Below, piece by piece: positions 1 through 64,000 of a stretch of DNA of 64,000 bases. Origin of the DNA: Oscillospiraceae bacterium (GTDB taxonomy: Bacteria > Bacillota > Clostridia > Oscillospirales > Oscillospiraceae). The stretch's first letter is position 1, and every line of letters begins with the position of its first letter. The translations under genes and the position numbers were made by a program. The notes under the pieces are model-generated. The model worked only from the letters and a program-made list of their open reading frames with translations, was not told where the DNA came from and searched no databases. The stretch covers positions 62,001-126,000 of the forward strand of contig JAFWRM010000001.1 in assembly GCA_017519975.1 (NCBI GenBank), read 5' to 3'.

Positions 1-19
1 GGCTTTCCTTTCTGTTCAT

Positions 20-2614
20 TCAGTCGAAACTGAGAGACGTACGCCCGATGATGTCATCCTGCAGCGCGCGGTTCAGCTCAACGAAGTAGGCGCTGTAGCC
101 GGCTACGCGCACCAGCAGATCCCTATAATCCTCCGGATGCTTCTGCGCGGCCAGGAGTGTCTCCTGATTGGCCACGGTAAACTGACTGTGCATGCCCTTG
201 CGCCGGATGTACTCATCCATCAGCGCGATGAAATTATCGCGGCCTGTCTCTCCCACCAGCGTATTGGGGGAGAATTTCCAGTTCAGCAGCGTTCCGTTGG
301 TAGCGCGGGCGTGATCCAGCTTGGTCACGGATTTGCAGATGGCTGACGGTCCGTTTACGTCGTGACTGCAGCACTTCGTATGCACCGCTCCCATGCAGTC
401 GGACACCGGCTCGAAGGCCTTGCGGCCGTCGATGCTTGCCCACTGATTCTGCCCGTGCGCCACGTTCACGGTCACGGAATAGGCGCCCGGCTGGAAGAAT
501 CCGCCGTGGGCGTTCTTTCTATGCTCGATGTGTCTGCACCAGGTATCCATCGCGAACCTGGTCAGGCGGTCGGCATAGTCATCGTCGTTTCCGTAGTGAT
601 GCACCCGATCGGAGTTCACATAGGCGTACAGGGCCTCGTAGCCCTCCCAGTTCGCTTTTACGGCGTCCAGCAGTTCCTTCCCGGTGACCATCTTCTCATC
701 GAACACCAGCTGCTTTATGGTGCTCAGTCCGTCTCCCGCGGTCCCGATCCCCACGCCCTGCGGGCCTGTGAAGTTATATTTGGTGCCTCCCATGGTCACG
801 TCCGTGCCATTTTCGACGCAGCAGTCCATCAGGATGGACAGGAACGGCAGCGGACGTACGGCCTGATGAGCCAGATCCACCGCGTTGAGCAGTGCCACCT
901 GACGGTCACACCAGTAGGCCATCTGACGATCGTAGGCCTCCAGCACCTCGTCGAAGGTCTTCATCGTTTCAAGGCTGCCGGTGGCCAGACCAAGCCTTTT
1001 CCCCGCGCCGGCACACTGTGCCCAGCGGGGGCATTCACGGGTGCAGTGATAACAATACCCGTCGTTGACGGCCAGTTCCAGCACCCGGGCGATGTTCATG
1101 TGCCCGCAGTCTTTCCATCCGTAGCTCTTGCCGGAAACGTCCGGCTCCACGCACCCTACCACCTGGTAATTTCTGGCGTCGGTCAGATCCACATGGCTTG
1201 TCAGCATGCTGGGAATGGCCACGTCGTCGTTGAATATCTTGGGCTCTCCCGTTCCCAGCCGGATCACATTGGCCGTTTTTACTTTCAGTTCCCACGGCGT
1301 GTCCGCGTGCATGCGGACAGCCAGCCATGGACAGGGCAGCCGTGTGTGCACGTGAGCGTCCAGCACCATGAAGGTCAGATCGTTGGTGGAATCGAAGCCC
1401 TGTTCGTCCACCCCTCCCACCGTCAGCGCCGGTCCGCCGATGCCGCCGTTGCCGAAGGTCTTGATCAGCACATGGTTGCGCAGCTTGTTCAGATCCCATA
1501 TCTTGATGAAAAAGTTTTCGATCAGTTCCTGCATCTGCTCACGGGTAGCTTCCCCGCTTTCCAGATCGCGCAGGTAATAAGGGTACATGTACCGGTCGAA
1601 CCGGCCGTAGGAGATTGAGTGTCCGTTGCACTCCATGTGGATCATGCAGTTGGCGAGATTCACCAGCTGGAGAGCCTGCCAGAAGGTCTGAGGCGGCTGT
1701 ACGGAGATGACCCGAAGGTTCTCCGCCATTTTCCTCAGCTCCGCCGTCCTTGTTTCGTCCTTCTCTCCGTCCGCCGTCCGCTCCGCCAGTTCGGCATAGC
1801 GCAGCACGTGCCGGATAGCCGCCTCACAGGTGATGTGGGCCGCCTTCAGGAAGGTCCTTTTCCTTAGGGCATCCGGATCTGCGGGATTCAGTCCCTCCTC
1901 CGTGCTCTCGATCAGGCGCAGGATGCCGCCGAAACCGAGGCGGAACAGCCGCTCATAGTCCAGGCCGAGATGGCCGGCCCCGCAGAAGATGTAGGCGTCG
2001 GCAAAGAACACGCCGACTCCCGCATGGCTTCCCTTCAGCTCCTCATCCCCCAGCATGGCGTTCGTCATGTCCTCCACGGTGTTCCCGTGCCAGAATTCAC
2101 GAAGGGCCTCCAGCCGCCGCTGGGTATCTTCCGTATAGGAGAAATAGTCATGGGTCCGCTCCTCGGAATAGTCCATCAGACCGTCCCGCATCTCGTCCAC
2201 GACCCAGTCCAGCCCGAATTCCGGGTGTACCGGCGCGCCTTTCTTATCGCAGCCAAGGCAGCCTACGATCAGTTCATGGGGAAAGATATACAGGGGCGAC
2301 CGATCCAGGACGTTCGCGATCCCGTAGGCGCACTTCAGGATCTGGGGCTCACCGGGGTGCTCCCGGTAGGCCTCCGTCACCAGCTCCGCCCGGTCGGGCG
2401 CGACGAAGCCGTTGGTGGTCTTTTTCGTGATGGCGAGAATGTTGTTGATGCGCGGGAAGGGCGAGGGCTCCGGCGTATTCCCCGAGATGGCCACGCCCCA
2501 CTCCTTGTCCCACGGCTCCACCGCCAGAGGATGGGTGTCGATCTCGCCGGCGTGCCGGTAAGCGTCCCGATTTCGCGCGATGTTCTCTTCGCTTGTCAGA
2601 GGTATCTGTGTCAT
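20..2614 (-). CDS. glycyl radical enzyme, dehydratase type (GRE-1)
   Basis: An 864-aa member of the pyruvate formate-lyase family. The C-terminal radical motif is RVAGYSAYF with the radical Gly near residue 839, followed by the usual IIGRT. The active-site loop reads GCVEP (Cys488, Glu490), the form seen in glycerol and choline-type C-O/C-N eliminating enzymes rather than the CC of true pyruvate formate-lyase, so a dehydratase or lyase reaction is expected; the substrate is unknown. A cysteine-rich insert (C521, C524, C528, C534) follows the active site and is unusual for the family. The start has GGAGGAG upstream. It is the last gene of a five-gene operon, 60 bp after a paralogue. It needs a radical SAM activase; the only radical SAM gene in the window is the divergent one at 7973. 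Confidence 0.93.
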   Translation of the reverse strand: MTQIPLTSEENIARNRDAYRHAGEIDTHPLAVEPWDKEWGVAISGNTPEPSPFPRINNILAITKKTTNGFVAPDRAELVTEAYREHPGEPQILKCAYGIANVLDRSPLYIFPHELIVGCLGCDKKGAPVHPEFGLDWVVDEMRDGLMDYSEERTHDYFSYTEDTQRRLEALREFWHGNTVEDMTNAMLGDEELKGSHAGVGVFFADAYIFCGAGHLGLDYERLFRLGFGGILRLIESTEEGLNPADPDALRKRTFLKAAHITCEAAIRHVLRYAELAERTADGEKDETRTAELRKMAENLRVISVQPPQTFWQALQLVNLANCMIHMECNGHSISYGRFDRYMYPYYLRDLESGEATREQMQELIENFFIKIWDLNKLRNHVLIKTFGNGGIGGPALTVGGVDEQGFDSTNDLTFMVLDAHVHTRLPCPWLAVRMHADTPWELKVKTANVIRLGTGEPKIFNDDVAIPSMLTSHVDLTDARNYQVVGCVEPDVSGKSYGWKDCGHMNIARVLELAVNDGYCYHCTRECPRWAQCAGAGKRLGLATGSLETMKTFDEVLEAYDRQMAYWCDRQVALLNAVDLAHQAVRPLPFLSILMDCCVENGTDVTMGGTKYNFTGPQGVGIGTAGDGLSTIKQLVFDEKMVTGKELLDAVKANWEGYEALYAYVNSDRVHHYGNDDDYADRLTRFAMDTWCRHIEHRKNAHGGFFQPGAYSVTVNVAHGQNQWASIDGRKAFEPVSDCMGAVHTKCCSHDVNGPSAICKSVTKLDHARATNGTLLNWKFSPNTLVGETGRDNFIALMDEYIRRKGMHSQFTVANQETLLAAQKHPEDYRDLLVRVAGYSAYFVELNRALQDDIIGRTSLSFD

Positions 2615-2674
2615 GGTCTCCTCCGTATTTCTGCCGTCCCTCCTCCCGACGAGGCGGGGGAGCGGCGTCTCCGA

Positions 2675-5212
2675 TCAGTCGAAACTCAGTTCCGTCCGGC
2701 CGATCAGGTCATTCTGCAGTTCGGTGCTCAGCTCCACGAAATAGGCGCTGTAGCCGGCGATGCGCACCAGCAGATCCTTGTAGTTTTCCGGCTGCTTCTG
2801 AGCTGCCAGCATCATGTCTCTTCCCACGATGGAAAACTGGCTCTGCATGCCGCCGTGTTCAAAGTACGTATCCATCAGGCCGATCAGGTCGTCCCTGCCC
2901 GTGCTTCCGGATACGGCGCCGGGCGAAAACTTCCAGTTCAGAATGATGCCGTTGCCGATGCGGCTGTGGTCCATTTTCGCCACGCTGAGCGCCACCGCGG
3001 TGGGGCCGCAGGTATCGTGGCTGCAGCAGGCGGTATGCACCGGCCCCATGCAGTCGGATACGGGTTCAAAGGCCTTGCGTCCGTCCGGCGTAGCTCCGAG
3101 ATAGGATCCGTGGTGTACGTTGGCTGTGACGGAGAACACCCCGGGCATGTATTCGCCGCCATGAGGTGTGGGCCGATGCTCGATGTTTTCACAGTAGGAG
3201 GACATGACCATGTGGGCAATGTCGTCTGCGTAATCGTCGTTGTTTCCATAATGGTGCACCCGGTCGGAGTTCACGTAGGCGTACAGGGCCTCGTGCCCCT
3301 CCCAGTTGTCCCGCAGCGCCTGCAGGAGTTCCGGACCGGTGCAGACCTTATCGTCGAACACCAGCTGCCGGATCGCCGTCAGGCTGTCCGCCGTGGTCCC
3401 GAGGCCGACGCCCTGAGGGCCGGAGTGGTTATACACCGCGCCTCCGCGGCTCACGTCCACGCCCTTTTCGATGCACCCATCGATCAGCAGGCTCAGGTAC
3501 GGCAGGGGCTTGAGCCGCTGCTGCGCGATATCGATCTTGTTGATCATGCTGATCATCCGATCGCACCAGTACTTCAGCTGGAAGCGGAAGCTCTCAACCA
3601 CCTGATCAAAGCTGGTAAAGGTATCCAGCCCGCCGGAATCCGGGCTCAGACTCCGGCCCGCGCCGGCGCAGTTCCTGTAGAAGGGGCAGGCGGCGGAGCA
3701 GTCGATGCAGCGGCCGTGATTGATGGCCAGATGTACGGCCTTGGCAAGATTGAAGGATCCGGAATCGTGCCAGCCGTAGGTCTTTCCCGGCACGCTGGGT
3801 TCCACACAGCCTACGCCCACGTAGTTTCTGGCGTCCTCCAACGGCTTGCCGTAATTCATCAGGGCCTGGATCATGGGGCCGTCGTTGAAGATCTTGGGCT
3901 CTCCGGTTCCGATGCGGATCACGTTGAATACCTTGACCTTGAATTCCTCCGGGGTCCCTTCATGCAGACGCACACCCATCCAGGGGTTGGGGATGCGGGT
4001 GTGGGCGTGGGCGTCAAGCACCATGTAGCTCAGGTCGTTGGTGATGTCGTTCCCCTGCTCATCCACGCCGCCCACGTCCAGAGCGGTGCCGCCCATGATC
4101 GTGCCGCTGGAGAAAGTGATGGCCATGGTATCGCGGATCTTGCACAGAGAGTGCATCAGGCAGAAGGAATGCTCGATCAGCTCCTGGCACTGCTCACGGG
4201 TCATGATCCCGCTGTCCACGGACTTTTTGTAATATGGCCAGAAGATCTTGTCGAAGCGTCCATAGGTCACGCTGTGGCCGTTGGATTCGATGATGATCAT
4301 GTTGGTGGCGATATGCCACAGCTGGATGGCCTCCCAGAAATCCCGAGCCGGCCCTTCCGCCACCTGCAGGCAGTTGGCGGATACCCGCTCCAGTTCCTTC
4401 CGGCGCACGGGATCCGTCTCTTCCGCGGCCATCTTCGCGGCAAGCTCTCCGTAACGGCGGATATAGGTGGACGCTCCCTCGATGGTGATGAGCTCCGCCC
4501 TGTAGAAGTTCATGCGCTCCACGTCTTCGGGCCTGGCCTCATCCAGAGTTGCCATGCGCTCTTCCACTTCGCGGCGCAGGCCGCCGAAGCCGACAGCCAG
4601 CAGCTTCTCGTAGTTGGCCGTCACGTGGCCGACGCCGGCGTACATGAACAGGCTCTCCTGGGTCACGCCCTTGCCCTTGTGGCCGCCCTGCAGCTCCTCG
4701 GGCGTATACATGGCCAGCGCAGCCTCAGAGACGGTGCGTCCCTTCCAGTAGTCCTGCATGGCGTACACGTCGTCGATGACGTCCTGGGAGACCACGTAAC
4801 GGTCGTTCTTGCGCTGATCCATGGGCCGGTATCTGAACTCGTCCACCAGCCAGTCGAAGGAGAACTCCGGATAGAGCGGCGCGGATTTCGGAGGCGCGCA
4901 CAGCTCGCCCACGATCAGCTGGTCCGGCCAGATGTTGATCTTCACCCTGCGGTAGATCTCCCTCAGGGTCATGGCCCACTTCACGTTCTGGGGATACATG
5001 GCAAACTTCCGGTCACACTCGGTGACGATCTTCGCCCGCTGGCTGTCGGCGGTGTTGTCCGTATTCTTCAGCCAGTCCAGCATCTTGTTGATGCGGGGAA
5101 ACGGAGAGGGGTTTTCCGTCAGTCCGGAGATGCCCACGCCCCACTCCCTGTCATAGGGCTCCACGGCCAGAGGCCGGTCTTCCGAGGTGTTGATGTATTT
5201 CTCGTCGATCAT
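2675..5212 (-). CDS. glycyl radical enzyme, dehydratase type (GRE-2)
   Basis: An 845-aa paralogue of the next gene downstream. It ends with the glycyl radical motif RIAGYSAYF (Gly820) and LIGRT, and its active-site loop is GCVEP (Cys469, Glu471), so it is expected to be a dehydratase-type enzyme working in the anaerobic cytoplasm. It has the same four-cysteine insert with identical spacing (C502, C505, C509, C515; C-x2-C-x3-C-x5-C). The start follows AAAGGAGG. The pair may have different substrates or form a heteromer; most known members are homodimers. No electron-transfer or microcompartment genes are nearby, which argues against the choline or propanediol organelle systems. Confidence 0.93.
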   Translation of the reverse strand: MIDEKYINTSEDRPLAVEPYDREWGVGISGLTENPSPFPRINKMLDWLKNTDNTADSQRAKIVTECDRKFAMYPQNVKWAMTLREIYRRVKINIWPDQLIVGELCAPPKSAPLYPEFSFDWLVDEFRYRPMDQRKNDRYVVSQDVIDDVYAMQDYWKGRTVSEAALAMYTPEELQGGHKGKGVTQESLFMYAGVGHVTANYEKLLAVGFGGLRREVEERMATLDEARPEDVERMNFYRAELITIEGASTYIRRYGELAAKMAAEETDPVRRKELERVSANCLQVAEGPARDFWEAIQLWHIATNMIIIESNGHSVTYGRFDKIFWPYYKKSVDSGIMTREQCQELIEHSFCLMHSLCKIRDTMAITFSSGTIMGGTALDVGGVDEQGNDITNDLSYMVLDAHAHTRIPNPWMGVRLHEGTPEEFKVKVFNVIRIGTGEPKIFNDGPMIQALMNYGKPLEDARNYVGVGCVEPSVPGKTYGWHDSGSFNLAKAVHLAINHGRCIDCSAACPFYRNCAGAGRSLSPDSGGLDTFTSFDQVVESFRFQLKYWCDRMISMINKIDIAQQRLKPLPYLSLLIDGCIEKGVDVSRGGAVYNHSGPQGVGLGTTADSLTAIRQLVFDDKVCTGPELLQALRDNWEGHEALYAYVNSDRVHHYGNNDDYADDIAHMVMSSYCENIEHRPTPHGGEYMPGVFSVTANVHHGSYLGATPDGRKAFEPVSDCMGPVHTACCSHDTCGPTAVALSVAKMDHSRIGNGIILNWKFSPGAVSGSTGRDDLIGLMDTYFEHGGMQSQFSIVGRDMMLAAQKQPENYKDLLVRIAGYSAYFVELSTELQNDLIGRTELSFD

Positions 5213-5227
5213 GTTGTTTTCCTCCTT

Positions 5228-6076
5228 TTAAACCAGCCGGTTGGCCAGAATGCCGATCCCTTCGATCTCCACTTCCGTCACGTCCCCGGGCTTCAGCCAC
5301 TCGCGCGTTCCCTTGGGCTTGCCCAGGATCACGCCGGCCGAGGTGCCCGTGTAGATCAGGTCCCCGGGTTCCAACCGGAAGAACAGGGAGGCGTCCGCCA
5401 CGATCTGCCGGCAGGAGAAGATCATGCCGGAGGTCCGATCGTCCTGGCACACCTTTCCGTTGACCCGGGTCACGATGCGGTTGTCCGCCTCGGGATCGAA
5501 GGCGTCTTTCGTCGTTATATACGGACCGGCCGGCGCGAAGCCGGGCATGGCCTTCCCCGCCAGCCACTGGCCGGACAGGAACTGGCAGTCGCGGGCGGAC
5601 AGATCGTTGCCCGCCGTATAGCCGAAGATACAGTCGTCCGCCTTCTCCGGATCGATGTTCCAGGCCGTCTTTCCGATGACGATCACGAGCTCTCCCTCGT
5701 AATCATAGCAGCGGTGGAAATCCGGCAGCGTCACCTCCGCCCCGTGGGGGCACAGGCAGTCGCTGAACTTGCTGAAGTAGACGGGCCTTTCGGGCGGTTC
5801 TCCCCCGGTCTCCTGGGCATGCTTTTTATAATTCAGCCCCACGCACAGGATCTTTCCCGGCACCGTCACGTCGGCAAAGGCGGCCTGTTCGGGAGCGATC
5901 GTTTCACCGTTCCACCGGTCCAGTGCCTTCGTCAGTTCTTCCAGTGCCTCTTCACCGGCTCCGATCAGATCCCGCATGGAACCTTCGAAGCCAAGATCCC
6001 TCAGCGGCACGAGGCCCCTCTCCCCTGCCGCGCACAGGATGATCCCTTTCGGGCCGGAGATATTGCACAGTTTCAT
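5228..6076 (-). CDS. fumarylacetoacetate hydrolase (FAH) family protein
   Basis: A 282-aa protein with the FAH fold. Residues about 75-85 read ILCVGLNYKKHA, typical of acylpyruvase/FAH proteins, and the metal site is seen as E127 and E129 (in YDYEGEL) and D158 (in GNDLSARD). Members hydrolyse or hydrate 2-keto acids, such as acylpyruvate hydrolysis, oxaloacetate decarboxylation or 2-keto-3-deoxy sugar acid dehydration. The ATG is one base beyond the stop codon of the upstream aldolase gene, so the two are translationally coupled. Its place between an aldolase and two dehydratases suggests it processes a keto-acid intermediate of the same pathway; the exact reaction cannot be read from sequence. 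Confidence 0.88.
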   Translation of the reverse strand: MKLCNISGPKGIILCAAGERGLVPLRDLGFEGSMRDLIGAGEEALEELTKALDRWNGETIAPEQAAFADVTVPGKILCVGLNYKKHAQETGGEPPERPVYFSKFSDCLCPHGAEVTLPDFHRCYDYEGELVIVIGKTAWNIDPEKADDCIFGYTAGNDLSARDCQFLSGQWLAGKAMPGFAPAGPYITTKDAFDPEADNRIVTRVNGKVCQDDRTSGMIFSCRQIVADASLFFRLEPGDLIYTGTSAGVILGKPKGTREWLKPGDVTEVEIEGIGILANRLV

Positions 6077-6077
6077 G

Positions 6078-6758
6078 TCATTCTTCCCTTCCTTTGGGTC
6101 TGCCTCCGGCGGTCACGCCCCAGGCGGGACGCAGCGTCAGCAGGCCGTCGATCTGTTCCTCCGTCAGCGGCCGGTGGAATCCCATCGTGCGGGAGTACAT
6201 GGCCACCGTCGCGTTGTATTCGATGCTCTCCAGGCGGTACCAGGCGTGGATGGGATCCGCCGCCCAGGCGACCGCGCCGTGATGTTCCAGAAGAAGGCCG
6301 TTGACCTTCCCACAGAACGGAGCCACGCTCTCCGCCAGTTCCTCGGAACCGGGCATCGCATAGGGCGCCACGGGGATCTCCCCCAGCAGCACCACCGACT
6401 CCTGAAGGTAGGCCTGGTCCAGCGGGACTCCCGCCGCCGCGAATGCGGCGGAGACCGGCGGGTGCGCGTGCACCACGCCGCCGCAGTCCGGCATCTCCCG
6501 GTACAGCCTCAGATGCATTTTCACCTCGCTGCTGGGCTTCCATGAGCCTTTCAGCACGTTTCCGTCCAAGGACAGCTTCACCAGCATGTCCTCCGTCATA
6601 AAGCCCTTGGAGACGCCGGAGGGCGTGGTCCAGATCTCACAGTCTCCCACGCGGGCGCTGATGTTCCCGTCGTTTCCGGCGGCAAAGCCCCTGGCGTACA
6701 TCCTCCTGCCGATCTCCAGGATGTCCCGGATGGCCTGTTCATCCGTCAGCCAGGTCAT
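6078..6758 (-). CDS. class II aldolase (FucA/AraD family)
   Basis: A 226-aa protein of the L-fuculose-phosphate aldolase/ribulose-phosphate epimerase family. The Zn ligands are visible as H97 and H99 (VVHAHP) and H160 (LLLEHHGA); the likely catalytic Glu is E78 in PSSEVKMH, and a GNDGNISAR phosphate-binding loop lies near residues 28-36. It overlaps the stop of the MtnA-like gene by an ATGA. Next to an MtnA-type isomerase this pairing matches the described DHAP shunt and 5-deoxyribose disposal pathways, in which 5-methylthio- or 5-deoxyribulose 1-phosphate is split into dihydroxyacetone phosphate and an aldehyde. That role is inferred from context. Confidence 0.9.
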
Positions 6759-7822
6759 TTCTCATCACCGCCGAACAGGGCCTTCAGGCTCTCGGTGTAC
6801 GGGGCGCGGCAGATGCCCTTCTCCGTCACGATCGCGGTGATGAGCTCTCCGTCCGTCACGTCGAACGCGGGATTGTAGCATTTGACGCTGTCCAGCGCCA
6901 TGGGTTTTTCGTAGAACTTGGTCTTTATCTCCTCCGGTTTGCGCTGTTCGATGCGGATGTCCGCCCCGGTTTTGCAATTGAAGTCGATGGTAGAGGAGGG
7001 GCAGAACACATAGAACGGAATGCCGTAGTGCTTCGCGAGAATCGCCACGCCGCTGGTGCCGATCTTGTTGGCCGTGTCGCCGTTGGCGGCCACCCGGTCG
7101 CAGCCCACGAAACAGGCGTTCACCTTGCCCTCCTTCATGACGATGCTGGCCATGTTGTCGCAGATCAGGGTGCAGTCCACGCCGGCCAGCGTCAGCTCGT
7201 AACTGGTCAGCCTAGCCCCCTGCAGAAGCGGCCGGGTCTCGTCCACCCAGCAGTGGAACTCATAGCCCCTCTCCTTGCCCAGCAGGATGGCTCCCAGGCC
7301 GGGAGACATGGCCAGAGGGCCGGCGTTGCAGTGGGTCAGGATCCCGTCCCCGTCCTTCACTAGCGTCAGGCCGTACTCGGAGACCGCCGCCAGCATATCC
7401 AGCTCCTCGCGGTGGATGTCCAAAGCCTCCTGCTTCAGCGCCGGAAGGATCTTCTCCACGGGTTCTTCCCTGTGCGCCAGCACACACCGTTCCATGCGGT
7501 CCAGCTGTTTCTTCAGGTTCACCGCCGTGGGCCGGGAGGAATCCAGATAGTCCTTGTTCCTTTTGAATTCTACATAAAAAGCATCGAATGCCGCCTGCTT
7601 CGTCTGCAGAGACAGCACGTAGATGGCGTAGGCGGCGAAGACGCCGATCGTCGGGGCGCCTCGCACCCGCAGCATGTAGATGGCCTCCCACAGATCCTCC
7701 GCGCTGCTGAGGGTCAGATAGACCGTCTCGTTCGGCAGCAGGGTCTGATCGATACACACGACGGCGGTGCCGTCGTCGGACAGCCTTGCCGGTACGGCCT
7801 TCGTCACATTTTCCAGGCTCAT
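6755..7822 (-). CDS. mtnA: S-methyl-5-thioribose-1-phosphate isomerase family (MtnA-like)
   Basis: A 355-aa protein with the MtnA signature: [14 protein letters not shown] near 53-65, the catalytic Cys165 in THCNAG and Asp242 in [17 protein letters not shown]. The family converts aldose 1-phosphates (5-methylthioribose-1-P or 5-deoxyribose-1-P) to the ketose. The start was placed at 7822 because GGAGGG stands 8 bases before it; an upstream ATG at 7867 has no such site. It is the first gene of the operon. No kinase, nucleosidase or phosphorylase for making the sugar phosphate is seen nearby, so it would have to be supplied from elsewhere. Isomerase function is likely; which of the two substrates is used is open. 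Confidence 0.88.
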
Positions 7823-7841
7823 TGTACATCCCTCCGAAGAC

Positions 7842-7860
7842 CCGCGGAACGGTTCCGCGG
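7842..7860. repeat. 19-bp perfect palindrome in the leader of the mtnA-GRE operon
   Basis: CCGCGGAAC-G-GTTCCGCGG lies between the minus-strand promoter (-10 at 7882-7887) and the ribosome binding site of the MtnA-like gene. It could be a repressor operator just downstream of the transcription start or a leader hairpin; the sequence does not decide. Confidence 0.6.
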
Positions 7861-7881
7861 AATGCATATTTTCACAGTTTG

Positions 7882-7910
7882 ATTATACCAGTTCCGCCGT
7901 ATCCCGTCCA
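7882..7910 (-). promoter_or_regulatory. predicted promoter of the mtnA-aldolase-FAH-GRE operon
   Basis: The -10 TATAAT (7882-7887) is preceded by TGG, close to an extended -10. A 17-base spacer separates it from a weak -35 TGGACG (7905-7910). It reads toward the MtnA-like gene. Confidence 0.6.
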
Positions 7911-7912
7911 TA

Positions 7913-7941
7913 TTGAATTCGGTATGTGGCCATGCTAAAAT
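7913..7941 (+). promoter_or_regulatory. predicted promoter of the radical SAM gene
   Basis: TTGAAT (7913-7918), a 17-base spacer and TAAAAT (7936-7941). It lies back to back with the operon promoter on the other strand, so both directions could share a regulator. Confidence 0.65.
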
Positions 7942-7972
7942 CGTAGAAAAACGAGGAAGGAGGAAACCGCCG

Positions 7973-8848
7973 ATGACCGTCTGTACGCTGTGTCCCCGGT
8001 GCTGCGGAGCGGACCGGGAGGCTGCCGCGGGCTTCTGCCGCAGCGGCACGGAGCCCCGCCTGGCCAGAGCCGCCCTGCATCTCTGGGAGGAGCCCTGCAT
8101 CAGCGGGACCCGGGGCAGCGGCACCATCTTCTTCTCCGGCTGCAGCCTGCGCTGCGTCTACTGCCAGAACGGGAAGATCAGCGCGGGCAACTATGGGAAG
8201 ACCGTATCCGTGCGCCGGCTGCGGGAGATCTATTCCGAACTGATCGATCAGGGGGCGCACAACATCAACCTGGTCAACCCCACCCACTGGACGGAGGCGG
8301 TAATCGCCTCCCTTGAGGGCGGGCTTCCGGTGCCCGTCGTGTACAACACCGGCGGGTACGACTCCGTCGAAACGCTGCGCCGCCTCGAAGACCTTGTGGA
8401 TATCTACCTCCCCGACATGAAATACGCCGATGGCGCCCTGGCCGGGCAGCTTTCCTCCGCGCCGGACTACCCGGAAACCGCCCGTGCCGCCATCCGGGAG
8501 ATGGTGCGCCAGACCGGCCCGTACGAGTTGGATGACGAAGGGCTGCTGCTCCGGGGCACCGTCATCCGGCATCTGATCCTTCCCGGACATGTGGAAAACA
8601 CCCTGCGGGTGATCGACTGGGTGGCGGATTGCTTTCCTCCGGGAACGGTGCTTTTCAGCCTGATGAGCCAGTACACCCCCTGCGGCGACCTGTCTCGCTG
8701 GCCGGAACTGCAGCGCCGCCTGACCCAGGAGGAATACGATCTCTGCCGGGAGTATCTGGACGCCTCCGGCATCGAGGACGGTTTTTTCCAGGAGCTTTCC
8801 AGCGCGGAGGAGGAATACATCCCGCCGTTTGACCTGACAGGGATCTGA
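7973..8848 (+). CDS. radical SAM protein, COG1313 (PflX-like) type
   Basis: A 291-aa radical SAM protein. The [4Fe-4S] motif is C-x3-C-x2-C at C57, C61 and C64 (GCSLRCVYCQN), and an N-terminal cysteine group (C4, C7, C10, C11, C22) may hold further metal. The start at 7973 follows AAGGAGG; an upstream ATG at 7913 overlaps the -35 box and is not credible. Proteins of this type are annotated as PflX or activase-like, but their function is not established. Divergent placement beside two glycyl radical enzymes makes it a candidate activase or accessory. It lacks the GCNLRC-x-W-C-HNPE pattern of classical pyruvate formate-lyase activases. Confidence 0.85.
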   Translation: MTVCTLCPRCCGADREAAAGFCRSGTEPRLARAALHLWEEPCISGTRGSGTIFFSGCSLRCVYCQNGKISAGNYGKTVSVRRLREIYSELIDQGAHNINLVNPTHWTEAVIASLEGGLPVPVVYNTGGYDSVETLRRLEDLVDIYLPDMKYADGALAGQLSSAPDYPETARAAIREMVRQTGPYELDDEGLLLRGTVIRHLILPGHVENTLRVIDWVADCFPPGTVLFSLMSQYTPCGDLSRWPELQRRLTQEEYDLCREYLDASGIEDGFFQELSSAEEEYIPPFDLTGI

Positions 8849-8864
8849 GCCAAATCAGGTACAA

Positions 8865-8894
8865 AAAAAGAAGCGGTTTTCACCGCTTCTTTTT
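8865..8894. terminator. bidirectional rho-independent terminator
   Basis: A 12-bp stem (AAAAAGAAGCGG with its complement) and a short TTTTCA loop, giving T-rich tails on both strands. It sits between the convergent radical SAM gene and the anti-sigma-like gene. Confidence 0.85.
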
Positions 8895-8912
8895 CGTGCC
8901 GTCGATTCTGTT

Positions 8913-9983
8913 TTATCTGCTCTTTTCCCAGATGATCTGACCGTCAAGAGAAATACCGGTTATCTCATCCGGCCGGATGGGAACGGAGAACGTCCTGGTG
9001 GCTGCAAACGTGGTTTTTTCCTGATCGCTCCAGCTACGGGAGTATTCTCCCTGCAGCAATGCCGCAACCTCCGTACCGTCCTCTTTTACGACAGACAGTG
9101 AATTCAGACTGGGGCAGTACTGATCGGAAGAACCGTCGAACATCGCCGCATCAGTATCGGTGTAGACCAGGATGTTGAAAGGCGTGATGCAGATCCTGTT
9201 CAGATGATACGACTTTCCATCCTCCATGACATAGGAATCGAATTCAAGCAACAGAGAGGGGATTTCGTCGCTGCCTCCCAACTCGCAGGTCCAGTCAACA
9301 CTGTCCATCGGGATCTCTGTACGCCCGACGTCCGTCATCGTTTGCCTGTCTATGGCTTCGATGATGATCTGATGGATCCCGGCGGAAAACTGATCGAAAA
9401 CGGCTTCCGTTTCAACCGTATAGATCTCTGTGCACAGAAACTCATTTTCCGCCAGCGGAGGCATGTTATCATGGCTGTAGGAAGTTCCGTAACCTCCCCA
9501 GCCGGAAACCTCTGATCGCTGCCCGTTCCGATAGAACTCAATGGGATAGATCACCGGCGAGAGGGTATAGATGTTATCCTCCCAGTTCGGGATCAGTTCT
9601 CCGTCCTTGACGGTGATCAGAAGCGAGAACAGGAACGTCTGGCTGCTGCGGACCACGCCGAGAGATTCGATTCGGAACGTTTCATCCTCATGGATCACCT
9701 CTCTGGGACCGGCAAGCATCTCTTTCACCCATTCTACAGCTTCGTTCTCCGTCGCCGCTCCGTCCGTGAGATTCATGACCCACCGCGCATACAGCTCCGG
9801 CTCGAATATCCGCAGGCCGGCTCCCGTCAGCGCGATGACGGCGACGAGGGCCGCCGCGATCAGCCCGATCCTTTTTCCGACGCCGGGTCTGCGCTTCTCT
9901 CTATTATTATTCCACTCCACAGCCTCGTCCAGAAACCGGTCGTCCACTTCCCGGACGGCTTTCAGCGCTTCATATCCCTTCAT
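8913..9983 (-). CDS. membrane-bound anti-sigma-factor-like protein
   Basis: A 356-aa protein with a cytoplasmic N-terminus of about 36 residues, one transmembrane segment near 37-58 (IGLIAAALVAVIALTGAGL) and a roughly 300-residue extracytoplasmic domain. This layout and the ATGA overlap with the ECF sigma gene upstream are typical of anti-sigma factors that hold a sigma factor at the membrane. The start at 9983 was preferred because GGAGG stands 8 bases upstream; an ATG at 9992 is too close to that site. No zinc anti-sigma HxxxCxxC motif is seen, so it is not the ZAS class. The outer domain is not recognised beyond a general resemblance to DUF4179-type proteins. Confidence 0.75.
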   Translation of the reverse strand: MKGYEALKAVREVDDRFLDEAVEWNNNREKRRPGVGKRIGLIAAALVAVIALTGAGLRIFEPELYARWVMNLTDGAATENEAVEWVKEMLAGPREVIHEDETFRIESLGVVRSSQTFLFSLLITVKDGELIPNWEDNIYTLSPVIYPIEFYRNGQRSEVSGWGGYGTSYSHDNMPPLAENEFLCTEIYTVETEAVFDQFSAGIHQIIIEAIDRQTMTDVGRTEIPMDSVDWTCELGGSDEIPSLLLEFDSYVMEDGKSYHLNRICITPFNILVYTDTDAAMFDGSSDQYCPSLNSLSVVKEDGTEVAALLQGEYSRSWSDQEKTTFAATRTFSVPIRPDEITGISLDGQIIWEKSR

Positions 9984-10540
9984 GACAGACATTCCTCCTT
10001 TTTCAATTCCTTTGCCAGATCTTTTCTGCACTGGCACAGGATGCGTTTCACGCTTCCTGCAGGAAGCCGCATCCGTTCCGCAATGGCAGCCACAGGCTCG
10101 AAAAACCAGTACCGCCGGATGAAAACGACACGGTCGCGGGGAGACAGACTCTCCAGCCAGCGGTCGATCACCTGGGAAAATACCAGTTCGTCCACGAGTT
10201 CGTCCTCGAAGGCTGCCTCAGCCAGGATCCCATCCATCTCGCTCTCCACCTGTTCAAAACCGGGAGCACACCGTTTTTTCCGGGTATCATACCGGACCAT
10301 GTCCAGCGCCCGGCATCGGACGATGCGGCAAAGGTACGCCCGTAGGTTTTCCGGCCGTGCCGGCGGTATGGCGTTCCAGATCTGCAGCCACGCGTCGTTC
10401 AGACACTCCTCCCGATCCTCCGGAGAAGCCAGCACAGACCGGGCGATCTGCTGACATAAGCCTTCATATTTCCGGTGCAGCTCATCAATCGCACGTTCGT
10501 CACGGTCAAAAAGCATCTGTATGATCCGTTCATCCTCCAT
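9980..10540 (-). CDS. ECF-type RNA polymerase sigma factor
   Basis: A 186-aa sigma-70-family protein. The region 2 helix is recognisable (DERAIDELHRKYEGLCQQIARSV with ECLNDAWLQIWNAIPP), followed by region 4 (LSPRDRVVFIRRYWF and the helix-turn-helix IAERMRLPAGSVKRIL). The start at 10540 has GGAGGG about 10 bases upstream; a longer frame begins 72 bases earlier without a site. It is expected to direct transcription of an envelope or stress regulon when released by the anti-sigma-like protein encoded next. Its target genes are not visible in the window. Confidence 0.9.
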   Translation of the reverse strand: MEDERIIQMLFDRDERAIDELHRKYEGLCQQIARSVLASPEDREECLNDAWLQIWNAIPPARPENLRAYLCRIVRCRALDMVRYDTRKKRCAPGFEQVESEMDGILAEAAFEDELVDELVFSQVIDRWLESLSPRDRVVFIRRYWFFEPVAAIAERMRLPAGSVKRILCQCRKDLAKELKKEECLS

Positions 10541-10630
10541 AGGGCGTGCCCTCCCTTCTTCGGCGCTGCCGGTATTTGCGAAAAAGGATCCTTTCACCGG
10601 ATAAGTCGACAAAAGGAAGAAAAAGGTTCA

Positions 10631-10669
10631 AAAAAAACGCGGAGCATTGAATCATGCTTCGCGTTTTTT
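10631..10669 (-). terminator. terminator of the infC-rpmI-rplT operon
   Basis: A 10-bp stem (CGCGGAGCAT with ATGCTTCGCG, one G-U pair), loop TGAATC, and a run of seven T on the minus strand just after rplT. Confidence 0.85.
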
Positions 10670-10682
10670 CTCATTCTTCTGT

Positions 10683-11042
10683 TCAGGAGTTGGCCGCTGC
10701 CTTGGCGGTGTCGCACAGGGCGGTGAAAGCGGCGGGCTCGTGGATGGCCATCTCGGACAGCATCTTGCGGTTCATCTCGATGCCGGCCAGCTTCAGGCCG
10801 TGCATGAAGGTGCTGTAGTTCATCCCGTTGGCCTTGCAGCCCGCGCTGATGCGGGCGATCCACAGCTGACGGAAGTTGCGCTTTTTCTGCTTGCGTCCGA
10901 TATAGGCGTACTTGAGGGACTTCATGACAGCCTGATTGGCCATCTTGAAATGGGTGGACTTGCTTCCCCAATAACCCTTCGCCTGCTTCAGGATCTTATT
11001 TCTTCTTTTGCGCGTCATCATCGCGCCTTTAACTCTAGCCAT
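10683..11042 (-). CDS. rplT: 50S ribosomal protein L20
   Basis: The 119-aa protein is the normal length and matches L20 throughout: [25 protein letters not shown] at the start, [16 protein letters not shown] in the rRNA-binding middle, and [18 protein letters not shown] at the end. It binds 23S rRNA early in 50S assembly. It is the third gene of the conserved infC-rpmI-rplT operon, 14 bases after rpmI, with AAGGAGG before the start. In Bacillota L20 represses its own operon by binding the leader, which fits the attenuator upstream of infC. Confidence 0.98.
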
Positions 11043-11056
11043 TTCCCTGGACCTCC

Positions 11057-11254
11057 TTATTTATACAGGATCATGCGCTTGATGGCCGCCTCGTTGGTGG
11101 CATCCGCATACGTACCCTTGCGCAGATTTCTCTTGCGCTTGGTGGATTTCTTGTTCAGGATATGGCTCTTGTAAGCATGGGCGCGCTTGACCTTGCCGGT
11201 CTTCGTGAGATTGAATCTCTTCTTGGCGCCGCTGTGGGTCTTGATCTTGGGCAT
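11057..11254 (-). CDS. rpmI: 50S ribosomal protein L35
   Basis: A 65-aa protein with the L35 pattern [14 protein letters not shown] at the start and a strongly basic body ([13 protein letters not shown]). The start at 11254 follows AAGGAG at a normal distance; a longer open frame upstream runs into infC and is not L35-like. It is the middle gene of the infC-rpmI-rplT operon and a structural protein of the large ribosomal subunit. Confidence 0.97.
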
Positions 11255-11301
11255 TGCTGTTGAACTCCTTCCGATTGTTGTATTTGATCTGCTCTGCCGT
11301 G

Positions 11302-11820
11302 TTACTTGCTGCCTTTCGGTGACAGGAACATGGACATGAAGCGCCCCTCCAGTTTGGGATTCTTGTCCATGGTGCCCACCTCGCCGCATTCCTCGGCAAA
11401 ACGGGTAAGCAACTCTTCGCCGATGTTGGTGTGTGCCATCTCACGGCCCTTGAAGCGCACGGAAACCTTGACGCGGTTGCCGTCGGCAAGGAACTTCTGC
11501 GCGTTCTTCAGCTTCACATTGAAATCCCCGATACCGATGCTGGGAGACATGCGTATCTCCTTGATCTCCACCACGTGCTGGTTGCGCCGGGCGTCCTTTT
11601 CGCGCTTGGCCTGCTCAAAACGGAACTTCCCGTAGTCCATGATCTTGCACACCGGGGGCTTGGCCTGCGGCGCGATCTTAACAAGATCGTAGCCGTGCTC
11701 GATGGCGATCGCCAGCGCTTCTTCAGCGGACATGAGGCCCAGCTGAGCGCCGTCTTCAGCGATCAGGCGCACTTCCTTGTCTCGGATATCCTCGTTGATC
11801 TCATGGGTCACGTTAGCGAT
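11302..11820 (-). CDS. infC: translation initiation factor IF-3, probable ATC start
   Basis: Both IF-3 domains are present: the N-domain with [13 protein letters not shown] and [14 protein letters not shown], and the C-domain with [10 protein letters not shown] and [16 protein letters not shown]-3 binds 30S subunits and rejects wrong start codons. No ATG is in frame at the front. GGAGGTG stands 7 bases before an in-frame ATC (11820-11818) but 16 before the GTG at 11811, so the ATC start (172 aa) is favoured. Rare start codons in infC are known from other bacteria and allow autoregulation by IF-3. If GTG is used the protein is 169 aa. A leader attenuator lies just upstream. Confidence 0.96.
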
Positions 11821-11840
11821 GGGAAAACACCTCCATCAGA

Positions 11841-11970
11841 AAATAAAAACACGGACGCAAAACAGCGTCCGTCCACAGCGAAACCGGCCCTTCGCCGGAG
11901 TTGTTCGATGTTTGACCGCGGCGCGCCGATGCGGCCGGGTGAGGACGGAATCCGTTCTGCTTTGTTTTGC
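11841..11970 (-). promoter_or_regulatory. infC leader with attenuator hairpin (L20-leader type)
   Basis: About 150 nt of untranslated leader precede infC. At 11851-11872 an 8-bp stem (ACGGACGC/GCGTCCGT) with a 6-nt loop is followed on the minus strand by GTTTTTATTTT, a terminator placed before the infC ribosome binding site. An upstream GGAATCCGTCC-like stretch (about 11942-11955) could pair with the terminator arm as an antiterminator. Bacillota use such leaders for L20-controlled premature termination; the specific L20 fold was not verified. Confidence 0.75.
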
Positions 11971-11976
11971 CCTGTT

Positions 11977-12005
11977 ACTATAGCAGACCGCAGAATGCTT
12001 GTCAA
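11977..12005 (-). promoter_or_regulatory. promoter of infC-rpmI-rplT
   Basis: TTGACA (12000-12005), a 17-base spacer and TATAGT (11977-11982), a near-consensus housekeeping promoter reading toward infC. Confidence 0.85.
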
Positions 12006-12034
12006 CGCTTTTTTCTCTTATCTTTATTTTAATA

Positions 12035-12063
12035 TTGTCAAACGGGCACAGGGGCTGTATAAT
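12035..12063 (+). promoter_or_regulatory. promoter of murC
   Basis: TTGTCA (12035-12040), a 17-base spacer and TATAAT (12058-12063). The predicted transcription start is around 12070, so the ATG at 12072 would be nearly leaderless and the ATG at 12117 is preferred. Confidence 0.85.
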
Positions 12064-12116
12064 GCGTTAGCATGACTGCGACTGATCTTCCTTTTTTGCA
12101 AAGGAGCACCGATAGA

Positions 12117-13499
12117 ATGAATGTAACGGACATCGGCAATTACATATACATCACGAAGCACGCCCACGGTCATCTGGTCGGGATCGGCGGCGTTTCCATG
12201 GCCCCTCTGGCGGAAGTTCTGAAGGGCATGGGCGTCGTGGTCTCCGGCTCGGATATCAACGAAAGCGATTCCGTACGGCACCTGCGTTCTCTGGGCATCC
12301 CCGTATACATCGGGCACGACGCGGCCAATGTGGAGGGCGTGGATTTCGTAGTGCGCACCGCCGCCGCCCATGACGACAATCCCGAGATCGCTGCCGCCCG
12401 CGCCAAAGGGATTCCCGTATTCGAGCGTGCGCAGGCCTGGGGTTATCTGATGCAGTCCTACAAAAACGCCGTGTGCGTCGCCGGGACCCATGGCAAGACC
12501 ACCACCACTTCCATGATCACTCACATTCTCATGAAGGCGGAACTGGATCCCACCATCATGATCGGCGGCACCCTCCCTCTGCTGAAAGCCGGCCACCGCA
12601 TCGGCCATGGGGATACGATCGTCCTGGAATCCTGCGAATACTACGACAGTTTTCTCAGCTTTTCCCCCACCATTGCCGTCATCAACAATGTAGATTCCGA
12701 TCATCTGGACTATTTCAAGGATCTGGACAACATCAAAGCAAGTTTCCGCCGGTTCGCGGAACTGGTTCCCGCGGCAAGCGGCTGGGTAGTGGCCAATGGG
12801 GACGACGCCAACACCATGGATACGCTGGCGGGCATCGACCGCCGGGTCGTCACCTTCGGCCTTGGAGAACAGAACGACGTTCGTGCCGTCAACATCCGTC
12901 CTCATCGCAGCGGAACGGACTTTGACGTCATGGCGGAGGGCAGGCTTTTTGCCACCGTCAGTCTGGTCGTGCCCGGGGAGCACAACGTGCGCAACGCTCT
13001 GGCCGCCTGTGCCGCCGCCCGTCTGCTGGGCGTTCCCGCCCACGCCGTTTCTCAGGCTCTGGCCGCCTTCACCGGCGCCGGCCGTCGCTTTGAGTTCAAG
13101 GGCGCTCTGAACGGCGCCAAGATCTATGATGATTACGCCCACCATCCGGGAGAACTGCACGCTCTGCTGGATATGAGCCTCTCCCTGGGATACGACCGGG
13201 TGATTCTCTGCTTCCAGCCGCACACCTACAGCCGCACGAAAGCTCTGTTCGATGAATTTGTCGCTGAGCTGTCGCGTCCGGACGTCACGTATCTGGCGGA
13301 GATCTACGCCGCCAGAGAAAAGAATACCATCGGCATTTCCAGCAAGGATCTTGCCGACCGCATTCCCGGCGCCCTCTACTTTGCCACGTTCGGCGAGCTG
13401 GAACAGGCGCTGCGTGAGAACGCGCGTCCGGGCGACCTCATCCTCACCGTAGGTGCCGGAGATATCTACCGTGTGGGCGAGGCCGTTATTGACGGCTGA
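12117..13499 (+). CDS. murC: UDP-N-acetylmuramate--L-alanine ligase
   Basis: A 460-aa Mur ligase. The N-domain has HLVGIGGVSMAPLAE, the nucleotide loop is GTHGKTTTTSMI (about residues 122-133), and the central domain has LESCEYYDSFLSF and NNVDSDHLDYF; the C-domain carries YDDYAHHPGEL. It adds L-alanine to UDP-MurNAc, the first peptide step of peptidoglycan synthesis, using ATP in the cytoplasm. The start at 12117 has AAGGAG about 10 bases upstream. The sequence EYYDSFL is slightly different from the common ADESDGSF of many MurC proteins and resembles a clostridial branch. Confidence 0.95.
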   Translation: MNVTDIGNYIYITKHAHGHLVGIGGVSMAPLAEVLKGMGVVVSGSDINESDSVRHLRSLGIPVYIGHDAANVEGVDFVVRTAAAHDDNPEIAAARAKGIPVFERAQAWGYLMQSYKNAVCVAGTHGKTTTTSMITHILMKAELDPTIMIGGTLPLLKAGHRIGHGDTIVLESCEYYDSFLSFSPTIAVINNVDSDHLDYFKDLDNIKASFRRFAELVPAASGWVVANGDDANTMDTLAGIDRRVVTFGLGEQNDVRAVNIRPHRSGTDFDVMAEGRLFATVSLVVPGEHNVRNALAACAAARLLGVPAHAVSQALAAFTGAGRRFEFKGALNGAKIYDDYAHHPGELHALLDMSLSLGYDRVILCFQPHTYSRTKALFDEFVAELSRPDVTYLAEIYAAREKNTIGISSKDLADRIPGALYFATFGELEQALRENARPGDLILTVGAGDIYRVGEAVIDG

Positions 13500-13523
13500 C
13501 GCCGGAGGAAGGAGTTCTTGTTC

Positions 13524-14160
13524 ATGAACGAACCGACCGTTCCCGCTCTGCAGGAAAAAGAAGAAAACGGTGTGAACGCCGAAGCGTCCTCCGCAGGGGA
13601 TCAGAACGTCGGCTGCGGAGGACGGACGGGATCCTCAGCCCACCGAAGAGGCCGTACCCGCCATCCCCGACCGGGAAGATCCGGATGAGAAGGCCCCGGA
13701 GATCGGCAGCCCTGAAGAAAGCAGCTCTGAACCGGCCGACGGATCTGCCGCTGTTTCTGTTCTTGCCGGTCTCGTCGGATGCATCGCAGGAACACTTCTG
13801 TGCGCGGCAGGAGGCGGGATGGCCTCCACTCCGGGAAGATTCCTGTTTCTGCTGATCCCGCTGGCCATCGGGGCCGCGAATCTGCTGTTCCGGGGCAGCC
13901 GGAAAATTCCCGCGCTTGTGATCACAGCCGTTTTCAGCCTGCTTGGCGTGTTCCTGGTCCCTTCTCTTACAGCGGCGGCAGCGGCCGCCGGAAAGCAGGG
14001 GCTGTCTCTCCTTTCGGTTCCCCTGATCGCGCTGAGCCGGATCGGCACGGCAAACTACTTTACGGATCTCGCCCTTGACTCGGCCCACGTCTTCCCTGTT
14101 GTATTCGCAGTCATCGGCGTTCTGATCGCGTGGGAAGCCTACCGGCTGAGAAAAAACTGA
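13524..14160 (+). pseudogene. frame-disrupted small membrane protein gene
   Basis: A good ribosome site and ATG at 13524 start a frame (MNEPTVPALQEKEENGV...) that stops near 13686. From about 13605 onward the coding signal continues in the +1 frame to 14160, with an acidic, proline-rich stretch and then about four membrane segments. The joined product would be near 210 aa. The second part has its own ATG at 13819 behind AGGAGGCGGG (113 aa), so partial translation is possible. Either a single-base indel broke the gene or the sequence has an error. The protein family is not recognised. It follows murC by 24 bases and probably shares its transcript. Confidence 0.6.
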
Positions 14161-14179
14161 ACCCGTACGACAAAACGTC

Positions 14180-14216
14180 AGCCCGGTGCCGTAAATGGCA
14201 TCGGGCTTTCTTTTCT
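14180..14216 (+). terminator. terminator after the murC transcript
   Basis: Stem AGCCCGGTGCC with GGCATCGGGCT (one mismatch), loop GTAAAT, followed by TTTCTTTTCTT. It also separates the convergent ABC transporter operon. Confidence 0.8.
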
Positions 14217-14241
14217 TGGATGACGGTATTTTCCCTTCTTC

Positions 14242-15195
14242 TTACACCAGACCGCACGCGGCAAAATGGCCGGGAGCAATCTCACGAAGGGGCGGTTCCT
14301 CTTCCCTGCAGGATGCCCTGGCCCATTTACAGCGATCCGCGAAAGCACAGCCTGTCTGCGGTGCCTGGCCGATTCCGACACTGCCCGCGCTGATTGCCGC
14401 GGTACCGCGTCGGCCGCACTGCGGATCGGGAATGGGAATGGAGCGCAGCAACAGCCGAGTATACGGATGAAACGCATGTTTGACCAGCTCTCCGGCCTCA
14501 GCTACTTCAACAAAACGCCCGGCGTACATCACTGCGATGCGCCGGGAGATGTGACGCACCACTGCCAGATCGTGGGAAATGAACAGGTAACTGAGTCCTC
14601 GCTCCGTCTGCAATGCTTCCAACAGATTGATGATCTGGCTTTGGTAGGAAAGATCCAGGGCGGATACCACCTCATCACAGACGATAAACTCCGGATCCAG
14701 GGCAAGGGCACGGGCGATGCTCACCCGCTGCTGCTGACCTCCGGAGAGCTCTGACGGATAACACTCCGCATATTCCGCGCTGAGCCCCACCTCACGCATG
14801 AGGCGACCGGTCAGTTCCTGCAGTTCCTGCCGTGAAACGTTTCTATGGTGGATCCTCGGTCCTTCAGAGATGATGTCCCTCACCAGCATGCGCGGATCCA
14901 GAGATCCGGAAGGGTTCTGAAAGATGATCTGAAGTTTTTCCCTCACCTTCCGCAGATCACGCATTTTCATCAGATCTGTTCCCCGATAGAAAATACGTCC
15001 GCTGTCCGGCTCCACCAGGCGCAGTACGGAACGTCCCAAAGTGCTCTTGCCGCAGCCGGATTCTCCTACCAGCCCCAGTGTCTCTCCCTCATTCACAGTA
15101 AAGCTCACGTCATTGACCGCCCTTACAGACAAGCCACCCCGTTTTTTTGCAGGAAAGTGTTTGATCAGTTCCTCCACCCGCAGCAGTTCAGACAT
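14242..15195 (-). CDS. peptide-type ABC transporter ATP-binding protein (OppF/DppF-like)
   Basis: A 317-aa ATPase with Walker A GESGCGKST, Q-loop IIFQNPSGSLDP, signature LSGGQQQR, Walker B FIVCDE and switch His in ISHD. The C-terminal CAFADRCKWA cysteine region is typical of the dipeptide/oligopeptide/nickel subfamily. One change stands out: the residue after the Walker B Glu, normally Pro in DEPVSALD, is Val (DEVVSALD). The start at 15195 follows GGAGGCGG. It is the last gene of a four-gene transporter operon (BCDF order) that lacks a binding protein. The start codon overlaps the upstream ATPase gene by 8 bases. Confidence 0.92.
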   Translation of the reverse strand: MSELLRVEELIKHFPAKKRGGLSVRAVNDVSFTVNEGETLGLVGESGCGKSTLGRSVLRLVEPDSGRIFYRGTDLMKMRDLRKVREKLQIIFQNPSGSLDPRMLVRDIISEGPRIHHRNVSRQELQELTGRLMREVGLSAEYAECYPSELSGGQQQRVSIARALALDPEFIVCDEVVSALDLSYQSQIINLLEALQTERGLSYLFISHDLAVVRHISRRIAVMYAGRFVEVAEAGELVKHAFHPYTRLLLRSIPIPDPQCGRRGTAAISAGSVGIGQAPQTGCAFADRCKWARASCREEEPPLREIAPGHFAACGLV

Positions 15196-16186
15196 GGATG
15201 CCGCCTCCTTCCCGGACGAAATGGCATGCGGCCGTATGTCCGTCACCCAAATCTGCAGTCAGAGGCCTTTTCAGCAGACATTCTTCACTGCACTGAGGAC
15301 AGCGCGGCGCAAAAACGCAGCCTTGCGGAGGGTGAATAAGATCAACAGGATCTCCCGCCAGGGCCTCCATCGGCTCATCTCCATCGTCCTCCAGGCGGGG
15401 GACGGCACGCAGCAATGCCTGCGTGTAGGGATGAACGGCACTGTGAAAGATCTGTTCCACACTGCCGCTCTCCATGATATAACCGCCGTACATCACGGCG
15501 ACCCGGTCACAAAGTCGGGCAACTACTCCAAAATCGTGCGTAATAAAGAGAATGGACATCCCCTGCTTCTCTTTCAGCTGCAGAAGCAGGGAGAGGATCT
15601 CTTCCTGGATGGTCACATCCAAAGCCGTAGTAGGCTCGTCTGCGATCAGCAGCTGCGGTCCGCAGAGCAAGGCCGCGGCGATCATCACCCGCTGGCACAT
15701 GCCGCCGGAAAGCGCTTCTGGATAGCAGCGCATCACGTCCTCCGGAGTGCGGATCCCCATGGCGGTAAGCATCTGAATGCTGCGGCGCCAGGCTTCCCGC
15801 CTGCTCACCGTACGGTCATGACTGCGAAGCACCTCTGTAAGGAATTTACCAATGGTAAACGCGGGGTCCAGAGCCGTCATGGGGTCCTGGAATATCATGC
15901 TGATCTCACTGCCCCGAATCCTCCTCAGTTCCTTTTCCCCGAGAGGCAGCAGATCCCGGCCGCGAAAAACTGCCGATCCTGCTTCTGCTTTCCCATTGCC
16001 GGCCAGCAGGCCAAGGATGGCGTAGGCACTGACGCTTTTCCCGCTGCCAGACTCACCCACGATGCCGGTCACCTCTCCGCGCCTCACCTGAAAAGAGGCG
16101 TCACCGACCGCCTGAACGATGCCGCGAGGCGTATGAAAACTCACCTTCAGTCCTCTGACTTCCAGAAGGATCTCATGCTCGTTCAT
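15188..16186 (-). CDS. peptide-type ABC transporter ATP-binding protein (OppD/DppD-like)
   Basis: A 332-aa ATPase: Walker [10 protein letters not shown]-loop [12 protein letters not shown], signature LSGGMCQR, Walker [14 protein letters not shown], switch His in FITHDFGVV. The C-terminal region ([11 protein letters not shown]) is characteristic of the DppD subgroup, in which the cysteines may bind an iron-sulfur cluster. It pairs with the DppF-like ATPase to drive the two permeases. ATG follows GGGGAGG and overlaps the stop of the permease gene upstream by 4 bases. Confidence 0.93.
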
Positions 16187-17013
16187 GCGGCGCCTCCCCT
16201 GATGCTGAGACTGTCACGGATGCCGTTGCCCAGCAGATACAGGCAGATGATACACAGGATGATGGCTGCCGCGGGGACAATGGAAAGATGGGGAAAAGCG
16301 CGCAGCATTTCCTTACCGGTATCAAACAGCGCCCCCCACTCCGGCACGGGCGGATTGATGCCGACGCTGATATAGCCGAGGATCGTACAGATCGTCAGTG
16401 CATCCGCCATGGATGTGGTCGTCTGGATGGCCGCCAACGGCAGGATGTTACGAACGACGTGTTCTTTGATCACATGCAGAGAGCGGGCTCCCAGCGCACG
16501 GGAAGCCTCTGCATAGGCGCTCCCGCTGATCTCCAGCACACCTCCACGGACAAGTCGGACAAAGGGCGGGATTCCTGCGATGGCAATGCCGAACAGAAAA
16601 TACCCCTTTCCCATGCCAAGCGCATAATCAAAAACGATGGCAAGCAGCAGACTGGGGATGGAGGAGATCGCGTCCATCAGCCGCATGATTACGCTGTCCA
16701 CACCTCCCCCTGCATAGCCGGAAATGATCCCGATCACGGTACCCGTCACGGCGGCGACCAAGCCGGAGCAGAAGGCTACAGAGAGAGTGATGCGTCCGCC
16801 GCAGGCCATACGTACCATGACGTCGCGCCCCAGATTATCCGTGCCCAGCGGATGCTCCAGAGAAGGCCTCTGCAGGCGTTCACCGGATATCTTCCAGTAT
16901 GTTGTGTCGGCGAACATGGGATACAGGACACAGAACAGGACGATCAGCACCAGAATAATCAGGGCGGTTATGGCTACAAGATTGTGAAAGAAAGCCTGTT
17001 CTTTTCGTTTCAT
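16183..17013 (-). CDS. peptide-type ABC transporter permease (DppC-like)
   Basis: A 276-aa inner-membrane permease with about six transmembrane segments. It has the DppC entry motif EHPLGTDNLGRDVMVRM and the cytoplasmic coupling loop EASRALGARSLHVIKEHVVRNILP (EAA motif). It forms the channel with the DppB-like partner. The start at 17013 follows GGAGGAAGG; the longer open frame upstream lies inside the DppB gene. The gene starts 4 bases before the stop of DppB, showing tight coupling. Confidence 0.92.
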   Translation of the reverse strand: MKRKEQAFFHNLVAITALIILVLIVLFCVLYPMFADTTYWKISGERLQRPSLEHPLGTDNLGRDVMVRMACGGRITLSVAFCSGLVAAVTGTVIGIISGYAGGGVDSVIMRLMDAISSIPSLLLAIVFDYALGMGKGYFLFGIAIAGIPPFVRLVRGGVLEISGSAYAEASRALGARSLHVIKEHVVRNILPLAAIQTTTSMADALTICTILGYISVGINPPVPEWGALFDTGKEMLRAFPHLSIVPAAAIILCIICLYLLGNGIRDSLSIRGGAA

Positions 17014-17957
17014 ATCTTCCCCCTTCCTCCCCGGCGGCGCATGCTGCTCCCGAAGCTCAGTGTTCTGCGCAGAGAGGGGGTAACCAGCACAAAAAGCAGA
17101 TCGGTGATCACGCTGCATATGCTCATGATCAGTGCCACAACGGTAGCACAGCCCAGCAACGTAGTGGTAGCGCGGCTGCTGACGGCACGAACCATGGTCA
17201 TACCCAACCCCGACATGGAAAAAAAGCGTTCCACAACGATTGCCCCACACAACAGCTGTGCACAAATGGTATTAAAGATTGAAAACACGGGAACAAGCGC
17301 ACTTTTCAGCGCATGACGCAGGATCACGCTGCGTCGACTGAGCCCCAGTGAGGTCAAGGCGAGCACGAAAGGCTTCTCCAGCACCTCCGCCATCCCGGCA
17401 CGGGTGACTTTGGCTACGTTAGCCGCCCCGATCACGACAAGAACGGCGAGGGGGATGAGTTCATCTTTGGGATCCTGGGGGATCACATGAAACCAGCGAA
17501 GCCGTACGGCAAACACTATGACCAAAGCAAGTGCCAGGCAGAAGGACGGGATGGCAGAAAAGAATGTGGTGAGAGAAGTGAGGAGACTGTCCTGCCAGCG
17601 GCCACGTCGGCAGGCCGCATAGATGCCCAGCGGCACGCCCAGAAGGTAGGTGACACAGACGCTGATCACGGTGATCCGCACCGTGATGCCGGTTCTGTGG
17701 AGCAGATCCTTCTTCAGGGATAACCCGGACAGATCGTTCAGGCCAAAATCCTGATGCAGGAATACTCGATAACAGTACTTGCCGTACTGCTGCAGAAGGC
17801 TGAGACTGCCTGCCTGTTCTCTGGGGTCATCAGCATATCGGACCATCCGCGCGGTATTGGTGCCCGGCAGAAAAGACATCAGTATGAAAATCAGCAGGAT
17901 CACCGCCATGACTCCGGGGATGATCAACAGTATCCGTTTGCAGAAATAGCCAAGCAT
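17010..17957 (-). CDS. peptide-type ABC transporter permease (DppB-like)
   Basis: A 315-aa permease with an N-terminal membrane anchor (ILLIIPGVMAVILLIFILMSFLPG), a periplasmic loop and about five more membrane segments, with the family sequence VERFFSMSGLGMTMVRA near the C-terminus. The first loop is shorter than in classical DppB. It is the first gene of the BCDF operon and has its own promoter (-10 at 18063). No substrate-binding protein is encoded next to it, so it may use the lipoprotein receptor at 34643 or one elsewhere. Confidence 0.92.
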   Translation of the reverse strand: MLGYFCKRILLIIPGVMAVILLIFILMSFLPGTNTARMVRYADDPREQAGSLSLLQQYGKYCYRVFLHQDFGLNDLSGLSLKKDLLHRTGITVRITVISVCVTYLLGVPLGIYAACRRGRWQDSLLTSLTTFFSAIPSFCLALALVIVFAVRLRWFHVIPQDPKDELIPLAVLVVIGAANVAKVTRAGMAEVLEKPFVLALTSLGLSRRSVILRHALKSALVPVFSIFNTICAQLLCGAIVVERFFSMSGLGMTMVRAVSSRATTTLLGCATVVALIMSICSVITDLLFVLVTPSLRRTLSFGSSMRRRGGRGKI

Positions 17958-18041
17958 AAGGCCCTCCGGGAAAACTGATTGAGCGGGGATGCATTCCTTG
18001 TACGAAGTTCAGCTTGCGACGCTGCGCATGCTGCTTTCATC

Positions 18042-18059
18042 TTTATCGGTTTTATCGGT
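18042..18059. promoter_or_regulatory. tandem 9-bp direct repeat at the dppB-like transcription start
   Basis: TTTATCGGT occurs twice in direct succession between the -10 box (18063-18068) and the gene, covering the predicted start site. This is a typical place for a repressor. The same unit was not noticed elsewhere. Confidence 0.5.
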
Positions 18060-18062
18060 TAC

Positions 18063-18091
18063 ATTATAGGGTAAGAATCATAAGAATTCAA
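18063..18091 (-). promoter_or_regulatory. promoter of the binding-protein-less ABC operon
   Basis: TTGAAT (18086-18091), a 17-base spacer, and TATAAT (18063-18068), reading toward the DppB-like gene. Confidence 0.8.
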
Positions 18092-18204
18092 CGGAAGGAG
18101 CGGGAAAACAGTGGCTGATCTCCGCCCAGGTGATTGATAATCCGCAGGACAAAAGGCTCCCCCTTTCATTCCCGCGAACAGCCCGTAAGGGACAGACAGT
18201 ACGC

Positions 18205-18239
18205 AGCGGCCCGATGCCGACATTGGGCATCGGGCCGCT
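18205..18239. repeat. 14-bp inverted repeat, possible terminator of the TetR gene
   Basis: AGCGGCCCGATGCC pairs perfectly with GGCATCGGGCCGCT across a 7-nt loop. There is no T-run on the minus strand, so termination is uncertain; on the plus strand only TTTCC follows. It lies between the TetR gene and the ABC operon promoter. Confidence 0.55.
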
Positions 18240-18280
18240 TTCCTAACCCGGTTTTCCCGGTTCTTCTGTCGTTGACGACA

Positions 18281-18883
18281 CTATTGAACTTCCAGCAAGG
18301 AACGCAGTTCCAATTCCATGGCGCGCTTATAATCAAAGTCACCATGCTCGGCGGCATTGCACCAATCGAACGTCACGCCAAGATAGATGCTTCTGATTGC
18401 GCTGACAATGTATTTATACAGCCACTTGTTTCCAAATCTTCCCGTCTTCTGCCCTTTTTTCACTGTTTCATCCAGTATGTTGAAGAAACGGAGCGTATCG
18501 TAGGGCAGAAACGGCTGCAGTCTGTCCTTCAGAGAAACCATCATGAATACCGCCAGAAGGTTCTTTCCGAGAGCCAGGCACCTGTCAGCATAGAGGCACA
18601 TGAACCACCACAGAAACTCCCACTCGTCCTCTTCTTCCTGCTTTTTCTTAATGAGCTCCAAATTGTCCGGGATCAGATCGGAAAACAAGCTTCCCATGAC
18701 CTGAGATTTTGTTTTGAAATAGTAATAAAAAGCACTTCTGGATATGCCCGCTTTTGCACAGATATTGGCTACGGAAACATTGTCATAGCCTTTTTCCCGG
18801 AACAGGTCGAAGGCACACTCACGAATGAATTCCTTAGTGGGCAGTTTTTCGGGGCTTTCTGGCGTTGTTTCTGTTCTTTCCAC
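18281..18883 (-). CDS. TetR/AcrR-family transcriptional regulator
   Basis: A 200-aa regulator. The N-terminal helix-turn-helix is clear (FIRECAFDLFREKGYDNVSVANICAKAGISRSAFYYYFKTKSQ), followed by a helical ligand domain like DUF-type C-terminal TetR regions. A GTG at 18883 is preferred as the start: GGGGAG lies 6 bases upstream, and the ATG at 18943 falls directly behind the predicted -10 and thus ahead of the transcript start. It closes the glycosidase-like/MoaF locus and is the natural candidate for sensing its substrate, though it has its own promoter without the 17-bp word seen upstream of the locus. Confidence 0.9.
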   Translation of the reverse strand: MERTETTPESPEKLPTKEFIRECAFDLFREKGYDNVSVANICAKAGISRSAFYYYFKTKSQVMGSLFSDLIPDNLELIKKKQEEEDEWEFLWWFMCLYADRCLALGKNLLAVFMMVSLKDRLQPFLPYDTLRFFNILDETVKKGQKTGRFGNKWLYKYIVSAIRSIYLGVTFDWCNAAEHGDFDYKRAMELELRSLLEVQ

Positions 18884-18943
18884 ATTGATCTCCCCATTTT
18901 TCGTTCTGCGGGCATGTACAGACGGCCCTAAATCTATGGTCAT

Positions 18944-18972
18944 ATTGTATCATCATTTCATCCGATTCGCAA
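18944..18972 (-). promoter_or_regulatory. promoter of the TetR gene
   Basis: TTGCGA (18967-18972), a 17-base spacer and TACAAT (18944-18949), pointing to a transcript start near 18937. Confidence 0.7.
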
Positions 18973-19004
18973 GAATAATGGGTCAATATCCACAAAGACT
19001 GCGC

Positions 19005-20816
19005 TCACTTTTCTTGATTCTCACAGGCGTCCGGGTTCTGGCCAATAATCCTGTTCACCAGAATGAGGAAGTTGCATGCACTCCAGGTGTTCCATGACCA
19101 GGATCCCGCCGCTGTTGGCCCGTTATCCACATCGTCCGCCGGTTTTCCGGAATACGGATAATAATCATACGGAGCGAGATCAAGAATCAGTCCGACTTTA
19201 TTGATATTATCACAGTATCTGCGAGCGAGAAATTCCGCCGCCTCATATCGGCCGGCAAGATAAAGGCCGGTGCAGATGATCATCTGCTGTGGTGCGGCAA
19301 CACGTCCATGAACGAACGTAGCTTTCGCAAACGAGCAGTATTCCGTCATGACGTTTTCCGAGGCAAGTCCGATCGGCGTGAGATACTGATCCTCTTCCGT
19401 CAGCTTTTCCACGCACTTGTCGATGATATGGGCGGGCAGGCGGTCACCGAGCATAAGCGGCATATAGCATGGCAGGCTCTTTGTTTCCACCTGTTTTCCG
19501 TTGTGCAGCGGCAGGAATCTTTCCCCATTCCAGCACCATGCGATCAGGTTGTCGATCACTTTCCTGCTTCTTGCTTTCCAATCGGCCGCTTTCTCCGGCC
19601 ACCCGCATTTGGCAGCTAAAACGCTCATCATTTCCATGTACAGCGCAAGGAAGGACATCAGGCACGGCGTGATAACAGGAAACCCGTCAACAAACATAGA
19701 GGAGTCGTCCCATCCGGTCTCATTCGGATCGCAGGCGACGATCGTATCGTCTCCCAATCCGGCGTTCCTTCGTATCAGCCAGAAGTTCAGCCATTTTTCA
19801 AACTTGGGGTACATTTTCATGCACTCATCGTAGGTCAGAAAATCCTCTCCGCAGAAGCGAATGAGGCTGGTGAAAGCAAAACCCTGGAACGGAGGCTGAA
19901 GGCCGGGACCTTTCGAGATATGGGAGACCATAGCCGGAAGCCGTCCGTATCTGTCCTGATAGTTGAAGGTTGTGCAGATCTGCTTCCACGCCTCTTTCGG
20001 ATCACCTTCCATAGCCATGGCGTTATAGGACTGCTGCCATGCGAAGGTCGCTATCAACCACTGATAATGCATGAAGATCGCCGGCTGTACAAAGTTATCG
20101 ACCACTTTGGTGCGGTGGCTCCAGATCATCCATTTCGCATAATGGGCCATCTCAGCATATTCAGGCGGGCAGGTTTCCGGATAGTTTCTGCAGAACTTAC
20201 GGAAACTGGCCTTGCTGCGTTTTACCAGGACCTCAAATGGGTCGTATACGTCCGGAAGGGCAATCTCATCTTTGCTCTCATGTATCGCCAGTTCAAAACC
20301 GTCGTTTTCTCCGTGAATAATGAAACTGGCTTTACTGAAGCGGGCGTTTTTACTGTCCCACTCCGTCTCCGCGTCGACGGTACCGGTCAGAGGCTTGAAC
20401 AGAAGATAGCCATGGCGTCCGAAAGAAGCTTCCACACTTCCGTCCTTTCGCTTAAAGGCTCCGTCAAAACTACCGCATCCAATATCTCCGACCGCGGGGG
20501 ATGTTTCGATCTCAAGATCAACGTTTTTTCCCCTCAAGCGCATCTGTTCTTCATCTGTCAGAACGATCTCAACAAACCCGTCCCCACAGTCCATTCGCAG
20601 CACCGCTTCGTCCGCGGTATACGTATATGGGACGTCCGCATTGTTCCTTCTGGGATTGAGATAGAAGAGAAAATCGCTTCTCAGGCACATGGTGGAAGAC
20701 CGTCTGCTGGACAGGCGAAGCCTGTGCGTGAAGAAGTCTTCATACAGATACAACGCGGAGCCGAATCTTCCGAATGGGATACGGATCAACTGATGTTTCT
20801 CATTTGTTCCAAACAC
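19005..20816 (-). CDS. glycosidase-like (alpha/alpha)6-barrel protein, long form L1
   Basis: A 603-aa cytoplasmic protein (no signal peptide) with an N-terminal beta-sandwich-like part (1-190) and a helical barrel (about 210-595) like GH63/mannosylglycerate-hydrolase-type enzymes. The acidic motif is NETGWDDSS (E366, D370), with a second acidic site in GLASENV (E487) and a WQQSYNAMAM helix near 260. It starts with GTG behind AGGAGG. It is closest to L5 at 31090, and like that gene follows a short paralogue in the transcript. Hydrolysis of an alpha-glycoside is likely, but no family member this close is known to me by function. Confidence 0.8.
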   Translation of the reverse strand: MFGTNEKHQLIRIPFGRFGSALYLYEDFFTHRLRLSSRRSSTMCLRSDFLFYLNPRRNNADVPYTYTADEAVLRMDCGDGFVEIVLTDEEQMRLRGKNVDLEIETSPAVGDIGCGSFDGAFKRKDGSVEASFGRHGYLLFKPLTGTVDAETEWDSKNARFSKASFIIHGENDGFELAIHESKDEIALPDVYDPFEVLVKRSKASFRKFCRNYPETCPPEYAEMAHYAKWMIWSHRTKVVDNFVQPAIFMHYQWLIATFAWQQSYNAMAMEGDPKEAWKQICTTFNYQDRYGRLPAMVSHISKGPGLQPPFQGFAFTSLIRFCGEDFLTYDECMKMYPKFEKWLNFWLIRRNAGLGDDTIVACDPNETGWDDSSMFVDGFPVITPCLMSFLALYMEMMSVLAAKCGWPEKAADWKARSRKVIDNLIAWCWNGERFLPLHNGKQVETKSLPCYMPLMLGDRLPAHIIDKCVEKLTEEDQYLTPIGLASENVMTEYCSFAKATFVHGRVAAPQQMIICTGLYLAGRYEAAEFLARRYCDNINKVGLILDLAPYDYYPYSGKPADDVDNGPTAAGSWSWNTWSACNFLILVNRIIGQNPDACENQEK

Positions 20817-20831
20817 AGTTCCACCTCCTCA

Positions 20832-22430
20832 TCATGCTGATAAAACGCTGCCAAGAGAAAGGACGGCTGCACAGGCGGCAGGAGAATAGTTGGCTCCCGG
20901 TTCGATCATATCCGGCTGCTGCCGGAGGGCCGATTTGCCGCTGTTACAGCTTCTCAGGATCTCATCGGCTATTTCTCTGGTCAGTCCGGTGATTCCGGCC
21001 TCATATAATCCTTTCACGATCAGGCAGGTCCGGACAAGATCGGAACGGTCGAAATCCTTGGAGAAGGCTCCGGCAAAATCCTGCGGAAACAGTCCGCCTA
21101 ATACGGCCGGCATTAGGCCAAACTCTCCACACGGGTACTTTTTGCCCGATTCTGAAATGGCCGTAAATCCTCTTCCGTCCCACAGTTCACGGAGGATCTG
21201 CAGTTCCCGTTCTGCCAGCGCCTGCCACCTTTCAGCAGAAACCCCATCCTCCATGATCCGAGCCATCCGACCAAGTGCGGTGAAAAGCAGGCACATGCAG
21301 GCTGTCAGATCAGGAGTAATCACCGGTTCATCGGCGTCGAAACAGGGTGCTTGGATTGAGCCGGATTCTCTGCGGTACGCGTACCGGAATCCTCCATTCC
21401 CGTCGGATCTCTCTCTGATCCACCACTCGGCTCTGCGTACCAGCATGTCGTACGCCCGCTGAAGGATGTCACCCGCAACAGAAGCAGCCCCATCCAGACT
21501 GACAGCATGATAAGCTGCCAGTCCCAGGAGGGGAACGTCGGATACGTAAATATTCCGGCCGGATCTCTGTTCTCCCAGAATTCCGCCATTCGGGAGCAGA
21601 TAAGGCCTCATCAGACAGATTGTCTCCAGAGCAGCTGTCGGATCAGCAAACGCCAGGGCGGCTTCCGCCTGCTCACGTGCCAGATAAGCTATGCCGGATA
21701 CTTTATTGGTACAATACAACTGCACGCCGTCTGTCGTTGGCTGCAGCCCCGACCAGAGGGAATAGGAAAGCGTGAAAAACAATTCCTCATTCCCCGGCGG
21801 CAGATGAATCAGTCTGTCGGAATATACTTCATAATCCTTCTGCGCCTCCGCGGCGCATCCCTCGACGGTTAGTTCCCGGGTGTATTCTTCTTCAGAATGC
21901 GACTGATCAATGATCACGGATTTCAGATCACCGGATTCATCAGGTCTGAGATACAGGTCTGGGTTGGCACTGCCGCGGAGCTTGGGATCCCACGGAGCGA
22001 TCAGTTCCTGCGAGCCCGCCAGCTGGATCACGGTCATTTTCACGCCTTTGATCGGAATCAGGGCGCCGTCGACAGTCATTTTTATGCTGTCACTCAGGAA
22101 GGCTCCTCCCTTTTTTGCGGAGAAATGAACTGTGAGTCCGTGTCCTTCCACAACCATGTAATAACCGTCGATAGCGAAGCGAACAATCCCCTTTTTCCCT
22201 TTAACCGTCAGACAGAAAGGGTCTGCACAGTACTCAAACGGTACCGTTTCTCCATCTTCCATGATTTCTATCTTCAGCACCTCATGCGGATCTCCGCTTC
22301 CGCCGAACATGGAAAGTGATGCGCTGGCTATGGAAATAAACAGCCCTCCATCTTCTCCGGGTTTTTCAAAAATCAGAAATCTGGAGCCCGCACGCGCAAA
22401 AGGCTGCTTTTTTAAATCCAATTCCTTCAT
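20832..22430 (-). CDS. glycosidase-like (alpha/alpha)6-barrel protein, short form S1
   Basis: A 532-aa relative of the long barrel proteins. The barrel helices and the DEPVITPDL segment align with the VSPDL region of the active forms, but the motif E-x-G-x-D-D before it is replaced (RESGSIQAPCF), and the second acidic site S/T-E-N is missing. It may be a non-catalytic partner of L1, encoded 15 bases downstream. Start: ATG at 22430; a TTG nine bases upstream has better spacing from GGGAGGGGG and cannot be excluded. No signal peptide. The gene follows a MoaF-like gene. Confidence 0.75.
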   Translation of the reverse strand: MKELDLKKQPFARAGSRFLIFEKPGEDGGLFISIASASLSMFGGSGDPHEVLKIEIMEDGETVPFEYCADPFCLTVKGKKGIVRFAIDGYYMVVEGHGLTVHFSAKKGGAFLSDSIKMTVDGALIPIKGVKMTVIQLAGSQELIAPWDPKLRGSANPDLYLRPDESGDLKSVIIDQSHSEEEYTRELTVEGCAAEAQKDYEVYSDRLIHLPPGNEELFFTLSYSLWSGLQPTTDGVQLYCTNKVSGIAYLAREQAEAALAFADPTAALETICLMRPYLLPNGGILGEQRSGRNIYVSDVPLLGLAAYHAVSLDGAASVAGDILQRAYDMLVRRAEWWIRERSDGNGGFRYAYRRESGSIQAPCFDADEPVITPDLTACMCLLFTALGRMARIMEDGVSAERWQALAERELQILRELWDGRGFTAISESGKKYPCGEFGLMPAVLGGLFPQDFAGAFSKDFDRSDLVRTCLIVKGLYEAGITGLTREIADEILRSCNSGKSALRQQPDMIEPGANYSPAACAAVLSLGSVLSA

Positions 22431-22557
22431 ATTATGCAAGGTTCCCCCTCCCTTATTTGCTGTAATCCGGCTGATCTGCGGCACATCGCAGCCGGTAAGG
22501 CTTCATATTCCTGGTCCCTGTGTATGGAGCATGAAAAGGGTCAGGAACAATCCCTTT

Positions 22558-23430
22558 TCATGTCGTAAAAGGGTTTGGGGCATCAATGAACTCCTGTTCG
22601 ACCTCCGTGAATTTTCCATATGCTCCAAACATCAGATTCAAAGGCACGTCCCCTTCCGGCAGCGTCATTGCCCCAAATGTCCGCCCGACCTGATACAGTC
22701 GGTCATAATTCTGCAGGAAACACATGGTGTTGCTGCGGTACGGCACCTTGCCCGCTATGATCTTCTCCATGTTCATTTCGGTTATGCTCACCAGATACAT
22801 ATTGGGCTTGATCTTGATGTATACTGCAGGCTCATCCGAGGACGGGAGAGCGCTGACCATGGCGTTCATTTCTTCCGCTTTCTTTCTTTCCTCTTCCGTC
22901 TGAACCCTGTCTCGCGGATAAGTGATCCTGTAGAAACTCGTGGTGTAATAAACGTGTACCGTCGTCATCTTGTTTCCATAGCACCACTGGATCACGGTGC
23001 CGATCATATCCGACGTATGGCTGTGACGTCGGAATTCCAGGGAGCCGTCTTCTTTATAGATCGCCCCGAATTCAAAATATGTGTTGTTGATATACGGGTA
23101 CTTCGGGTTTTCTCCGTTTTTGGCGATGATCCGTGTGACCAGCATGTTTTCAAGGTCAATGACAAACGTGTGGTTCATTCTCTTTTCACAGCCGGAGATC
23201 TCCATGGAAACGAGGAAGGTCGTATCATCTCCCTTCAGGCACTCATACTTCTCCTTTTTGGGTTCTCCGTCTCCGATATTCCACTCAACGTAATGCCCGT
23301 CCAGAAAATTCAGAGTGTGGTCAAACCCGTCATCCATCGCGATCACAAATCTTCTTCCCGCCAGTTCATAGCAGAAAGGAGGTTTGTACTGATCGATCAT
23401 ATAATTGCCTCTTGGATTGTCTTTCAACAT
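22558..23430 (-). CDS. MoaF-like (calycin-type) protein M1
   Basis: A 290-aa protein of the MoaF family, named after a molybdenum-cofactor gene region but of unproven role, predicted to form lipocalin-like beta barrels. Visible family features are CYELAGRRF near the front, YFEFGAI in the middle, and RHSHTSDMIGTVIQWCYG followed by YYTTSFYRITYPR. It is most like M3 at 40290. No other molybdopterin genes are near, so a cofactor role is unlikely here; binding or transforming a small hydrophobic or phenolic compound is a guess. Start at 23430 behind AGGAG. No signal peptide. Confidence 0.78.
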   Translation of the reverse strand: MLKDNPRGNYMIDQYKPPFCYELAGRRFVIAMDDGFDHTLNFLDGHYVEWNIGDGEPKKEKYECLKGDDTTFLVSMEISGCEKRMNHTFVIDLENMLVTRIIAKNGENPKYPYINNTYFEFGAIYKEDGSLEFRRHSHTSDMIGTVIQWCYGNKMTTVHVYYTTSFYRITYPRDRVQTEEERKKAEEMNAMVSALPSSDEPAVYIKIKPNMYLVSITEMNMEKIIAGKVPYRSNTMCFLQNYDRLYQVGRTFGAMTLPEGDVPLNLMFGAYGKFTEVEQEFIDAPNPFTT

Positions 23431-23480
23431 TTTCAGATTCACTCCTGTCTTTACAATCTTTACAGTATATATCTCTGTAC

Positions 23481-25235
23481 TCAACGGGCGATTGTCTCCG
23501 CCAAGGCAAGGAACACAGAGCCCACCCATGACGAAAACGGATATCCTACCGACATTCCTGTTGACTCTGCCGTGATGGTTTGCTTTAAAATGGGTTCAAC
23601 CCTGAATGAATGGATCCCCAGGGCCAGTCCTTTATATAGCAGTGCGTTCAGATATTTTGCACATTCCGCCGCCGCTTCCTTACAATATCCGGCGTCATTC
23701 ATCCCGTTGAGCAGGAAAAACTGTGTAGGTGCTACGGTTGCCCCCCTGGTGAACATGCGCATGACCACTTTCTCGCTCTGCAGGTTCTCCGTGGAAAACC
23801 CGCAGTCGGTACTGAACTGTCCGGGATCTGTCAGGCGGGACACAAGCCTGGCAGCAATTGTATCCGGAAGCCGTTTCCCCAGCATGATCGGCAGAAGCTG
23901 CGTGATGGACCCGCATTTGTACAGCAGTTTTTTCCCGGGAAGATAGGCTTCGAACTGTTCCCCGTCCCAAAGGACGTTGATCATGTAGTCAAGGAGGCGT
24001 TTCCCCTCCTGCTTCCAGTACTCTGCCTCTGAACCGTTTCCCAGCAATCCCGCAAGCCTGGCACATGCTTCACAATTGAATACCATGTAGGAAAGCAGAT
24101 CCGGGGATACGATCGGCAATCCTTCATCAAAAGTTGAAGATTCGTCATATCCCGATTCGTCCGGATGATAGTAAGAAGGATATCCCGTCCCGATATGGTC
24201 ATGGTGTATGAACCACCACTTCGTGTATGCGGACAGTTTGTCGTACATCGAACGGTAATCGTCTTCTGAAAGCTCTGCACACGGAAACCCGTTGAGGATG
24301 TAAAGTACCGCATACCCCTGGATCGGCGGTTTCGTGGTAATGTAAGTCGCCTGGCCGGTATCGCTGATGTGGTCCGGAAGCCCGCCGATCTCGTTCTGGT
24401 AATCGAAGAACGACAGCAGCAGCCTCCAGGCTTCCCCGGCGTTGTTCCTCATGGCCATCGCGTGAAATGCCTGCTGCCAGCCAAACGCCCGGTTCATATA
24501 CAGCTTGTGCATGTAAACGACAGGCGATTTCAGGAAACCGCGTGGTCCCAGATAAGAGTGCCAGACCATGTACTTTGCCTTGTCGGCCATTGCCTCATAG
24601 GCCGCCGGAACCTTCGTGTAGTTTTCGCTGAATTCCTCAAATTCCTTTTCCTTCTGCTTCGCAGCCATATCGAACTCCGCGTAGCTGTCCCAACGGGGGC
24701 AGGTGGAGACATATTCATGTATCGCCATTTCCGCGGGTTCTGCGCCGGGGATGAGCTCCACGTCAAACGGATAGGGGCTGACCGTGAGATAATTCCACTG
24801 CAGATCGGCCTTCATTTCTCCGGAAATACAGACCAGCTTGATCTTTCCGGTTCTGTTGAATCCAAGTTCGATATCTCCGTTCGCCAGTCGGCATCCGCCC
24901 TCATGCATTTTTGGCGTATACCGGATCCTCAGCGTCACTCCCGTTGCTCGGATCCGCATGACCGAGGGATCATGCTCATAGGTAAACTCGACGGTGCCGT
25001 CATCGGCGGTGAATGTCAGTTTGGAAGGAGAACAAGAATACGTGAAATCCACACTCTCCCCATTTTTGAACACATCCAGTTCCATCAGACTCGGTCTTTC
25101 AAGCAATGGCTGAAACCCACGGCAGATGGAGAGATACATTTTCTTGTCGTTCACATCCTGATACACGGAAAGAAACGCACCGTACACACTGAACGGCAGA
25201 CGTTCGAGATTGAATTGTTCATTCGTTCCAAACAT
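23481..25235 (-). CDS. glycosidase-like (alpha/alpha)6-barrel protein, long form L2
   Basis: A 584-aa paralogue of the locus barrel family. It begins MFGTNEQFNLERLPF, the same opening used by L1 and L5, and carries the acidic motif DESGYDESS (E360, D364), the helix AFGWQQAFHAMAM near 250, TKPPIQGYA near 301, and FSTENLQSE as the second acidic site. The start at 25235 has AAGGAG 7 bases upstream and sits right behind the stop of L3. No signal peptide is present, so it acts in the cytoplasm. The sugar substrate is unknown. Confidence 0.8.
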   Translation of the reverse strand: MFGTNEQFNLERLPFSVYGAFLSVYQDVNDKKMYLSICRGFQPLLERPSLMELDVFKNGESVDFTYSCSPSKLTFTADDGTVEFTYEHDPSVMRIRATGVTLRIRYTPKMHEGGCRLANGDIELGFNRTGKIKLVCISGEMKADLQWNYLTVSPYPFDVELIPGAEPAEMAIHEYVSTCPRWDSYAEFDMAAKQKEKEFEEFSENYTKVPAAYEAMADKAKYMVWHSYLGPRGFLKSPVVYMHKLYMNRAFGWQQAFHAMAMRNNAGEAWRLLLSFFDYQNEIGGLPDHISDTGQATYITTKPPIQGYAVLYILNGFPCAELSEDDYRSMYDKLSAYTKWWFIHHDHIGTGYPSYYHPDESGYDESSTFDEGLPIVSPDLLSYMVFNCEACARLAGLLGNGSEAEYWKQEGKRLLDYMINVLWDGEQFEAYLPGKKLLYKCGSITQLLPIMLGKRLPDTIAARLVSRLTDPGQFSTDCGFSTENLQSEKVVMRMFTRGATVAPTQFFLLNGMNDAGYCKEAAAECAKYLNALLYKGLALGIHSFRVEPILKQTITAESTGMSVGYPFSSWVGSVFLALAETIAR

Positions 25236-25236
25236 T

Positions 25237-27030
25237 TTAATTCTCCTTCTCCGCCTCATTCAGGATCTCGCCCAGCACGAAGAAAACCGGCGTGCCCCAG
25301 GATACGAATTTTCCTGTATATTTTACAGCTGCATTGAATACCGCCGGCCCGTTCGATTTTCTGTGAGATACCTGATCCTTTTCAATGATGTCCGTTACCG
25401 GATACCCTCGCTCCAACGACAGTTCACACCAGTTTTTGGCATTTTTCAGTGCCGCTTCCTTCTCTCCTGCTTCGTACAGTCCCACGGTCATAAGCAGCTG
25501 TGAAATCGCCATGCACATCCCCAAGGCAAACGGTCCCGGAGATGAGGAATCGAACAGCGGGCTGTCAAAGCTTTCTGAACGGAATCCATGATCCGTATAG
25601 AACTTGTTCGGATCCATCAGATCCGCGGTCATTTTCCGTATGATCTCCTGCGGAAGCCTCTTTCCCAGAATGATTGGGATGTAGTTGCATATTGACTGTG
25701 AACAGAGTATACGGCCGCTCTTTTCAAGGAGACAGACAAACTGATCTCCGTTCCAGAGCCTGCGGATCATTTTCCGGATCAGTTCTTCGGAACGGGCAAA
25801 ATGCTCTTCAGCCTCATCCTGCAGTCCAAGAATCTTCGCCAGTCTGCCGCACACTTCCATACAGAGGGCAAGATATGCCTGTAGATCCGGGCTGACTACC
25901 GGAACGCCCTCCGCAAAAATGGAGGCATCGTCAAGCCCGCATTCGTCCCCATGCATGTAGCACATGAGGCCGTCCCTGTCCTCATCTCTGAATCTGCACC
26001 ACCAGTCCACCCATCGACAGAGCGGCTCATAGATCCTGGCGCACTGTTCCCCGTCTACAGCATCGTCTCCGAGATGATCCAAAGCCCAGGTGAGGGCGAA
26101 CCCCTGGAACGGAGGCTTGGTCGCTGTAAAGGCGACGTCCCGGTCATTGGCACAGTCCGGAAGCATGCCGTATTCATCCTGCATGGAAAAAAAGCTGTGC
26201 ACGATATCGAATACGAACTGCTGGTTTCTCCAACACGCCATGGCGTGGTCCGACTGCTGCCAGGTCGTACCACGCTGGATAATGCCGCTGCGCATCATGT
26301 ACATGATCGGCTCTTTCAGAACCAGCAGCGGCCTCTGATGGCTGATCCAGAACACATATGCCCCGATCTGACGAACGGTCTCAAATCTTTCCGGAAGGGG
26401 CGGAAGCTGAGATAACCAGTACTCATAGTCTTTGCGGTTTTCGGCAACACAGTCGTCAAACCCGTTCACCTGCTGCCTTGTCACATATTCGTTGCTCCAG
26501 TACACGTACCCCAGAAGGCTGCCGTTTTTCGGCTCCCAACGGATCGTCGTAGGTGCCGCCTGCATCCTCGGGCCGATCCATCTGTTATCATGGGCCTGTA
26601 AACCGGAAACGGTATCGAACAGAAACTGACCCATGCTGGTAAACCCGATCTCCAGAGAGCCGTCCAACCGATCGACGAACATCTCATGCGGTGCGAACTC
26701 AATATGGAAGCAGATGCCGAGTCCGTCGTCTGACCGAATCTGAAGCAGTTCCGGTATGGAATCGTAGCAGATTTCGATGATTCCGTGTTCCGTTTTGATA
26801 GTCAGAAGCCACGGTGAGGCAGAATATGTGAAATCGATTGTTTCACCTTTGTATGTCGGGGCACATGTGATCAGATTATATCTGAATCCCTTGGGGTCGT
26901 CCCGTGTAACGCTGAGATAGATCCTGTCTCCGTTTTTCTGAGCCTCGTCGTCGATTGTAAGATACAGTCGATTATCCTTTTTGGAAAACGCAAGCATTTG
27001 AAGATTAAGATCTTCGATTGACGTATTCAT
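25237..27030 (-). CDS. glycosidase-like (alpha/alpha)6-barrel protein, long form L3
   Basis: A 597-aa member of the locus family with acidic motif GDECGLDDAS (E363, D367), the GTTWQQSDHAMA helix, TKPPFQGFALTW near 304, and FRSESFDSP near the second acidic site (Ser-Glu-Ser instead of Ser/Thr-Glu-Asn). The N-terminal 190 residues are the beta-rich domain. The start at 27030 has GGAGGAGAG upstream; an extended frame to 27123 lacks a site. It is translationally coupled to L2. Confidence 0.8.
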   Translation of the reverse strand: MNTSIEDLNLQMLAFSKKDNRLYLTIDDEAQKNGDRIYLSVTRDDPKGFRYNLITCAPTYKGETIDFTYSASPWLLTIKTEHGIIEICYDSIPELLQIRSDDGLGICFHIEFAPHEMFVDRLDGSLEIGFTSMGQFLFDTVSGLQAHDNRWIGPRMQAAPTTIRWEPKNGSLLGYVYWSNEYVTRQQVNGFDDCVAENRKDYEYWLSQLPPLPERFETVRQIGAYVFWISHQRPLLVLKEPIMYMMRSGIIQRGTTWQQSDHAMACWRNQQFVFDIVHSFFSMQDEYGMLPDCANDRDVAFTATKPPFQGFALTWALDHLGDDAVDGEQCARIYEPLCRWVDWWCRFRDEDRDGLMCYMHGDECGLDDASIFAEGVPVVSPDLQAYLALCMEVCGRLAKILGLQDEAEEHFARSEELIRKMIRRLWNGDQFVCLLEKSGRILCSQSICNYIPIILGKRLPQEIIRKMTADLMDPNKFYTDHGFRSESFDSPLFDSSSPGPFALGMCMAISQLLMTVGLYEAGEKEAALKNAKNWCELSLERGYPVTDIIEKDQVSHRKSNGPAVFNAAVKYTGKFVSWGTPVFFVLGEILNEAEKEN

Positions 27031-27140
27031 TCCACTCTCCTCCAACAGCACTTCGAAGCATGTTTCTTGTCCGTTTTGCCTATTTGCCGCACATGGGGCA
27101 ATACCGCATAAGTACCGCCCCATATGACTGTCAATGATGG

Positions 27141-28916
27141 TTATTCAGTTGAAGCGTACTTTCTGGCAAGGAAGATGAAACATCCCGCCGTCCATCCGGA
27201 ATTGAACAGTTCTCTTTCTCCGCGCAGCGTCATCATCCTGTTGCCGTTCTTCTTTCCTTGAATGGCGTCGATCATATGGAACAGCCCGGCATCGTTGATC
27301 AGGTCTAGGTACTGAAGCGCGATTTTCTTCGCCAGATCCGGCCGACCGCAGTATTCCAATGCCGGAACCAACAGTGCCGGAATCGGTGTCGCGATTCCTC
27401 CGGAGCACCAGCCTTCCGCCCGGAAGAAGGGACTGGTCGTGTCCTCCGTCGCCAAACCAAAAGGCGTCATGAACCCGGGCTCCCGGAAGATGATCTCAAT
27501 GGAGCGGTCAATGATCTCCTGCGGCAGCCGCTTTCCAAGCAGAAGCGCGCAGTAAAGGGGCAAACCAGTGGCCTGTGACCTTTCTCCGGTCACGATATTG
27601 ACAGCCGTCCAGCCATCCTTCGTCCATAGCTTTTCAATGATTTTTTCGACGGTATCTCTGGACCTTTTTTCCCAGTTGGCGCATTCATCGTCCGGTTTTC
27701 CCAGGAGTCTTCCCAACCTCCCGATGGCTTCCTCCTGAAGCGCCAGATAGGCGTTCATATCGGGAGCTGCCTGCGGGAATCCAACGCGGAAATATGTCGC
27801 GTCCTCCCACCCTGTCTCGACGGGGCTCTGGTTTTCGTACAGGCCGTCATGATCCAGGTCACGGTAATTCAGGTGATATTCTGTCCATTTCACAAGTCCG
27901 TCGTACAGGAACTCCAGTTCTTCTCCCGGCATCTGGGTCAGATCGAAATGATCCATCAGATACAGAAGACCGACCCCCTGAACCGGCGGTTTCGTCGGCT
28001 CTCCCCGTCCCAGGTAGGAAAGCGCATCCCCGATTTTGCCGGTACTGTCCTGATCGTCGAAGCAGGAAAGCAGCAGCTGCCACGCCAGGGGCAGATTGTG
28101 GCACAGAAAATAGGAATGCATGGCATGCTGCCAGGAGAATGCCTCGTCAAACAATGCACGCATCATTTTTATCATGGGTCGCTTATAGATGGACGTGCCG
28201 TCCGGTACGACAGAAAGGCCCCACAGCGTCCAGAGCGCTTCCCGCGCCCTTGCTGCGTATTTGGGGATACAGTGAGGATCCAGCGAGGCTTCAAAGGAAT
28301 CATAGTCCTTCTTTACCGCCTTCAGGCTCTCATCATAACTCCAATAGACGTCTCTTTTTTTCGGTTCGACCAGCGATTCTTCGCACACGATCTCAAAACC
28401 GCCTTCGTCATCCGGCATCAGCTCAATGAAGGGTCCGGCTCCGTATCGGATGGTGCCTCGAATCGCCGTGAACAGCATCCAGTAATTGCCGAACTGGATC
28501 TTCCAGGATCCGTCAAGCAGATCGACAGCGCTGCATTTTCCACCCATCCCCATCGGCGGCGTAAGGCGGAGAGCGAGCCCGTCCGTGCTCTTACCCACGG
28601 CGTATCCGGGATCGCCGATGCAGAAGCTTACACTCCCCTTGACGGATCTCAAAGTGATCTCATACGGCGTTGTATCGATCACACATTTCTGGGGCATTCC
28701 GTTATCGATCAGTTCCAGTCCAACCTGCCGGAATTTCACCGGTGACAGCACGGAATTGGCGTTCCTGTCCGTAGGTCTGATTCTTGCCGTACACAGCCAT
28801 AGATGCGCGGAGGAATACTGATTGACTCCCCCGTTGTCGTTTGCGAAAAACAGGTAGGAACCTCGCCTTGAGAATGGCATGTCCAAAGGTTCAACAAAAG
28901 TGTTTGGAACCAGCAT
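27141..28916 (-). CDS. glycosidase-like (alpha/alpha)6-barrel protein, long form L4
   Basis: A 591-aa and more divergent family member: MLVPNTFVEPLDMPFSRRG at the start, WQHAMHSYFL in the first barrel helices, TKPPVQGVGLLY near 308. Its acidic motif is VETGWEDATYF (E367, E371), so the conserved Asp after Gly-x is a Glu here. The second site reads GLATEDTTSPFFRAEGWCSGGIATP, which is nearer to the YWRGP-type loop of characterised GH63-like enzymes. AAAGGAGG precedes the ATG. No signal peptide. Confidence 0.8.
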   Translation of the reverse strand: MLVPNTFVEPLDMPFSRRGSYLFFANDNGGVNQYSSAHLWLCTARIRPTDRNANSVLSPVKFRQVGLELIDNGMPQKCVIDTTPYEITLRSVKGSVSFCIGDPGYAVGKSTDGLALRLTPPMGMGGKCSAVDLLDGSWKIQFGNYWMLFTAIRGTIRYGAGPFIELMPDDEGGFEIVCEESLVEPKKRDVYWSYDESLKAVKKDYDSFEASLDPHCIPKYAARAREALWTLWGLSVVPDGTSIYKRPMIKMMRALFDEAFSWQHAMHSYFLCHNLPLAWQLLLSCFDDQDSTGKIGDALSYLGRGEPTKPPVQGVGLLYLMDHFDLTQMPGEELEFLYDGLVKWTEYHLNYRDLDHDGLYENQSPVETGWEDATYFRVGFPQAAPDMNAYLALQEEAIGRLGRLLGKPDDECANWEKRSRDTVEKIIEKLWTKDGWTAVNIVTGERSQATGLPLYCALLLGKRLPQEIIDRSIEIIFREPGFMTPFGLATEDTTSPFFRAEGWCSGGIATPIPALLVPALEYCGRPDLAKKIALQYLDLINDAGLFHMIDAIQGKKNGNRMMTLRGERELFNSGWTAGCFIFLARKYASTE

Positions 28917-28953
28917 TTTCTTCCTCCTTTTGGAATGTACAGATGTTTCCGGA

Positions 28954-30759
28954 TCAGAAGAGCGGATAGATCCCGCTCATGTCGTACCTGCCCGCGTCTC
29001 TCGCAAGAGCGCCCATCGTATCCAGAACGACAAATTCTCCTGTTGGGACCACGCCGAAAGAGAATCCGCAGTCGTGCATCATCTTCAGATTCATCGCCGC
29101 GCAGCCCATGATCCCTTCCCATTTTTCTTCGACCCAGTTCATGATATACACGTTATCACGAAGCTTTATGTACCAACACGGAGAACTCCATACGAAGCCC
29201 CCCGCCCTGTTTGCCGGAGATCCGGGAGCGCAGTTATTAAAGATCGTCCATGAGTATGAGTGCGGAGAATTATAGATGTGCTGTGACGTCATGAAGTCGG
29301 AATACGTCCACGTGAACGATCTTCCAAGCAGTTCTTTCGTGAACCCATGCCGCGTCATCCTGGGCGGAGTGAGTCCCTCCATGTCGATATAACCGAAATG
29401 ATACGTCGGCGTGACGTCTCTCGTCTCATACTTGCCGCCGATCACGGCGTCGATGCAGGTCGCGCATCCGTTGGCAAAGTCAAGGGCAAGAATAAAGCAT
29501 TTGGGCGGTCTGGAACCCGTTCTGAAATGGCCCAGTATGACCAGGTCGTCGTCCAGCTGGGAAGACCGGTAGATTTCCTTATGCCAGGTCTCTTCACCTT
29601 CCATGCGATATTCAAGATCATGCACGCCTGTAAATGAATACTCTATGGCAAATCCATTGTCGTCTCGGAAAAAGAGTTTCTTCCCGACACACTGAGTGCT
29701 CTCCTTCATGCGGTTGGCGGCCATCATGACGTGGTTTTTGGCAGGGTTGTAGATTGCAGCGTTATCCGCTGCAGCCATGATCTCATCCAGGGTGAGCGCT
29801 TTCGCCATGATGCTTGGACGATACGTACACCGCGCGCCTTTGACCGAATAGTCCATCCTCTTGGTGACGGTCTCCGCGTATTCCCGCCCTTTGTCGTTGA
29901 AATCATAGAAAGTAGCGGTCTGTCCCAGACACCGGCCGTCCGCCCTGTACATGAAATACTCAAATTCATTCTGCTCATCGATTCCCATGGAAACGCCGAT
30001 CTTCCTGGAATTCACCACGTCGATAACGTCAACGACCAGGCGGCCGGAGAACTCCACTTCCCCTCTGGAGTAGATGAAATACTGATCGTCTATCTGAAGA
30101 TTATCGGACGGGAAGGTCAGAACGTCGTCGCCATCCGGCGTGTTTACTTCGACCAGAGTCGAGAAAATGTTTGTCGTATACGTGACGATATGTTCGCGCC
30201 CTCTGTCGTCCTTCCAATCGATCATTCGGTTATCCAGCCGAAGCGTCAGGTGGTCGCGTGTCTCCGGCGGCTCTTCGCCTTCTTTTTCAAGGTAGCCGTA
30301 ATAGAACTGCCTTTGGACTTCACGATTGATATACGGCTTGATGTTATTCGCGTCGAATACCGAATACGTAGGATTTCTCGGGTCAAAGGCGGTCCCTTCG
30401 TAGTCGATAAACCACATTTCCAGCACCGTCACGACGGAGGTCTCCCAATTGATGATCACATTATACCCGTACTTCTTTCCCGGGAGCATATGGGTGAACA
30501 ATGTGATCGGGCCAAGATCCATAGCGCCGTACCGGCACTCTACGGCACTGCCGCCGTTCTCCCTTACAGTCAGCGCGGTATCGGAAATGAATTCGTACTC
30601 CAGCTCCGGGCCGGCCACGGGCTTCTCGTCAAGAACGATCTTCAGTTTCTGACCGTCCAAAGTACCGCTCATCGGCGTGAGGCTCGTCGGAGCCGGACAT
30701 TTGCCTATCCGCTCTTCGACCTGTTCCTTGTTGAGATTGGCATAATCGATCCTAAACAT
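28954..30759 (-). CDS. double-length MoaF-like protein M2
   Basis: A 601-aa protein about twice the size of its relatives. The second half has the full MoaF pattern (TPTYHFGYIDMEG, then RHGFTKELLGRSFTWTYSD and WYIKLRDNVYIMNWVEE), while the first half has a matching but more diverged arrangement (VQRQFYYGYLEKEG, RDHLTLRLDNRMIDW). It is therefore likely a fused tandem of two barrels. Soluble, no signal peptide. AAAGGAGG precedes the ATG. It is the first gene of the transcript that starts near the third copy of the 17-bp word. Function unknown. Confidence 0.75.
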   Translation of the reverse strand: MFRIDYANLNKEQVEERIGKCPAPTSLTPMSGTLDGQKLKIVLDEKPVAGPELEYEFISDTALTVRENGGSAVECRYGAMDLGPITLFTHMLPGKKYGYNVIINWETSVVTVLEMWFIDYEGTAFDPRNPTYSVFDANNIKPYINREVQRQFYYGYLEKEGEEPPETRDHLTLRLDNRMIDWKDDRGREHIVTYTTNIFSTLVEVNTPDGDDVLTFPSDNLQIDDQYFIYSRGEVEFSGRLVVDVIDVVNSRKIGVSMGIDEQNEFEYFMYRADGRCLGQTATFYDFNDKGREYAETVTKRMDYSVKGARCTYRPSIMAKALTLDEIMAAADNAAIYNPAKNHVMMAANRMKESTQCVGKKLFFRDDNGFAIEYSFTGVHDLEYRMEGEETWHKEIYRSSQLDDDLVILGHFRTGSRPPKCFILALDFANGCATCIDAVIGGKYETRDVTPTYHFGYIDMEGLTPPRMTRHGFTKELLGRSFTWTYSDFMTSQHIYNSPHSYSWTIFNNCAPGSPANRAGGFVWSSPCWYIKLRDNVYIMNWVEEKWEGIMGCAAMNLKMMHDCGFSFGVVPTGEFVVLDTMGALARDAGRYDMSGIYPLF

Positions 30760-31089
30760 AGTTCCTCCTTTTCAGTTCGTAGCTTCAACCGTCCTCATCC
30801 GTCGGCCGCTAAGTTCCTGCCCTGGGCGACAGAGCAGGAACCACATCCGGCCACAGTACACCTGTATAGTATTACAGTATCTGTTTGTCCTTCCGTCGAT
30901 AATCTATCCGGCAACCCTCTTCTGGTTTTTGTTGATTGTTACGAACTAGAACAGCGCTTGATTTGTACATCTGTATTGGTTCCTCTAACACTGCGCTCTC
31001 CATCCCACGTTCCGGATTCTCCAACGGATGACTGTTGATCCGGCAGGACTGATCGACGGATCTTCGATGGTTCTGCCCATGCGTTCTGA
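30760..31089 (-). promoter_or_regulatory. intergenic region with promoter-like sequence and the third 17-bp word
   Basis: This 330-base gap has no credible gene. The exact word AGTACACCTGTATAGTA lies at 30855-30871, next to a -10-like TAATAC/TACTAT on the minus strand; the -35 (around GACGGA) is weak. It marks a probable transcription start for M2 and the genes after it. Confidence 0.65.
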
Positions 31090-32880
31090 TCATTTGCCGA
31101 TGATACCCGTCACCATTGTCAGGAAACAGTTGGCGCTCCATGAACTCCATGCCCATCCGTCTGCGGGCTGAGGCGGGATCTGCTGGTCGGCCTTTGCCCC
31201 ATTGTATTTATAATAGTTATACGGAGCGTAACCAAGTATGATGCCCTCTCGGTTCGTATGATCGCAGTATCTGCGTGCGATGATCTCCGCTTCTTTCTGT
31301 TTGCCTGCAGCTTGCAGCCCCACACTCAGGATCATGTTCATAGGCCCGACGACGCGTCCGCAGACAAAGGAGATTCCATAAGTCGCAAGTTCGCTGTTGA
31401 CGTTCTCAGAAGCAAGTCCAATGTCTGTCAGCCATTGATCCTCCTGCGTGAGTTTTTCTGCAATCGTGTCGATAATGTGCTGCGGCAGTCGCTTGCCCAG
31501 TATGATCGGCTGATAGCAGGCCAGGCTCATGGAATCGACAGGTTTTCCCTTGACCTTTGCCACGAATTTTTCTCCGTCCCAGAACTCGTTGACAAGAATA
31601 TCGGTCAGCTTTTCGGCGCGCTTCATCCATTGATCATGGTCACTGAGCCTGCCGGTCTTTCTCGCAAGTACGGCGACCGCTTCCATCAGCAGGATCAGGA
31701 AAGCCATCGAATTCGGTTCGACCGTTGGGAATCCGTCGCGGAAGATCGAAGCGTCATCCCATCCGGACTCGTGCGGACTCAGAAGGGCGATCGTGTCGTC
31801 GCCGCGGCCGGAACCACGGTATCTGACCCAGTATTCGATCCAGGCAGCCATCTTGGGATACATGCGTTCCGCTTCTTCCGGGGTGATGAAGTCATCGCCG
31901 ATATTGCGGAAAATGTAATCCAGTGCAAAACCCTGGAACGCGGGCTGCATTCCGCCCATTGGGAATGTGCTGTAAGTGATCATATTGGGAACACGTCCCG
32001 TAATCTCGTCCTGATACAGGAACATGACACAGATCAGCCGCCATGCTTCCTGTGGATCCGCGAGCATCGGCATTGCGTTATAGCTCTGCTGCCAAGGGGC
32101 TGCGGCACAGGACCACGTGTTCTGAAAAAGAATATGAGAATCCTTGAACGTGCCGATGGCTTTCGTCTTACAGCTCCAGATCAGCCATTCGGCGTATTTT
32201 GCCATCTCCTCATATCCGGGAGCGGGAGCGTTGTATTTCTTTCTGAACTGTTCGAAATCCTGGCGGTTGTTTTCGACCAGTTCATCAAAGTCTTCATAGT
32301 CTCCGAAGGGAAGGATGGCGTCACGGTAATCATGTATTGCCGCTTCAAACGTCTGAGTCAGCGTATCCGGCATGAATTCGATTCGGACGAAAGAATACTC
32401 ATTTCTGTCATAGTCGAACGGAGCCGCTACACTGTAGCTGCCGGCAAGTGCCTTGAAAAACAGCTTGCCGAATTTTCCGAACTCACCTTCCCAGCCGCTT
32501 CCGTCAGCCTTGGCATAGATCCCGCGGCAGGCACGGGCGCCGTTCCCGGATGCGGAACGGAGTTCCAATCGGAGGCCGGCGTTGATCCCCCGGATTCGAA
32601 TATGAGAACGATCGGTGAGCGCGATCTCGACCTCGGCGTCCTTTCCGGCGGAAAGCTTGACCGATCCCGCATCCGCAAAATACGTATACCTGACCGGCGC
32701 GCCGTTGACCGTCAGCAGCAGGTCGAATGCAAAGTCTGTTATATTCAGAGACGTCCCCGTCCAGTTATTGCTCAAACGTAAAATGCCGTGCCTATAATAG
32801 TCTTCGAAAATATACGCATTCGAGGCATTGCGCGCGAACGACGCGCGTACCAGATTGAAACGCTCATAGGTACCAAACAT
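31090..32880 (-). CDS. glycosidase-like (alpha/alpha)6-barrel protein, long form L5
   Basis: A 596-aa protein, the closest paralogue of L1: same MFGT opening, WQQSYNAMPM helix near 263, acidic motif HESGWDDAS (E371, D375) and GLASENVNS for the second site. The ATG follows AAAGGAGG. It is encoded 12 bases after the short paralogue S2, repeating the short-long order seen at 19-22 kb. Cytoplasmic, with no signal peptide. Probably a glycoside hydrolase for the compound imported by the adjacent transporter. Confidence 0.8.
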   Translation of the reverse strand: MFGTYERFNLVRASFARNASNAYIFEDYYRHGILRLSNNWTGTSLNITDFAFDLLLTVNGAPVRYTYFADAGSVKLSAGKDAEVEIALTDRSHIRIRGINAGLRLELRSASGNGARACRGIYAKADGSGWEGEFGKFGKLFFKALAGSYSVAAPFDYDRNEYSFVRIEFMPDTLTQTFEAAIHDYRDAILPFGDYEDFDELVENNRQDFEQFRKKYNAPAPGYEEMAKYAEWLIWSCKTKAIGTFKDSHILFQNTWSCAAAPWQQSYNAMPMLADPQEAWRLICVMFLYQDEITGRVPNMITYSTFPMGGMQPAFQGFALDYIFRNIGDDFITPEEAERMYPKMAAWIEYWVRYRGSGRGDDTIALLSPHESGWDDASIFRDGFPTVEPNSMAFLILLMEAVAVLARKTGRLSDHDQWMKRAEKLTDILVNEFWDGEKFVAKVKGKPVDSMSLACYQPIILGKRLPQHIIDTIAEKLTQEDQWLTDIGLASENVNSELATYGISFVCGRVVGPMNMILSVGLQAAGKQKEAEIIARRYCDHTNREGIILGYAPYNYYKYNGAKADQQIPPQPADGWAWSSWSANCFLTMVTGIIGK

Positions 32881-32892
32881 AGCCGTCCTCCT

Positions 32893-34383
32893 TTACAGAA
32901 CCTTGTGCGCCAGAGCCAGCAGGGACGCGCCATAGAACGGACTCTCTACCATGCCTGAACGAAGCGCTTCCAGCGCTTTCGTAGTAATTGCTATCGCCTT
33001 CTCCCGCTCTCCGGCGTCATATAAGCCGGCAACAACCAGTAACCCCTCTTCATCCCCGACATCATCAACGGGGATCATGCTGATTATATCCGCAGGAAGC
33101 CGGCTGCCCAGGATCAGGGGAACGGCCGACAGCTTTTTATCCGAGTCGGAGAGGTCTCCCGTATACGCGTTCTTCCCGACGAACCCATCGCCGTTCCAAA
33201 GCTCATAAACGAGTCGTTTCAGCAACGCTTCGGCGTGTGCCGCCCATTTCTGTCCCACACCGTCGTCGTATTCCATGTTTGCGAGTTTCCCGAGAACTTC
33301 GCTCACAATGATCAGATAGGCGTTCAGATCCGGAGCAAGTACGGGCTCTCCCACCTTGAAATACTCGGGAGATCTCTCCTGGCCGCTCTCGAACCGGTAG
33401 GCATAGAAGCTCAGTCCGTCTTTGTCAACCGTACGCTCGTTGATCCAGTAGCGGGCCAGTTTCTCCAAGGCCTCATACGCTCTGTAGATCTCCCCGCGCG
33501 AATCGTTGAGCAGCCCCTCGTCGATAAGGCGTTTGACGGCAACGCCTATGATCGGCTCTGCCGGACAAGAAAGGATCATGTCCAGTGCCTTTACCGGATC
33601 CTTGAACGCCATAGACGCGATCGACATCAGTCTTGCGTTGGCTACCGTGGAATTGTATTTGCTCTTTACGATGACCTTCCTGCCATCTTCAAACGTTCTG
33701 TGTCCCAGCCATAGCGGATAAGCGATCTTCTCCTTTACGTCGTTCCACTCCTCCGGAACGTCAACCAGGGAATCGACGAACGCCTTGAATTCCGCCTCGT
33801 TCTCCGCGGCGCATTCCTCGAGCGTCTTTGTGATCTCAGGTATGGGCGTGTCACTGGGCAGATCATATACGTAAAGCTCGATCTGTCCGTCTTCAGGGGT
33901 GACTTCGTACACCGGCGTAACGGAATGGAATTTGGCCCGTTCCCAGGTATCGTCAAAAGTGTACGTCCCTTGTTTTGCTACAATAAAATACGTAACCGCA
34001 CCGATGCTGATCTTTACCCCTTCTTCCGCATTCAGCGTGGTCGCGAAAGAAGCCGTCTCCACTCCGTTCAGCCGAAGAGAAGCGTTTCCGGTAATACGTA
34101 TGGCCTGTGTCTGACTGTCTATGGCCAGCTTGTATTTCGCTCCGTTTTTCGTCGAAACTTCCAAAAGCGCTTCCGTCGCCGTGTAGTCATACGGCACGAG
34201 CTCTCCGTTTTCCAGCGGTTCGAAACGAAGCGACCCAGGCAATCTGCTCATTCCCATTGTCAGGAATCCGCCGACTGCTACCGGCATCATCGCAAGCCAC
34301 AGTTCCCCCTCGTGGTCGATGATGATATGTCTGCATTCCTTATGACCAAATCCATACAACGGCATTGTTGATTTTATATCCAC
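32893..34383 (-). CDS. glycosidase-like (alpha/alpha)6-barrel protein, short form S2
   Basis: A 496-aa relative of S1 with the same losses: the acidic motif reads FESGQERSPEYF, lacking the Asp of E-x-G-x-D, and no S/T-E-N site is present. The segment VGEPVLAPDLNAYL matches the V-S-P-D-L part of active forms. A GTG start at 34383, 8 bases behind AAAGGAG, is preferred over the ATG at 34365. It follows the transporter receptor gene and precedes L5. It is possibly a structural or regulatory partner of L5. Confidence 0.72.
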   Translation of the reverse strand: MDIKSTMPLYGFGHKECRHIIIDHEGELWLAMMPVAVGGFLTMGMSRLPGSLRFEPLENGELVPYDYTATEALLEVSTKNGAKYKLAIDSQTQAIRITGNASLRLNGVETASFATTLNAEEGVKISIGAVTYFIVAKQGTYTFDDTWERAKFHSVTPVYEVTPEDGQIELYVYDLPSDTPIPEITKTLEECAAENEAEFKAFVDSLVDVPEEWNDVKEKIAYPLWLGHRTFEDGRKVIVKSKYNSTVANARLMSIASMAFKDPVKALDMILSCPAEPIIGVAVKRLIDEGLLNDSRGEIYRAYEALEKLARYWINERTVDKDGLSFYAYRFESGQERSPEYFKVGEPVLAPDLNAYLIIVSEVLGKLANMEYDDGVGQKWAAHAEALLKRLVYELWNGDGFVGKNAYTGDLSDSDKKLSAVPLILGSRLPADIISMIPVDDVGDEEGLLVVAGLYDAGEREKAIAITTKALEALRSGMVESPFYGASLLALAHKVL

Positions 34384-34642
34384 CTGGTGTGCTCCTTTCA
34401 AAGAGATCGCGCAGTTTGAGAATCCGGCAAAAAGCCTTATGATCACTTCCGGCAGTCATGGAGCATACTCCGTTTCCCACGTTGGCAGAACCTGCGTCTG
34501 TCGATGTGCCGATAAGGACGATCTGCTCAACGCTGCCCTGGTTCTCAAACTGCAACACACGTCATTATGTTTACTCCACTGGCCGTTGGGCCAGTGGAGT
34601 AAATATATCCGCTCAGTTTCTTCTTTTCACTTGCCGAATGGC
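34384..34642 (-). other. spacer between receptor gene and short barrel gene
   Basis: About 260 bases without a supported gene. It holds the strong hairpin at 34570-34603. A 72-codon frame with a GTG start at 34558 has no ribosome site and no recognisable product. Confidence 0.5.
34570..34603. repeat. 15-bp perfect hairpin downstream of the receptor gene
   Basis: TTTACTCCACTGGCC pairs fully with GGCCAGTGGAGTAAA around a 4-nt loop. No T-run follows on the minus strand, so it is more likely an RNA-stabilising or attenuating hairpin than a full terminator. Such hairpins after a binding-protein gene raise receptor mRNA over downstream mRNA in other transport operons. Confidence 0.75.
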
Positions 34643-36313
34643 TTATTTGGTCCAGTACATATTTTGGTAATCGATATGGCCCATGCGCATCATCTGGAAG
34701 CCCGCAAGGTCCTTATTGACTGCCCACTCGGCAACTGTATCGACGAGAGAGAACCAAAGCATGGCATCGGTCTGAATCTTATTCAGTTCAATGTAGTATG
34801 CCTTATACTCTTCCGGAGTCATCAGGTGATTGATGATATCACAAATGGAGGCGAATCTCTCTTTGCCTTCAAACTCGGATCTCGTGAAAGCACCGCCCAT
34901 GTGCGTCCTGTACCATGCTGCATAGCTCTGGCCGCAGGTCATGGCCTGGGAACCTGTGAAGTCGACGAGCATGTCGCCGCAGGCGCTGGAATCGAACGCG
35001 ATGGCAAGCCAGGAGCCGGCGTCGTAGTTTCTGATATCTACGTTGATGCCGATGGCGTTGAGGTCAGTCTGAATGCACTCCGCGACCGTCACGTCGAGGG
35101 CGGAACCGTTGGTGGAGATAGAGACCGTCTTACCGATCAGGCCGCACTTCTCCGCCAGAGCCTTTGCCCCTTCCGGATCATAACCTGTTCCATACACGCC
35201 GTAGCCAGCCATCTCCTGGGGGAAGTCAATATGCTTCGCCGAAATGGCGGCAACGGAAACCTGGCCCTTTCCTCCATAGCAGATATCGTTAATGGCCTCT
35301 CTGTCGATGGCCATGGCGATCGCAGTACGCGCTTCAGGCGTATTGAGAACTTCGGATTTCTCGGTGTTGAAGTACAGTGTCTTGGCAAAAGCATTGGAAG
35401 CAGGCATATCGACAATGTCGTACGTACCGGTATCGGCGACATAATCAGCATCCTGGAAAGGCACCTGACAAAGGTCAACAGTGTCTGTTACAAGAGCGTT
35501 TGTCTTCTGGGAAGCTTCCGTGATATAGGTAAAGTTGATGTACTTACAGCCGTTGCACTCACCCCAGTATTCACCATCGGGCTTCTTCTCAAACTTGATG
35601 TGGCTGTTAGTCACATAATCTACAAGGTTGTAGGGGCCGGTACCGATAGGTGTTGTCATGATGGAAGTCTGATCGAAGCTTTCCTTGTCAAGGATCTGCA
35701 TTGTAGTAATGGACGTATCATAAATGAGGTCAAATTCGGAGAACGTCAACTTAACGGTGTACTCATCAAGCGCTACGCATTCTTCCATCTTCGGGAAGTA
35801 CGCAGGTTCACCTTCTCTGTTCTGGGCCTTGTCAATAGTGAATACAACGTCATCCGCGTTCATGGGATTTCCATTGGAGAACTTGACACCCTCTCGAAGG
35901 TGTATGATCCATGTTTTGCCTTCGTCTTCAAATTCAACTTCGGTGCACAGCTTGTATACACGTTCACCTGCCTGATTCCAGTCCCAGAGGGGATCATAAC
36001 AGAGCATCACCGCAGCAAGGCTATCGTTGCCGAGAAGCAGCAGGGGATAAAGGGTCCCCTTATCCGAAGTATACACACAGTTCAGTGTGTCTCTGGCGTT
36101 GACGACTTCGCCGCTTGGCTCCGCGTCTCCACCGGGAGTCGTGTCATCACTCGGAGTTTTGTCGCCGCCGCTCGGCGTCGTATCGCTGCTCGGCGTCGTA
36201 TCGCTGCTCGGCGTCGTGTCCTTACCCGCTCCGCCGTCGTTTCCTTTCTGTCCACAGGCCGCGAAAGACGCAACCATCAGCACAGCAAGAAGTAGTGCCA
36301 AAAACTTTTTCAT
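34643..36313 (-). CDS. ABC transporter substrate-binding lipoprotein (SBP family 5)
   Basis: A 556-aa extracellular receptor. A signal peptide ends in the lipobox VASFAAC with the lipid-modified Cys20. A flexible linker of D-T-T-P-S repeats (about 33-68) follows, then a family 5 domain with LREGVKFSNGNPMNADDVVFTI and the TPIGTGPYNLVDY segment typical of DppA/OppA proteins. It ends the BCDF-SBP transporter operon. Family 5 proteins bind peptides, nickel, opines or oligosaccharides; the neighbouring glycosidase-like genes favour a glycoside, as inference. Confidence 0.93.
   Translation of the reverse strand: MKKFLALLLAVLMVASFAACGQKGNDGGAGKDTTPSSDTTPSSDTTPSGGDKTPSDDTTPGGDAEPSGEVVNARDTLNCVYTSDKGTLYPLLLLGNDSLAAVMLCYDPLWDWNQAGERVYKLCTEVEFEDEGKTWIIHLREGVKFSNGNPMNADDVVFTIDKAQNREGEPAYFPKMEECVALDEYTVKLTFSEFDLIYDTSITTMQILDKESFDQTSIMTTPIGTGPYNLVDYVTNSHIKFEKKPDGEYWGECNGCKYINFTYITEASQKTNALVTDTVDLCQVPFQDADYVADTGTYDIVDMPASNAFAKTLYFNTEKSEVLNTPEARTAIAMAIDREAINDICYGGKGQVSVAAISAKHIDFPQEMAGYGVYGTGYDPEGAKALAEKCGLIGKTVSISTNGSALDVTVAECIQTDLNAIGINVDIRNYDAGSWLAIAFDSSACGDMLVDFTGSQAMTCGQSYAAWYRTHMGGAFTRSEFEGKERFASICDIINHLMTPEEYKAYYIELNKIQTDAMLWFSLVDTVAEWAVNKDLAGFQMMRMGHIDYQNMYWTK
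36171..36220. repeat. 18-bp tandem repeat in the receptor linker
   Basis: About 2.8 copies of CTCGGCGTCGTATCGCTG encode the Asp-Thr-Thr-Pro-Ser-Ser linker repeats. The copies are nearly identical, so the linker length may vary between strains. Confidence 0.75.
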
Positions 36314-36428
36314 TGTAATCCTCCTAATCGTTATTAAGTCTACAATTATTCTTCCGGCTCGACGTGCAGTCTGTTGTCCCGTATTCCCCCTTTCACGTGC
36401 GGATCCTTTATTGCTGCCTGTTCATTGT

Positions 36429-37400
<972 letters not shown>

Positions 37401-37403
37401 GGC

Positions 37404-38375
37404 TTACTGTCCTCCCTTCGCATGAAAACACTTGACAAAATGACCGGGTGAAAGCTCTGTCGCTTCCGGTTTTTCTTTCGTGCATCTTTCGCTCGCAACG
37501 GGACACCTTTCCGCGAAAGGACATCCCTCAGGAAGATTTGAAGGGTCAGGCATGAGACCGTTGATGGGCTTCAGCCTGCGTTCTTTTGAGTTGAGCCTTG
37601 GAAGCGATCCGAAAAGGCCGACCGTATACGGATGGGCCGTATGATCGTAAATGTCCTCCACGGATCCGTACTCGATGATGTCCCCCGCATAAACGACGGC
37701 GACGGATTCACAGAATCCGGCCACGACGCCAAGGTCGTGGGTGATCAGCACCACGGAAGTCCCCAGCCGTTCCTTCAGCGTCTGGATCATCTCCAGCACC
37801 TGGGCCTGGATGGTCACGTCCAGCGCCGTTGTCGGTTCGTCCGCCAGCAGCAGCTCCGGGTTGCAGGCCAGCGCTATAGCGATGACCACACGCTGCTTCA
37901 TCCCGCCGGAAAATTGATGCGGATATTCGTTAAAACGGTCCGAGGAGATACCGACCATCTCCAGCATGTCACAGGCGCGTTTCTCAGCCTCTGCCTGTGA
38001 ACACTTGTTGTGGATGCGTACGGTCTCAGCGATCTGGAAGCCCACAGTCTCAACCGGGTTGAGAGAAGTCATGGGGTCCTGAAAGATCATGGCGATCTGG
38101 TTGCCGCGGATCGCGCGCATTTCCTTTTCGGAGAGTTTGAGCAGATCCTGCCCTTTAAAATAGATCTCTCCGCCACAGAGTTTTGCCGGGGGTGTCTGGA
38201 GAATACGGAGAATCGAACGCGCGATCGTCGTCTTTCCGGCACCGGTCTCGCCCACAAGGCCGATGGTTTCCCCCTTCCTCACGGATAGATTCACTCCGTT
38301 GGCCGCGTGGATGACGGCCTCATCCGTATGGTACTCAACGACCAGGTCTTTAATATCAAGAATAACTTCATCCAT
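37404..38375 (-). CDS. ABC transporter ATP-binding protein (OppD/DppD-like)
   Basis: A 323-aa ATPase: Walker A GETGAGKTT, Q-loop [12 protein letters not shown], signature FSGGMKQR, Walker [14 protein letters not shown], switch ITHD, and the C-terminal cysteine region GCPFAERCPVASERC. It has intact catalytic motifs and probably carries the main ATPase activity of the pair, given the altered signature of its partner. It follows the DppC-like permease gene by 12 bases. Confidence 0.94.
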   Translation of the reverse strand: MDEVILDIKDLVVEYHTDEAVIHAANGVNLSVRKGETIGLVGETGAGKTTIARSILRILQTPPAKLCGGEIYFKGQDLLKLSEKEMRAIRGNQIAMIFQDPMTSLNPVETVGFQIAETVRIHNKCSQAEAEKRACDMLEMVGISSDRFNEYPHQFSGGMKQRVVIAIALACNPELLLADEPTTALDVTIQAQVLEMIQTLKERLGTSVVLITHDLGVVAGFCESVAVVYAGDIIEYGSVEDIYDHTAHPYTVGLFGSLPRLNSKERRLKPINGLMPDPSNLPEGCPFAERCPVASERCTKEKPEATELSPGHFVKCFHAKGGQ

Positions 38376-38387
38376 AGCAGATCCCCC

Positions 38388-39257
38388 TTAATTCTTCAGC
38401 TTCGGGTCGAGTGCGTCGCGGAGGCCGTCGCCAAGCAGGTTGAACCCAAGAACGGTGATCATGATGCAGAGACCGGGATAGAGCGCCAGCGTTCCGTTCG
38501 TACGGAGATAGTTCCGGGCGTCCGAGATCATCGCACCCCACTCGGCAATCGGTGACTGCACGCCAAGGCCGATAAAGCTGAGGCCGGCTCCGGACATGAC
38601 GGCGCCTCCGATGCTCATGGTAATGGTGACGATCAGGGGCGAGATCGCATTGGGAATGATATGTGTCAGAAGGATCTTGAAATTGCTTGCGTTGCAGCAC
38701 ACCGCCGCCTCGATGTACTCATTGTCACGCACGGTGAGGATCTGCGCGCGCATCATCCGGGCGAATCCGGGAACCATGCTGATCCCTATGGCTATGATGG
38801 CGTTTCGGAGGCTCGGTCCGAGGATGGCCGCAAAGGTGATGCACAGCAGCATCATGGGTATGCTCTGATAGACGTCCAGGAACCTCATCAGCAGCGTGTC
38901 GACCCATCCTCCGTAATACCCGGCGATGGAACCGATCAGGATGCCGAGGACAGCAGATATCGAAATGGCAAGGATGCCCATCGACAGGGACTGTCTCGCG
39001 CCGTAGATGAGGCGGCTCAGAATATCCCGTCCGAGGCGGTCCGTTCCCAGCAGATGCTCCGGGGACGGCGGGGCAAGCGCATTTTTCTTGTCGGCCACTT
39101 CATATCCGTACGGTGCCAGGATCGGGGCAAGCACAGCTACAAGAACAATTACGATCAGCACGGCAAGGGATACCATAGCGACCTTGTTTTTCTTTAACTG
39201 GTGCCACGTCATGGCCATTCTTGACTTTTTCCTTGCTTTTCTAATTCTCTTTGCCAT
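38388..39257 (-). CDS. ABC transporter permease (DppC-like)
   Basis: A 289-aa permease with a basic N-terminus (MAKRIRKARKKSR), about six membrane segments, the entry motif EHLLGTDRLGRDILSRL, and a coupling loop EAAVCCNASNFKILLTHIIPN. The LSFIGLGVQSPIAEWGAM sequence near the C-terminus is diagnostic of DppC/OppC. It makes the membrane channel with DppB. It starts 2 bases from the stop codon of that gene. Confidence 0.94.
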   Translation of the reverse strand: MAKRIRKARKKSRMAMTWHQLKKNKVAMVSLAVLIVIVLVAVLAPILAPYGYEVADKKNALAPPSPEHLLGTDRLGRDILSRLIYGARQSLSMGILAISISAVLGILIGSIAGYYGGWVDTLLMRFLDVYQSIPMMLLCITFAAILGPSLRNAIIAIGISMVPGFARMMRAQILTVRDNEYIEAAVCCNASNFKILLTHIIPNAISPLIVTITMSIGGAVMSGAGLSFIGLGVQSPIAEWGAMISDARNYLRTNGTLALYPGLCIMITVLGFNLLGDGLRDALDPKLKN

Positions 39258-39259
39258 GA

Positions 39260-40249
39260 TCAGCCCTCCGTTGCAGCCGCCAACGACGGTTCCGGTTTTT
39301 TCTCCTTCTTGGTCTTCTTCCCTTTTGAATACTGAGAACGGATCCTGGGGTCTATCAAAGCGTAGATGATGTCAATAAGAAGAATGACGATGCTGAACAG
39401 TGCGGAAAGGTACAGCATGCTTCCCTGGATCGCAGGATAATCTCTGTTCGTAAGTGCCGTAATCGAATATGTACCCAGTCCGGGGATGGAGAAGATCGTT
39501 TCCGCGATAAGCGCGCCGCCCAAGGCGTGTCCGAACAGACCGCCGACACTTGTGACGACAGGGATCAGAGAATTCTTGAGAACGTGCCGGTAAAGAACGG
39601 TACTCTCCTTAACGCCCTTGGCGCGGGCCGTGGTGATATAGTCCTGGCGGATCACCTCCAGCGTACTGGAACGAGTGAGCCTTGCAATACTTGCCGAATA
39701 GCCGAGAGCAAGGGATACAACAGGCAAAACCCAACCGACCCAAGTCTGGATGCCCTGTACGGGGAAGATCCTGATCTTGACCGCGAACCACTGCACAAGC
39801 ATGAGTGCGAACCAGAAAGCAGGCATCGAACTGCAGATCAGCGAGAAAAGAATTGCAAGATAGTCCTTCCACGTGTTCTGATTGGTCGCTGCAACTATCC
39901 CCAAAGGTATTCCAATGCATATGGCAATCGCGACACTTAAAACTGCCATCAGCGTGGTATAAGGTACGCGGATCATGATATCGCGGAAGACAGGCGTCTT
40001 CGTAATGAAGGACGTCCCGAAGTCTCCCTGGACCGATCCGATGACAAATCGGGCGTACCTCACCATCAGCGGATCGTCCAGCTTCAGATCCGCCCTCACC
40101 TTTGCAACTTCCTCCTCCGTCGCGTTCGTGCCTGCAACGATACGGGCAGGGTCACCGGGAGTGATTTCCATCAGGATGGTAACGATGAGGATGATGCAAA
40201 GTAAGATCGGGATCATTAACAGCAGACGTTTGATTATGTACTTGATCAT
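39260..40249 (-). CDS. ABC transporter permease (DppB-like)
   Basis: A 329-aa permease: the N-terminal anchor IKRLLLMIPILLCIILIVTILMEITPGDP and the ending GLGTYSITALTNRDYPAIQG are typical DppB features, with six membrane segments. The C-terminal tail is lysine-rich (KGKKTKKEKK). First transporter gene in the operon, 40 bases downstream of the MoaF-like gene M3. Confidence 0.94.
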   Translation of the reverse strand: MIKYIIKRLLLMIPILLCIILIVTILMEITPGDPARIVAGTNATEEEVAKVRADLKLDDPLMVRYARFVIGSVQGDFGTSFITKTPVFRDIMIRVPYTTLMAVLSVAIAICIGIPLGIVAATNQNTWKDYLAILFSLICSSMPAFWFALMLVQWFAVKIRIFPVQGIQTWVGWVLPVVSLALGYSASIARLTRSSTLEVIRQDYITTARAKGVKESTVLYRHVLKNSLIPVVTSVGGLFGHALGGALIAETIFSIPGLGTYSITALTNRDYPAIQGSMLYLSALFSIVILLIDIIYALIDPRIRSQYSKGKKTKKEKKPEPSLAAATEG

Positions 40250-40289
40250 TTTTTACTGCACCTTCTCCTTTACTTATGGATTATCGCTT

Positions 40290-41195
40290 TTATGGAAGGA
40301 ACGGGTTCGGATCCGTCATCAGTTTCACGTAGTCTTCATTGCTGTCCGCGTCAAAGACCTTTCCATACGCGCCGATCATTACATAAACGGGGAAATCCTT
40401 GCCGTCGCGTGTGATCGTGCCAAAGCCCCGGCCGACGTTGTAATGGTTATGGAAATTGTCGAGGAAACAGAGCGTATCGCTGCGGAAGCCCCCGTCCGCG
40501 CCGATAACTTTTTCCATATTGCGTTCCGTCAGGCTTACGAGATAGAGCCCGTCTTTGATCTTGACGTAATCGGTCGGCTCATCAGGTCCGGGAAGCTTCG
40601 AAACCATCTGATTCATCGCTTCAATCCGGGCTTTGGCTTCCTCCGTCTTGATATCCTCGCGGGGATAGGTGATGCGATACCAGTGGCTGGCATGATAGGC
40701 ATGGACCGTAGCCATTTCCGGCGCATACTGCCACTTCACGATATTGCCCACCATGTCGTCCGTAAATCCATGCCGGGGATACGGCTTGAATTCAACGCCT
40801 TCCTGTTTGATCGCGCCGAAAACGAAATCCGTCGTGACAAGATAGGGCCACCGCGGGTTCACCCCCATTTTCGCGATGACGTGTGACACGAGCATCTGTT
40901 CCAAATCGATCACGAAAGTGAAATTCTCACGTTTCGCCATCTCTTTTCCGGCAAGGCACCACGTTACAAAATACGTAGTGTCGTCTCCCTTACGGCATTC
41001 GTATTCATCCGTCTGCGGTTCCGTCGGCTCCTTATTGACGTAATTCCATTTTACCGTCTTGTTGTCGACGAAATTCAAAACAATATCGTATCCGTCGTCC
41101 ATAAGAAGTTCGAATTCCCTGCCGGCCAGCTCAAAACAGCGCGGCGGCACATACTGAAAAGAACCTTCAAATTTGCTTATTGTTCGCAGATCCAT
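40290..41195 (-). CDS. MoaF-like (calycin-type) protein M3
   Basis: A 301-aa protein, nearest paralogue of M1: PRCFELAGREFELLMDDGYDIVLNFVD at the front, FVFGAI, and RHGFTDDMVGNIVKWQYA, then YHASHWYRITYPR. Both share a DDTT(F/Y) patch and an FVIDLE(N/Q)MLV strand. It lies between M4 and the transporter genes, so it is probably made with the transporter. The start at 41195 is behind AAAGGG. No signal peptide. Family function is not established; likely a beta-barrel that binds a small molecule. Confidence 0.78.
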   Translation of the reverse strand: MDLRTISKFEGSFQYVPPRCFELAGREFELLMDDGYDIVLNFVDNKTVKWNYVNKEPTEPQTDEYECRKGDDTTYFVTWCLAGKEMAKRENFTFVIDLEQMLVSHVIAKMGVNPRWPYLVTTDFVFGAIKQEGVEFKPYPRHGFTDDMVGNIVKWQYAPEMATVHAYHASHWYRITYPREDIKTEEAKARIEAMNQMVSKLPGPDEPTDYVKIKDGLYLVSLTERNMEKVIGADGGFRSDTLCFLDNFHNHYNVGRGFGTITRDGKDFPVYVMIGAYGKVFDADSNEDYVKLMTDPNPFLP

Positions 41196-41340
41196 GACAA
41201 TCACCCTTTCAACCGTCTACTGTCGCACCGGCGTTTCCCGTTTCGGTGCGGACATAACGCCCGCCTTTCCTCTGTTATTTTCCGTAAACGGTTCGCAAGA
41301 CACGGGCCGCTTACATGAATTCCTTTGATTCCTGTTTCGC

Positions 41341-42081
41341 CTACGCCTCGTATGATATGATCCTGGCATAACAGCCGGTCTTTTGATATCTCATCTCACC
41401 GCCCTCCATTTCGAGCACGACGCCGACACCAAGCATGTTTGTAAAATCCGCAATTCCTACTGTCAGCCTTTTTCTGCTGTCAGTTTCCATGAACATATAC
41501 TGATAAAACGCATCATCACGTAGGCGGTACGTACCGTATACAGCGTCACGGATCTGCTGACTGCCGCACTCAACTGTGGCAACATATTCGTCTCTGGTGG
41601 CATTCTTCCGCCTGTTGCCGTAGCGTATGCGTACGGCAGAACTCTCCTCCACTCCAAACGTCCAATCCACTGTGTTCCCGGCAAGTTCATCCGAGGATCG
41701 TCTTTGGAAAGATGTGGATTCTCCGCCGATCTTCCCAGTGAATAAACGGCACTCAAGATTCCCAACTGCCGTCACGATCATCAGGCAGGCGTTCCCTTCG
41801 TTCACATCGATGGTCAGAACATCGCAAGTGTTTCCCCCGCAGCGGTAGGCCACCTGATACAGCCCGTCCATTACCTTTGAGCAGTCATATGCAAACGTAC
41901 CGCTCGCAGTCCCTTTGCCTGTAACGGTCACTTCCCTTGACGGGAAGCTCATAAACTCAAGCGCTACGTCATCGTGTTGTTCATTATCTCCGGTCAGGGA
42001 AATATCGAAATGCCGTCCGCAGAGTTCAAAGCAGTGGGGAGGCGTAAAGCCTGCCGCGGAGGATAAAACCCTTAGATCCAT
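41341..42081 (-). CDS. short MoaF-like protein M4
   Basis: A 246-aa protein with the MoaF opening (FTPPHCFELCGRHFDISL) and the later signature RRSSDELAGNTVDWTFG, but without the long YRITYPR region of M1 and M3; its pairwise similarity is lower. It opens MDLRVLSS, resembling the MDLRTISK of M3. It is the first gene of the upstream transcript of the locus, behind AGGGGG and downstream of two tandem 17-bp words. Soluble, no signal peptide, function unknown. Confidence 0.72.
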   Translation of the reverse strand: MDLRVLSSAAGFTPPHCFELCGRHFDISLTGDNEQHDDVALEFMSFPSREVTVTGKGTASGTFAYDCSKVMDGLYQVAYRCGGNTCDVLTIDVNEGNACLMIVTAVGNLECRLFTGKIGGESTSFQRRSSDELAGNTVDWTFGVEESSAVRIRYGNRRKNATRDEYVATVECGSQQIRDAVYGTYRLRDDAFYQYMFMETDSRKRLTVGIADFTNMLGVGVVLEMEGGEMRYQKTGCYARIISYEA

Positions 42082-42140
42082 CTGGCCACCCCCTGATAAT
42101 GGTAGATTCAAAAACAACCACAATTATTGTTCAAAGAAAC

Positions 42141-42170
42141 AGTACACCTGTATAGTACACCTGTATAGTA
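42141..42170. promoter_or_regulatory. two overlapping copies of a 17-bp operator-like word
   Basis: AGTACACCTGTATAGTA occurs at 42141-42157 and again at 42154-42170, with a 13-base period. The core TACAC-CT-GTATA is an imperfect palindrome (4 of 5 pairs). The repeats cover the predicted transcription start directly behind the -10 box, a standard repressor position. The only other copy noticed is at 30855. Confidence 0.75.
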
Positions 42171-42198
42171 TAATAATATCATATATGCCCGCTGTCAA
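42170..42198 (-). promoter_or_regulatory. promoter of the MoaF/transporter/glycosidase-like locus
   Basis: A consensus TTGACA (42193-42198), a 17-base spacer and TATTAT (42170-42175), reading toward M4. Confidence 0.82.
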
Positions 42199-42442
42199 TA
42201 ATTAGAAATGCGTATTTTTGCTAAATTTGGTCATTATTACCAGTAGACGGCGTATTGTCCTTTCCCTCTGTACGATGAGATGCTTGCCCGCCAGATTGCC
42301 TATCACTCCGGAAAGGATTCATACTCTAATACGGCGCACGTTTTCTTTGCGAAGTCCCGCACATTCCGCCGCAGCACGAAACACAGTTGTGGGTTGTTCT
42401 CCCCTTGCGCGGACTCCCATACACGCCCTTTCCCCATGCCGA

Positions 42443-42470
42443 TTGCTTTTTTCTGCAGCTGTGTTATACT
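42443..42470 (+). promoter_or_regulatory. promoter of the small membrane protein gene
   Basis: TTGCTT (42443-42448), a 16-base spacer and TATACT (42465-42470), about 33 bases before the gene. Confidence 0.6.
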
Positions 42471-42502
42471 TTTCATGAAAACTATTGCTCAGGAGGTGCA
42501 TC

Positions 42503-42919
42503 ATGCGCTTTGTTTCTCAGTTGAAAGACAGAACCAAAGACCTGATCATCATTATCCTTGCTCTGATACTCTGCACAGTAATATTCTTCCTGCGATACCG
42601 ATACAACTGCGCCTTGCTGGTTTCTCATCCCCGGCTTCTTGCCGCATGCGATACGCTTTTTGCCGTCGGCTTCATTTACATACTTTGGGGTATCATCATG
42701 TACGCCACCTTTAAGGGGGCTCTGGACGCATTCTTTTATGTGATCCGAAATCTCATCAATAATTTCAAAAAGGACAAGAATCTCGTCATTACACCTTATT
42801 ACGATTATGTCATGTCCCGAAAGCGGACTCCCAATCGTTTTAAAACTTTCCTGATTTCAGGTGGGATTCTGATGGTTCTCTCCGTCATTCTCATGATCCT
42901 GTACCTCAAAGTCCGCTGA
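42503..42919 (+). CDS. small membrane protein, DUF3899-like
   Basis: A 138-aa protein with three hydrophobic helices: about 13-30 (LIIIILALILCTVIFFL), 43-65 (CDTLFAVGFIYILWGIIMYATF) and the last 20 residues (FLISGGILMVLSVILMILYL). Between helices 2 and 3 is a cytoplasmic, basic loop with DYVMSRKRTPNRFK. The layout resembles DUF3899 proteins of Bacillota, for which no function is known. ATG at 42503 follows AGGAGG. It is transcribed away from the glycosidase-like locus and does not seem to belong to it. Confidence 0.7.
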   Translation: MRFVSQLKDRTKDLIIIILALILCTVIFFLRYRYNCALLVSHPRLLAACDTLFAVGFIYILWGIIMYATFKGALDAFFYVIRNLINNFKKDKNLVITPYYDYVMSRKRTPNRFKTFLISGGILMVLSVILMILYLKVR

Positions 42920-43064
42920 GGATTCGAAGGCGTTTGCCACGTCGCGTCAGGGTCTGGCTTCGGCAGGATGGAAAAGCCGGGAACACCGAGCACAACAGGC
43001 GTCAGGGGCTTTCCTGCTCTCAGAGCGCCCCATCCTTTAAGGGCGTGCAGAAAGAAGGAGCACT

Positions 43065-43903
43065 ATGGATAAGCAGCTGTTTTTCTCTGTAACGAAGCAG
43101 GTTTTTGATGGCCTGACAGAAACCAATGCCGTACATCTCCCAGCGGAGAACGTGACTCTGCCGATATTGGATGCGCCGATCATTGGTTTTGCCGCTGCAG
43201 ACGATCCGCTCTTTGATACCTTCAAGGATCCTCAGATCATCGGAGAAAACTGGCTCGGTCCGTTGGAACGCATGCCGGAAGCGAAAACCGTTGCGGTATT
43301 TTTCTTTCCATTCACGGAAGAGATACGCAAAAGGCACCGTGCGTGCAGAGAAGCACAGAATGAGGCCTGGAATGAAGGCTACGGCGGCCATGGAAAGGTG
43401 GTCGGCACCTTTGCCCGATCGATGACCGCCGCCTTGAATGACGCGGGTGTCAGAGTGGTTAATCCCACATGGGCCATGGAGCACCCGACCACCACCACTC
43501 CCTTTTTAACGGCGATGAAGACGATCTTAAATACGACGTTCCCTGGTCCACCCGACATGTTGCCTTTGTCGCCGGATTGGGTACCTTTGGCGTTCACAGG
43601 CACATCATCACAGAGAGGGGCTGCTGCGGCGCCATGGTCACTCTGATTCTTGACTGTTTCCTGGAGCCTACAAAGCGCAATTATTCTGATCCATACGAAT
43701 ACTGCTCCCAATGTGGCGTCTGTATCACTCGCTGCCCTGTAAACGCCATCACACGGAAGCATCTGCGCAACCTGAACAAGTGTTTCGGGCGGACTCGCGA
43801 GCTCATGGCGCTGTACGGCAAGGGCAACTGCGGCAAGTGCATGGTGGGCGTCCCCTGTGAAAGCCGGATCCCGGTAAAAAGTGAAACAGAGATGAAAACA
43901 TAA
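43065..43903 (+). pseudogene. QueG-like iron-sulfur protein gene with a frameshift at a T5 run
   Basis: The first part (MDKQLFFSVTKQVFDGL..., from 43065 behind AAGGAG) stays open to 43646 but is coding only to about 43505. The second part, in another frame, gives NGDEDDLKYDVPWSTRHVAFVAGLGTFG and the ferredoxin-like CSQCGVCITRCPVNAI and CGKCMVGVPCE, ending at 43903. Adding one T to CCCTTTTTAAC (43500-43510) restores one reading frame of about 279 aa. The product resembles epoxyqueuosine-reductase-type or reductive-dehalogenase-type Fe-S proteins, but it is not a full QueG. The gene is either broken or misread at a homopolymer. Confidence 0.75.
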
Positions 43904-43917
43904 CCGTACATGATAAA

Positions 43918-43959
43918 GAAGGGACCGGGAAGTCTGTGAACAGACTTCCCGGTCCCTTC
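43918..43959. terminator. bidirectional terminator
   Basis: A 19-bp perfect stem (GAAGGGACCGGGAAGTCTG) with loop TGAA, between the convergent QueG-like and URO-D-like genes. The flanking T-richness is modest. Confidence 0.75.
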
Positions 43960-43962
43960 CGA

Positions 43963-45060
43963 TTATGATTCTTCCTCAAACATCTCCCGGCTGCAGCAGT
44001 AGATCTCCGCCGCGATCTTCCACACCGCGTCCGGAGCGCCGTACACCATAGGCAGGTAGCCGCCGCCGGCGCCGAGAAGTTCCAGGGAATCTCTGACGAT
44101 CCCGGTCAGTTCTTCATCGCTGTACGGCTTTCCGGGAACATAGTTTTCCAGCCCCGCGTTGAAGCCGAGGCGGTCGCCGAATTCCCTCTTGTAGGCGGGA
44201 ATGTCGTTCACCCTCCTCTGAAGCTGCATGAACGCGGGTTTCAGATCACAGAAATATGGCAGGAACCGTTCGACCTTCCCGCAGCAATGGAAGGTATACA
44301 GCTTCCCCATTCCGTTGACATGATCGATGATCCGCTTTGTCGGTTCGAACAGCAGTTCTTCCATCATTGCCGGTGAAAAGAAGGCGTCCTTCTCCGTCCC
44401 CCAGTCGTCATGGATGACGAACAGGTCGGCCGGATACAGTCCGCTGAGCCGGTCGATCAGCCAGATCATCCAGTCGGCGAAACGGTCGAAAAATGCGGCG
44501 CACGCCTCCGGTTCGACGAACATTGCCTCCAGAGCTTCGGCAAAGCCGCCGAGAAAATCTGCCAGCGACTGAAAGGGACCGTGATAAATATCCAGTGCCA
44601 GGATCCGTTCCGGGTCATAGGTGGCTGCCATGTATTTTGCGGCGTACTCGTCGAGATTGTACTCGTGCAGGTCCGGGAACCGGATCTGCTCCTCCCATTT
44701 CAGGATATCGTCGCAGATGCGGGTGCCGATCGTCATGCAGGCGCCGCCGGCGGCCCTGTCGAAGGTCCAGCTGTTGCCCCACGCATCGTGATAGACGTAC
44801 CTGTCCTGCTTCGCCCGCAGATTCGGACCGAGCTGATAACCGGGAGGACACTTGTCGTACAGATTGAACATGTGCAGTTCCTGCACTTCCGCGGCGGGGA
44901 CAGGGATCCAGAGTGGGTTCTCCCTCCGCGCGTTCCTGTAAAAATTCTCCTTCACCGGGATCGGATAATCGAATACCGGGAGCGTCATCTCTCCCCCGAA
45001 GATCGAGGTCACCGTTCTTTTGTTTCCCTCTCCCACTTTTGGGCGTTCATATTTCGTCAT
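43963..45060 (-). CDS. uroporphyrinogen decarboxylase (URO-D)-family methyltransferase-like protein U1
   Basis: A 365-aa barrel protein of the URO-D superfamily. The sequence FHCCGKVERFL carries the His-x-Cys-Gly pattern of zinc-dependent corrinoid methyltransferases (MtaA/CmuA-like) rather than of heme-pathway URO-D, and VIHDDWGTEKDAFFSP is a family strand. Such proteins usually pass methyl groups between corrinoid proteins, coenzyme M or tetrahydrofolate. No corrinoid protein or partner methyltransferase is adjacent. The start at 45060 was preferred since GGAG lies 9 bases upstream. It is followed upstream in the transcript by a DUF169 gene. Confidence 0.82.
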   Translation of the reverse strand: MTKYERPKVGEGNKRTVTSIFGGEMTLPVFDYPIPVKENFYRNARRENPLWIPVPAAEVQELHMFNLYDKCPPGYQLGPNLRAKQDRYVYHDAWGNSWTFDRAAGGACMTIGTRICDDILKWEEQIRFPDLHEYNLDEYAAKYMAATYDPERILALDIYHGPFQSLADFLGGFAEALEAMFVEPEACAAFFDRFADWMIWLIDRLSGLYPADLFVIHDDWGTEKDAFFSPAMMEELLFEPTKRIIDHVNGMGKLYTFHCCGKVERFLPYFCDLKPAFMQLQRRVNDIPAYKREFGDRLGFNAGLENYVPGKPYSDEELTGIVRDSLELLGAGGGYLPMVYGAPDAVWKIAAEIYCCSREMFEEES

Positions 45061-45132
45061 TTCATCCATCTCCGCTGCAGAACAGCGGTCGGCGCCGGCT
45101 TGGCGCGGGGCCGCTGTCGTTTGTTTTTGTGT

Positions 45133-45894
45133 TCAGATGTTTTTCATTTCCTCCGCGAGGTCCGCAAGAATGCCTTCAAACTCGGAGTAATATTTTTCCT
45201 TGCTCTCGTGCCCACTGAGCTCCAGAGGCATCTCTTCCAGACTGGCCAGGAAGGTCGGTATCCACTGGAACGGCACGGAGATGATCATGGTGTTCTCCTC
45301 CCACAGATGACGGCCGTGCGGTCCGTGCACCAGGCCCGGAAGGATGTAGTTGATCTCCCCCGTCTCATAGGGATAGGTCAGGAACCAGCTGCACCCCATG
45401 ACCGCCGTACTGACGGAGCGATAAGGCATGCCCGTGGCGTAGGTGGTCGCCCGCATAATCTTTTCTCCCGTGGATATGGGCGCCGTCAGCACAAGCACGT
45501 CCGGCAGAAAGGTGAGCTTTCCGCTTGGGCAGAACCGCACGAAATTGCAGCTGTCCTTTGCCAGCAGCTTCACGTTGCGGTACACGTTGCGGTTTCCCCT
45601 CGCGTCCTGCCACACGCCGAGGCGCTGACCGATCTGTCCGCTGACGGCGCTGCCCGGGAACTGTTCCATTCCCAGCACGCACTTTCCGACACAGGTCTCG
45701 TCGTTTTCCTTGCCGAAATAGAAGGGCTCCTGCTTATCCTGGCACATGCGGAACATTTCGCACAGGCTCATTTTCGCGTCCATGGGCAGCTGCGGACAGT
45801 CCGTGGGGCGGAAAAGATCAAATTTCACGCCGATGGCCGGCAGCTTCAGCTGCAGCCTGTCAATGGGAGAAAAATCCAGATCGGAAATCTTCAT
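45133..45894 (-). CDS. DUF169 family protein
   Basis: A 253-aa protein with the DUF169 pattern: IGVKFDLFRP near 21-30, the cysteine region SLCEMFRMCQDKQEPFYFGKENDETCVGKCVLGM (Cys at about 45, 50, 68, 72), and a C-terminal half with ATTYATGMPY and MGCSWFLTYPYETGEINY. DUF169 genes are common in anaerobes, often beside methyl-transfer or radical SAM genes, but lack an assigned activity. Conserved Cys suggest metal binding. It precedes the URO-D-like gene U1 by 72 bases and likely shares its transcript. Confidence 0.85.
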   Translation of the reverse strand: MKISDLDFSPIDRLQLKLPAIGVKFDLFRPTDCPQLPMDAKMSLCEMFRMCQDKQEPFYFGKENDETCVGKCVLGMEQFPGSAVSGQIGQRLGVWQDARGNRNVYRNVKLLAKDSCNFVRFCPSGKLTFLPDVLVLTAPISTGEKIMRATTYATGMPYRSVSTAVMGCSWFLTYPYETGEINYILPGLVHGPHGRHLWEENTMIISVPFQWIPTFLASLEEMPLELSGHESKEKYYSEFEGILADLAEEMKNI

Positions 45895-45923
45895 ATGGTA
45901 CCGTTCCTTTCCTTGATTTGTGA

Positions 45924-46688
45924 TCACAGACAGATGCCGAACTCATCCTTCAGCGTCTGAAGCAGTTCTTCTTCCGAGGAGAGTTTTCTCTCCGTCACCT
46001 TTCCGTTATCGTGACATTTGTAAACGTCGCCGGTGATGCTCTTGCTTCCGGTATCCGTCGTAAGGTTCACCAGCAGCATCATCTGAAAATAGCTGTCCGG
46101 CGCCATGGCGATCTGATAGTTCAGCGGGATGAAATCTATCGGCAGGAACGGGCGGTCGTCAAAGGATATGACTTTCTTGTCCCCATCCTCTTCGTGCCGG
46201 CAGACGTTCGTGAAATTTCCCTCCGGTCTGATGAAAAACCCTTCCGCCTCCCCGTCGAAGGGGACAGCGCAGTGGGCGGAAGGTCCGCCGTAGCCGACGT
46301 CCGCAAAATACTTCTTCCCGTCGATGGTCACGATGCTGGCCCTGTGGGACAGCGGACGGAGCATATCGAATCCGTACCGTATGCGGCAGGCCACCGGATA
46401 AACGTCGTATCCCACCGCCTGCAGCAGGGCGTAGAACAGCGCGTTGAGTTCAAAACAGTACCCGCCGCGGCGCCGGCTCACGATCTTGTCGAACAGCGCC
46501 GGGATCCCCAGATCCGGACAGGCTCTGTCCCGATAGACCGTGAGATCTTCAAAGGGCACATGGGTCAGCTGCGCGTAGATCAGCCGGTCCAGATTCTCTT
46601 TCGTTGGCTCCAGCGTATCCTCCTGGATCCCGATCCTGCGCAGATAGGCGGCAAGATCGGGCAGCGGTTCCGTCAGTGCGCTGTACAT
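45924..46688 (-). CDS. arylamine N-acetyltransferase (NAT)
   Basis: A 254-aa protein with the complete NAT catalytic triad: Cys78 in RRRGGYCFELN, His115 in LSHRASIV and Asp130 in KYFADVGYGGPS. It transfers acetyl or another acyl group from CoA to arylamines or hydrazines, and related proteins make amide bonds in secondary metabolism. The C-terminal part (RKLSSEEELLQTLKDEFGI) is also typical. GGGGAGGAG is upstream of the start. The DUF169 gene starts 30 bases beyond its stop, so they are probably co-transcribed. Confidence 0.93.
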   Translation of the reverse strand: MYSALTEPLPDLAAYLRRIGIQEDTLEPTKENLDRLIYAQLTHVPFEDLTVYRDRACPDLGIPALFDKIVSRRRGGYCFELNALFYALLQAVGYDVYPVACRIRYGFDMLRPLSHRASIVTIDGKKYFADVGYGGPSAHCAVPFDGEAEGFFIRPEGNFTNVCRHEEDGDKKVISFDDRPFLPIDFIPLNYQIAMAPDSYFQMMLLVNLTTDTGSKSITGDVYKCHDNGKVTERKLSSEEELLQTLKDEFGICL

Positions 46689-46731
46689 AGGCGTCTCCTC
46701 CCCTTCGGTTCTTTTTCAAACGCGGCCAGGA

Positions 46732-46965
46732 TCACCAGTCCGCCATCACGGCGATGATCTCCGCTTCATAATCCCCGTCGTAATCTTCCATGCGTCCCCA
46801 ACTGCGGACGTTGCTGGAGCAGCCCGGTTCCTCCGGCGGATATTCCCAGATGTGATAGGCCAGCCCGCGCCGGATAAATTCGATCCCTCCGCATCCGTCG
46901 TTCTCCGAATACTCGTAGGGGATCTGTTTTTCCTTCAGAAACTGCTGGATCCTTTCCAGGCGCAT
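46732..46965 (-). CDS. small hypothetical protein
   Basis: A 77-aa acidic protein (LKEKQIPYEYSENDGCGGIEFIRRGLAYHIWEYP...). It has a good ribosome site (AAAGGAA) and codon use like its neighbours. It is not a recognised family member; a compact alpha/beta shape with helix, strand and acidic tail (YDGDYEAEIIAVMADW) can be guessed from the pattern. It is located 43 bases before the NAT gene on the same strand. Confidence 0.65.
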   Translation of the reverse strand: MRLERIQQFLKEKQIPYEYSENDGCGGIEFIRRGLAYHIWEYPPEEPGCSSNVRSWGRMEDYDGDYEAEIIAVMADW

Positions 46966-47039
46966 ACGGCCATTCCTTTCTCCGAACCTCTGGCGCGGAA
47001 AAGCTTCCGCGCCAGACGTATCTTCTGCTTTCTTACCCG

Positions 47040-47684
47040 TTACAGAATCTCCCGGATCTTTGCCGCCATGGCCTCCGCGACGGCGGCGTGAGCTGCCGCG
47101 TCCAGATGGATCCCCTCATAATCCGTGGTGGAAGCCACCTGTCCCAGATCGATGTAGTCACATCCGTACATGTCCGCCGTGCGGCGGTAGCAGGCCGCCA
47201 GCGCGCGGGATTTTTCTATGCTCTCCATCGTGGTGATGCCGTCCGGAAGGCGCAGAGCCGCCTCCCCGATGGGTACGGGCACAGCCACCAGCACCTTCGG
47301 CACGGGCATGCCCATGTATACGGAAGGATCCTTTGCCACCTGGATCAGGCGCCCCAGCCCCATGGCGATCTCCGGGGGATTCGCGCCGACCAGATTGCGG
47401 CAGTCGTTGGTGCCCAGCATGATGATGACCAGATCCAGCGGAGCGTGCGTCTCCAGGCAGGGGCGGAGATAGGCGAGCCCGCTGCGGTTCGGAGAGGTGG
47501 GATCGTCGAACACGGTCGTGCGTCCGCTCAGCCCCTCCTCGATGACCCGGTACTCCGGCCCCAGCAGCGTCTGAAGCTTTCCCGGCCAGCGGACGGACAG
47601 GTCGTGACGTCCGAACTGCCCGTGCACCCATTCCGGGGACAGGCCGTAGGTATTGGAATCGCCGAAACAGAGAATATGTTTCAT
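47040..47684 (-). CDS. SGNH/GDSL hydrolase
   Basis: A 214-aa esterase of the SGNH type: block I GDSNTYGL (Ser10), block III GTNDCRN, and block V DYEGIHLDAAAHA with the Asp and His of the triad. No signal peptide is present, so it acts inside the cell on an acyl ester or acetylated sugar. ATG at 47684 follows AAAGGAGAAGG; a longer frame without a site overlaps the upstream gene. The adjacent gene upstream is a metallo-hydrolase, 20 bases away. Confidence 0.88.
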   Translation of the reverse strand: MKHILCFGDSNTYGLSPEWVHGQFGRHDLSVRWPGKLQTLLGPEYRVIEEGLSGRTTVFDDPTSPNRSGLAYLRPCLETHAPLDLVIIMLGTNDCRNLVGANPPEIAMGLGRLIQVAKDPSVYMGMPVPKVLVAVPVPIGEAALRLPDGITTMESIEKSRALAACYRRTADMYGCDYIDLGQVASTTDYEGIHLDAAAHAAVAEAMAAKIREIL

Positions 47685-47703
47685 GATCCTTCTCCTTTGC
47701 CGA

Positions 47704-48603
47704 TCAATGGATGTCTTCCGCCCGGGTCTCCTCGATGGAGGCCACGGAATCATCCTCCCAGTTCCATTCGCGTCCGCCCTTGAAGACGCTGGCGTTCATG
47801 TCGTTGGACAGCATCACCAGGCTGGCGTCCGGCGTGCGCTTGCACATCTCATAGAAAAACTCGGCGTCCGTTGCCGTATTGTCCACGCACCACTCGGTAT
47901 CCTCCAGATACTTGCGCATGAAGTCCAGGCAGGTATAGTCGAACGGGGTGTTGGGTTTGGCGTGGCCGGGGATGATCACCAGCGGATCCAGCGCCTGGAT
48001 GAAATCGATGTCCTCCATCCACAGGGCACGCTCCGCCTTGCTCACCTCGCAGGTGAAGGGGTGCGCCTCATTGAAAATGATGTCGCTGCCGTAGGCTACG
48101 CGGATGGAAGGCACCCAGACCAGCGTGTTGTAGCGCAGATCGCCCATGCGGTTGAAGAAGATCTTGACCTCCTGGCCGTCCACCAGGATCGTGTCCCCCT
48201 CGATGGGCTGATATTCCACCGTCTTGTAGCACATTCTCGTCTTGCCGATAACGTCCTCCCAATGCTCCAGCTTGTCGCAGAACTGGGTGTTGATGGTATG
48301 GCACACGTCCGCCGGCGCAATGCACTTCACGCCGGGGAACTGCTCGGCAATGTACGCCGTGCCCCAGTAATGATCGGGATGGGCGTGGGTCACGTAGATA
48401 TGCGTCAGTTCCCGCTTCAGGTCCATGATCTCCGCGGCCACGCGCAGGGCGTTCGGCCTCGTCCACTGGGTATCGACTACGATGGCCTCAGTCTCGCCGT
48501 AGATGATGACGGAAGCCACGTTGAAGCCGGACTCCTCCGCGATGCACACCCGGACCTTCAGCTGGCCCCGCTCAAAAGAAAAATCCCGGATCTCCATTGA
48601 CAT
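47704..48603 (-). CDS. metallo-beta-lactamase-fold hydrolase
   Basis: A 299-aa MBL-fold protein. The metal motif is THAHPDHYWG (HxHxDH), with further ligands probably His in AHPFTCE and in IPGHAKPN. Families with this shape include lactonases, thioesterases and glyoxalase II types; substrate unclear. Start: ATG at 48603 with AAGGAG at 8 bases; the GTG at 48612 is less suitable. It starts the transcript that continues into the SGNH hydrolase. Confidence 0.87.
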   Translation of the reverse strand: MSMEIRDFSFERGQLKVRVCIAEESGFNVASVIIYGETEAIVVDTQWTRPNALRVAAEIMDLKRELTHIYVTHAHPDHYWGTAYIAEQFPGVKCIAPADVCHTINTQFCDKLEHWEDVIGKTRMCYKTVEYQPIEGDTILVDGQEVKIFFNRMGDLRYNTLVWVPSIRVAYGSDIIFNEAHPFTCEVSKAERALWMEDIDFIQALDPLVIIPGHAKPNTPFDYTCLDFMRKYLEDTEWCVDNTATDAEFFYEMCKRTPDASLVMLSNDMNASVFKGGREWNWEDDSVASIEETRAEDIH

Positions 48604-48650
48604 ATTTGACACTCCTTCTTGTATGGTTTATGTTTAAATCAGATACGCCT

Positions 48651-48679
48651 ATTATAACAGCCTGCCCCTGTCCCTGCAA
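48651..48679 (-). promoter_or_regulatory. promoter of the MBL hydrolase gene
   Basis: TTGCAG (48674-48679), a 17-base spacer and TATAAT (48651-48656). Confidence 0.75.
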
Positions 48680-48723
48680 TCGCTGTTTTGCGGGAGCGTG
48701 GGACCCGAAACGGAGGAACAGCC

Positions 48724-48993
48724 ATGGAATTCACCTATGAAAAGAGCCGTATTTTTCTGAAAGGCACCGACGGAGCCGCGATCGCCGAGATCACCTTTCC
48801 CATCGCGGACGGCGTTGCGACCATCGACCACACCTTTGTCGACTCCAGTCTCCGCGGCCAGGGTATGGCCGGAAAACTGGTGACCGCCGCGGTCAACGCC
48901 ATCCGGGCCTGCGGGCTGCATGTCCGTCCGACCTGCAGCTACGCCGCAAAGTGGTTTGCCGACCACCCCGATCAGCAGGATCTGCTCGTCTGA
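48724..48993 (+). CDS. GNAT-fold acetyltransferase-like protein (Acetyltransf_CG type)
   Basis: An 89-aa protein of the short GNAT group (YidJ/Gcn5-related): ITFPIADGVATIDHTFVDSSLRGQGMAGKLV contains the acetyl-CoA loop LRGQGMAGKL, and RPTCSYAAKWFADHP is the usual end of the family. Short members are thought to bind acyl-CoA, with few known substrates. ATG follows GGAGG; an earlier frame in the same register has no site. Divergent from the MBL gene. Confidence 0.85.
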   Translation: MEFTYEKSRIFLKGTDGAAIAEITFPIADGVATIDHTFVDSSLRGQGMAGKLVTAAVNAIRACGLHVRPTCSYAAKWFADHPDQQDLLV

Positions 48994-49004
48994 ACCACCA
49001 CAGG

Positions 49005-49042
49005 AAAACAGAAGCCCCCGCCGCGGCGGGGGCTTCTGTTTT
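49005..49042. terminator. bidirectional terminator
   Basis: AAAACAGAAGCCCCCGCC and its exact complement around a GC centre, with A/T tails on both strands, between the convergent GNAT gene and the rubredoxin gene. Confidence 0.88.
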
Positions 49043-49054
49043 ATCATGCTTCTC

Positions 49055-49669
49055 TTACTCCAATGGGCTGAAATCCGAAGCGGGATGCTTGCAGATGGGG
49101 CAGATGAAATCGGGCGGGAGCTCGTCGCCCTCATAGATGTATCCGCAGATGTTGCAGATGAATCCCTTTTTCTTCTGCTCTTCCTTCTTCGGTTTCGGTT
49201 TGGTATTGGCGTGATAGTAGGCATAGGTGATGGGAGCTCCGCTGCCGGTCTTTCCGGCTTCCGTCACCTCCGCGATGAACAGGGTGTGGCTGCCCAGATC
49301 CGTGGTGCCGATCACCTTTCCGGAGATGAAGCCGCAGGTGTGCACAAAATGATAGCGGCAGCCGTTGGCACTGGTACGGCTCATGGTGCAGTTCTCATAC
49401 TTGTTCACGTCCCGGCCGCTCTGGAAGCCGAAATGCTGGAACAGGCCGAAGGGGGCGTCTTCCGCGAGGATGGACACGTTGAATATCCCCGTCTTCACGA
49501 TCACGTCGTGCGTATAGTTGGCCTTGTTGACGGCGATGGTGATGATCTGAGGATCGGAGGCCGCCTGACACACCGTGTTGATGATGCATCCGGTATCCTT
49601 CTCTCCGTCGTTCGCGGACAGGATGAACAGTCCGTAGGTGAGGTCTCTGTATACGCTGGTATCGATCAT
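49055..49669 (-). CDS. hrb: high-molecular-weight rubredoxin (flavin reductase + rubredoxin)
   Basis: A 204-aa fusion. Residues 1-160 are a FMN-binding flavin-reductase-like domain (MIDTSVYRDLTYGLFILSANDG, CIINTVCQAASDP); after a lysine-rich linker comes a rubredoxin with two Cys pairs (FICNICGYIYEGDELPPDFICPICKHPASDF). It takes electrons from NAD(P)H and delivers them to the flavodiiron protein encoded next to it. Together they reduce O2 or NO in strict anaerobes such as Moorella. Start 49669 behind AAAGGAG. The gene for FprA lies 45 bases upstream. Confidence 0.92.
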   Translation of the reverse strand: MIDTSVYRDLTYGLFILSANDGEKDTGCIINTVCQAASDPQIITIAVNKANYTHDVIVKTGIFNVSILAEDAPFGLFQHFGFQSGRDVNKYENCTMSRTSANGCRYHFVHTCGFISGKVIGTTDLGSHTLFIAEVTEAGKTGSGAPITYAYYHANTKPKPKKEEQKKKGFICNICGYIYEGDELPPDFICPICKHPASDFSPLE

Positions 49670-49713
49670 TGGTACTTCTCCTTTCTCACGGGACAGGTTT
49701 TCTATCCCTGTTG

Positions 49714-50928
49714 TCATTCCTTCTCCGCCGTATGAGACGCGCCGGCAAGCGCGTCTGCCAGCGCTTCCACCTGCGGCAGCTGCTCCTCCGTCAGCGCGGA
49801 TTTCATCGTTACGACGGGTGCCAGGACCGTCATGTTCTTCATTCCCTCCAGAATGCCGGTCATCAGCTTTGCCGCCATGGGGCCCCAGCTTCCGTTCTCC
49901 ATCAGGCCGACGGTCCGGTTCTGCAGATTGTGTTCCGTCAGTGCCTCCAGCAGTTCCTTCATAGGTGTATAGATGCCGGCGTTGTAGGTGGCGGCGGCAA
50001 ACACCAGCCGGTTGTACCGGAAGCACTCGCTGAGGATTACGCTCTTGTGGGTCACGCTGCAGTCGTACAGCTTTGTTTTCACGCCCCGCCGGCGCAGCGC
50101 GGCGGCCAGCACCTCCGCGGCGTTCTCCGTATGGCCGTAGATGCTGGCGTAGGCGATGAGCACGCCGTCCTCCTCCGGCGTATAGGAGGACCATTTGTCA
50201 TACTTGTCCAGAATGCAGCCCAGGTCCTTCCGCCAGACGAACCCGTGCAGCGGGCAGATCATGGCGATGTCCGCTCCGGCGGCCTTCTTCAGCACCGCCT
50301 GCACCTGCGGGCCGTATTTCCCCACGATGTTCGTATAGTACCAGCGGGCCGCATCCAGATAATCCCTGTCAAAATCCACCTCATCGGCGAACAGGGCCCC
50401 ATCCTGGGCGCCGAACGTTCCAAATCCGTCGGCGGAAAACAGGATGCGGTCGGCGGCGTCGTAGGTCATCATGACCTCCGGCCAGTGGACCATGGGCGCC
50501 GCGATGAAGTTCAGGGAGTGTCTCCCCAGCTCCAGCGTATCGCCCTCCTTGATGACCTTCGCCTTTTCTGTCAGCTTCGGGCCGAAGAACTGGCCGATGA
50601 AGGTCAGCGCCTTGGCGCTGCAGACCACGGTCGCCTCCGGGTGTCTCGTCAGCACCGCCTCGATCAGCGCCGCGTGGTCCGGCTCCATGTGCTGGACGAT
50701 CAGGTAATCCAGTCCGCGTCCGCCCAGGGCGTATTCCAGATTTTCCAGAAACAGTCCGGCGATCGCCTTGTCCGCGGTGTCCATCAACGCCGTCTTTTCA
50801 TCCAGCAGCAGATAGGAATTATACGCTACGCCGCGCTCGATGGGGTATACGCCCTCAAACAGGGAGATCCTTCGGTCGTTGCCTCCCAGCCAGATGACGT
50901 CTTCCGTTACTTTTTTCGTACAATGCAT
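49714..50928 (-). CDS. fprA: A-type flavodiiron protein
   Basis: A 404-aa flavoprotein. The N-terminal diiron MBL domain has QHMEPDH (H80, E82, D84, H85), VHWPE, and FSADGFG, with a further His in CPLHGFVWRK. The C-terminal flavodoxin domain starts with VLIAYASIYGHTENAAEVLA (FMN loop). It reduces O2 to water or NO to N2O, protecting the anaerobic enzymes of this organism. The partner rubredoxin-reductase lies just downstream. The start has a GAGAGA-type site and is otherwise unambiguous from family length. Confidence 0.95.
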   Translation of the reverse strand: MHCTKKVTEDVIWLGGNDRRISLFEGVYPIERGVAYNSYLLLDEKTALMDTADKAIAGLFLENLEYALGGRGLDYLIVQHMEPDHAALIEAVLTRHPEATVVCSAKALTFIGQFFGPKLTEKAKVIKEGDTLELGRHSLNFIAAPMVHWPEVMMTYDAADRILFSADGFGTFGAQDGALFADEVDFDRDYLDAARWYYTNIVGKYGPQVQAVLKKAAGADIAMICPLHGFVWRKDLGCILDKYDKWSSYTPEEDGVLIAYASIYGHTENAAEVLAAALRRRGVKTKLYDCSVTHKSVILSECFRYNRLVFAAATYNAGIYTPMKELLEALTEHNLQNRTVGLMENGSWGPMAAKLMTGILEGMKNMTVLAPVVTMKSALTEEQLPQVEALADALAGASHTAEKE

Positions 50929-50961
50929 GCTCGGTCTCTCTTTCCGCCGGCTCTGCCGGCC

Positions 50962-52548
50962 TTAATACTTTTTCGTGCCGAACAGGCCGCGGATGACGGC
51001 GGCCGATCCGGAGCGCATGACGGAGCTCAGCGCGTTGCTGGCCGCCCGTTTCACAATGGTCCCGGTGCTGGTGATCTTTCCGCCGGTCAGCGAGTTGACG
51101 ATGTTCCTTCCCACGGCGCTGGCTACGGTGGAGGCTGCGGCGCTGGCTGCCCGCTCCCCGACCTTCTTCCTTTTCTCCGCCTCCCGAAGGGCGGCCTTTT
51201 CTTCCTTCCGTCGGATCTTCTCCTGCTTTTCCGCCTCCGCTGCCGCCAGAGCTTCCCGCTCCAGCTGCTTCTCAGCCTCCGTCAGGATCTCATAGGCGGA
51301 GCGGCGATCCACGTTTCCGTCGTATTTCAGACTCATCTCATCGGTGTTGATCACCCGGCGCACCGCGCCGCTGTCCGCCTCCCCCAAGCGGCTCTGGGGC
51401 GGCAGGATCCTGGCCCGCTGTACCACGGAAGGCACGCCGTCCTTGTCCAGAAAGCTGACCAGCGCCTCGCCGACTCCCAGTTCCTGGATGACGGCCTCCG
51501 TACGAAACGCCGGATTGGCACGGAAGGAGTCCGCCACCGCCCGTATCGCCTTCTGCTCGGCGGGCGTATAGGCGCGCAGCGCGTGCTGCACCTTGTTGGA
51601 CAGCTGTGCCAGAACCTCATTCGGAATATCCGACGGGCTCTGGGTGACAAAATAGACGCCTACGCCTTTGGATCGTATCAGCTTTACGATCTGGATGATC
51701 TTCTGCAGCAGCGCCTTGTTGATGTCCTCGAACAGCAGATGCGCCTCGTCGAAGAAGAAGACCATCCTCGGCTTTTCCGGATCTCCCACCTCCGGCAGAC
51801 GTTCGAACAGTTCGGAAAGCATCCACAGCAGGAAGGTGGAGTATACCGTGGGGCTTTGGATCAGCCGCTTGGCGCTGAGGATGTTGACGTACCCGCGTCC
51901 GTACGCGTCCGTACGGATCCAGTCCACGATGTCCAGCGCCGGCTCCCCGAAAAACCGCTCTCCGCCTTCGGTCTCGAAGGCCAGCAGCGCCCGTTGGATG
52001 GCGCCGATGCTGGCGGAGGATACCGTTCCGTATGTGACGGTGTACTCCGCGCGGTTCCGGCCCACGTAGGTCAGCATGCTGCGCAGATCCTTCAGATCCA
52101 GCAGCAGCAGGCCCTGGTCGTCCGCGACGCGGAACACCAGATTCAGCACGCCGCTCTGGACCTCCGTCAGTCCGAGCAGCCGGCTGAGCAGCAGCGGCCC
52201 CATGTCGCTGACGGTGATCCGGACGGGGATCCCTTCCTCCCCGAACAGATCCCAGAACCGGGTGGGATAGGAGCGGAACGCGAAATCCTCCATGCCGAAG
52301 CGGGCAATGCGTTCACGCATGTTCTCCGTATCGACGCCCGGCTGACACATGCCGGACAGATCGCCCTTCACGTCGGAAAAGAATACGGGAACGCCCATAT
52401 CGGAAAACGCTTCCGCCATCACCTTCAGTGTGACGGTCTTTCCGGTGCCGGTGGCCCCGGCGATCAGTCCGTGGCGGTTGGCCAGAGACGGCTCCAGGAA
52501 TATCCTGTCCTCCGCTTTGGCGATCCACAGCTTCCGATCCTGTACCAT
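50962..52548 (-). CDS. HerA-type ATPase/helicase, DUF853 (YjgR-like)
   Basis: A 528-aa P-loop ATPase: Walker A GATGTGKT (31-38), Walker B VFFFDEAHLLF, and a sensor with FVTQSPSDIP. The middle has the DUF853 sequence with SVL/ SYPTRFWD near 95. The C-terminal 130 residues are a highly charged, alanine-rich coiled-coil with a hydrophobic end (SALSSVMRSGSAAVIRGLFG). The family is found in most bacteria but its job is not known, possibly DNA translocation. ATG at 52548 is 6 bases behind GGGAGGGG. It is followed by the flavodiiron gene 34 bases downstream. Confidence 0.88.
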   Translation of the reverse strand: MVQDRKLWIAKAEDRIFLEPSLANRHGLIAGATGTGKTVTLKVMAEAFSDMGVPVFFSDVKGDLSGMCQPGVDTENMRERIARFGMEDFAFRSYPTRFWDLFGEEGIPVRITVSDMGPLLLSRLLGLTEVQSGVLNLVFRVADDQGLLLLDLKDLRSMLTYVGRNRAEYTVTYGTVSSASIGAIQRALLAFETEGGERFFGEPALDIVDWIRTDAYGRGYVNILSAKRLIQSPTVYSTFLLWMLSELFERLPEVGDPEKPRMVFFFDEAHLLFEDINKALLQKIIQIVKLIRSKGVGVYFVTQSPSDIPNEVLAQLSNKVQHALRAYTPAEQKAIRAVADSFRANPAFRTEAVIQELGVGEALVSFLDKDGVPSVVQRARILPPQSRLGEADSGAVRRVINTDEMSLKYDGNVDRRSAYEILTEAEKQLEREALAAAEAEKQEKIRRKEEKAALREAEKRKKVGERAASAAASTVASAVGRNIVNSLTGGKITSTGTIVKRAASNALSSVMRSGSAAVIRGLFGTKKY

Positions 52549-52580
52549 GCGCATCCCCTCCCGTTTCATTCTCTGTTCTT

Positions 52581-52609
52581 ATCATACACGAATCCGTGCC
52601 GGCTCACAA
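52581..52609 (-). promoter_or_regulatory. promoter of the DUF853 gene
   Basis: TTGTGA (52604-52609), a 17-base spacer and TATGAT (52581-52586), reading toward the ATPase and possibly into fprA and hrb. Confidence 0.65.
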
Positions 52610-52650
52610 GAGCCGATCTCATCCTTCCGGGCTGTACGGATACGGAAGAA

Positions 52651-52693
52651 AAACGGCGGGACGGATGGCCGCAGCCAGTCCGTTCCGCCGTTT
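52651..52693 (-). terminator. terminator of the NifX-FKBP gene
   Basis: A long stem (AAACGGCGG...GATGGC with GCCAGTC...CCGCCGTTT, few mismatches) followed on the minus strand by TTTTTCTTCC. Confidence 0.8.
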
Positions 52694-52718
52694 CGGCTTC
52701 GCATCCGCAGTCGGGACG

Positions 52719-53573
52719 TCAGGCCTCCTGTACGTCCGTCAGCTCGATCGTGAAATTCAGTTCCTTGCCCGCCATCTCGTGGTTCGTATCGAAGGTCACG
52801 GTCTTGCCGTCCGTTGCGACGACCCGGGCAGGGACCTGGTCTCCGTACATGCTCTGCAGATACACCATCGTGCCGACGGTGAGATCTTCAGAACCGGGAA
52901 GCTGCGCGGTCTCGACCGTGAACACCGCCTGCGGGTCGGATTCTCCGTAGGCCTCCTCCGGCATCAGATGGACCTGACGTGTCTCCCCCACGTCCATCAC
53001 CGCCACGGCGGCGTCAAAGCCCGGAATCATCATGCCCATGCCGCAGATGAACTCCAGCGGCTCTCCACGGTCATAGGAAGAGTCGAACTGGGTCCCGTCG
53101 TTGAAAGTTCCACGGTAGTGGACGCGGCACTTTTTCCCCACGTTCTTGCCTTCGATCATCGGACCGTGATGGCATCCGTGGCATCCGCCGCACCCGTGGT
53201 CTCCGCAGTCGTGGTCCCCGCAGGAATGGCCTTCGCCATGGTCGTGATGGTCGCAGTTCACGCCGCTGTTCTCCAGCTGTCCCAGAAGCCACGCCGCCAC
53301 AGCCTCGTCTGCATCCCCGGAAGCGCCGGCGCAGAGCACGATGCCCGCCTCCGACAGCGCCGATGCGGCTCCCTGGCCAATGCCGCCGCAGATCAGCACG
53401 TCCACACCCTTCCCTGCGAGATAGTCCGCCAGAGCCTCATGACCGGAGCCGTCGGCGCCGACGATCTCCGTGGAGATCACTTTCCCGTCCTCGACGTTGT
53501 AGAGTTTGAACTGCTCCGTATGTCCGAAATGCTGAAAGACCTCTCCGTAATCATAAGTCACCGCTATTTTCAT
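52719..53573 (-). CDS. NifX/NafY-like domain fused to FKBP-type peptidyl-prolyl isomerase (SlyD-like)
   Basis: A 284-aa protein in two parts. Residues 1-105 match the dinitrogenase Fe-Mo cofactor-binding fold (MKIAVTYDYGEVFQHFGHTEQFKLYNV, CGGIGQGAASALSEAGI). Residues about 140-284 are an FKBP domain of SlyD type (VHYRGTFNDGTQFDSSYDRGEPLEF, IPGFDAAVAVMDVGE) with the IF domain. Between them is a metal-binding-type stretch (107-136) of about 15 His and Cys. SlyD proteins deliver nickel to hydrogenases; the combination suggests a metal chaperone, an inference. No nif genes are near. Confidence 0.9.
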   Translation of the reverse strand: MKIAVTYDYGEVFQHFGHTEQFKLYNVEDGKVISTEIVGADGSGHEALADYLAGKGVDVLICGGIGQGAASALSEAGIVLCAGASGDADEAVAAWLLGQLENSGVNCDHHDHGEGHSCGDHDCGDHGCGGCHGCHHGPMIEGKNVGKKCRVHYRGTFNDGTQFDSSYDRGEPLEFICGMGMMIPGFDAAVAVMDVGETRQVHLMPEEAYGESDPQAVFTVETAQLPGSEDLTVGTMVYLQSMYGDQVPARVVATDGKTVTFDTNHEMAGKELNFTIELTDVQEA

Positions 53574-53714
53574 TTCATAAATCCTCCCGATGTTTCCTCC
53601 GGCAGGACCGCAATCCCGCCTGTCGCAGTACGTTCAGTATACCACAGCGGTCAAGAGCGGCTTTCTTTTCGGGTTTTCCCGTAACGCGGCGGGCCCATTT
53701 CATCGTCCGGGGGC

Positions 53715-53743
53715 TTGCGCAGACTCCCGTCGTGCCCTACAAT
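53715..53743 (+). promoter_or_regulatory. promoter of the URO-D-like gene U2
   Basis: TTGCGC (53715-53720), a 17-base spacer and TACAAT (53738-53743), 42 bases before the gene. Confidence 0.75.
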
Positions 53744-53784
53744 GAAAGTATCAAAGAAACAGATACAGAGAGGAGCTGTCCTGA

Positions 53785-54801
53785 ATGACCGAACGCGAAA
53801 ACCTTCTGAAGGTATACCGGGGCGAGATCCCCGAATGGCTGCCCCGCTATTCCCTGGCACCAGCCATGCCCGGTTCCGGCCGGTTTCCCGCCAGCGCTCC
53901 CGTCGGGCCGTCAGTTCTTGGGCACAGACGTGTGAACGGCAGGGACGTTGACATCTGGGGAGTAGAGTACACCCCCACCGAGAGCACCGGCGGCATGGCG
54001 CTGCCGACCCCTGGCAAATTCATCCTGACGGACATCACAAAATGGCGTGATGTGATCAAGGCCCCCGATCTGTCCGGCGTGGACTGGGAGCGCATGGCCG
54101 CGGAGGATCTGAAGTATGTGAACCGTGAGGAGAGCGTCGTGGAGCTGATGACCCACGTCGGCTATTTCCAGCATCTGATGGAGTTCATGGGCTTTTCCGA
54201 AGGCCTGACCGCGATGTATGAGGAGCCGGAAGAAGTCATCGCCCTGTTCGAGTATCTGGCGGATTTCTACGACGACTGCTACCGGAAGGCCGCTGAGTAT
54301 TACAAGCCGGACGTTCTCTCCATCGTGGACGACACCGCCACGGCCAACAATCCCTTCTTCTCTCTGGACATGTACCGCGAACTGGTCAAGCCCTACCACG
54401 CACGGCTCGGAAAAATCGGTCTGGATCACGGTTGCTTCATCAACATGCATAACTGCGGCCGCTGTGAAGATTTCATCGAGGACTGGTTCGATTTCGGCGT
54501 TTCCATCTGGAACCCCGCCCAGGTCATGAACGATCTGACCGGCATCAAGAAAAAGTACGCCGGAAAGCTCACCCTGGTGGGCTGCTGGGACTCCTCCGGC
54601 CCCCCCGCCTGGCCCGGCGCCACGGAGGAGCTGGTACGCAGTGAAGTGAGAAAGTGCATCGACACCTTCGCCCCTAACGGCAACTTCGTGTTCTGGGGCA
54701 GCATCTATGGGCCGGAGAATGACCCGGACCGTCTGAACAAGACCCGCTGGCTGGCCGAGGAATATGAGAGCTACGGCCGCAGCTGGTACAAAAATCACTG
54801 A
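53785..54801 (+). CDS. uroporphyrinogen decarboxylase (URO-D)-family methyltransferase-like protein U2
   Basis: A 338-aa URO-D-superfamily protein only distantly like U1. The zinc-type motif is NMHNCGRCEDFIEDW, with a later Cys in LVGCWDSSG; the strand SIVDDTATANNPFFSL replaces the U1 one. It lacks the N-terminal Arg pattern of true heme-pathway URO-D, so methyl transfer to or from a corrinoid is more likely. It stands alone, between its promoter and a terminator, so the partner corrinoid protein is not visible. Start behind GAGGAG. Confidence 0.83.
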   Translation: MTERENLLKVYRGEIPEWLPRYSLAPAMPGSGRFPASAPVGPSVLGHRRVNGRDVDIWGVEYTPTESTGGMALPTPGKFILTDITKWRDVIKAPDLSGVDWERMAAEDLKYVNREESVVELMTHVGYFQHLMEFMGFSEGLTAMYEEPEEVIALFEYLADFYDDCYRKAAEYYKPDVLSIVDDTATANNPFFSLDMYRELVKPYHARLGKIGLDHGCFINMHNCGRCEDFIEDWFDFGVSIWNPAQVMNDLTGIKKKYAGKLTLVGCWDSSGPPAWPGATEELVRSEVRKCIDTFAPNGNFVFWGSIYGPENDPDRLNKTRWLAEEYESYGRSWYKNH

Positions 54802-54814
54802 CAGGAAGGTATCA

Positions 54815-54851
54815 AAAAAAGCCCCCGCGTCGCAAGGACGCGGGGCTTTTT
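54815..54851. terminator. bidirectional terminator
   Basis: AAAAAGCC/CCCGCGTC paired with GACGCGGGGCTTTTT (one bulged C), loop GCAAG, between convergent U2 and cstA. Confidence 0.85.
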
Positions 54852-54880
54852 CATGAGTGGGGGAATCGAAGCGTTCCGCC

Positions 54881-56602
54881 TCAGGCGGCCTGCTTCTGCT
54901 TGGGCTTTGCAATGGTGATGATGCCCTCGATGGCGAGCACGATGGCCAGAACGATCAGCAGAATGCCGATGATGGCCTGCACCCAGGGACCCCAGTCGGC
55001 GCCGCCGGCGCTGATGAGGCCGAACTGCTTGATAGTGTTGATGCACAGGGAGGCGATGGTCACAAGGAGCATGAAGAACATGGGGATGACCACCATGGCT
55101 CTCTTCTTGCCGATGTTGCCCAGCCAGGCAGCCACGGCCAGCAGACCCAGCGCGGCCAGCAGCTGGTTGGCGGATCCGAACAGGGCCCAGATCTTGGCAT
55201 AGCCCTTCAGGCCGAGCAGGATGCCCAGGACGACGGTGATGATGGTCGCCACATAGGGATTGGCCAGGAACTTCTTGGCGCCGTGTACGTTCTGGGGCGT
55301 TTCACCCTTGGTTCCGTCGATCCAGAATTCCTGGAACATGAATCTGGCCAGACGGGTCGCCGTATCCAGCGAAGTCAGGCAGAAGGCGGAATAGGTCAGA
55401 ACGAGCAGGGTGTTCATGATGTTGAAGCTGCCGGGGATAGCAGTTTCGACCATGTGCGCGATGCCGCCGCCGAAAATGGCGGTCGCACCGGTCAGAGCGG
55501 CGTCGGGGTTATTCTTGTTCCAGGTGTAGGCAAAGGCCACGGCGCACAGCGTCAGGACCGCCAGCACGCACTCCAGCAGCATGCCGCCGTAGGCGATGGG
55601 ACGGGCGTCCTTTTCCTTATCCAGCTGCTTGGACGTGGTGCCCGAAGAGACCAGAGAGTGGAAACCGGAGCACGCGCCGCAGGCGATGGTGGTGAACAGC
55701 ACGGGGAACACGGGGCTTGTGCTGTCGGCCGCCTTGTACACCGGCAGGCTGCCCATGGAAGGACGGGCAACGATGACGGCAAAAACGGCCACGATCAGCA
55801 TCGCATAGAGCAGGAAGGACGACAGATAGTCACGCGGCTGCAGAAGGATCCACACAGGCGCGATGGACGCGACCGCGATGTATACGCCGACGATCCACAT
55901 CCAGGCGTTGTAGCTCAGGGAGATGGGATGCCAGTTGATGCCGACGATCATGATGACCACGATGGCAACGACGCCGATGATGGTGGAAATGCCCATGGGC
56001 AGGTTGCGGCGATATACCAGGAAGCCGAAGATGATGGCGATCACGATGAACAGGATCGACACCATCGCGACCTGCGCGTTCGTGTTGGCGGCGGCCTCGG
56101 CTACCGCCTCACCGGCGGCGTTGGTGTTGCCGAACGTGCCCGCGACGATGGCGGCAAAGGCGGCAACGACCAGGATCAGGGTCAGATACGCGAACACGAT
56201 GAACAGGCGCTTTGCGCGGCGGGACATGTTGGCGGAGATGATCTCACCGATGGATTTGCCTCCGTGACGTACGGACGCGAACAGCGCGCCGTAGTCGTGA
56301 ACGCCGCCGACGAAGATGCCGCCGAGGACGATCCAGATGCAGCATGCCAGCCAACCGAAGCCCAGGGAAGCCGCGGTAATGGGGCCTGTGATCGGCCCGG
56401 CGCCGGCGATGGAGGAAAAATGATGCCCCATCAGAACGGGGGCCTTGGCAGGTACGTAGTCAATGCCGTCTTCCATGGTATGGGCCGGGGTCTCCTCGGT
56501 GTTGTCACCGACGCCCCAGGTCTTTGTCAGCCATTTCCCGTAGAAGAGATAGCCGAGCACCAAGAGAACAACAGCAATGATCAGCAGAACAAGACCATTC
56601 AT
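54881..56602 (-). CDS. cstA: carbon starvation protein CstA (peptide/pyruvate transporter)
   Basis: A 573-aa membrane protein with about 16 hydrophobic helices. Family markers are GHHFSSIAGAGPITGPITAA near 60-79, GGVHDYGALFASVRHGGKS, and FHSLVSSGTTSKQL. CstA proteins take up peptides or pyruvate during carbon limitation. The gene is shorter than E. coli CstA (about 700 aa), as is usual in Bacillota. It lies 36 bases after a small hypothetical gene under one promoter. No LytSR-type pair is adjacent, though these often control such transporters. Confidence 0.95.
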   Translation of the reverse strand: MNGLVLLIIAVVLLVLGYLFYGKWLTKTWGVGDNTEETPAHTMEDGIDYVPAKAPVLMGHHFSSIAGAGPITGPITAASLGFGWLACCIWIVLGGIFVGGVHDYGALFASVRHGGKSIGEIISANMSRRAKRLFIVFAYLTLILVVAAFAAIVAGTFGNTNAAGEAVAEAAANTNAQVAMVSILFIVIAIIFGFLVYRRNLPMGISTIIGVVAIVVIMIVGINWHPISLSYNAWMWIVGVYIAVASIAPVWILLQPRDYLSSFLLYAMLIVAVFAVIVARPSMGSLPVYKAADSTSPVFPVLFTTIACGACSGFHSLVSSGTTSKQLDKEKDARPIAYGGMLLECVLAVLTLCAVAFAYTWNKNNPDAALTGATAIFGGGIAHMVETAIPGSFNIMNTLLVLTYSAFCLTSLDTATRLARFMFQEFWIDGTKGETPQNVHGAKKFLANPYVATIITVVLGILLGLKGYAKIWALFGSANQLLAALGLLAVAAWLGNIGKKRAMVVIPMFFMLLVTIASLCINTIKQFGLISAGGADWGPWVQAIIGILLIVLAIVLAIEGIITIAKPKQKQAA

Positions 56603-56638
56603 GTTTCTCTACACTCCTTCAGTTTTTCTCTGTTTTCT

Positions 56639-57178
56639 CTATTTCTTGAACAGCCTGTACCACAGATCCTTTTTCCGGGGCTGCAGTACATTTTTCAAAA
56701 ATTCCCTCGTGCGGCGGCCGTCCCCATTGGAGGCGATGACGTTTCCCCTGACCGTCACCGCTACCGTGTGGACCTCCATCCAGCCCTTCAGGGATAATTG
56801 AAAACTTTTCCGGATGCGGCACTTCTTCAGGGCTGCGAGCCCCTCCTCATCCGCCGTGCCGCAGACGATCAGCACCGTGATGTAGGTGCTCTTGTGCCCT
56901 TCGGCGGGTTTTACCAGCGGTTCTCCCAGCTCTCTGGCTCTGGCCAGACACCGCTCGAAACAGGCTCTGTCCAGCGTTTCCACGGAAAACACATACAGAT
57001 ACTCATGGCAGTCAGCGCTCCACATCTCCGCCTTACGGATCAGGATGTACCCCGTGCCGTGCTCATGGAACTCCCCGGTGGCCACCAGCGGGCCTCCGTC
57101 CTCCACACGGGTCAGGTCGTACCACTGACCGTAAGCGGTGAGCAGGCGTTCCACCGTCTGTTCCCGGTCCAGTTCCAT
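56639..57178 (-). CDS. hypothetical protein encoded upstream of cstA
   Basis: A 179-aa soluble protein (MELDREQTVERLLTAYGQWYDL...). No known family was recognised. It has a mixed alpha/beta pattern: an N-terminal helix, YILIRKAEMWSADCHEYLYVFSVE strands, a helix with RACFERCLARARELGEPL, then HKSTYITVLIVCGTADEEGLAALKKC and a basic end. A start at 57178 with GGGGGA close by was preferred over ATG 57265. Being the first gene of the cstA transcript, it may help the transporter or its control. Confidence 0.75.
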   Translation of the reverse strand: MELDREQTVERLLTAYGQWYDLTRVEDGGPLVATGEFHEHGTGYILIRKAEMWSADCHEYLYVFSVETLDRACFERCLARARELGEPLVKPAEGHKSTYITVLIVCGTADEEGLAALKKCRIRKSFQLSLKGWMEVHTVAVTVRGNVIASNGDGRRTREFLKNVLQPRKKDLWYRLFKK

Positions 57179-57229
57179 ATCTCGTCCCCCGTCGCCATGC
57201 CGCAGGCAGAACGCCGCGCATGTTTTCCC

Positions 57230-57255
57230 TTTCACTTTATCGATGTAAAGTGAAA
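57230..57255. repeat. 10-bp perfect inverted repeat in the leader of the cstA operon
   Basis: TTTCACTTTA, a 6-base gap and TAAAGTGAAA, located about 9-34 bases after the predicted transcription start. It could be a repressor operator or a short leader hairpin. Confidence 0.55.
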
Positions 57256-57270
57256 AATTATACATGCTAG

Positions 57271-57299
57271 ATTATATGCCCCGTTTTTCTTTTTTGCAA
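57271..57299 (-). promoter_or_regulatory. promoter of the hypothetical-cstA operon
   Basis: TTGCAA (57294-57299), a 17-base spacer and TATAAT (57271-57276). A TTGACA a little further upstream is out of register. Confidence 0.8.
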
Positions 57300-57473
57300 T
57301 ACCCCCATGTCAAAAAAGCGAGGCCCGCAGAAAGCCGGCGACGCTTCGGACGATCCTCCCGCCGACAGGTGACTCCAGGCGAGATCTGTGGTAAAATCCG
57401 TATATCTTACATATTACATATACCCGCGATAACGCCGGCACACGCGGTGCATCGCGCCGAGGAAGGACGACCG

Positions 57474-57902
57474 ATGAAAACTGAAACCGTGATCGAGACC
57501 CGCTACCCCGACTGTGACCGGATGGGCATCGTCCACCACGCCGTCTATCCCATATGGTATGAGATGGCGCGCATGGATCTGTTCGCCGCCGTGGGCTTTT
57601 CCTTCGAAGACATGGCGCGTCTTGGAGTGAATCCAGCCATGGTGGATCTGCATCTGCAGTACCGGGCGACCGCCTCCTACCCACAGAAGCTGACCGTCAC
57701 CGCTTCCGTCGGCTTCGTCGCTCCGAAGAAGCTGGAGCTGCTGTATGAAATATCCGACGAAACCGGACGCGTCATCAACACCTGCCGGTCCTTCCACATC
57801 TGGACGGGGCCGGACAACCGCAGCTACGATCTGGCGGCCAATCTTCCGGAGGTATACGAAAAATTCGTCGCCGCTTCGGAGGCGGGGCTCGGGGAGAATT
57901 GA
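57474..57902 (+). CDS. hotdog-fold acyl-CoA thioesterase (YbgC/4-HBT type)
   Basis: A 142-aa thioesterase. The catalytic-site motif is YPDCDRMGIVHHAVYPIWYEMARMDLF with the Asp (D14) of the 4-hydroxybenzoyl-CoA thioesterase group, and LQYRATASYPQKLTVTASV forms a typical strand pair. It hydrolyses short or aromatic acyl-CoA esters. The ATG at 57474 follows GGAAGG. It is followed by the promoter of valS and has no operon partner. Divergent from the cstA transcript, with a shared 295-base intergenic region that holds the cstA promoter. Confidence 0.9.
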   Translation: MKTETVIETRYPDCDRMGIVHHAVYPIWYEMARMDLFAAVGFSFEDMARLGVNPAMVDLHLQYRATASYPQKLTVTASVGFVAPKKLELLYEISDETGRVINTCRSFHIWTGPDNRSYDLAANLPEVYEKFVAASEAGLGEN

Positions 57903-57912
57903 CCTCCGGCCA

Positions 57913-57941
57913 TTGACAAAGCACGCCGCCGTGCCTATAAT
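57913..57941 (+). promoter_or_regulatory. consensus promoter of the T-box/valS transcript
   Basis: TTGACA (57913-57918), exactly 17 bases, TATAAT (57936-57941). Confidence 0.92.
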
Positions 57942-57947
57942 GGCGGC

Positions 57948-58190
57948 GTTAAAAGCTGTGAAGAAGAGCAGTACGTACTGCGGAGCCTGCAGAGAGAGGG
58001 CGGTCGGTGAAAGCCCCCGGCGGCCGGTACGGAAGTCGCTTCGGAGCTCCGGCGCCCAGCCTGCGGGTAAGCGCCGGCGGCACCCGCGCCGTTATCGCGA
58101 AGATGAGCGCCGCCCGCATCCGGGCGGAATTCAGGTGGTACCGCGTGTTTGCACGCCCTGAGTAGAATTACCCGGGGCGTTTTCTTTTTG
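57948..58190 (+). promoter_or_regulatory. T-box riboswitch upstream of valS
   Basis: A structured leader of about 240 nt. The conserved T-box sequence CAGGTGGTACCGCG lies at 58132-58145 and is followed by a terminator stem (ACGCCC at 58153 with GGGCGT ending at 58180) and TTTTCTTTTTG. Uncharged tRNA pairs with the bulge in the T-box sequence and prevents termination. The gene downstream makes tRNA-Val the expected ligand; GTA and GTC triplets occur in stem I, but I did not fix the specifier loop. Confidence 0.92.
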
Positions 58191-58216
58191 CCCCAGACAC
58201 AGAATGGAGGATCCAT

Positions 58217-60838
58217 ATGAAACAGCTTCCCAAAGTATACGATCCGCAGGCCACGGAAAAGCGCATCTACCAGATGTGGCTGGACGGCGGCTGGTTCGCC
58301 GCGCACAGAGACCCGTCCAAAAAGCCCTTCACCATCGTCATGCCGCCTCCCAACGTCACCGGTCAGCTCCACATGGGTCACGCCATGGACTGCACCCTGC
58401 AGGACATTCTGATCCGCTACAAGCGCATGAAGGGGTACGCCGCGCTGTGGCTGCCCGGCGTGGACCACGCGGGCATCGCCACCCAGATCAAGGTGGAGGA
58501 AGAGCTCCGCAAGGAGGGGCTGACCCGTTACGACCTGGGCCGGGAAAAGTTTCTGGAGAAGGTCTGGGACTGGAAGCAGAAATACGGAGACCGGATCGTC
58601 ATGCAGCAGCGGACGCTGGGTTCCTCCTGCGACTGGGACCGACACCGCTTTACCATGGACGAGGGCTGCAGCAACGCCGTGCGCACAGTGTTCGTGAACC
58701 TATATAAGAAAGGCCTCATCTACCGGGGCAGCCGCATCATCAACTGGTGCCCCCACTGCACCACCGCCCTGAGCGACGCGGAGGTGGAGTATGTGGACAA
58801 GCCCGGCCATCTGTGGCACATCCGCTACCCCCTTAGCGACGGCAGCGGCTACGTGGTGGTGGCCACCACGCGGCCGGAGACCATGCTGGGCGATACCGGC
58901 GTGGCCGTGAACCCGAACGACGAACGGTATAAGGACATCGTCGGCAAGACCTGCATCCTGCCTCTGGTGGGCCGGGAAATGCCCATCGTCGCCGACGAAT
59001 ACGTGGACATGGAGTTCGGCACCGGCTGCGTGAAGATGACTCCCGCCCACGACCCCAACGACTTTGAGGTCGGCCTGCGCCACAATCTTGAGGTCATCCG
59101 CGTGCTGGACGACAATGGCTGCGTCAACGCCGAGGGCGGCCGGTACGAAGGCCTGGACCGCTACGAAGCCAGAAAGCAGATCGTCGCCGATCTGGAAGCC
59201 GGCGGCTGGCTGGTGAAGATCGAAGACCACGCCCACAACGTGGGCACCTGCTACCGCTGCCACAGCGACGTGGAGCCCATCATCTCCGCCCAGTGGTTCG
59301 TTAAGATGGCGCCGCTGGTCGGCCCCGCCATCGACGCCGTGACCAGCGGACGCACGAAATTTGTTCCGGCCCGCTTCACCAAGAATTACATCAACTGGAT
59401 GGAGGGGCTTCACGACTGGTGCATCTCCCGTCAGCTCTGGTGGGGCCACCAGATCCCCGTGTGGTACTGCGCCGACTGCGGACACATGACCTGCTCCATG
59501 GAGGATCCGACGGAATGCGAGGAATGCCACAGCAGAAACATCGAACGCGATCCCGACGTGCTGGACACCTGGTTCTCCAGCGCTCTCTGGCCCTTCGAGA
59601 CGCTGGGCTGGCCTGAAAAGACGGAGGATCTGGACTATTTCTATCTTACGGACGTGCTGGTCACCGGTTACGACATCATCACCTTCTGGGTCAGCCGCAT
59701 GATCTTCTCCGGCTGCGAGCATACGGGACAGACGCCCTTCCACACGGTCCTGATCCACGGCCTGGTGCGGGACGACAAGGGCCGCAAGATGTCCAAGTCT
59801 CTGGGCAACGGCATCGATCCGCTGGAAATGGTGGAGCAGTTCGGCGCCGACGCCCTGCGCATGAACATGATCACCGGAAATTCTCCCGGCAACGACATGC
59901 GCTTTTACGTGGAGCGCTGCGAGGCCATGCGGAACTTTGCGAACAAGCTGTGGAACGCCTCCCGCTTCGTCATGATGAACCTGACGGTCGAGACCAACCG
60001 TCTTCCCGACCGTCTGGAACTGGAGGATCGCTGGATCCTGTCCAAGCTCAACGGCCTGTGCCGCGAGATCTCCGACAACTTCGATAAATATGAGCTGGGC
60101 GTGGCCGCCGGCAAGATCTACGACTTCATCTGGGACACGTTCTGTGACTGGTACATCGAGCTGACCAAGCCCCGCCTGAACGGCGAGGACGCCGACGCCG
60201 CCGTCCGTGCCCAGCAGGTGCTGCTGTATGTGCTGACGGAGATTCTGAAGCTGCTGCACCCCTTCATGCCCTTCATCACGGAGGAGATCTATCAGGCGCT
60301 GCCCCATGAGGGCGACGCCCTGATGGTCCAGGCATATCCCGAGTACAGGGAGGATCATTGCTGGCCGGAGGACGAGGCAGCCTTTGAGATGATCATGAAC
60401 GCCGTTCGGGCGGTGCGCAGCCGCCGTGCGGAAATGAACGTTCCCCCCTCCAAGAAGCCGACTCTGACCATCGTCACCGCCCGCGGCGACGTGTTCGAAC
60501 AGGGCCGCGTGTATCTGAGCAAGCTGGCTTATGCCGGAGCCGTGGAGATCACCGATGCCGCTCCGGCGGATACGCAGGGCATGGTCAGCGCCGTCACCGA
60601 CGACGCGCGGCTGTACATGCCCATGGCGGAGCTGGTGGACCTGGACAAGGAACGCGAGCGCATCGGGAAAGAACTGGAAAAGGCCAGAGACAATCTCAAG
60701 CGCATCGAGGGCAAGCTGGCCAACGAAAAGTTCGTAGCGAACGCACCGGCCGCCGTCGTTGAGGCGGAACGGGAACGGGCCGCGAAGGCGCGCACGCTGA
60801 TCGAGAATCTGGAGACCAGCCTTGCCGCTCTCCGATAA
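58217..60838 (+). CDS. valS: valyl-tRNA synthetase
   Basis: An 873-aa class I synthetase. The HIGH box is HMGH (52-55) in NVTGQLHMGHAMD, and KMSKS starts at K524 (GRKMSKSLGNGIDP). The editing domain has TTRPETMLGDTGVAVNP, and a C-terminal coiled coil (LDKERERIGKELEKARDNLKRIEGKL) completes the ValS layout. It charges tRNA-Val with valine and edits threonine. Controlled by the T-box upstream. ATG follows GGAGG. Confidence 0.98.
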   Translation: MKQLPKVYDPQATEKRIYQMWLDGGWFAAHRDPSKKPFTIVMPPPNVTGQLHMGHAMDCTLQDILIRYKRMKGYAALWLPGVDHAGIATQIKVEEELRKEGLTRYDLGREKFLEKVWDWKQKYGDRIVMQQRTLGSSCDWDRHRFTMDEGCSNAVRTVFVNLYKKGLIYRGSRIINWCPHCTTALSDAEVEYVDKPGHLWHIRYPLSDGSGYVVVATTRPETMLGDTGVAVNPNDERYKDIVGKTCILPLVGREMPIVADEYVDMEFGTGCVKMTPAHDPNDFEVGLRHNLEVIRVLDDNGCVNAEGGRYEGLDRYEARKQIVADLEAGGWLVKIEDHAHNVGTCYRCHSDVEPIISAQWFVKMAPLVGPAIDAVTSGRTKFVPARFTKNYINWMEGLHDWCISRQLWWGHQIPVWYCADCGHMTCSMEDPTECEECHSRNIERDPDVLDTWFSSALWPFETLGWPEKTEDLDYFYLTDVLVTGYDIITFWVSRMIFSGCEHTGQTPFHTVLIHGLVRDDKGRKMSKSLGNGIDPLEMVEQFGADALRMNMITGNSPGNDMRFYVERCEAMRNFANKLWNASRFVMMNLTVETNRLPDRLELEDRWILSKLNGLCREISDNFDKYELGVAAGKIYDFIWDTFCDWYIELTKPRLNGEDADAAVRAQQVLLYVLTEILKLLHPFMPFITEEIYQALPHEGDALMVQAYPEYREDHCWPEDEAAFEMIMNAVRAVRSRRAEMNVPPSKKPTLTIVTARGDVFEQGRVYLSKLAYAGAVEITDAAPADTQGMVSAVTDDARLYMPMAELVDLDKERERIGKELEKARDNLKRIEGKLANEKFVANAPAAVVEAERERAAKARTLIENLETSLAALR

Positions 60839-60863
60839 GGGCAGGTAAAGGAGACGTCATCCC

Positions 60864-61784
60864 ATGTCTTTTCTCTACTCGCTGGAATCGCTCCGGCAGC
60901 CGCTGTTATCGACCCTTCTGTCCGCTCTCACTTATCTTGGCAGTGAGATCGCCTTCATGGCGGTCGCGCTGATCCTGTACTGGTGCGTGGATAAGAAGCG
61001 GGGGCTGACCGTCCTGTGCGTCGGCTTTTTCGGTACGCTGGTCAATGAATTCCTCAAACTCACCTTCCGCGTTCCCCGCCCCTGGGTGAAGGATCCTGCC
61101 TTTACCATCGTGGAATCGGCGCGGGGAGACGCGGGCGGCTACAGCTTTCCCAGCGGGCATACGGCCACGGGCGCCGGCTGCTACGGTACGCTGGCGCTGA
61201 TGGCAAAGAAAGCCGGATGGCGCATCCTGTGGATCGCACTGATCGTCGTCGTGGGCTTTTCCCGCCTGTATCTTGGCGTTCACACCCCCGCCGATGTGGC
61301 GGTCGGCCTCGTCGTCGGCCTGATCTCCGCGTTCCTGATGTGGGCCCTGTTCCGTCGATTTGGCGACCGCGCCGGTTTTCGCCATCTTATGCTGGGAGCC
61401 ATGCTGGCGCTCTCCGTCGCTTACACCGCGTACCTTGAACTGCACGTCTGGCCTTCGGACGTCGACCCGGCAAATCTGGCCAGCGGCACAAAAAACAGCT
61501 GGACCCTGATGGGCTGCAGCGCCGCCATGCTGATCGCCGTGATCGCCGACGACCGTTTCCTCCATTTTCCGACAACGGCCCCGCTGCCCGGGCAGATCCT
61601 GAAAGTGGTACTCGGCATCGCGCTTACGATGGCGATCCGTACCGTGCTCAAGCAGCCGCTGAACTCACTTTTCGGTGGGTCCGGCGTCGCGGCTGCCGTA
61701 AGATATTTCATCATGGTCCTGTTTGCCGGGATCCTGTGGCCCGTCACCTTTCCCTTGTGGGAAAGGATCGGAAAACGGAAATGA
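60864..61784 (+). CDS. PAP2-family membrane phosphatase
   Basis: A 306-aa protein with six or more membrane helices and the three PAP2 motifs: KLTFRVPRPW (K65-P73), FPSGHTATG (95-103, His99) and SRLYLGVHTPADV (133-145, His140). It dephosphorylates lipid phosphates at the membrane surface, perhaps undecaprenyl diphosphate or phosphatidate. The C-terminal part adds four helices beyond the phosphatase core, as in the AphA-like long PAP2 proteins of Bacillota. It follows valS by 25 bases and likely shares its transcript. Confidence 0.92.
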   Translation: MSFLYSLESLRQPLLSTLLSALTYLGSEIAFMAVALILYWCVDKKRGLTVLCVGFFGTLVNEFLKLTFRVPRPWVKDPAFTIVESARGDAGGYSFPSGHTATGAGCYGTLALMAKKAGWRILWIALIVVVGFSRLYLGVHTPADVAVGLVVGLISAFLMWALFRRFGDRAGFRHLMLGAMLALSVAYTAYLELHVWPSDVDPANLASGTKNSWTLMGCSAAMLIAVIADDRFLHFPTTAPLPGQILKVVLGIALTMAIRTVLKQPLNSLFGGSGVAAAVRYFIMVLFAGILWPVTFPLWERIGKRK

Positions 61785-61786
61785 AA

Positions 61787-61832
61787 AACGACCTCCGCGT
61801 CCCTTTTATTGGGATCGCGGAGGTCATTTTTC
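61787..61832. terminator. bidirectional terminator
   Basis: GACCTCCGCG/TCCC pairs with GGGAT/CGCGGAGGTC around TTTTATT, with ATTTTTC after the stem, between the convergent PAP2 and EamA genes. Confidence 0.85.
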
Positions 61833-62714
61833 TGCTTTCTTGCGGCCGGTCAGCCATTTCTGTCCCGTTTCACTGACGAGCACGGCCGCCAGCATGAAAA
61901 CAAAGCCGGCGATCACCCGCAGTCCCGGCCTTTCGTGCAGCACCAGGACGGAAGCCAGCACGCCGAAAACCGCCTCCAGTGAAAGAAGGATGGACGTCTG
62001 GGAGGGCGGCGTGTTCTGCTGCCCGAAGGTCTGAAGCAGAAAGCACACGGCGCTGCTCAGCACGCTGAGGTACAGGATGCTGCCCCACGCCCCGGAGCTG
62101 ATGTGCGCCGGGGGCTTTCCGAACAGCAGCGCCAGGATCCACAGGAACACGGCAGAAGCCGCGAACTGCAGGGCCGTCACCAGCACCGTGCTCCGTCCCG
62201 CCGCGTAGCGGTCCAGAAAAAGGATATGAGCGGCAAAGCACACGCCGCACAGCAGCGTCAGCAGATCCCCCACGTTTACCGACAGGTCCCTGTCCACGGA
62301 GATCAGCCCCACGCCCGCCATGCACAGCACCGCCGCGATCAGATGATACCGGCTGGGCCGGAGCTTTCTTACAAGCCACACGAGAAACGGAGTTACGATC
62401 ACGTAAAATGTGGTCAGAAATGCGTTCTTGCCCGGCGTAGTAAATGTGAGCCCCCACGTCTGCAGCACATACGCCGCCGTCAGCGCCAGTCCGGTGGGAA
62501 GGCATCCGAGCAGATAGCCCCGGTCGATTTCCTTCCATCGGCGGCAGGCCAGCAGCATCAGCAGCACGGCGGCAATGGAAAACCGGATGGCCAGCAGATA
62601 CAGCACGTCAAGCTCATCCAGCGCGGTCTTCATCATTACGAAGGCAAACCCCCACACCATGGTGGTGGTCAGCAGGGCGAGCCGTCCGAGCCCGGGGCGT
62701 TTTCTCTCTTCCAT
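61824..62714 (-). CDS. EamA/DMT-family transporter
   Basis: A 296-aa membrane protein with ten predicted helices in two EamA repeats (LALLTTTMVWGFAFVMMKTALDE; and LSVLSSAVCFLLQTFGQQNTPPSQTSILLSLEAVFGVLASVLVLHE). Members export or import metabolites such as amino acids. It lies 24 bases after the PcrA-like gene on the same strand, with its own site in front of the ATG unclear. The substrate cannot be given. Confidence 0.92.
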   Translation of the reverse strand: MEERKRPGLGRLALLTTTMVWGFAFVMMKTALDELDVLYLLAIRFSIAAVLLMLLACRRWKEIDRGYLLGCLPTGLALTAAYVLQTWGLTFTTPGKNAFLTTFYVIVTPFLVWLVRKLRPSRYHLIAAVLCMAGVGLISVDRDLSVNVGDLLTLLCGVCFAAHILFLDRYAAGRSTVLVTALQFAASAVFLWILALLFGKPPAHISSGAWGSILYLSVLSSAVCFLLQTFGQQNTPPSQTSILLSLEAVFGVLASVLVLHERPGLRVIAGFVFMLAAVLVSETGQKWLTGRKKAEK

Positions 62715-62738
62715 CCCTTGTCTTCTCTTTCCCGTTCT

Positions 62739-64000
62739 TCAGATCTTCTTCATGAAGGCGGAGGCGGTGTTCCGCATCAGCCGCTTTCTGCCCGCGCTTT
62801 CAAATTCGATCTCCATCAGCGCATCGCTTCCCGTGGGCTGAATGGAGACCACCGTACCTTCACCGAACGCCTTGTGACGCACCCGATCCCCCACTGAAAA
62901 GGACGCGCTCTCCTTCGGTGCCTGCGGCAGAGGCTCCTTTTTTCTTGTCTTCTGTGCCGCGGGCTGGAGGTAGCTTTCCCTGTAGTCCGAACGCCCGGGA
63001 GCTCGTCCTCCGCCGTAGGTCCGTCGCTGACCGTAACCGGAGCCGTACCCGGAACCGTAGCCCGCCGTGGGTCCCTCCGGTCGCGCATCCCACAGATCGG
63101 TTTCTCCCCCGAAGGAAAATCCCGTCTCCGACGGCCTTCGGATGTGCTCCGCCGGGATCTCGTCGACAAATCGCGAAGGGCGTCCGGATACTGTCCGTCC
63201 GAACAGCATGCGGTGCCGTGCGCAGACGAAGTACAGATTCTTCCTTGCCCGGGTCATGGCCACATAGCACAGCCGGCGCTCCTCCTCCATCTCCTCCGGC
63301 TCGCCGATGCTCCGGCTGCCGGGAAACACTCCTTCCTCGGCGCCGACGATGAATACCGTATCGAACTCCAGGCCCTTGGCTGCGTGCATCGTCATCATGG
63401 CCACGCAGTCCTGCGTCCGATCCAGAGAATCGATGTCCGTATACAGGCTGATCTCATCCAGGAATCCCTTCAGGCCGCCTTCCGGGTTTTCCTTTATGTA
63501 GGTGAGGATGTTGGTCTTCAGTTCATTCACGTTTTCCAGCCGGGTCTGGTTTTCATCCGTCAGCTTTGCCTCCAGCATGGCTGTATAGCCCGTCCGCCGC
63601 AGCACTTCGTCATAGAGCTCCGGCAGCGTCATCTCCGTTTCCATTCCCCGCAGTTCGTCAAGCATGGCGGTAAAGGCCCGCAGCCGGACCGCGGCCCGGC
63701 TCAGCTCCGGATATTCCCCCGCCTGACTCATGATGACATAGCTGCTGACCCCGTTTTCCTCCGCCAGCCGCTGTACGGCCTCCAGAGAGGTCTGACCGAT
63801 GCCGCGGGGCGGCTGGTTCACGATGCGGGCCAGGCGGATCTCGTCGGAGGGGTTGGCGAGCACGCAGAGATAGGCCAGCACGTCCTTGATCTCCGCACGG
63901 TCGAAGAATCGTGTCCCGCCGATGACGCGGTAAGGGATACCGTTGCGTTTGAATGCGAATTCCAGCTGGTTGGACTGCGCGTTCATGCGGTAAAGTACCG
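62739..64000 (-). CDS. pcrA: ATP-dependent DNA helicase PcrA/UvrD, C-terminal part (cut by window edge)
   Basis: About 420 residues of the C-terminal half are in the window; the 5' end lies beyond 64000. Helicase motifs seen are IPYRVIGGTRFFDRAEIKDVLAYL (motif IV region), MMTMHAAKGLEFDTVFIVGAEEGVFP (motif V), and EEERRLCYVAMTRARKNLYF (motif VI). The ending VGDRVRHKAFGEGTVVSIQP is the PcrA-type C-terminal tail that binds RNA polymerase. It repairs DNA and clears protein from DNA. A glycine/tyrosine-rich linker (GYGSGYGSGYG) precedes the tail. Confidence 0.96.
   Translation of the reverse strand, partial: VLYRMNAQSNQLEFAFKRNGIPYRVIGGTRFFDRAEIKDVLAYLCVLANPSDEIRLARIVNQPPRGIGQTSLEAVQRLAEENGVSSYVIMSQAGEYPELSRAAVRLRAFTAMLDELRGMETEMTLPELYDEVLRRTGYTAMLEAKLTDENQTRLENVNELKTNILTYIKENPEGGLKGFLDEISLYTDIDSLDRTQDCVAMMTMHAAKGLEFDTVFIVGAEEGVFPGSRSIGEPEEMEEERRLCYVAMTRARKNLYFVCARHRMLFGRTVSGRPSRFVDEIPAEHIRRPSETGFSFGGETDLWDARPEGPTAGYGSGYGSGYGQRRTYGGGRAPGRSDYRESYLQPAAQKTRKKEPLPQAPKESASFSVGDRVRHKAFGEGTVVSIQPTGSDALMEIEFESAGRKRLMRNTASAFMKKI

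Follow-up and report, generated by a model that had tools for sequence, protein, structure and literature searches.

The locus analysed here raises the question of why a MoaF-like gene, a short barrel gene and a long barrel gene follow one another in the same order twice within a single gene island, and what the barrel proteins do. The window (64,000 nucleotides from an Oscillospiraceae bacterium; coordinates below are window positions, and all genes described lie on the minus strand) shows a GC content of 0.49–0.56 at 18–44 kb, where the island lies, and mostly 0.57–0.62 beyond. A TetR-type regulator (18281–18943; PF00440, 50.4 bits) occupies the island edge, beside a second dipeptide-type ABC transporter, Opp2 (genes F, D, C and B; 14242–17957).

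All reading frames named in an earlier note on this DNA are present. The first run, M1 (22558–23529; PF10703, 40.4 bits), the short barrel S1 (20832–22484; PF22422, 27 bits) and, 15 bp downstream of S1, the long barrel L1 (19005–20816; PF22422, 57 bits), is contiguous. In the second, M3 (40290–41204; PF10703, 52.5 bits) is indeed separated from the barrels by a transporter and its receptor: Opp1 (36429–40249), made up of OppB (39260–40249), OppC (38388–39257), OppD (37404–38375) and OppF (36429–37400), and the family 5 solute-binding lipoprotein SBP5 (34643–36313; PF00496, 218.6 bits). The short barrel S2 (32893–34446; PF22422, 40.1 bits) follows and ends 12 bp upstream of the long barrel L5 (31090–32880; PF22422, 63.6 bits). 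The order of the two runs is thus as had been described, but a third pair had been overlooked, consisting of the short-type, less decayed L3 (25237–27123; 90.2 bits to PF22422) and the long-type L2 (23481–25259; 88.1 bits). L4 (27141–28916; 86.4 bits) is an unpaired barrel of another class, in which D182 is replaced by Glu and E419 by His. A 601-residue tandem MoaF protein, M2 (28954–30759; PF10703, 54.4 bits; PF17409, 38.8 bits), also precedes a pair, so that finding a MoaF gene upstream of two barrels comes nearly free in an island with all genes on one strand. L1–L5 and S2 exceed the curated PF22422 (MGH1-like_GH) cut-off of 27 bits, on which S1 falls exactly, and M1, M2 and M3 exceed that of PF10703 (23.3 bits); those barrels and MoaF proteins that were compared with NCBIfam matched none of its families. 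L2 probably starts at 25235 (MFGTNEQF). Judging from the homologue L129 on another contig of the same genome, M1 probably starts at 23430 (MLKDNPRG), in which case it would not overlap L2.

The earlier note had explained the repeated order by duplication of a whole module, one copy of which holds or lost the transporter. Within the window the corresponding genes are reciprocal best matches (L1/L5, 44% identity; M1/M3, 49%; S1/S2, 27%), as such a duplication would have it. The marks cited for these pairings are nevertheless shared more widely: L2 also opens with MFGT, the W-Q-Q of WQQSYNAM occurs in 51 of 51 long barrel proteins, DDTT and FVIDLE recur in the MoaF protein L129, and the losses common to S1 and S2 run throughout the short barrels. 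By the note's own criterion, a duplication should leave L1 and L5, S1 and S2, and M1 and M3 as sister pairs. Once relatives were added none of them was, and approximately unbiased (AU) tests on subsets picked to span the clades (19 of the 56 pairs and, for single MoaF proteins, 20 of 29) rejected all three groupings (P=4e-6 for L1+L5, 7e-124 for S1+S2 and 1e-38 for M1+M3), and with them a recent triplet duplication. L5 and S2 belong instead with pairs from other genera, in a clade of 11 members with 100% support in both barrel trees (identities to the G006 pair, 76 and 61%). L1 and S1 form an isolated old lineage, and L2 falls into a clade with a barrel of another genome (G010:C70).

What does recur is the pair of barrels itself. 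Classes were defined from a tree of the barrel proteins (71 of 73, fragments being left out); a residue table covers all 71 and a motif survey 55 of them. We refer to the short, decayed GH63-like barrels, including S1, S2 and L3, as A and to the long ones, including L1, L2 and L5, as B. A genome scan yielded 56 B genes, 51 of which have an A gene directly upstream, at a median gap of 6 bp. Among the remainder, one has its A gene 364 bp upstream, three start at a contig end and one (L169) stands alone; elsewhere, an L3-type gene (L200) was found with no B match. L169 and L200 count against the heteromer proposed below. Trees of A and B were built from 49 of the 51 adjacent pairs, two with truncated members being omitted, together with 7 from the window and further genomes. 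They have 35 of 53 splits in common, whereas shuffled trees share 0.16 on average and 3 at most, and the two sets of distances are strongly correlated (Mantel r=0.84; exceeded in 0 of 9,999 permutations). The single starred conflict is the placement of S1, and A evolves faster than B (median distance ratio of 1.75). Even genes whose products have no contact share a tree when they are linked, and the mirrored trees by themselves prove only co-inheritance. The short and long genes are one ancient two-gene unit, in the order A then B, that diversifies together. The part of the duplication claim that stands is that short and long barrels duplicate jointly, as an ancient and recurrent pair; the pairs in the window are not sisters, and the MoaF genes go their own way.

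MoaF and the Opp transporter have histories separate from that of the pair. The sisters of M1 lie on another contig of the same genome (G000:C20) and in a congener (G001:C10), and that of M3 in a further genome (G010:C79), with support of 99/98 and 100/97, respectively; the two halves of M2 fall into two separate clades. MoaF-like genes stand near pairs at only 4 of the 56 loci (L152, L157, L158 and L171), and those of L157 and L158 are not sisters of M3. This scarcity and the discordant tree reject MoaF as a fixed member of the unit and, with the M relatives lying elsewhere, add to the case against module duplication. At the genome level MoaF does accompany the system: the two co-occur in 13 of 149 genomes and one is found alone in 3 and 4 (Fisher's exact test, P=7e-13, on sets taken from match listings, the barrel set, at E up to 1e-20 to L5, including L4-type matches). 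A scan of the genome contigs with M3 as query returned no relatives. Beside M3 lies X260 (41341–42123), a short, divergent MoaF-like gene with 25% identity to M3 (E=8e-8) and no match in a Pfam search.

The permeases of Opp1 tell a similar story. OppB and OppC are 66–86% identical to their counterparts in three congeners, where these adjoin another pair type, but only 57–66% identical to those beside an S2–L5 pair at L150, even though L150 has the same order, OppBCDF–SBP5–S2–L5, that a duplicated module with its transporter would predict. The ATPases OppD and OppF show the same trend with less contrast (79–88% versus 74–76%). Opp1 is thus nearest to transporters of another pair type and, together with the island of a congener, this rejects the loss of a transporter from one module copy; nor is Opp2 a duplicate of Opp1, to which it shows only 29–49% identity. 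In that congener, G001, whose site is spread over two contigs, the island flanks are mostly 86–94% identical in DNA, with one 0.5-kb piece at 74%. The interior retains Opp1 at 74% over 3.8 kb but holds other pair types, and Opp1 is the sole interior part found to align with congeners over several kilobases. The same flanks and the same transporter around other pairs indicate that the units are exchanged as cassettes. Taken with the tree tests, these results make it extremely improbable that an M–S–L module, with or without its transporter, was duplicated in this lineage.

What the unit does is suggested by its predicted structures. The model of L5 (pLDDT of 91.8) is closest to the GH63 structure 4wva (Z-score of 37.4, 334 residues, 2.6 Å) and that of S2 (pLDDT of 85.3) matches 2z07 (Z-score of 21.1, 269 residues); both are predicted to adopt the GH63-type (α/α)6 barrel of the MGH/YgjK type. 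Single-sequence searches of L5 and M3 against solved structures gave nothing useful, and profiles were needed. In B, the general acid D182 (D375 in L5) is kept in 50 of 51 proteins, with one gap, and Trp42 in all 51. The substrate residue Asp43 is replaced by Gln in 51 of 51, and P379 by Arg or Lys in 50, with one gap. No Glu occupies the position of Glu419 in the 51 B proteins (one Asp, two gaps), a column that aligns loosely and reads Leu in one alignment and mostly Tyr in another; Glu419 is the GH63 general base according to PMC6608630, from which the residue roles are taken. An Asp in a loop specific to B, D574, is present in 48 of 51, with two gaps; the residues of note in L5 are accordingly D375, Q264, R509 and D574.

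Of the 51 A proteins, none has the three acids together, and an Asp at position 182 is found in only 12. Touching genes in an operon often encode separate enzymes, and A does retain the barrel fold and an ESG motif, so A and B might each be an enzyme in its own right, with a separate step or substrate within a shared pathway, adjacent for co-regulation only. We consider this unlikely, since a free enzyme is hard to picture without a conserved acid site, and A no longer has the acids, nor the Trp walls or the GLxxE segment; the order and adjacency of the genes are moreover kept across many pair types. The loss of two of the three canonical acids from B could likewise mean that B is no enzyme either and that the two form a sugar-binding sensor or carrier. 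That is very unlikely: 75 columns in all, the acid among them, are at least 94% conserved in 51 diverse B proteins, a better fit to a working site.

The long protein is probably a working sugar enzyme and the short one its dead twin, and the best reading of the data is a heteromeric enzyme with B as the catalytic and A as the pseudoenzyme chain; the complex, to which the adjacency at 51 of 56 loci points indirectly, its substrate and its chemistry are what we infer. We hold it fairly probable that this heteromer is encoded by an ancient, exchanged A–B unit of which MoaF is not a fixed part. The two chains, made from touching reading frames, would form one cytosolic complex in which B retains the acid and two sugar-site Trp residues without the canonical base. 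Judging from conservation, D574 could act as the base; alternatively, and likewise from conservation, the gained Arg or Lys (R509) could be an anion site and work with another nucleophile, for example phosphate. Known phosphorylases of families GH65 and GH94, which are also (α/α)6 barrels, work with an acid alone. By that precedent B might be an inverting glycoside phosphorylase derived from a GH63-like hydrolase, with the basic residue near subsite −1 holding phosphate, as the conserved acid, the gained Arg/Lys and the missing base Glu would allow. This is quite unlikely, as D574 could be a relocated base, the Arg could instead bind a uronate, and the neighbours examined include no sugar-1-phosphate enzyme. 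In the heteromer we favour, the substrate would be a glycoside brought in by Opp1 and SBP5, different units would serve different substrates, and recurrent URO-D-like, cupin, flavin and molybdenum enzymes, with MoaF, may process the remainder; cupin and URO-D genes each occur at only 11 of the 56 loci, which makes this pathway uncertain.

Tentatively, the system may represent a new heteromeric CAZyme family of gut Oscillospiraceae, in which a GH63-like catalytic chain with a re-made site (a relocated base or a phosphorylase) and its decayed partner are carried as interchangeable cassettes at a fixed site with a retained transporter. Glycosidases that require a dead homologue of themselves are, to our knowledge, rare, which would make this co-diversified pair well suited to studying how an enzyme comes to depend on a pseudoenzyme. 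Because the catalytic residues have changed, the label of GH63 hydrolase by similarity would probably be wrong, and such mislabelling affects how CAZymes are counted in metagenomes of the herbivore gut. With a transporter that stays and pairs that are exchanged, the island also offers a direct route to linking pair type to substrate. Among open PMC papers, no title on such a glycosidase pair was found, nor any paper for PF22422/MGH1-like, nor, among the matches listed, anything relevant to MoaF operons.

Among the closest known systems, MoaF (PF10703) is calycin-like and, besides the Pfam matches given above, a weak profile match to 4q51 was obtained; M1 and M3 fall below the MoaF_C cut-off. 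An active glycosidase with an inactive homologue is known from HPSE1 (heparanase) and its paralogue HPSE2, which have a different fold, are eukaryotic and are not known as an adjacent gene pair; HPSE2 appears to counteract HPSE1. The fold of L5 also resembles that of GH37 trehalases (E. coli 2jjb; Z-score of 34.2), although scores to the Trehalase model are only weak. With E. coli YgjK, a GH63 glucosidase (3w7s), the two-domain layout aligns end to end (Z-score of 36.5, 552 residues), but YgjK is a single chain with 17% sequence identity and different active-site residues. The mannosylglycerate and glucosylglycerate hydrolases of GH63, TthMGH (4wva) and MhGgH (5ont), have a barrel like that of L5 (Z-scores of 37.4 and 35.1) and share with B the PF22422 family, the general acid Asp182, Trp42 and Trp436. 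B differs from them in lacking the base Glu419, Asp43 and Trp376, in its extra N-terminal β-domain and in its pairing with a decayed homologue.

The feature recovered here is an ancient, mobile pair of adjoining barrel genes, A and B, whose active site has been re-made in B and has decayed in A. The pair is represented three times in the window, as S1–L1, S2–L5 and L3–L2 (the last with relatives in genomes G010 and G042), A being the short decayed GH63-like protein and B the long one. The island containing them has a GC content of 0.49–0.56 and reads, in the direction of transcription (minus strand), X260, M3, OppB, OppC, OppD, OppF, SBP5, S2, L5, M2, L4, L3, L2, M1, S1, L1, TetR and a second Opp set. 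Pfam assigns the barrels to PF22422 and the M genes to MoaF (PF10703); M2 is a tandem of two MoaF halves.

All ORFs named in the earlier note are present as described, and the resemblances on which it built a duplication of an M-S-L module (M1-S1-L1 versus M3-(transporter)-S2-L5) are recovered within the window as reciprocal best hits (L1/L5 44%, M1/M3 49% and S1/S2 27%). The motifs taken as marks of these pairs are family-wide: L2 also opens with MFGT, W-Q-Q is shared by all 51 long B proteins, and another MoaF of the same genome has both DDTT and FVIDLE. Relatives were sought in 149 genomes near that of the window, 17 of which match L5 (E ≤1e-20) and 17 S2 (E ≤1e-6). Proteins 76% and 69% identical to L5 occur in genomes outside the window's genus (G006 and G066, respectively), adjoined by S2 relatives of 61% and 56% identity. 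A B-profile scan of 84,980 species genomes gave 56 loci, all with Clostridia-type record titles; of the 61 pattern matches, 57 proved to code for relatives. In A and B trees of 56 pairs each, S2 and L5 belong, each in its own tree, to one matching clade with 11 members (100%), and S1 and L1 form long single branches. The closest MoaF relatives of M1 are a copy on another contig of its own genome (C20) and one in the congener G001 (99/98), and M3 groups with the G010 copy (100/97). Forced grouping of L1/L5, S1/S2 and M1/M3 as sister pairs is rejected (AU p 4e-6, 7e-124 and 1e-38, respectively). Since no sister pairs remain once relatives are added, the duplication fails as stated; the duplicated module is an appearance limited to one window. 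The A and B trees do agree, however, in tracing S1–L1 and S2–L5 back to one old pair.

In the genome scan, 51 of 56 B genes are immediately preceded by an A gene of the same orientation, no more than 200 bp away (the median distance is 6 bp, with gene starts as called here). At L199 the distance is 364 bp, three B genes begin at a contig end (L188, L189 and L193), and a search for an A-type ORF found none at L169, the sole truly unpaired B among the 56. This barrel (L169:5345–7183) may help to show if B is able to act alone. The two trees have 35 of 53 splits in common (label shuffles: mean 0.16, maximum 3), with a Mantel correlation of 0.84 reached by none of 9,999 permutations; the placement of S1 is the only conflict among well-supported splits, and branches are longer in A than in B (median distance ratio 1.75). 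Matching trees are expected from linkage alone, and the weight therefore rests on the adjacency itself, which is kept across many pair types and changing neighbours.

The congener G001 aligns with the window on two contigs, C35 and C41, over positions 7954–14205 (74–94% identity in separate pieces) and 43975–61789 (86% over 17.9 kb); because it is split over contigs at the island, the site is deduced from the flanks on either side. The right island edge carries URO-D-like, DUF169 and arylamine N-acetyltransferase genes (43963–46688), and its URO-D protein is 93% identical in G001. Between the flanks, only OppBCDF (36429–40249) can be aligned over several kilobases (74%, 3.8 kb), and G001 has three pairs of types without counterpart in the window. 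The permeases of this transporter are 66–86% identical to those adjoining other pairs in G001, G003 and G004, and 57–66% identical to those adjoining an S2–L5 pair in L150. Taken together, the island data suggest that pair cassettes have been exchanged while the transporter stayed in place. With orthologous flanks, differing pair content and OppBCDF kept, the site is apparently a hotspot of cassette exchange. The second Opp set (14242–17957), a dipeptide-type ABC transporter, adjoins TetR and L1 and finds best matches of only 36–56% among the examined loci; the genome encodes many OppD-like ATPases.

A census of homologous neighbours across the 56 loci found Opp ATPases of mixed types at 23, cupin and URO-D-like genes at 11 each, SBP5 and OppC at 8 each, flavin oxidoreductase and SDR at 5 each, MatE at 4, and molybdenum hydroxylase genes at L146 and L162. 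A MoaF-like gene lies near the pair at 4 of 56 loci. MoaF and barrels co-occur in 13 of 149 genomes, 3 and 4 having one alone (p 7e-13), or 9 against the same 3 and 4 without the window's genus (p 3e-9), close relatives not being independent in either count. A long MoaF (about 290 aa) adjoins a short divergent copy (about 230–260 aa) at 40290–42123, as also in G010:C79, G000:C53, G003:C17, G004:C118, G042:C30, G075:C19, G088:C41 and L152. This long/short pairing is a second homologous pairing in the barrel-pair system.

No evident signal peptide was seen by eye in barrel or MoaF proteins, and SBP5 begins with a lipoprotein-type start. Opp and SBP5 would import a small glycoside, the putative substrate, which a putative A–B heteromer with B as catalytic subunit would cleave in the cytosol; the released aglycone or sugar would pass to the MoaF, cupin, URO-D-like and flavin enzymes. 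Record titles name sheep and buffalo rumen, roe deer colon, sheep duodenum and horse faeces, and some sample codes presumably denote termite gut and digester; these sources suggest plant-derived substrates.

The L5 model (pLDDT 91.8) comprises a beta domain and a barrel, with the GH63 mannosylglycerate hydrolase 4wva (Z 37.4, 2.6 Å, 334 residues) and YgjK 3w7s (Z 36.5 over 552 residues) as nearest structures. The S2 model (pLDDT 85.3) is an eroded form of this fold (2z07, Z 21.1, 269 residues), and the A and B profiles are alignable across 500 columns. For MhGgH, Asp182 is reported as the acid, Glu419 as the base and Asp43 as sugar-binding, and alanine at any one of them abolished activity (PMC6608630). 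Four canonical relatives, sharing family or order, keep all three. No A protein does (0 of 51); 45 of the 51 show a gap where the GLxxE segment should align, and Glu is absent at the Glu419 position from all 51 aligned rows. L4 (27141–28916) and its 11 relatives have Gln, Glu and His at Asp43, Asp182 and Glu419 (12 of 12), by sequence another re-made active site.

Of the 51 main B rows, 48 carry an Asp peculiar to B (D574 in L5; two gaps), and 50 have Arg or Lys in place of the Pro that follows the YWRG motif (one gap). The residues would fit hydrolysis, with D574 as candidate relocated base, or phosphorolysis, with phosphate held by R509 as candidate. The five L2-type rows are less regular: Asp43 is replaced by Gln or His, four of them keep Asp182 and two have the Arg. 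Compared with GH63 MhGgH, B keeps the acid Asp182 position (50 of 51 main rows, one gap), whereas Asp43 is replaced by Gln in 51 of 51 and the base Glu419 is kept in none (Glu 0 of 51; Tyr 33, Thr 6, Asp 1, two gaps, the rest others).

Follow-up and report, generated by a model that had tools for sequence, protein, structure and literature searches.

A near-palindromic predicted operator of a TetR-family regulator shared by two promoters of a MoaF-like and glycosidase-like gene cluster

Here, we analyse a 17-bp word, AGTACACCTGTATAGTA, that occurs three times in the window (the whole 64-kb stretch of Oscillospiraceae DNA under study), at two promoters, P1 and P2, of a cluster of MoaF-like, glycosidase-like and transporter genes. 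With a probability of roughly 0.83, we propose that the word serves as the operator of the TetR-family regulator encoded at the end of this cluster, which would control P1 and P2 together. Such joint control of a large sugar-degradation cluster would be an ordinary form of bacterial gene regulation, and the comparative support for it is unusually good in this case. The coordinates of the features are collected in Table 1.

Table 1. Features of the locus, in forward-strand coordinates of the window; promoters and operators are predictions
Feature	Position	Strand	Description
Promoter P1	42170-42198	-	TTGACA (42198-42193), 17 bp, TATTAT (42175-42170)
Tandem operator O1a+O1b of P1	42141-42170	-	two word copies (42141-42157, 42154-42170), 13-bp period
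Cores of O1a and O1b	O1a 42156-42165; O1b 42143-42152	-	TACAGGTGTA
M4	41341-42081	-	first gene after P1, MoaF-like; similarity to M3, without Pfam match
M3 (MoaF304)	40290-41204	-	MoaF-domain protein; PF10703
oppBCDF-type ABC transporter genes	36429-40249	-	PF00528, PF00005, PF08352
Family 5 solute-binding protein	34643-36313	-	PF00496
Two glycosidase-like genes (MGH1-like)	31090-34446	-	PF22422
Site O3	30965-30976	-	diverged (ATACAGATGTAC); only other TACAnnTGTA in the window
Promoter P2	30871-30899	-	TCGACG (30899-30894), 17 bp, TGTAAT (30876-30871)
Single operator O2 of P2	30855-30871	-	one word copy; core TACAGGTGTA at 30857-30866
M2 (MoaF601)	28954-30759	-	first gene after P2, 601 aa; PF10703, PF17409
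Five glycosidase-like genes and M1	19005-28916	-	PF22422, PF10703
M1	22558-23529	-	MoaF-like
tetR promoter-like site	18944-18972	-	TTGCGA-17-TACAAT; match at chance level for the region
TetR-family regulator	18281-18883	-	200 aa, GTG start, PF00440

The three exact copies stand where a preliminary description of this DNA had placed them, and the 13-bp period that it gave for the tandem pair was obtained again on re-measurement. Shuffled versions of the window are expected to contain no copy, and no further match with up to three mismatches exists in the 64 kb. A genome-wide search for the word, proposed in the same description, covered 2.36 Mb (96% complete) and returned the same three exact copies, all within this locus, with none scattered at unrelated genes; the next-best matches are two sites with three mismatches each, while a reversed control pattern matches once. 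The genes of the locus lie on the minus strand, and the functional word is therefore TACTATACAGGTGTACT.

Within TACTATACAGGTGTACT lies the near-palindrome TACA-GG-TGTA, and the copies starting at 42141 and 30855 have 19 bases in common, ACAGTACACCTGTATAGTA (direct reading). The near-palindromic character of the core had been recognised earlier and stands; the recognised unit itself, however, is better read as TACAYCTGTA, a near-palindrome of the form (A/G)TACA-NN-TGTA(C/T), than as the 17-mer. A fourth, diverged copy, O3, departs from the other three at one of 12 bases. In the window, ATACAGRTGTAC with at most one mismatch is restricted to these four sites, and exact TACANNTGTA occurs four times, thrice within the word copies and once at 30966-30975. 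Elsewhere in the genome, TACAYCTGTA is found only twice, both times within long reading frames. Beyond this genome, TACANNTGTANNNTACANNTGTA had no match other than this site among about 400 genomes of the phylum, and the tandem 23-mer, with up to three mismatches, gave this site and one intragenic match across 400 genomes of the family. A literature search for the operator sequence found nothing relevant.

Both promoters carry the word in the same place. P1, described earlier as a TTGACA/TATTAT promoter at the tandem copies, is indeed the top promoter-like match of its region (11/12). P2 is weaker by consensus, and its region fails a simple promoter scan; its elements are read as TCGACG-17-TGTAAT because an alignment of P1 and P2 anchored on the word puts them in register. 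In this alignment, 19 of 33 upstream positions are identical (15 at the next-best shift; chance about 1e-4), the -35 and -10 positions of the two promoters coincide, and ATTAT(T/C)GAC occurs at the -35 position at equal distance from the word in both. These observations bear out the earlier claims that a second promoter-like site accompanies the word and that the word takes matching positions ahead of M4 and M2. The start sites are predicted near 42163 for P1 and near 30864 for P2, leaving leaders of about 80 bases and about 105 bases, respectively. The near-palindromic predicted operator, RTACA-NN-TGTAY, thus overlaps both promoters, with its centre about 10 bp past the -10 box, at about +3.5 and over the predicted start; at P1, a second core follows 13 bp further downstream. 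O3, whose centre lies 109 bp upstream of O2, is a possible auxiliary operator. As for the leaders themselves, that of P1 folds worse than its shuffles, and we therefore abandoned an RNA-based interpretation of it. The P2 leader holds a strong 13-bp hairpin without a U run, GGUUCCUGCUCUG / CAGGGCAGGAACU, at 30812-30842 (-), and a 110-nt leader sequence folds at -39 kcal/mol (z about -2).

Among the genes behind the promoters, seven related genes for MGH1-like glycosidases (PF22422) are clustered at 19005-34446; two of the seven had no match in a PDB sequence search, and the one match of M2 was to an uncharacterised structure, 4q51. M2 combines MoaF N-terminal and C-terminal domains and begins with an AGGAGG ribosome site and an ATG at 30759. 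M4 scores below all Pfam models, with no family assigned, and resembles M3 at 25% identity (E 9e-10). The gap between the glycosidase/M1 genes and tetR is 121 bases, and no other regulator was recognised in the cluster. We infer two transcripts, one from M4 onward and one from M2 onward; no convincing terminator separates the P1 and P2 units on this strand, and transcription from P1 may therefore continue into the P2 unit. Directly behind tetR lies a second Opp-type ABC transporter cluster (14242-17957, minus strand), and a GC-rich hairpin without a U run, GCGGCCCGATGCC / GGCATCGGGCCGC, directly 3' of tetR at 18203-18238 (-), may end the transcript ahead of it. Elsewhere in the window, an iron-sulfur, epoxyqueuosine-reductase-like protein at 43065-43903 (+) appears split over two frames (43065-43646 and 43469-43903), either as a pseudogene or through an assembly error, and a T-box leader (RF00230, 125.5 bits) lies at 57949-58163 (+).

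The regulator at the end of the cluster bears the marks of its family. Its DNA-binding domain scores 50.4 bits with PF00440 against a cut-off of 24, its AlphaFold model (mean pLDDT 90) contains ten helices, and the top PDB structural matches of the model (Foldseek) are all TetR-family proteins; the modelled protein has the all-helical TetR fold with a putative ligand-binding C-terminal domain. Its recognition helix is R49-Y55 (RSAFYYY), and the AlphaFold model places this helix at residues 49-55. The gene lies 12 kb and 23 kb from the sites. Its own promoter has no operator copy (the best match upstream of tetR is 7/12, chance level), and autoregulation through the operator is therefore not expected; self-control is frequent, not universal, among TetR-type repressors. 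We found no TetR homolog on plasmids and no ortholog, the closest TetR in the family being 31% identical, which makes direct footprinting of this locus impossible. Likewise, a search for the same locus in 149 relatives via MoaF601 returned homologs at 53-61% that lack the transporter, the TetR and the word; no relative shares the gene order, and the locus thus has no direct footprint.

Comparative evidence comes instead from four TetR proteins of one other genus of the family, g4 (G233, G282, G321 and, later, G852; L105-L108), whose helix, TRNAFYYYF, is nearly that of the local TetR, SRSAFYYYF, and whose DNA-binding domains are 38-45% identical to the local one. Their tetR promoters contain CAATACAGATGTATTG, CAATACATATGTATTG and TTACAATTGTATTG, together with a degenerate version, CCATATACGTGTATTG. 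An exact TACAnnTGTA within 250 bp upstream accompanies three of these four TetRs, compared with 0 of 60 loci with other helices (about 53 distinct TetR homolog genes); Fisher's test gives about 1e-4 for this association of helix and site, a value to be taken with caution, as the four g4 TetRs are orthologs and not independent cases. The G282 genome has just two exact copies of CAATACAnnTGTATTG, one in the intergenic region between tetR and the Fe-ADH gene and one ahead of a Fer4-AFOR operon. In G321, CAATACAnnTGTATTG is likewise present at tetR and at the Fer4-AFOR operon, the latter copy lying exactly within the 17-bp spacer from TTGACA to TATTAT, and one further copy sits on a near-identical contig end of this genome. 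Since CAATACAnnTGTATTG occurs at both tetR and the ferredoxin/oxidoreductase operons, the g4 TetRs would act through the operator both on tetR itself and on another target.

A matrix built solely from these foreign sites was scanned over the 63,985 positions of the window and ranked O1b first, O2 second, O3 third and O1a fourth. Moreover, O3 and the G282 sites have 13 consecutive bases, TACATCTGTATTG, in common, and the same core is present in the G321 sites. The matrix ranking is the chief argument for recognition of the word by the local TetR; together with the nearly identical helix and the shared operator class, it favours the earlier proposal that the TetR at the end of the locus is the regulator. 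Points against this assignment are the tetR gene without a copy of its own, the overall identity of only about 28% to the g4 TetRs, and a homolog, L015 (helix TRSAFYYHF), with no such site upstream.

A search of about 85,000 genomes for a pattern with a TATAG spacer gave three matches, where about two are expected by chance. One, in a Phycisphaeraceae MAG (L082), stands directly before a CecR-type TetR gene and is a palindrome with 11-bp arms; another is intergenic in Tepidibacter, with no adjoining regulator; and the third lies within a gene. Given the chance expectation and the different helix of the L082 protein, we take this locus as a hint only. The L082 palindrome itself, GTACAAATGTA-CTA-TACATTTGTAC at 1326-1350, is perfect and overlaps the promoter ahead of the CecR-type gene.

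The missing site at the tetR promoter also raises the question of whether the operators belong to a regulator encoded elsewhere, the local TetR controlling another target such as the second ABC transporter, which tetR adjoins. The genome does encode other regulators, yet this arrangement seems unlikely: the sites are absent elsewhere outside genes, so that a remote regulator would be dedicated to this locus and would lack self-control via the site; no operator copy accompanies the second transporter; and the link between helix and operator favours the local TetR. Duplication could offer an account without any regulator, in which a single promoter piece gave rise to both P1 and P2 and the word is kept by recent duplication instead of by regulator binding. 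The 17-19 identical bases, the weaker likeness up to the -35 box and the exact tandem repetition of the 13-bp unit fit such a history, but the likeness of P1 and P2 ends with the word downstream and is confined to promoter elements upstream, and the core agrees with operators of another genus, an agreement for which duplication here cannot account; we consider this account highly improbable.

Least probable of all is binding by a winged-helix repressor of the BlaI/MecI/CopY type. The 10-bp core TACANNTGTA is the cop box of CopY/BlaI/MecI (PMC7253601), the classical cop/bla box, and the genome encodes one BlaI-family protein (C46:6569-6898). CopY/BlaI control is nevertheless disfavoured, as the refined CopY operator, RNYKACANNTGTMRNY (PMC7253601), fails at all four outer positions in four of four sites, and the sole BlaI homolog has a different upstream repeat, GTTTATTTGAATAAAC and TTTACTCGAATAAAC, with no TACAnnTGTA nearby. 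No BlaI/CopY-type gene was found in the locus or under the same box, the only homolog being the one on contig C46, where it stands beside a BlaR1-like gene with its GTTTATTTGAATAAAC / TTTACTCGAATAAAC repeat upstream (L078:6548-7000).

Under control by the local TetR, the preferred reading, a dimer would recognise (A/G)TACA-NN-TGTA(C/T). At P1, two adjacent sites with a 13-bp period would begin where the -10 box ends and extend to about +20, whereas P2 would offer a single site at the equivalent place and, about 106 bp upstream of its start, a weaker fourth site. The ligand-free repressor would sit over the transcription start and block RNA polymerase at both promoters until it is freed by a small molecule, which would most likely come from the substrate of the cluster. 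Joint induction would then bring up an uptake unit (M4, M3, OppBCDF, the binding protein and two glycosidases) and a degradation unit (M2, M1, five glycosidases and TetR). A bolder version, which we hold as doubtful, is that the 10-bp CopY/BlaI box has been reached by convergence in a TetR subfamily with the helix [ST]R[NS]AFYYYF. In this genome, the subfamily would control the 24-kb MoaF-like/glycosidase-like cluster through P1, where two adjacent dimers would bind the direct repeats, and through P2, where a site 109 bp upstream would serve for looping or as an auxiliary.

Several known systems provide points of comparison. The operators of TetR proteins measure 22-32 bp when bound by two dimers and 15-17 bp when bound by one (PMC4150764); the 30-bp P1 site and the 17-bp P2 site fall within these ranges, which is suggestive of binding by two dimers at P1 and by a single dimer at P2. 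QacR and CprB (PMC4150764) are likewise TetR-type repressors with sites overlapping the promoter, but the P1 cores differ from theirs in being direct repeats of a short near-palindrome 13 bp apart, and the stoichiometry here is a prediction. Control of neighbouring enzymes is common to many TetR proteins (PMC3511530). The g4 TetRs resemble the local one in the recognition helix, in the core TACATCTGTATTG and in having one regulator with two target promoters; they differ in overall sequence (about 28% identity), in the presence of a self-site at tetR and in their targets, an Fe-dependent alcohol dehydrogenase and an aldehyde ferredoxin oxidoreductase. Indeed, CAATACAnnTGTATTG-class sites in that genus (L142:8369 and 12494; L141:425; L156:1501) were noted where the g4 TetR appears to control the Fe-alcohol dehydrogenase gene and the ferredoxin/aldehyde ferredoxin oxidoreductase operon, likely an aldehyde-response regulon. 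The CopY/BlaI/MecI box shares the 10-bp core, whereas the outer bases of the local sites contradict the refined CopY consensus throughout and the regulator family is different. GusR provides TetR-type control of glycoside use through a sugar-conjugate degradation cluster. The Foldseek matches of the TetR model include Salmonella GusR (6ayh), alike in its fold and in the kind of cluster controlled, though the sequence identity over this match is only 17%.

The proposed operator would place a 24-kb cluster under common control, with its seven related glycosidase-like genes, its four MoaF-like genes and its Opp-type importer. The substrate of the cluster could accordingly be sought with a simple assay, in which either P1 or P2 is induced or TetR comes off a 30-bp DNA probe. 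Furthermore, if the local TetR reads these sites, TACANNTGTA, known as the CopY/BlaI box, can also be the site of a TetR protein, and annotation based on motifs should treat it with care.
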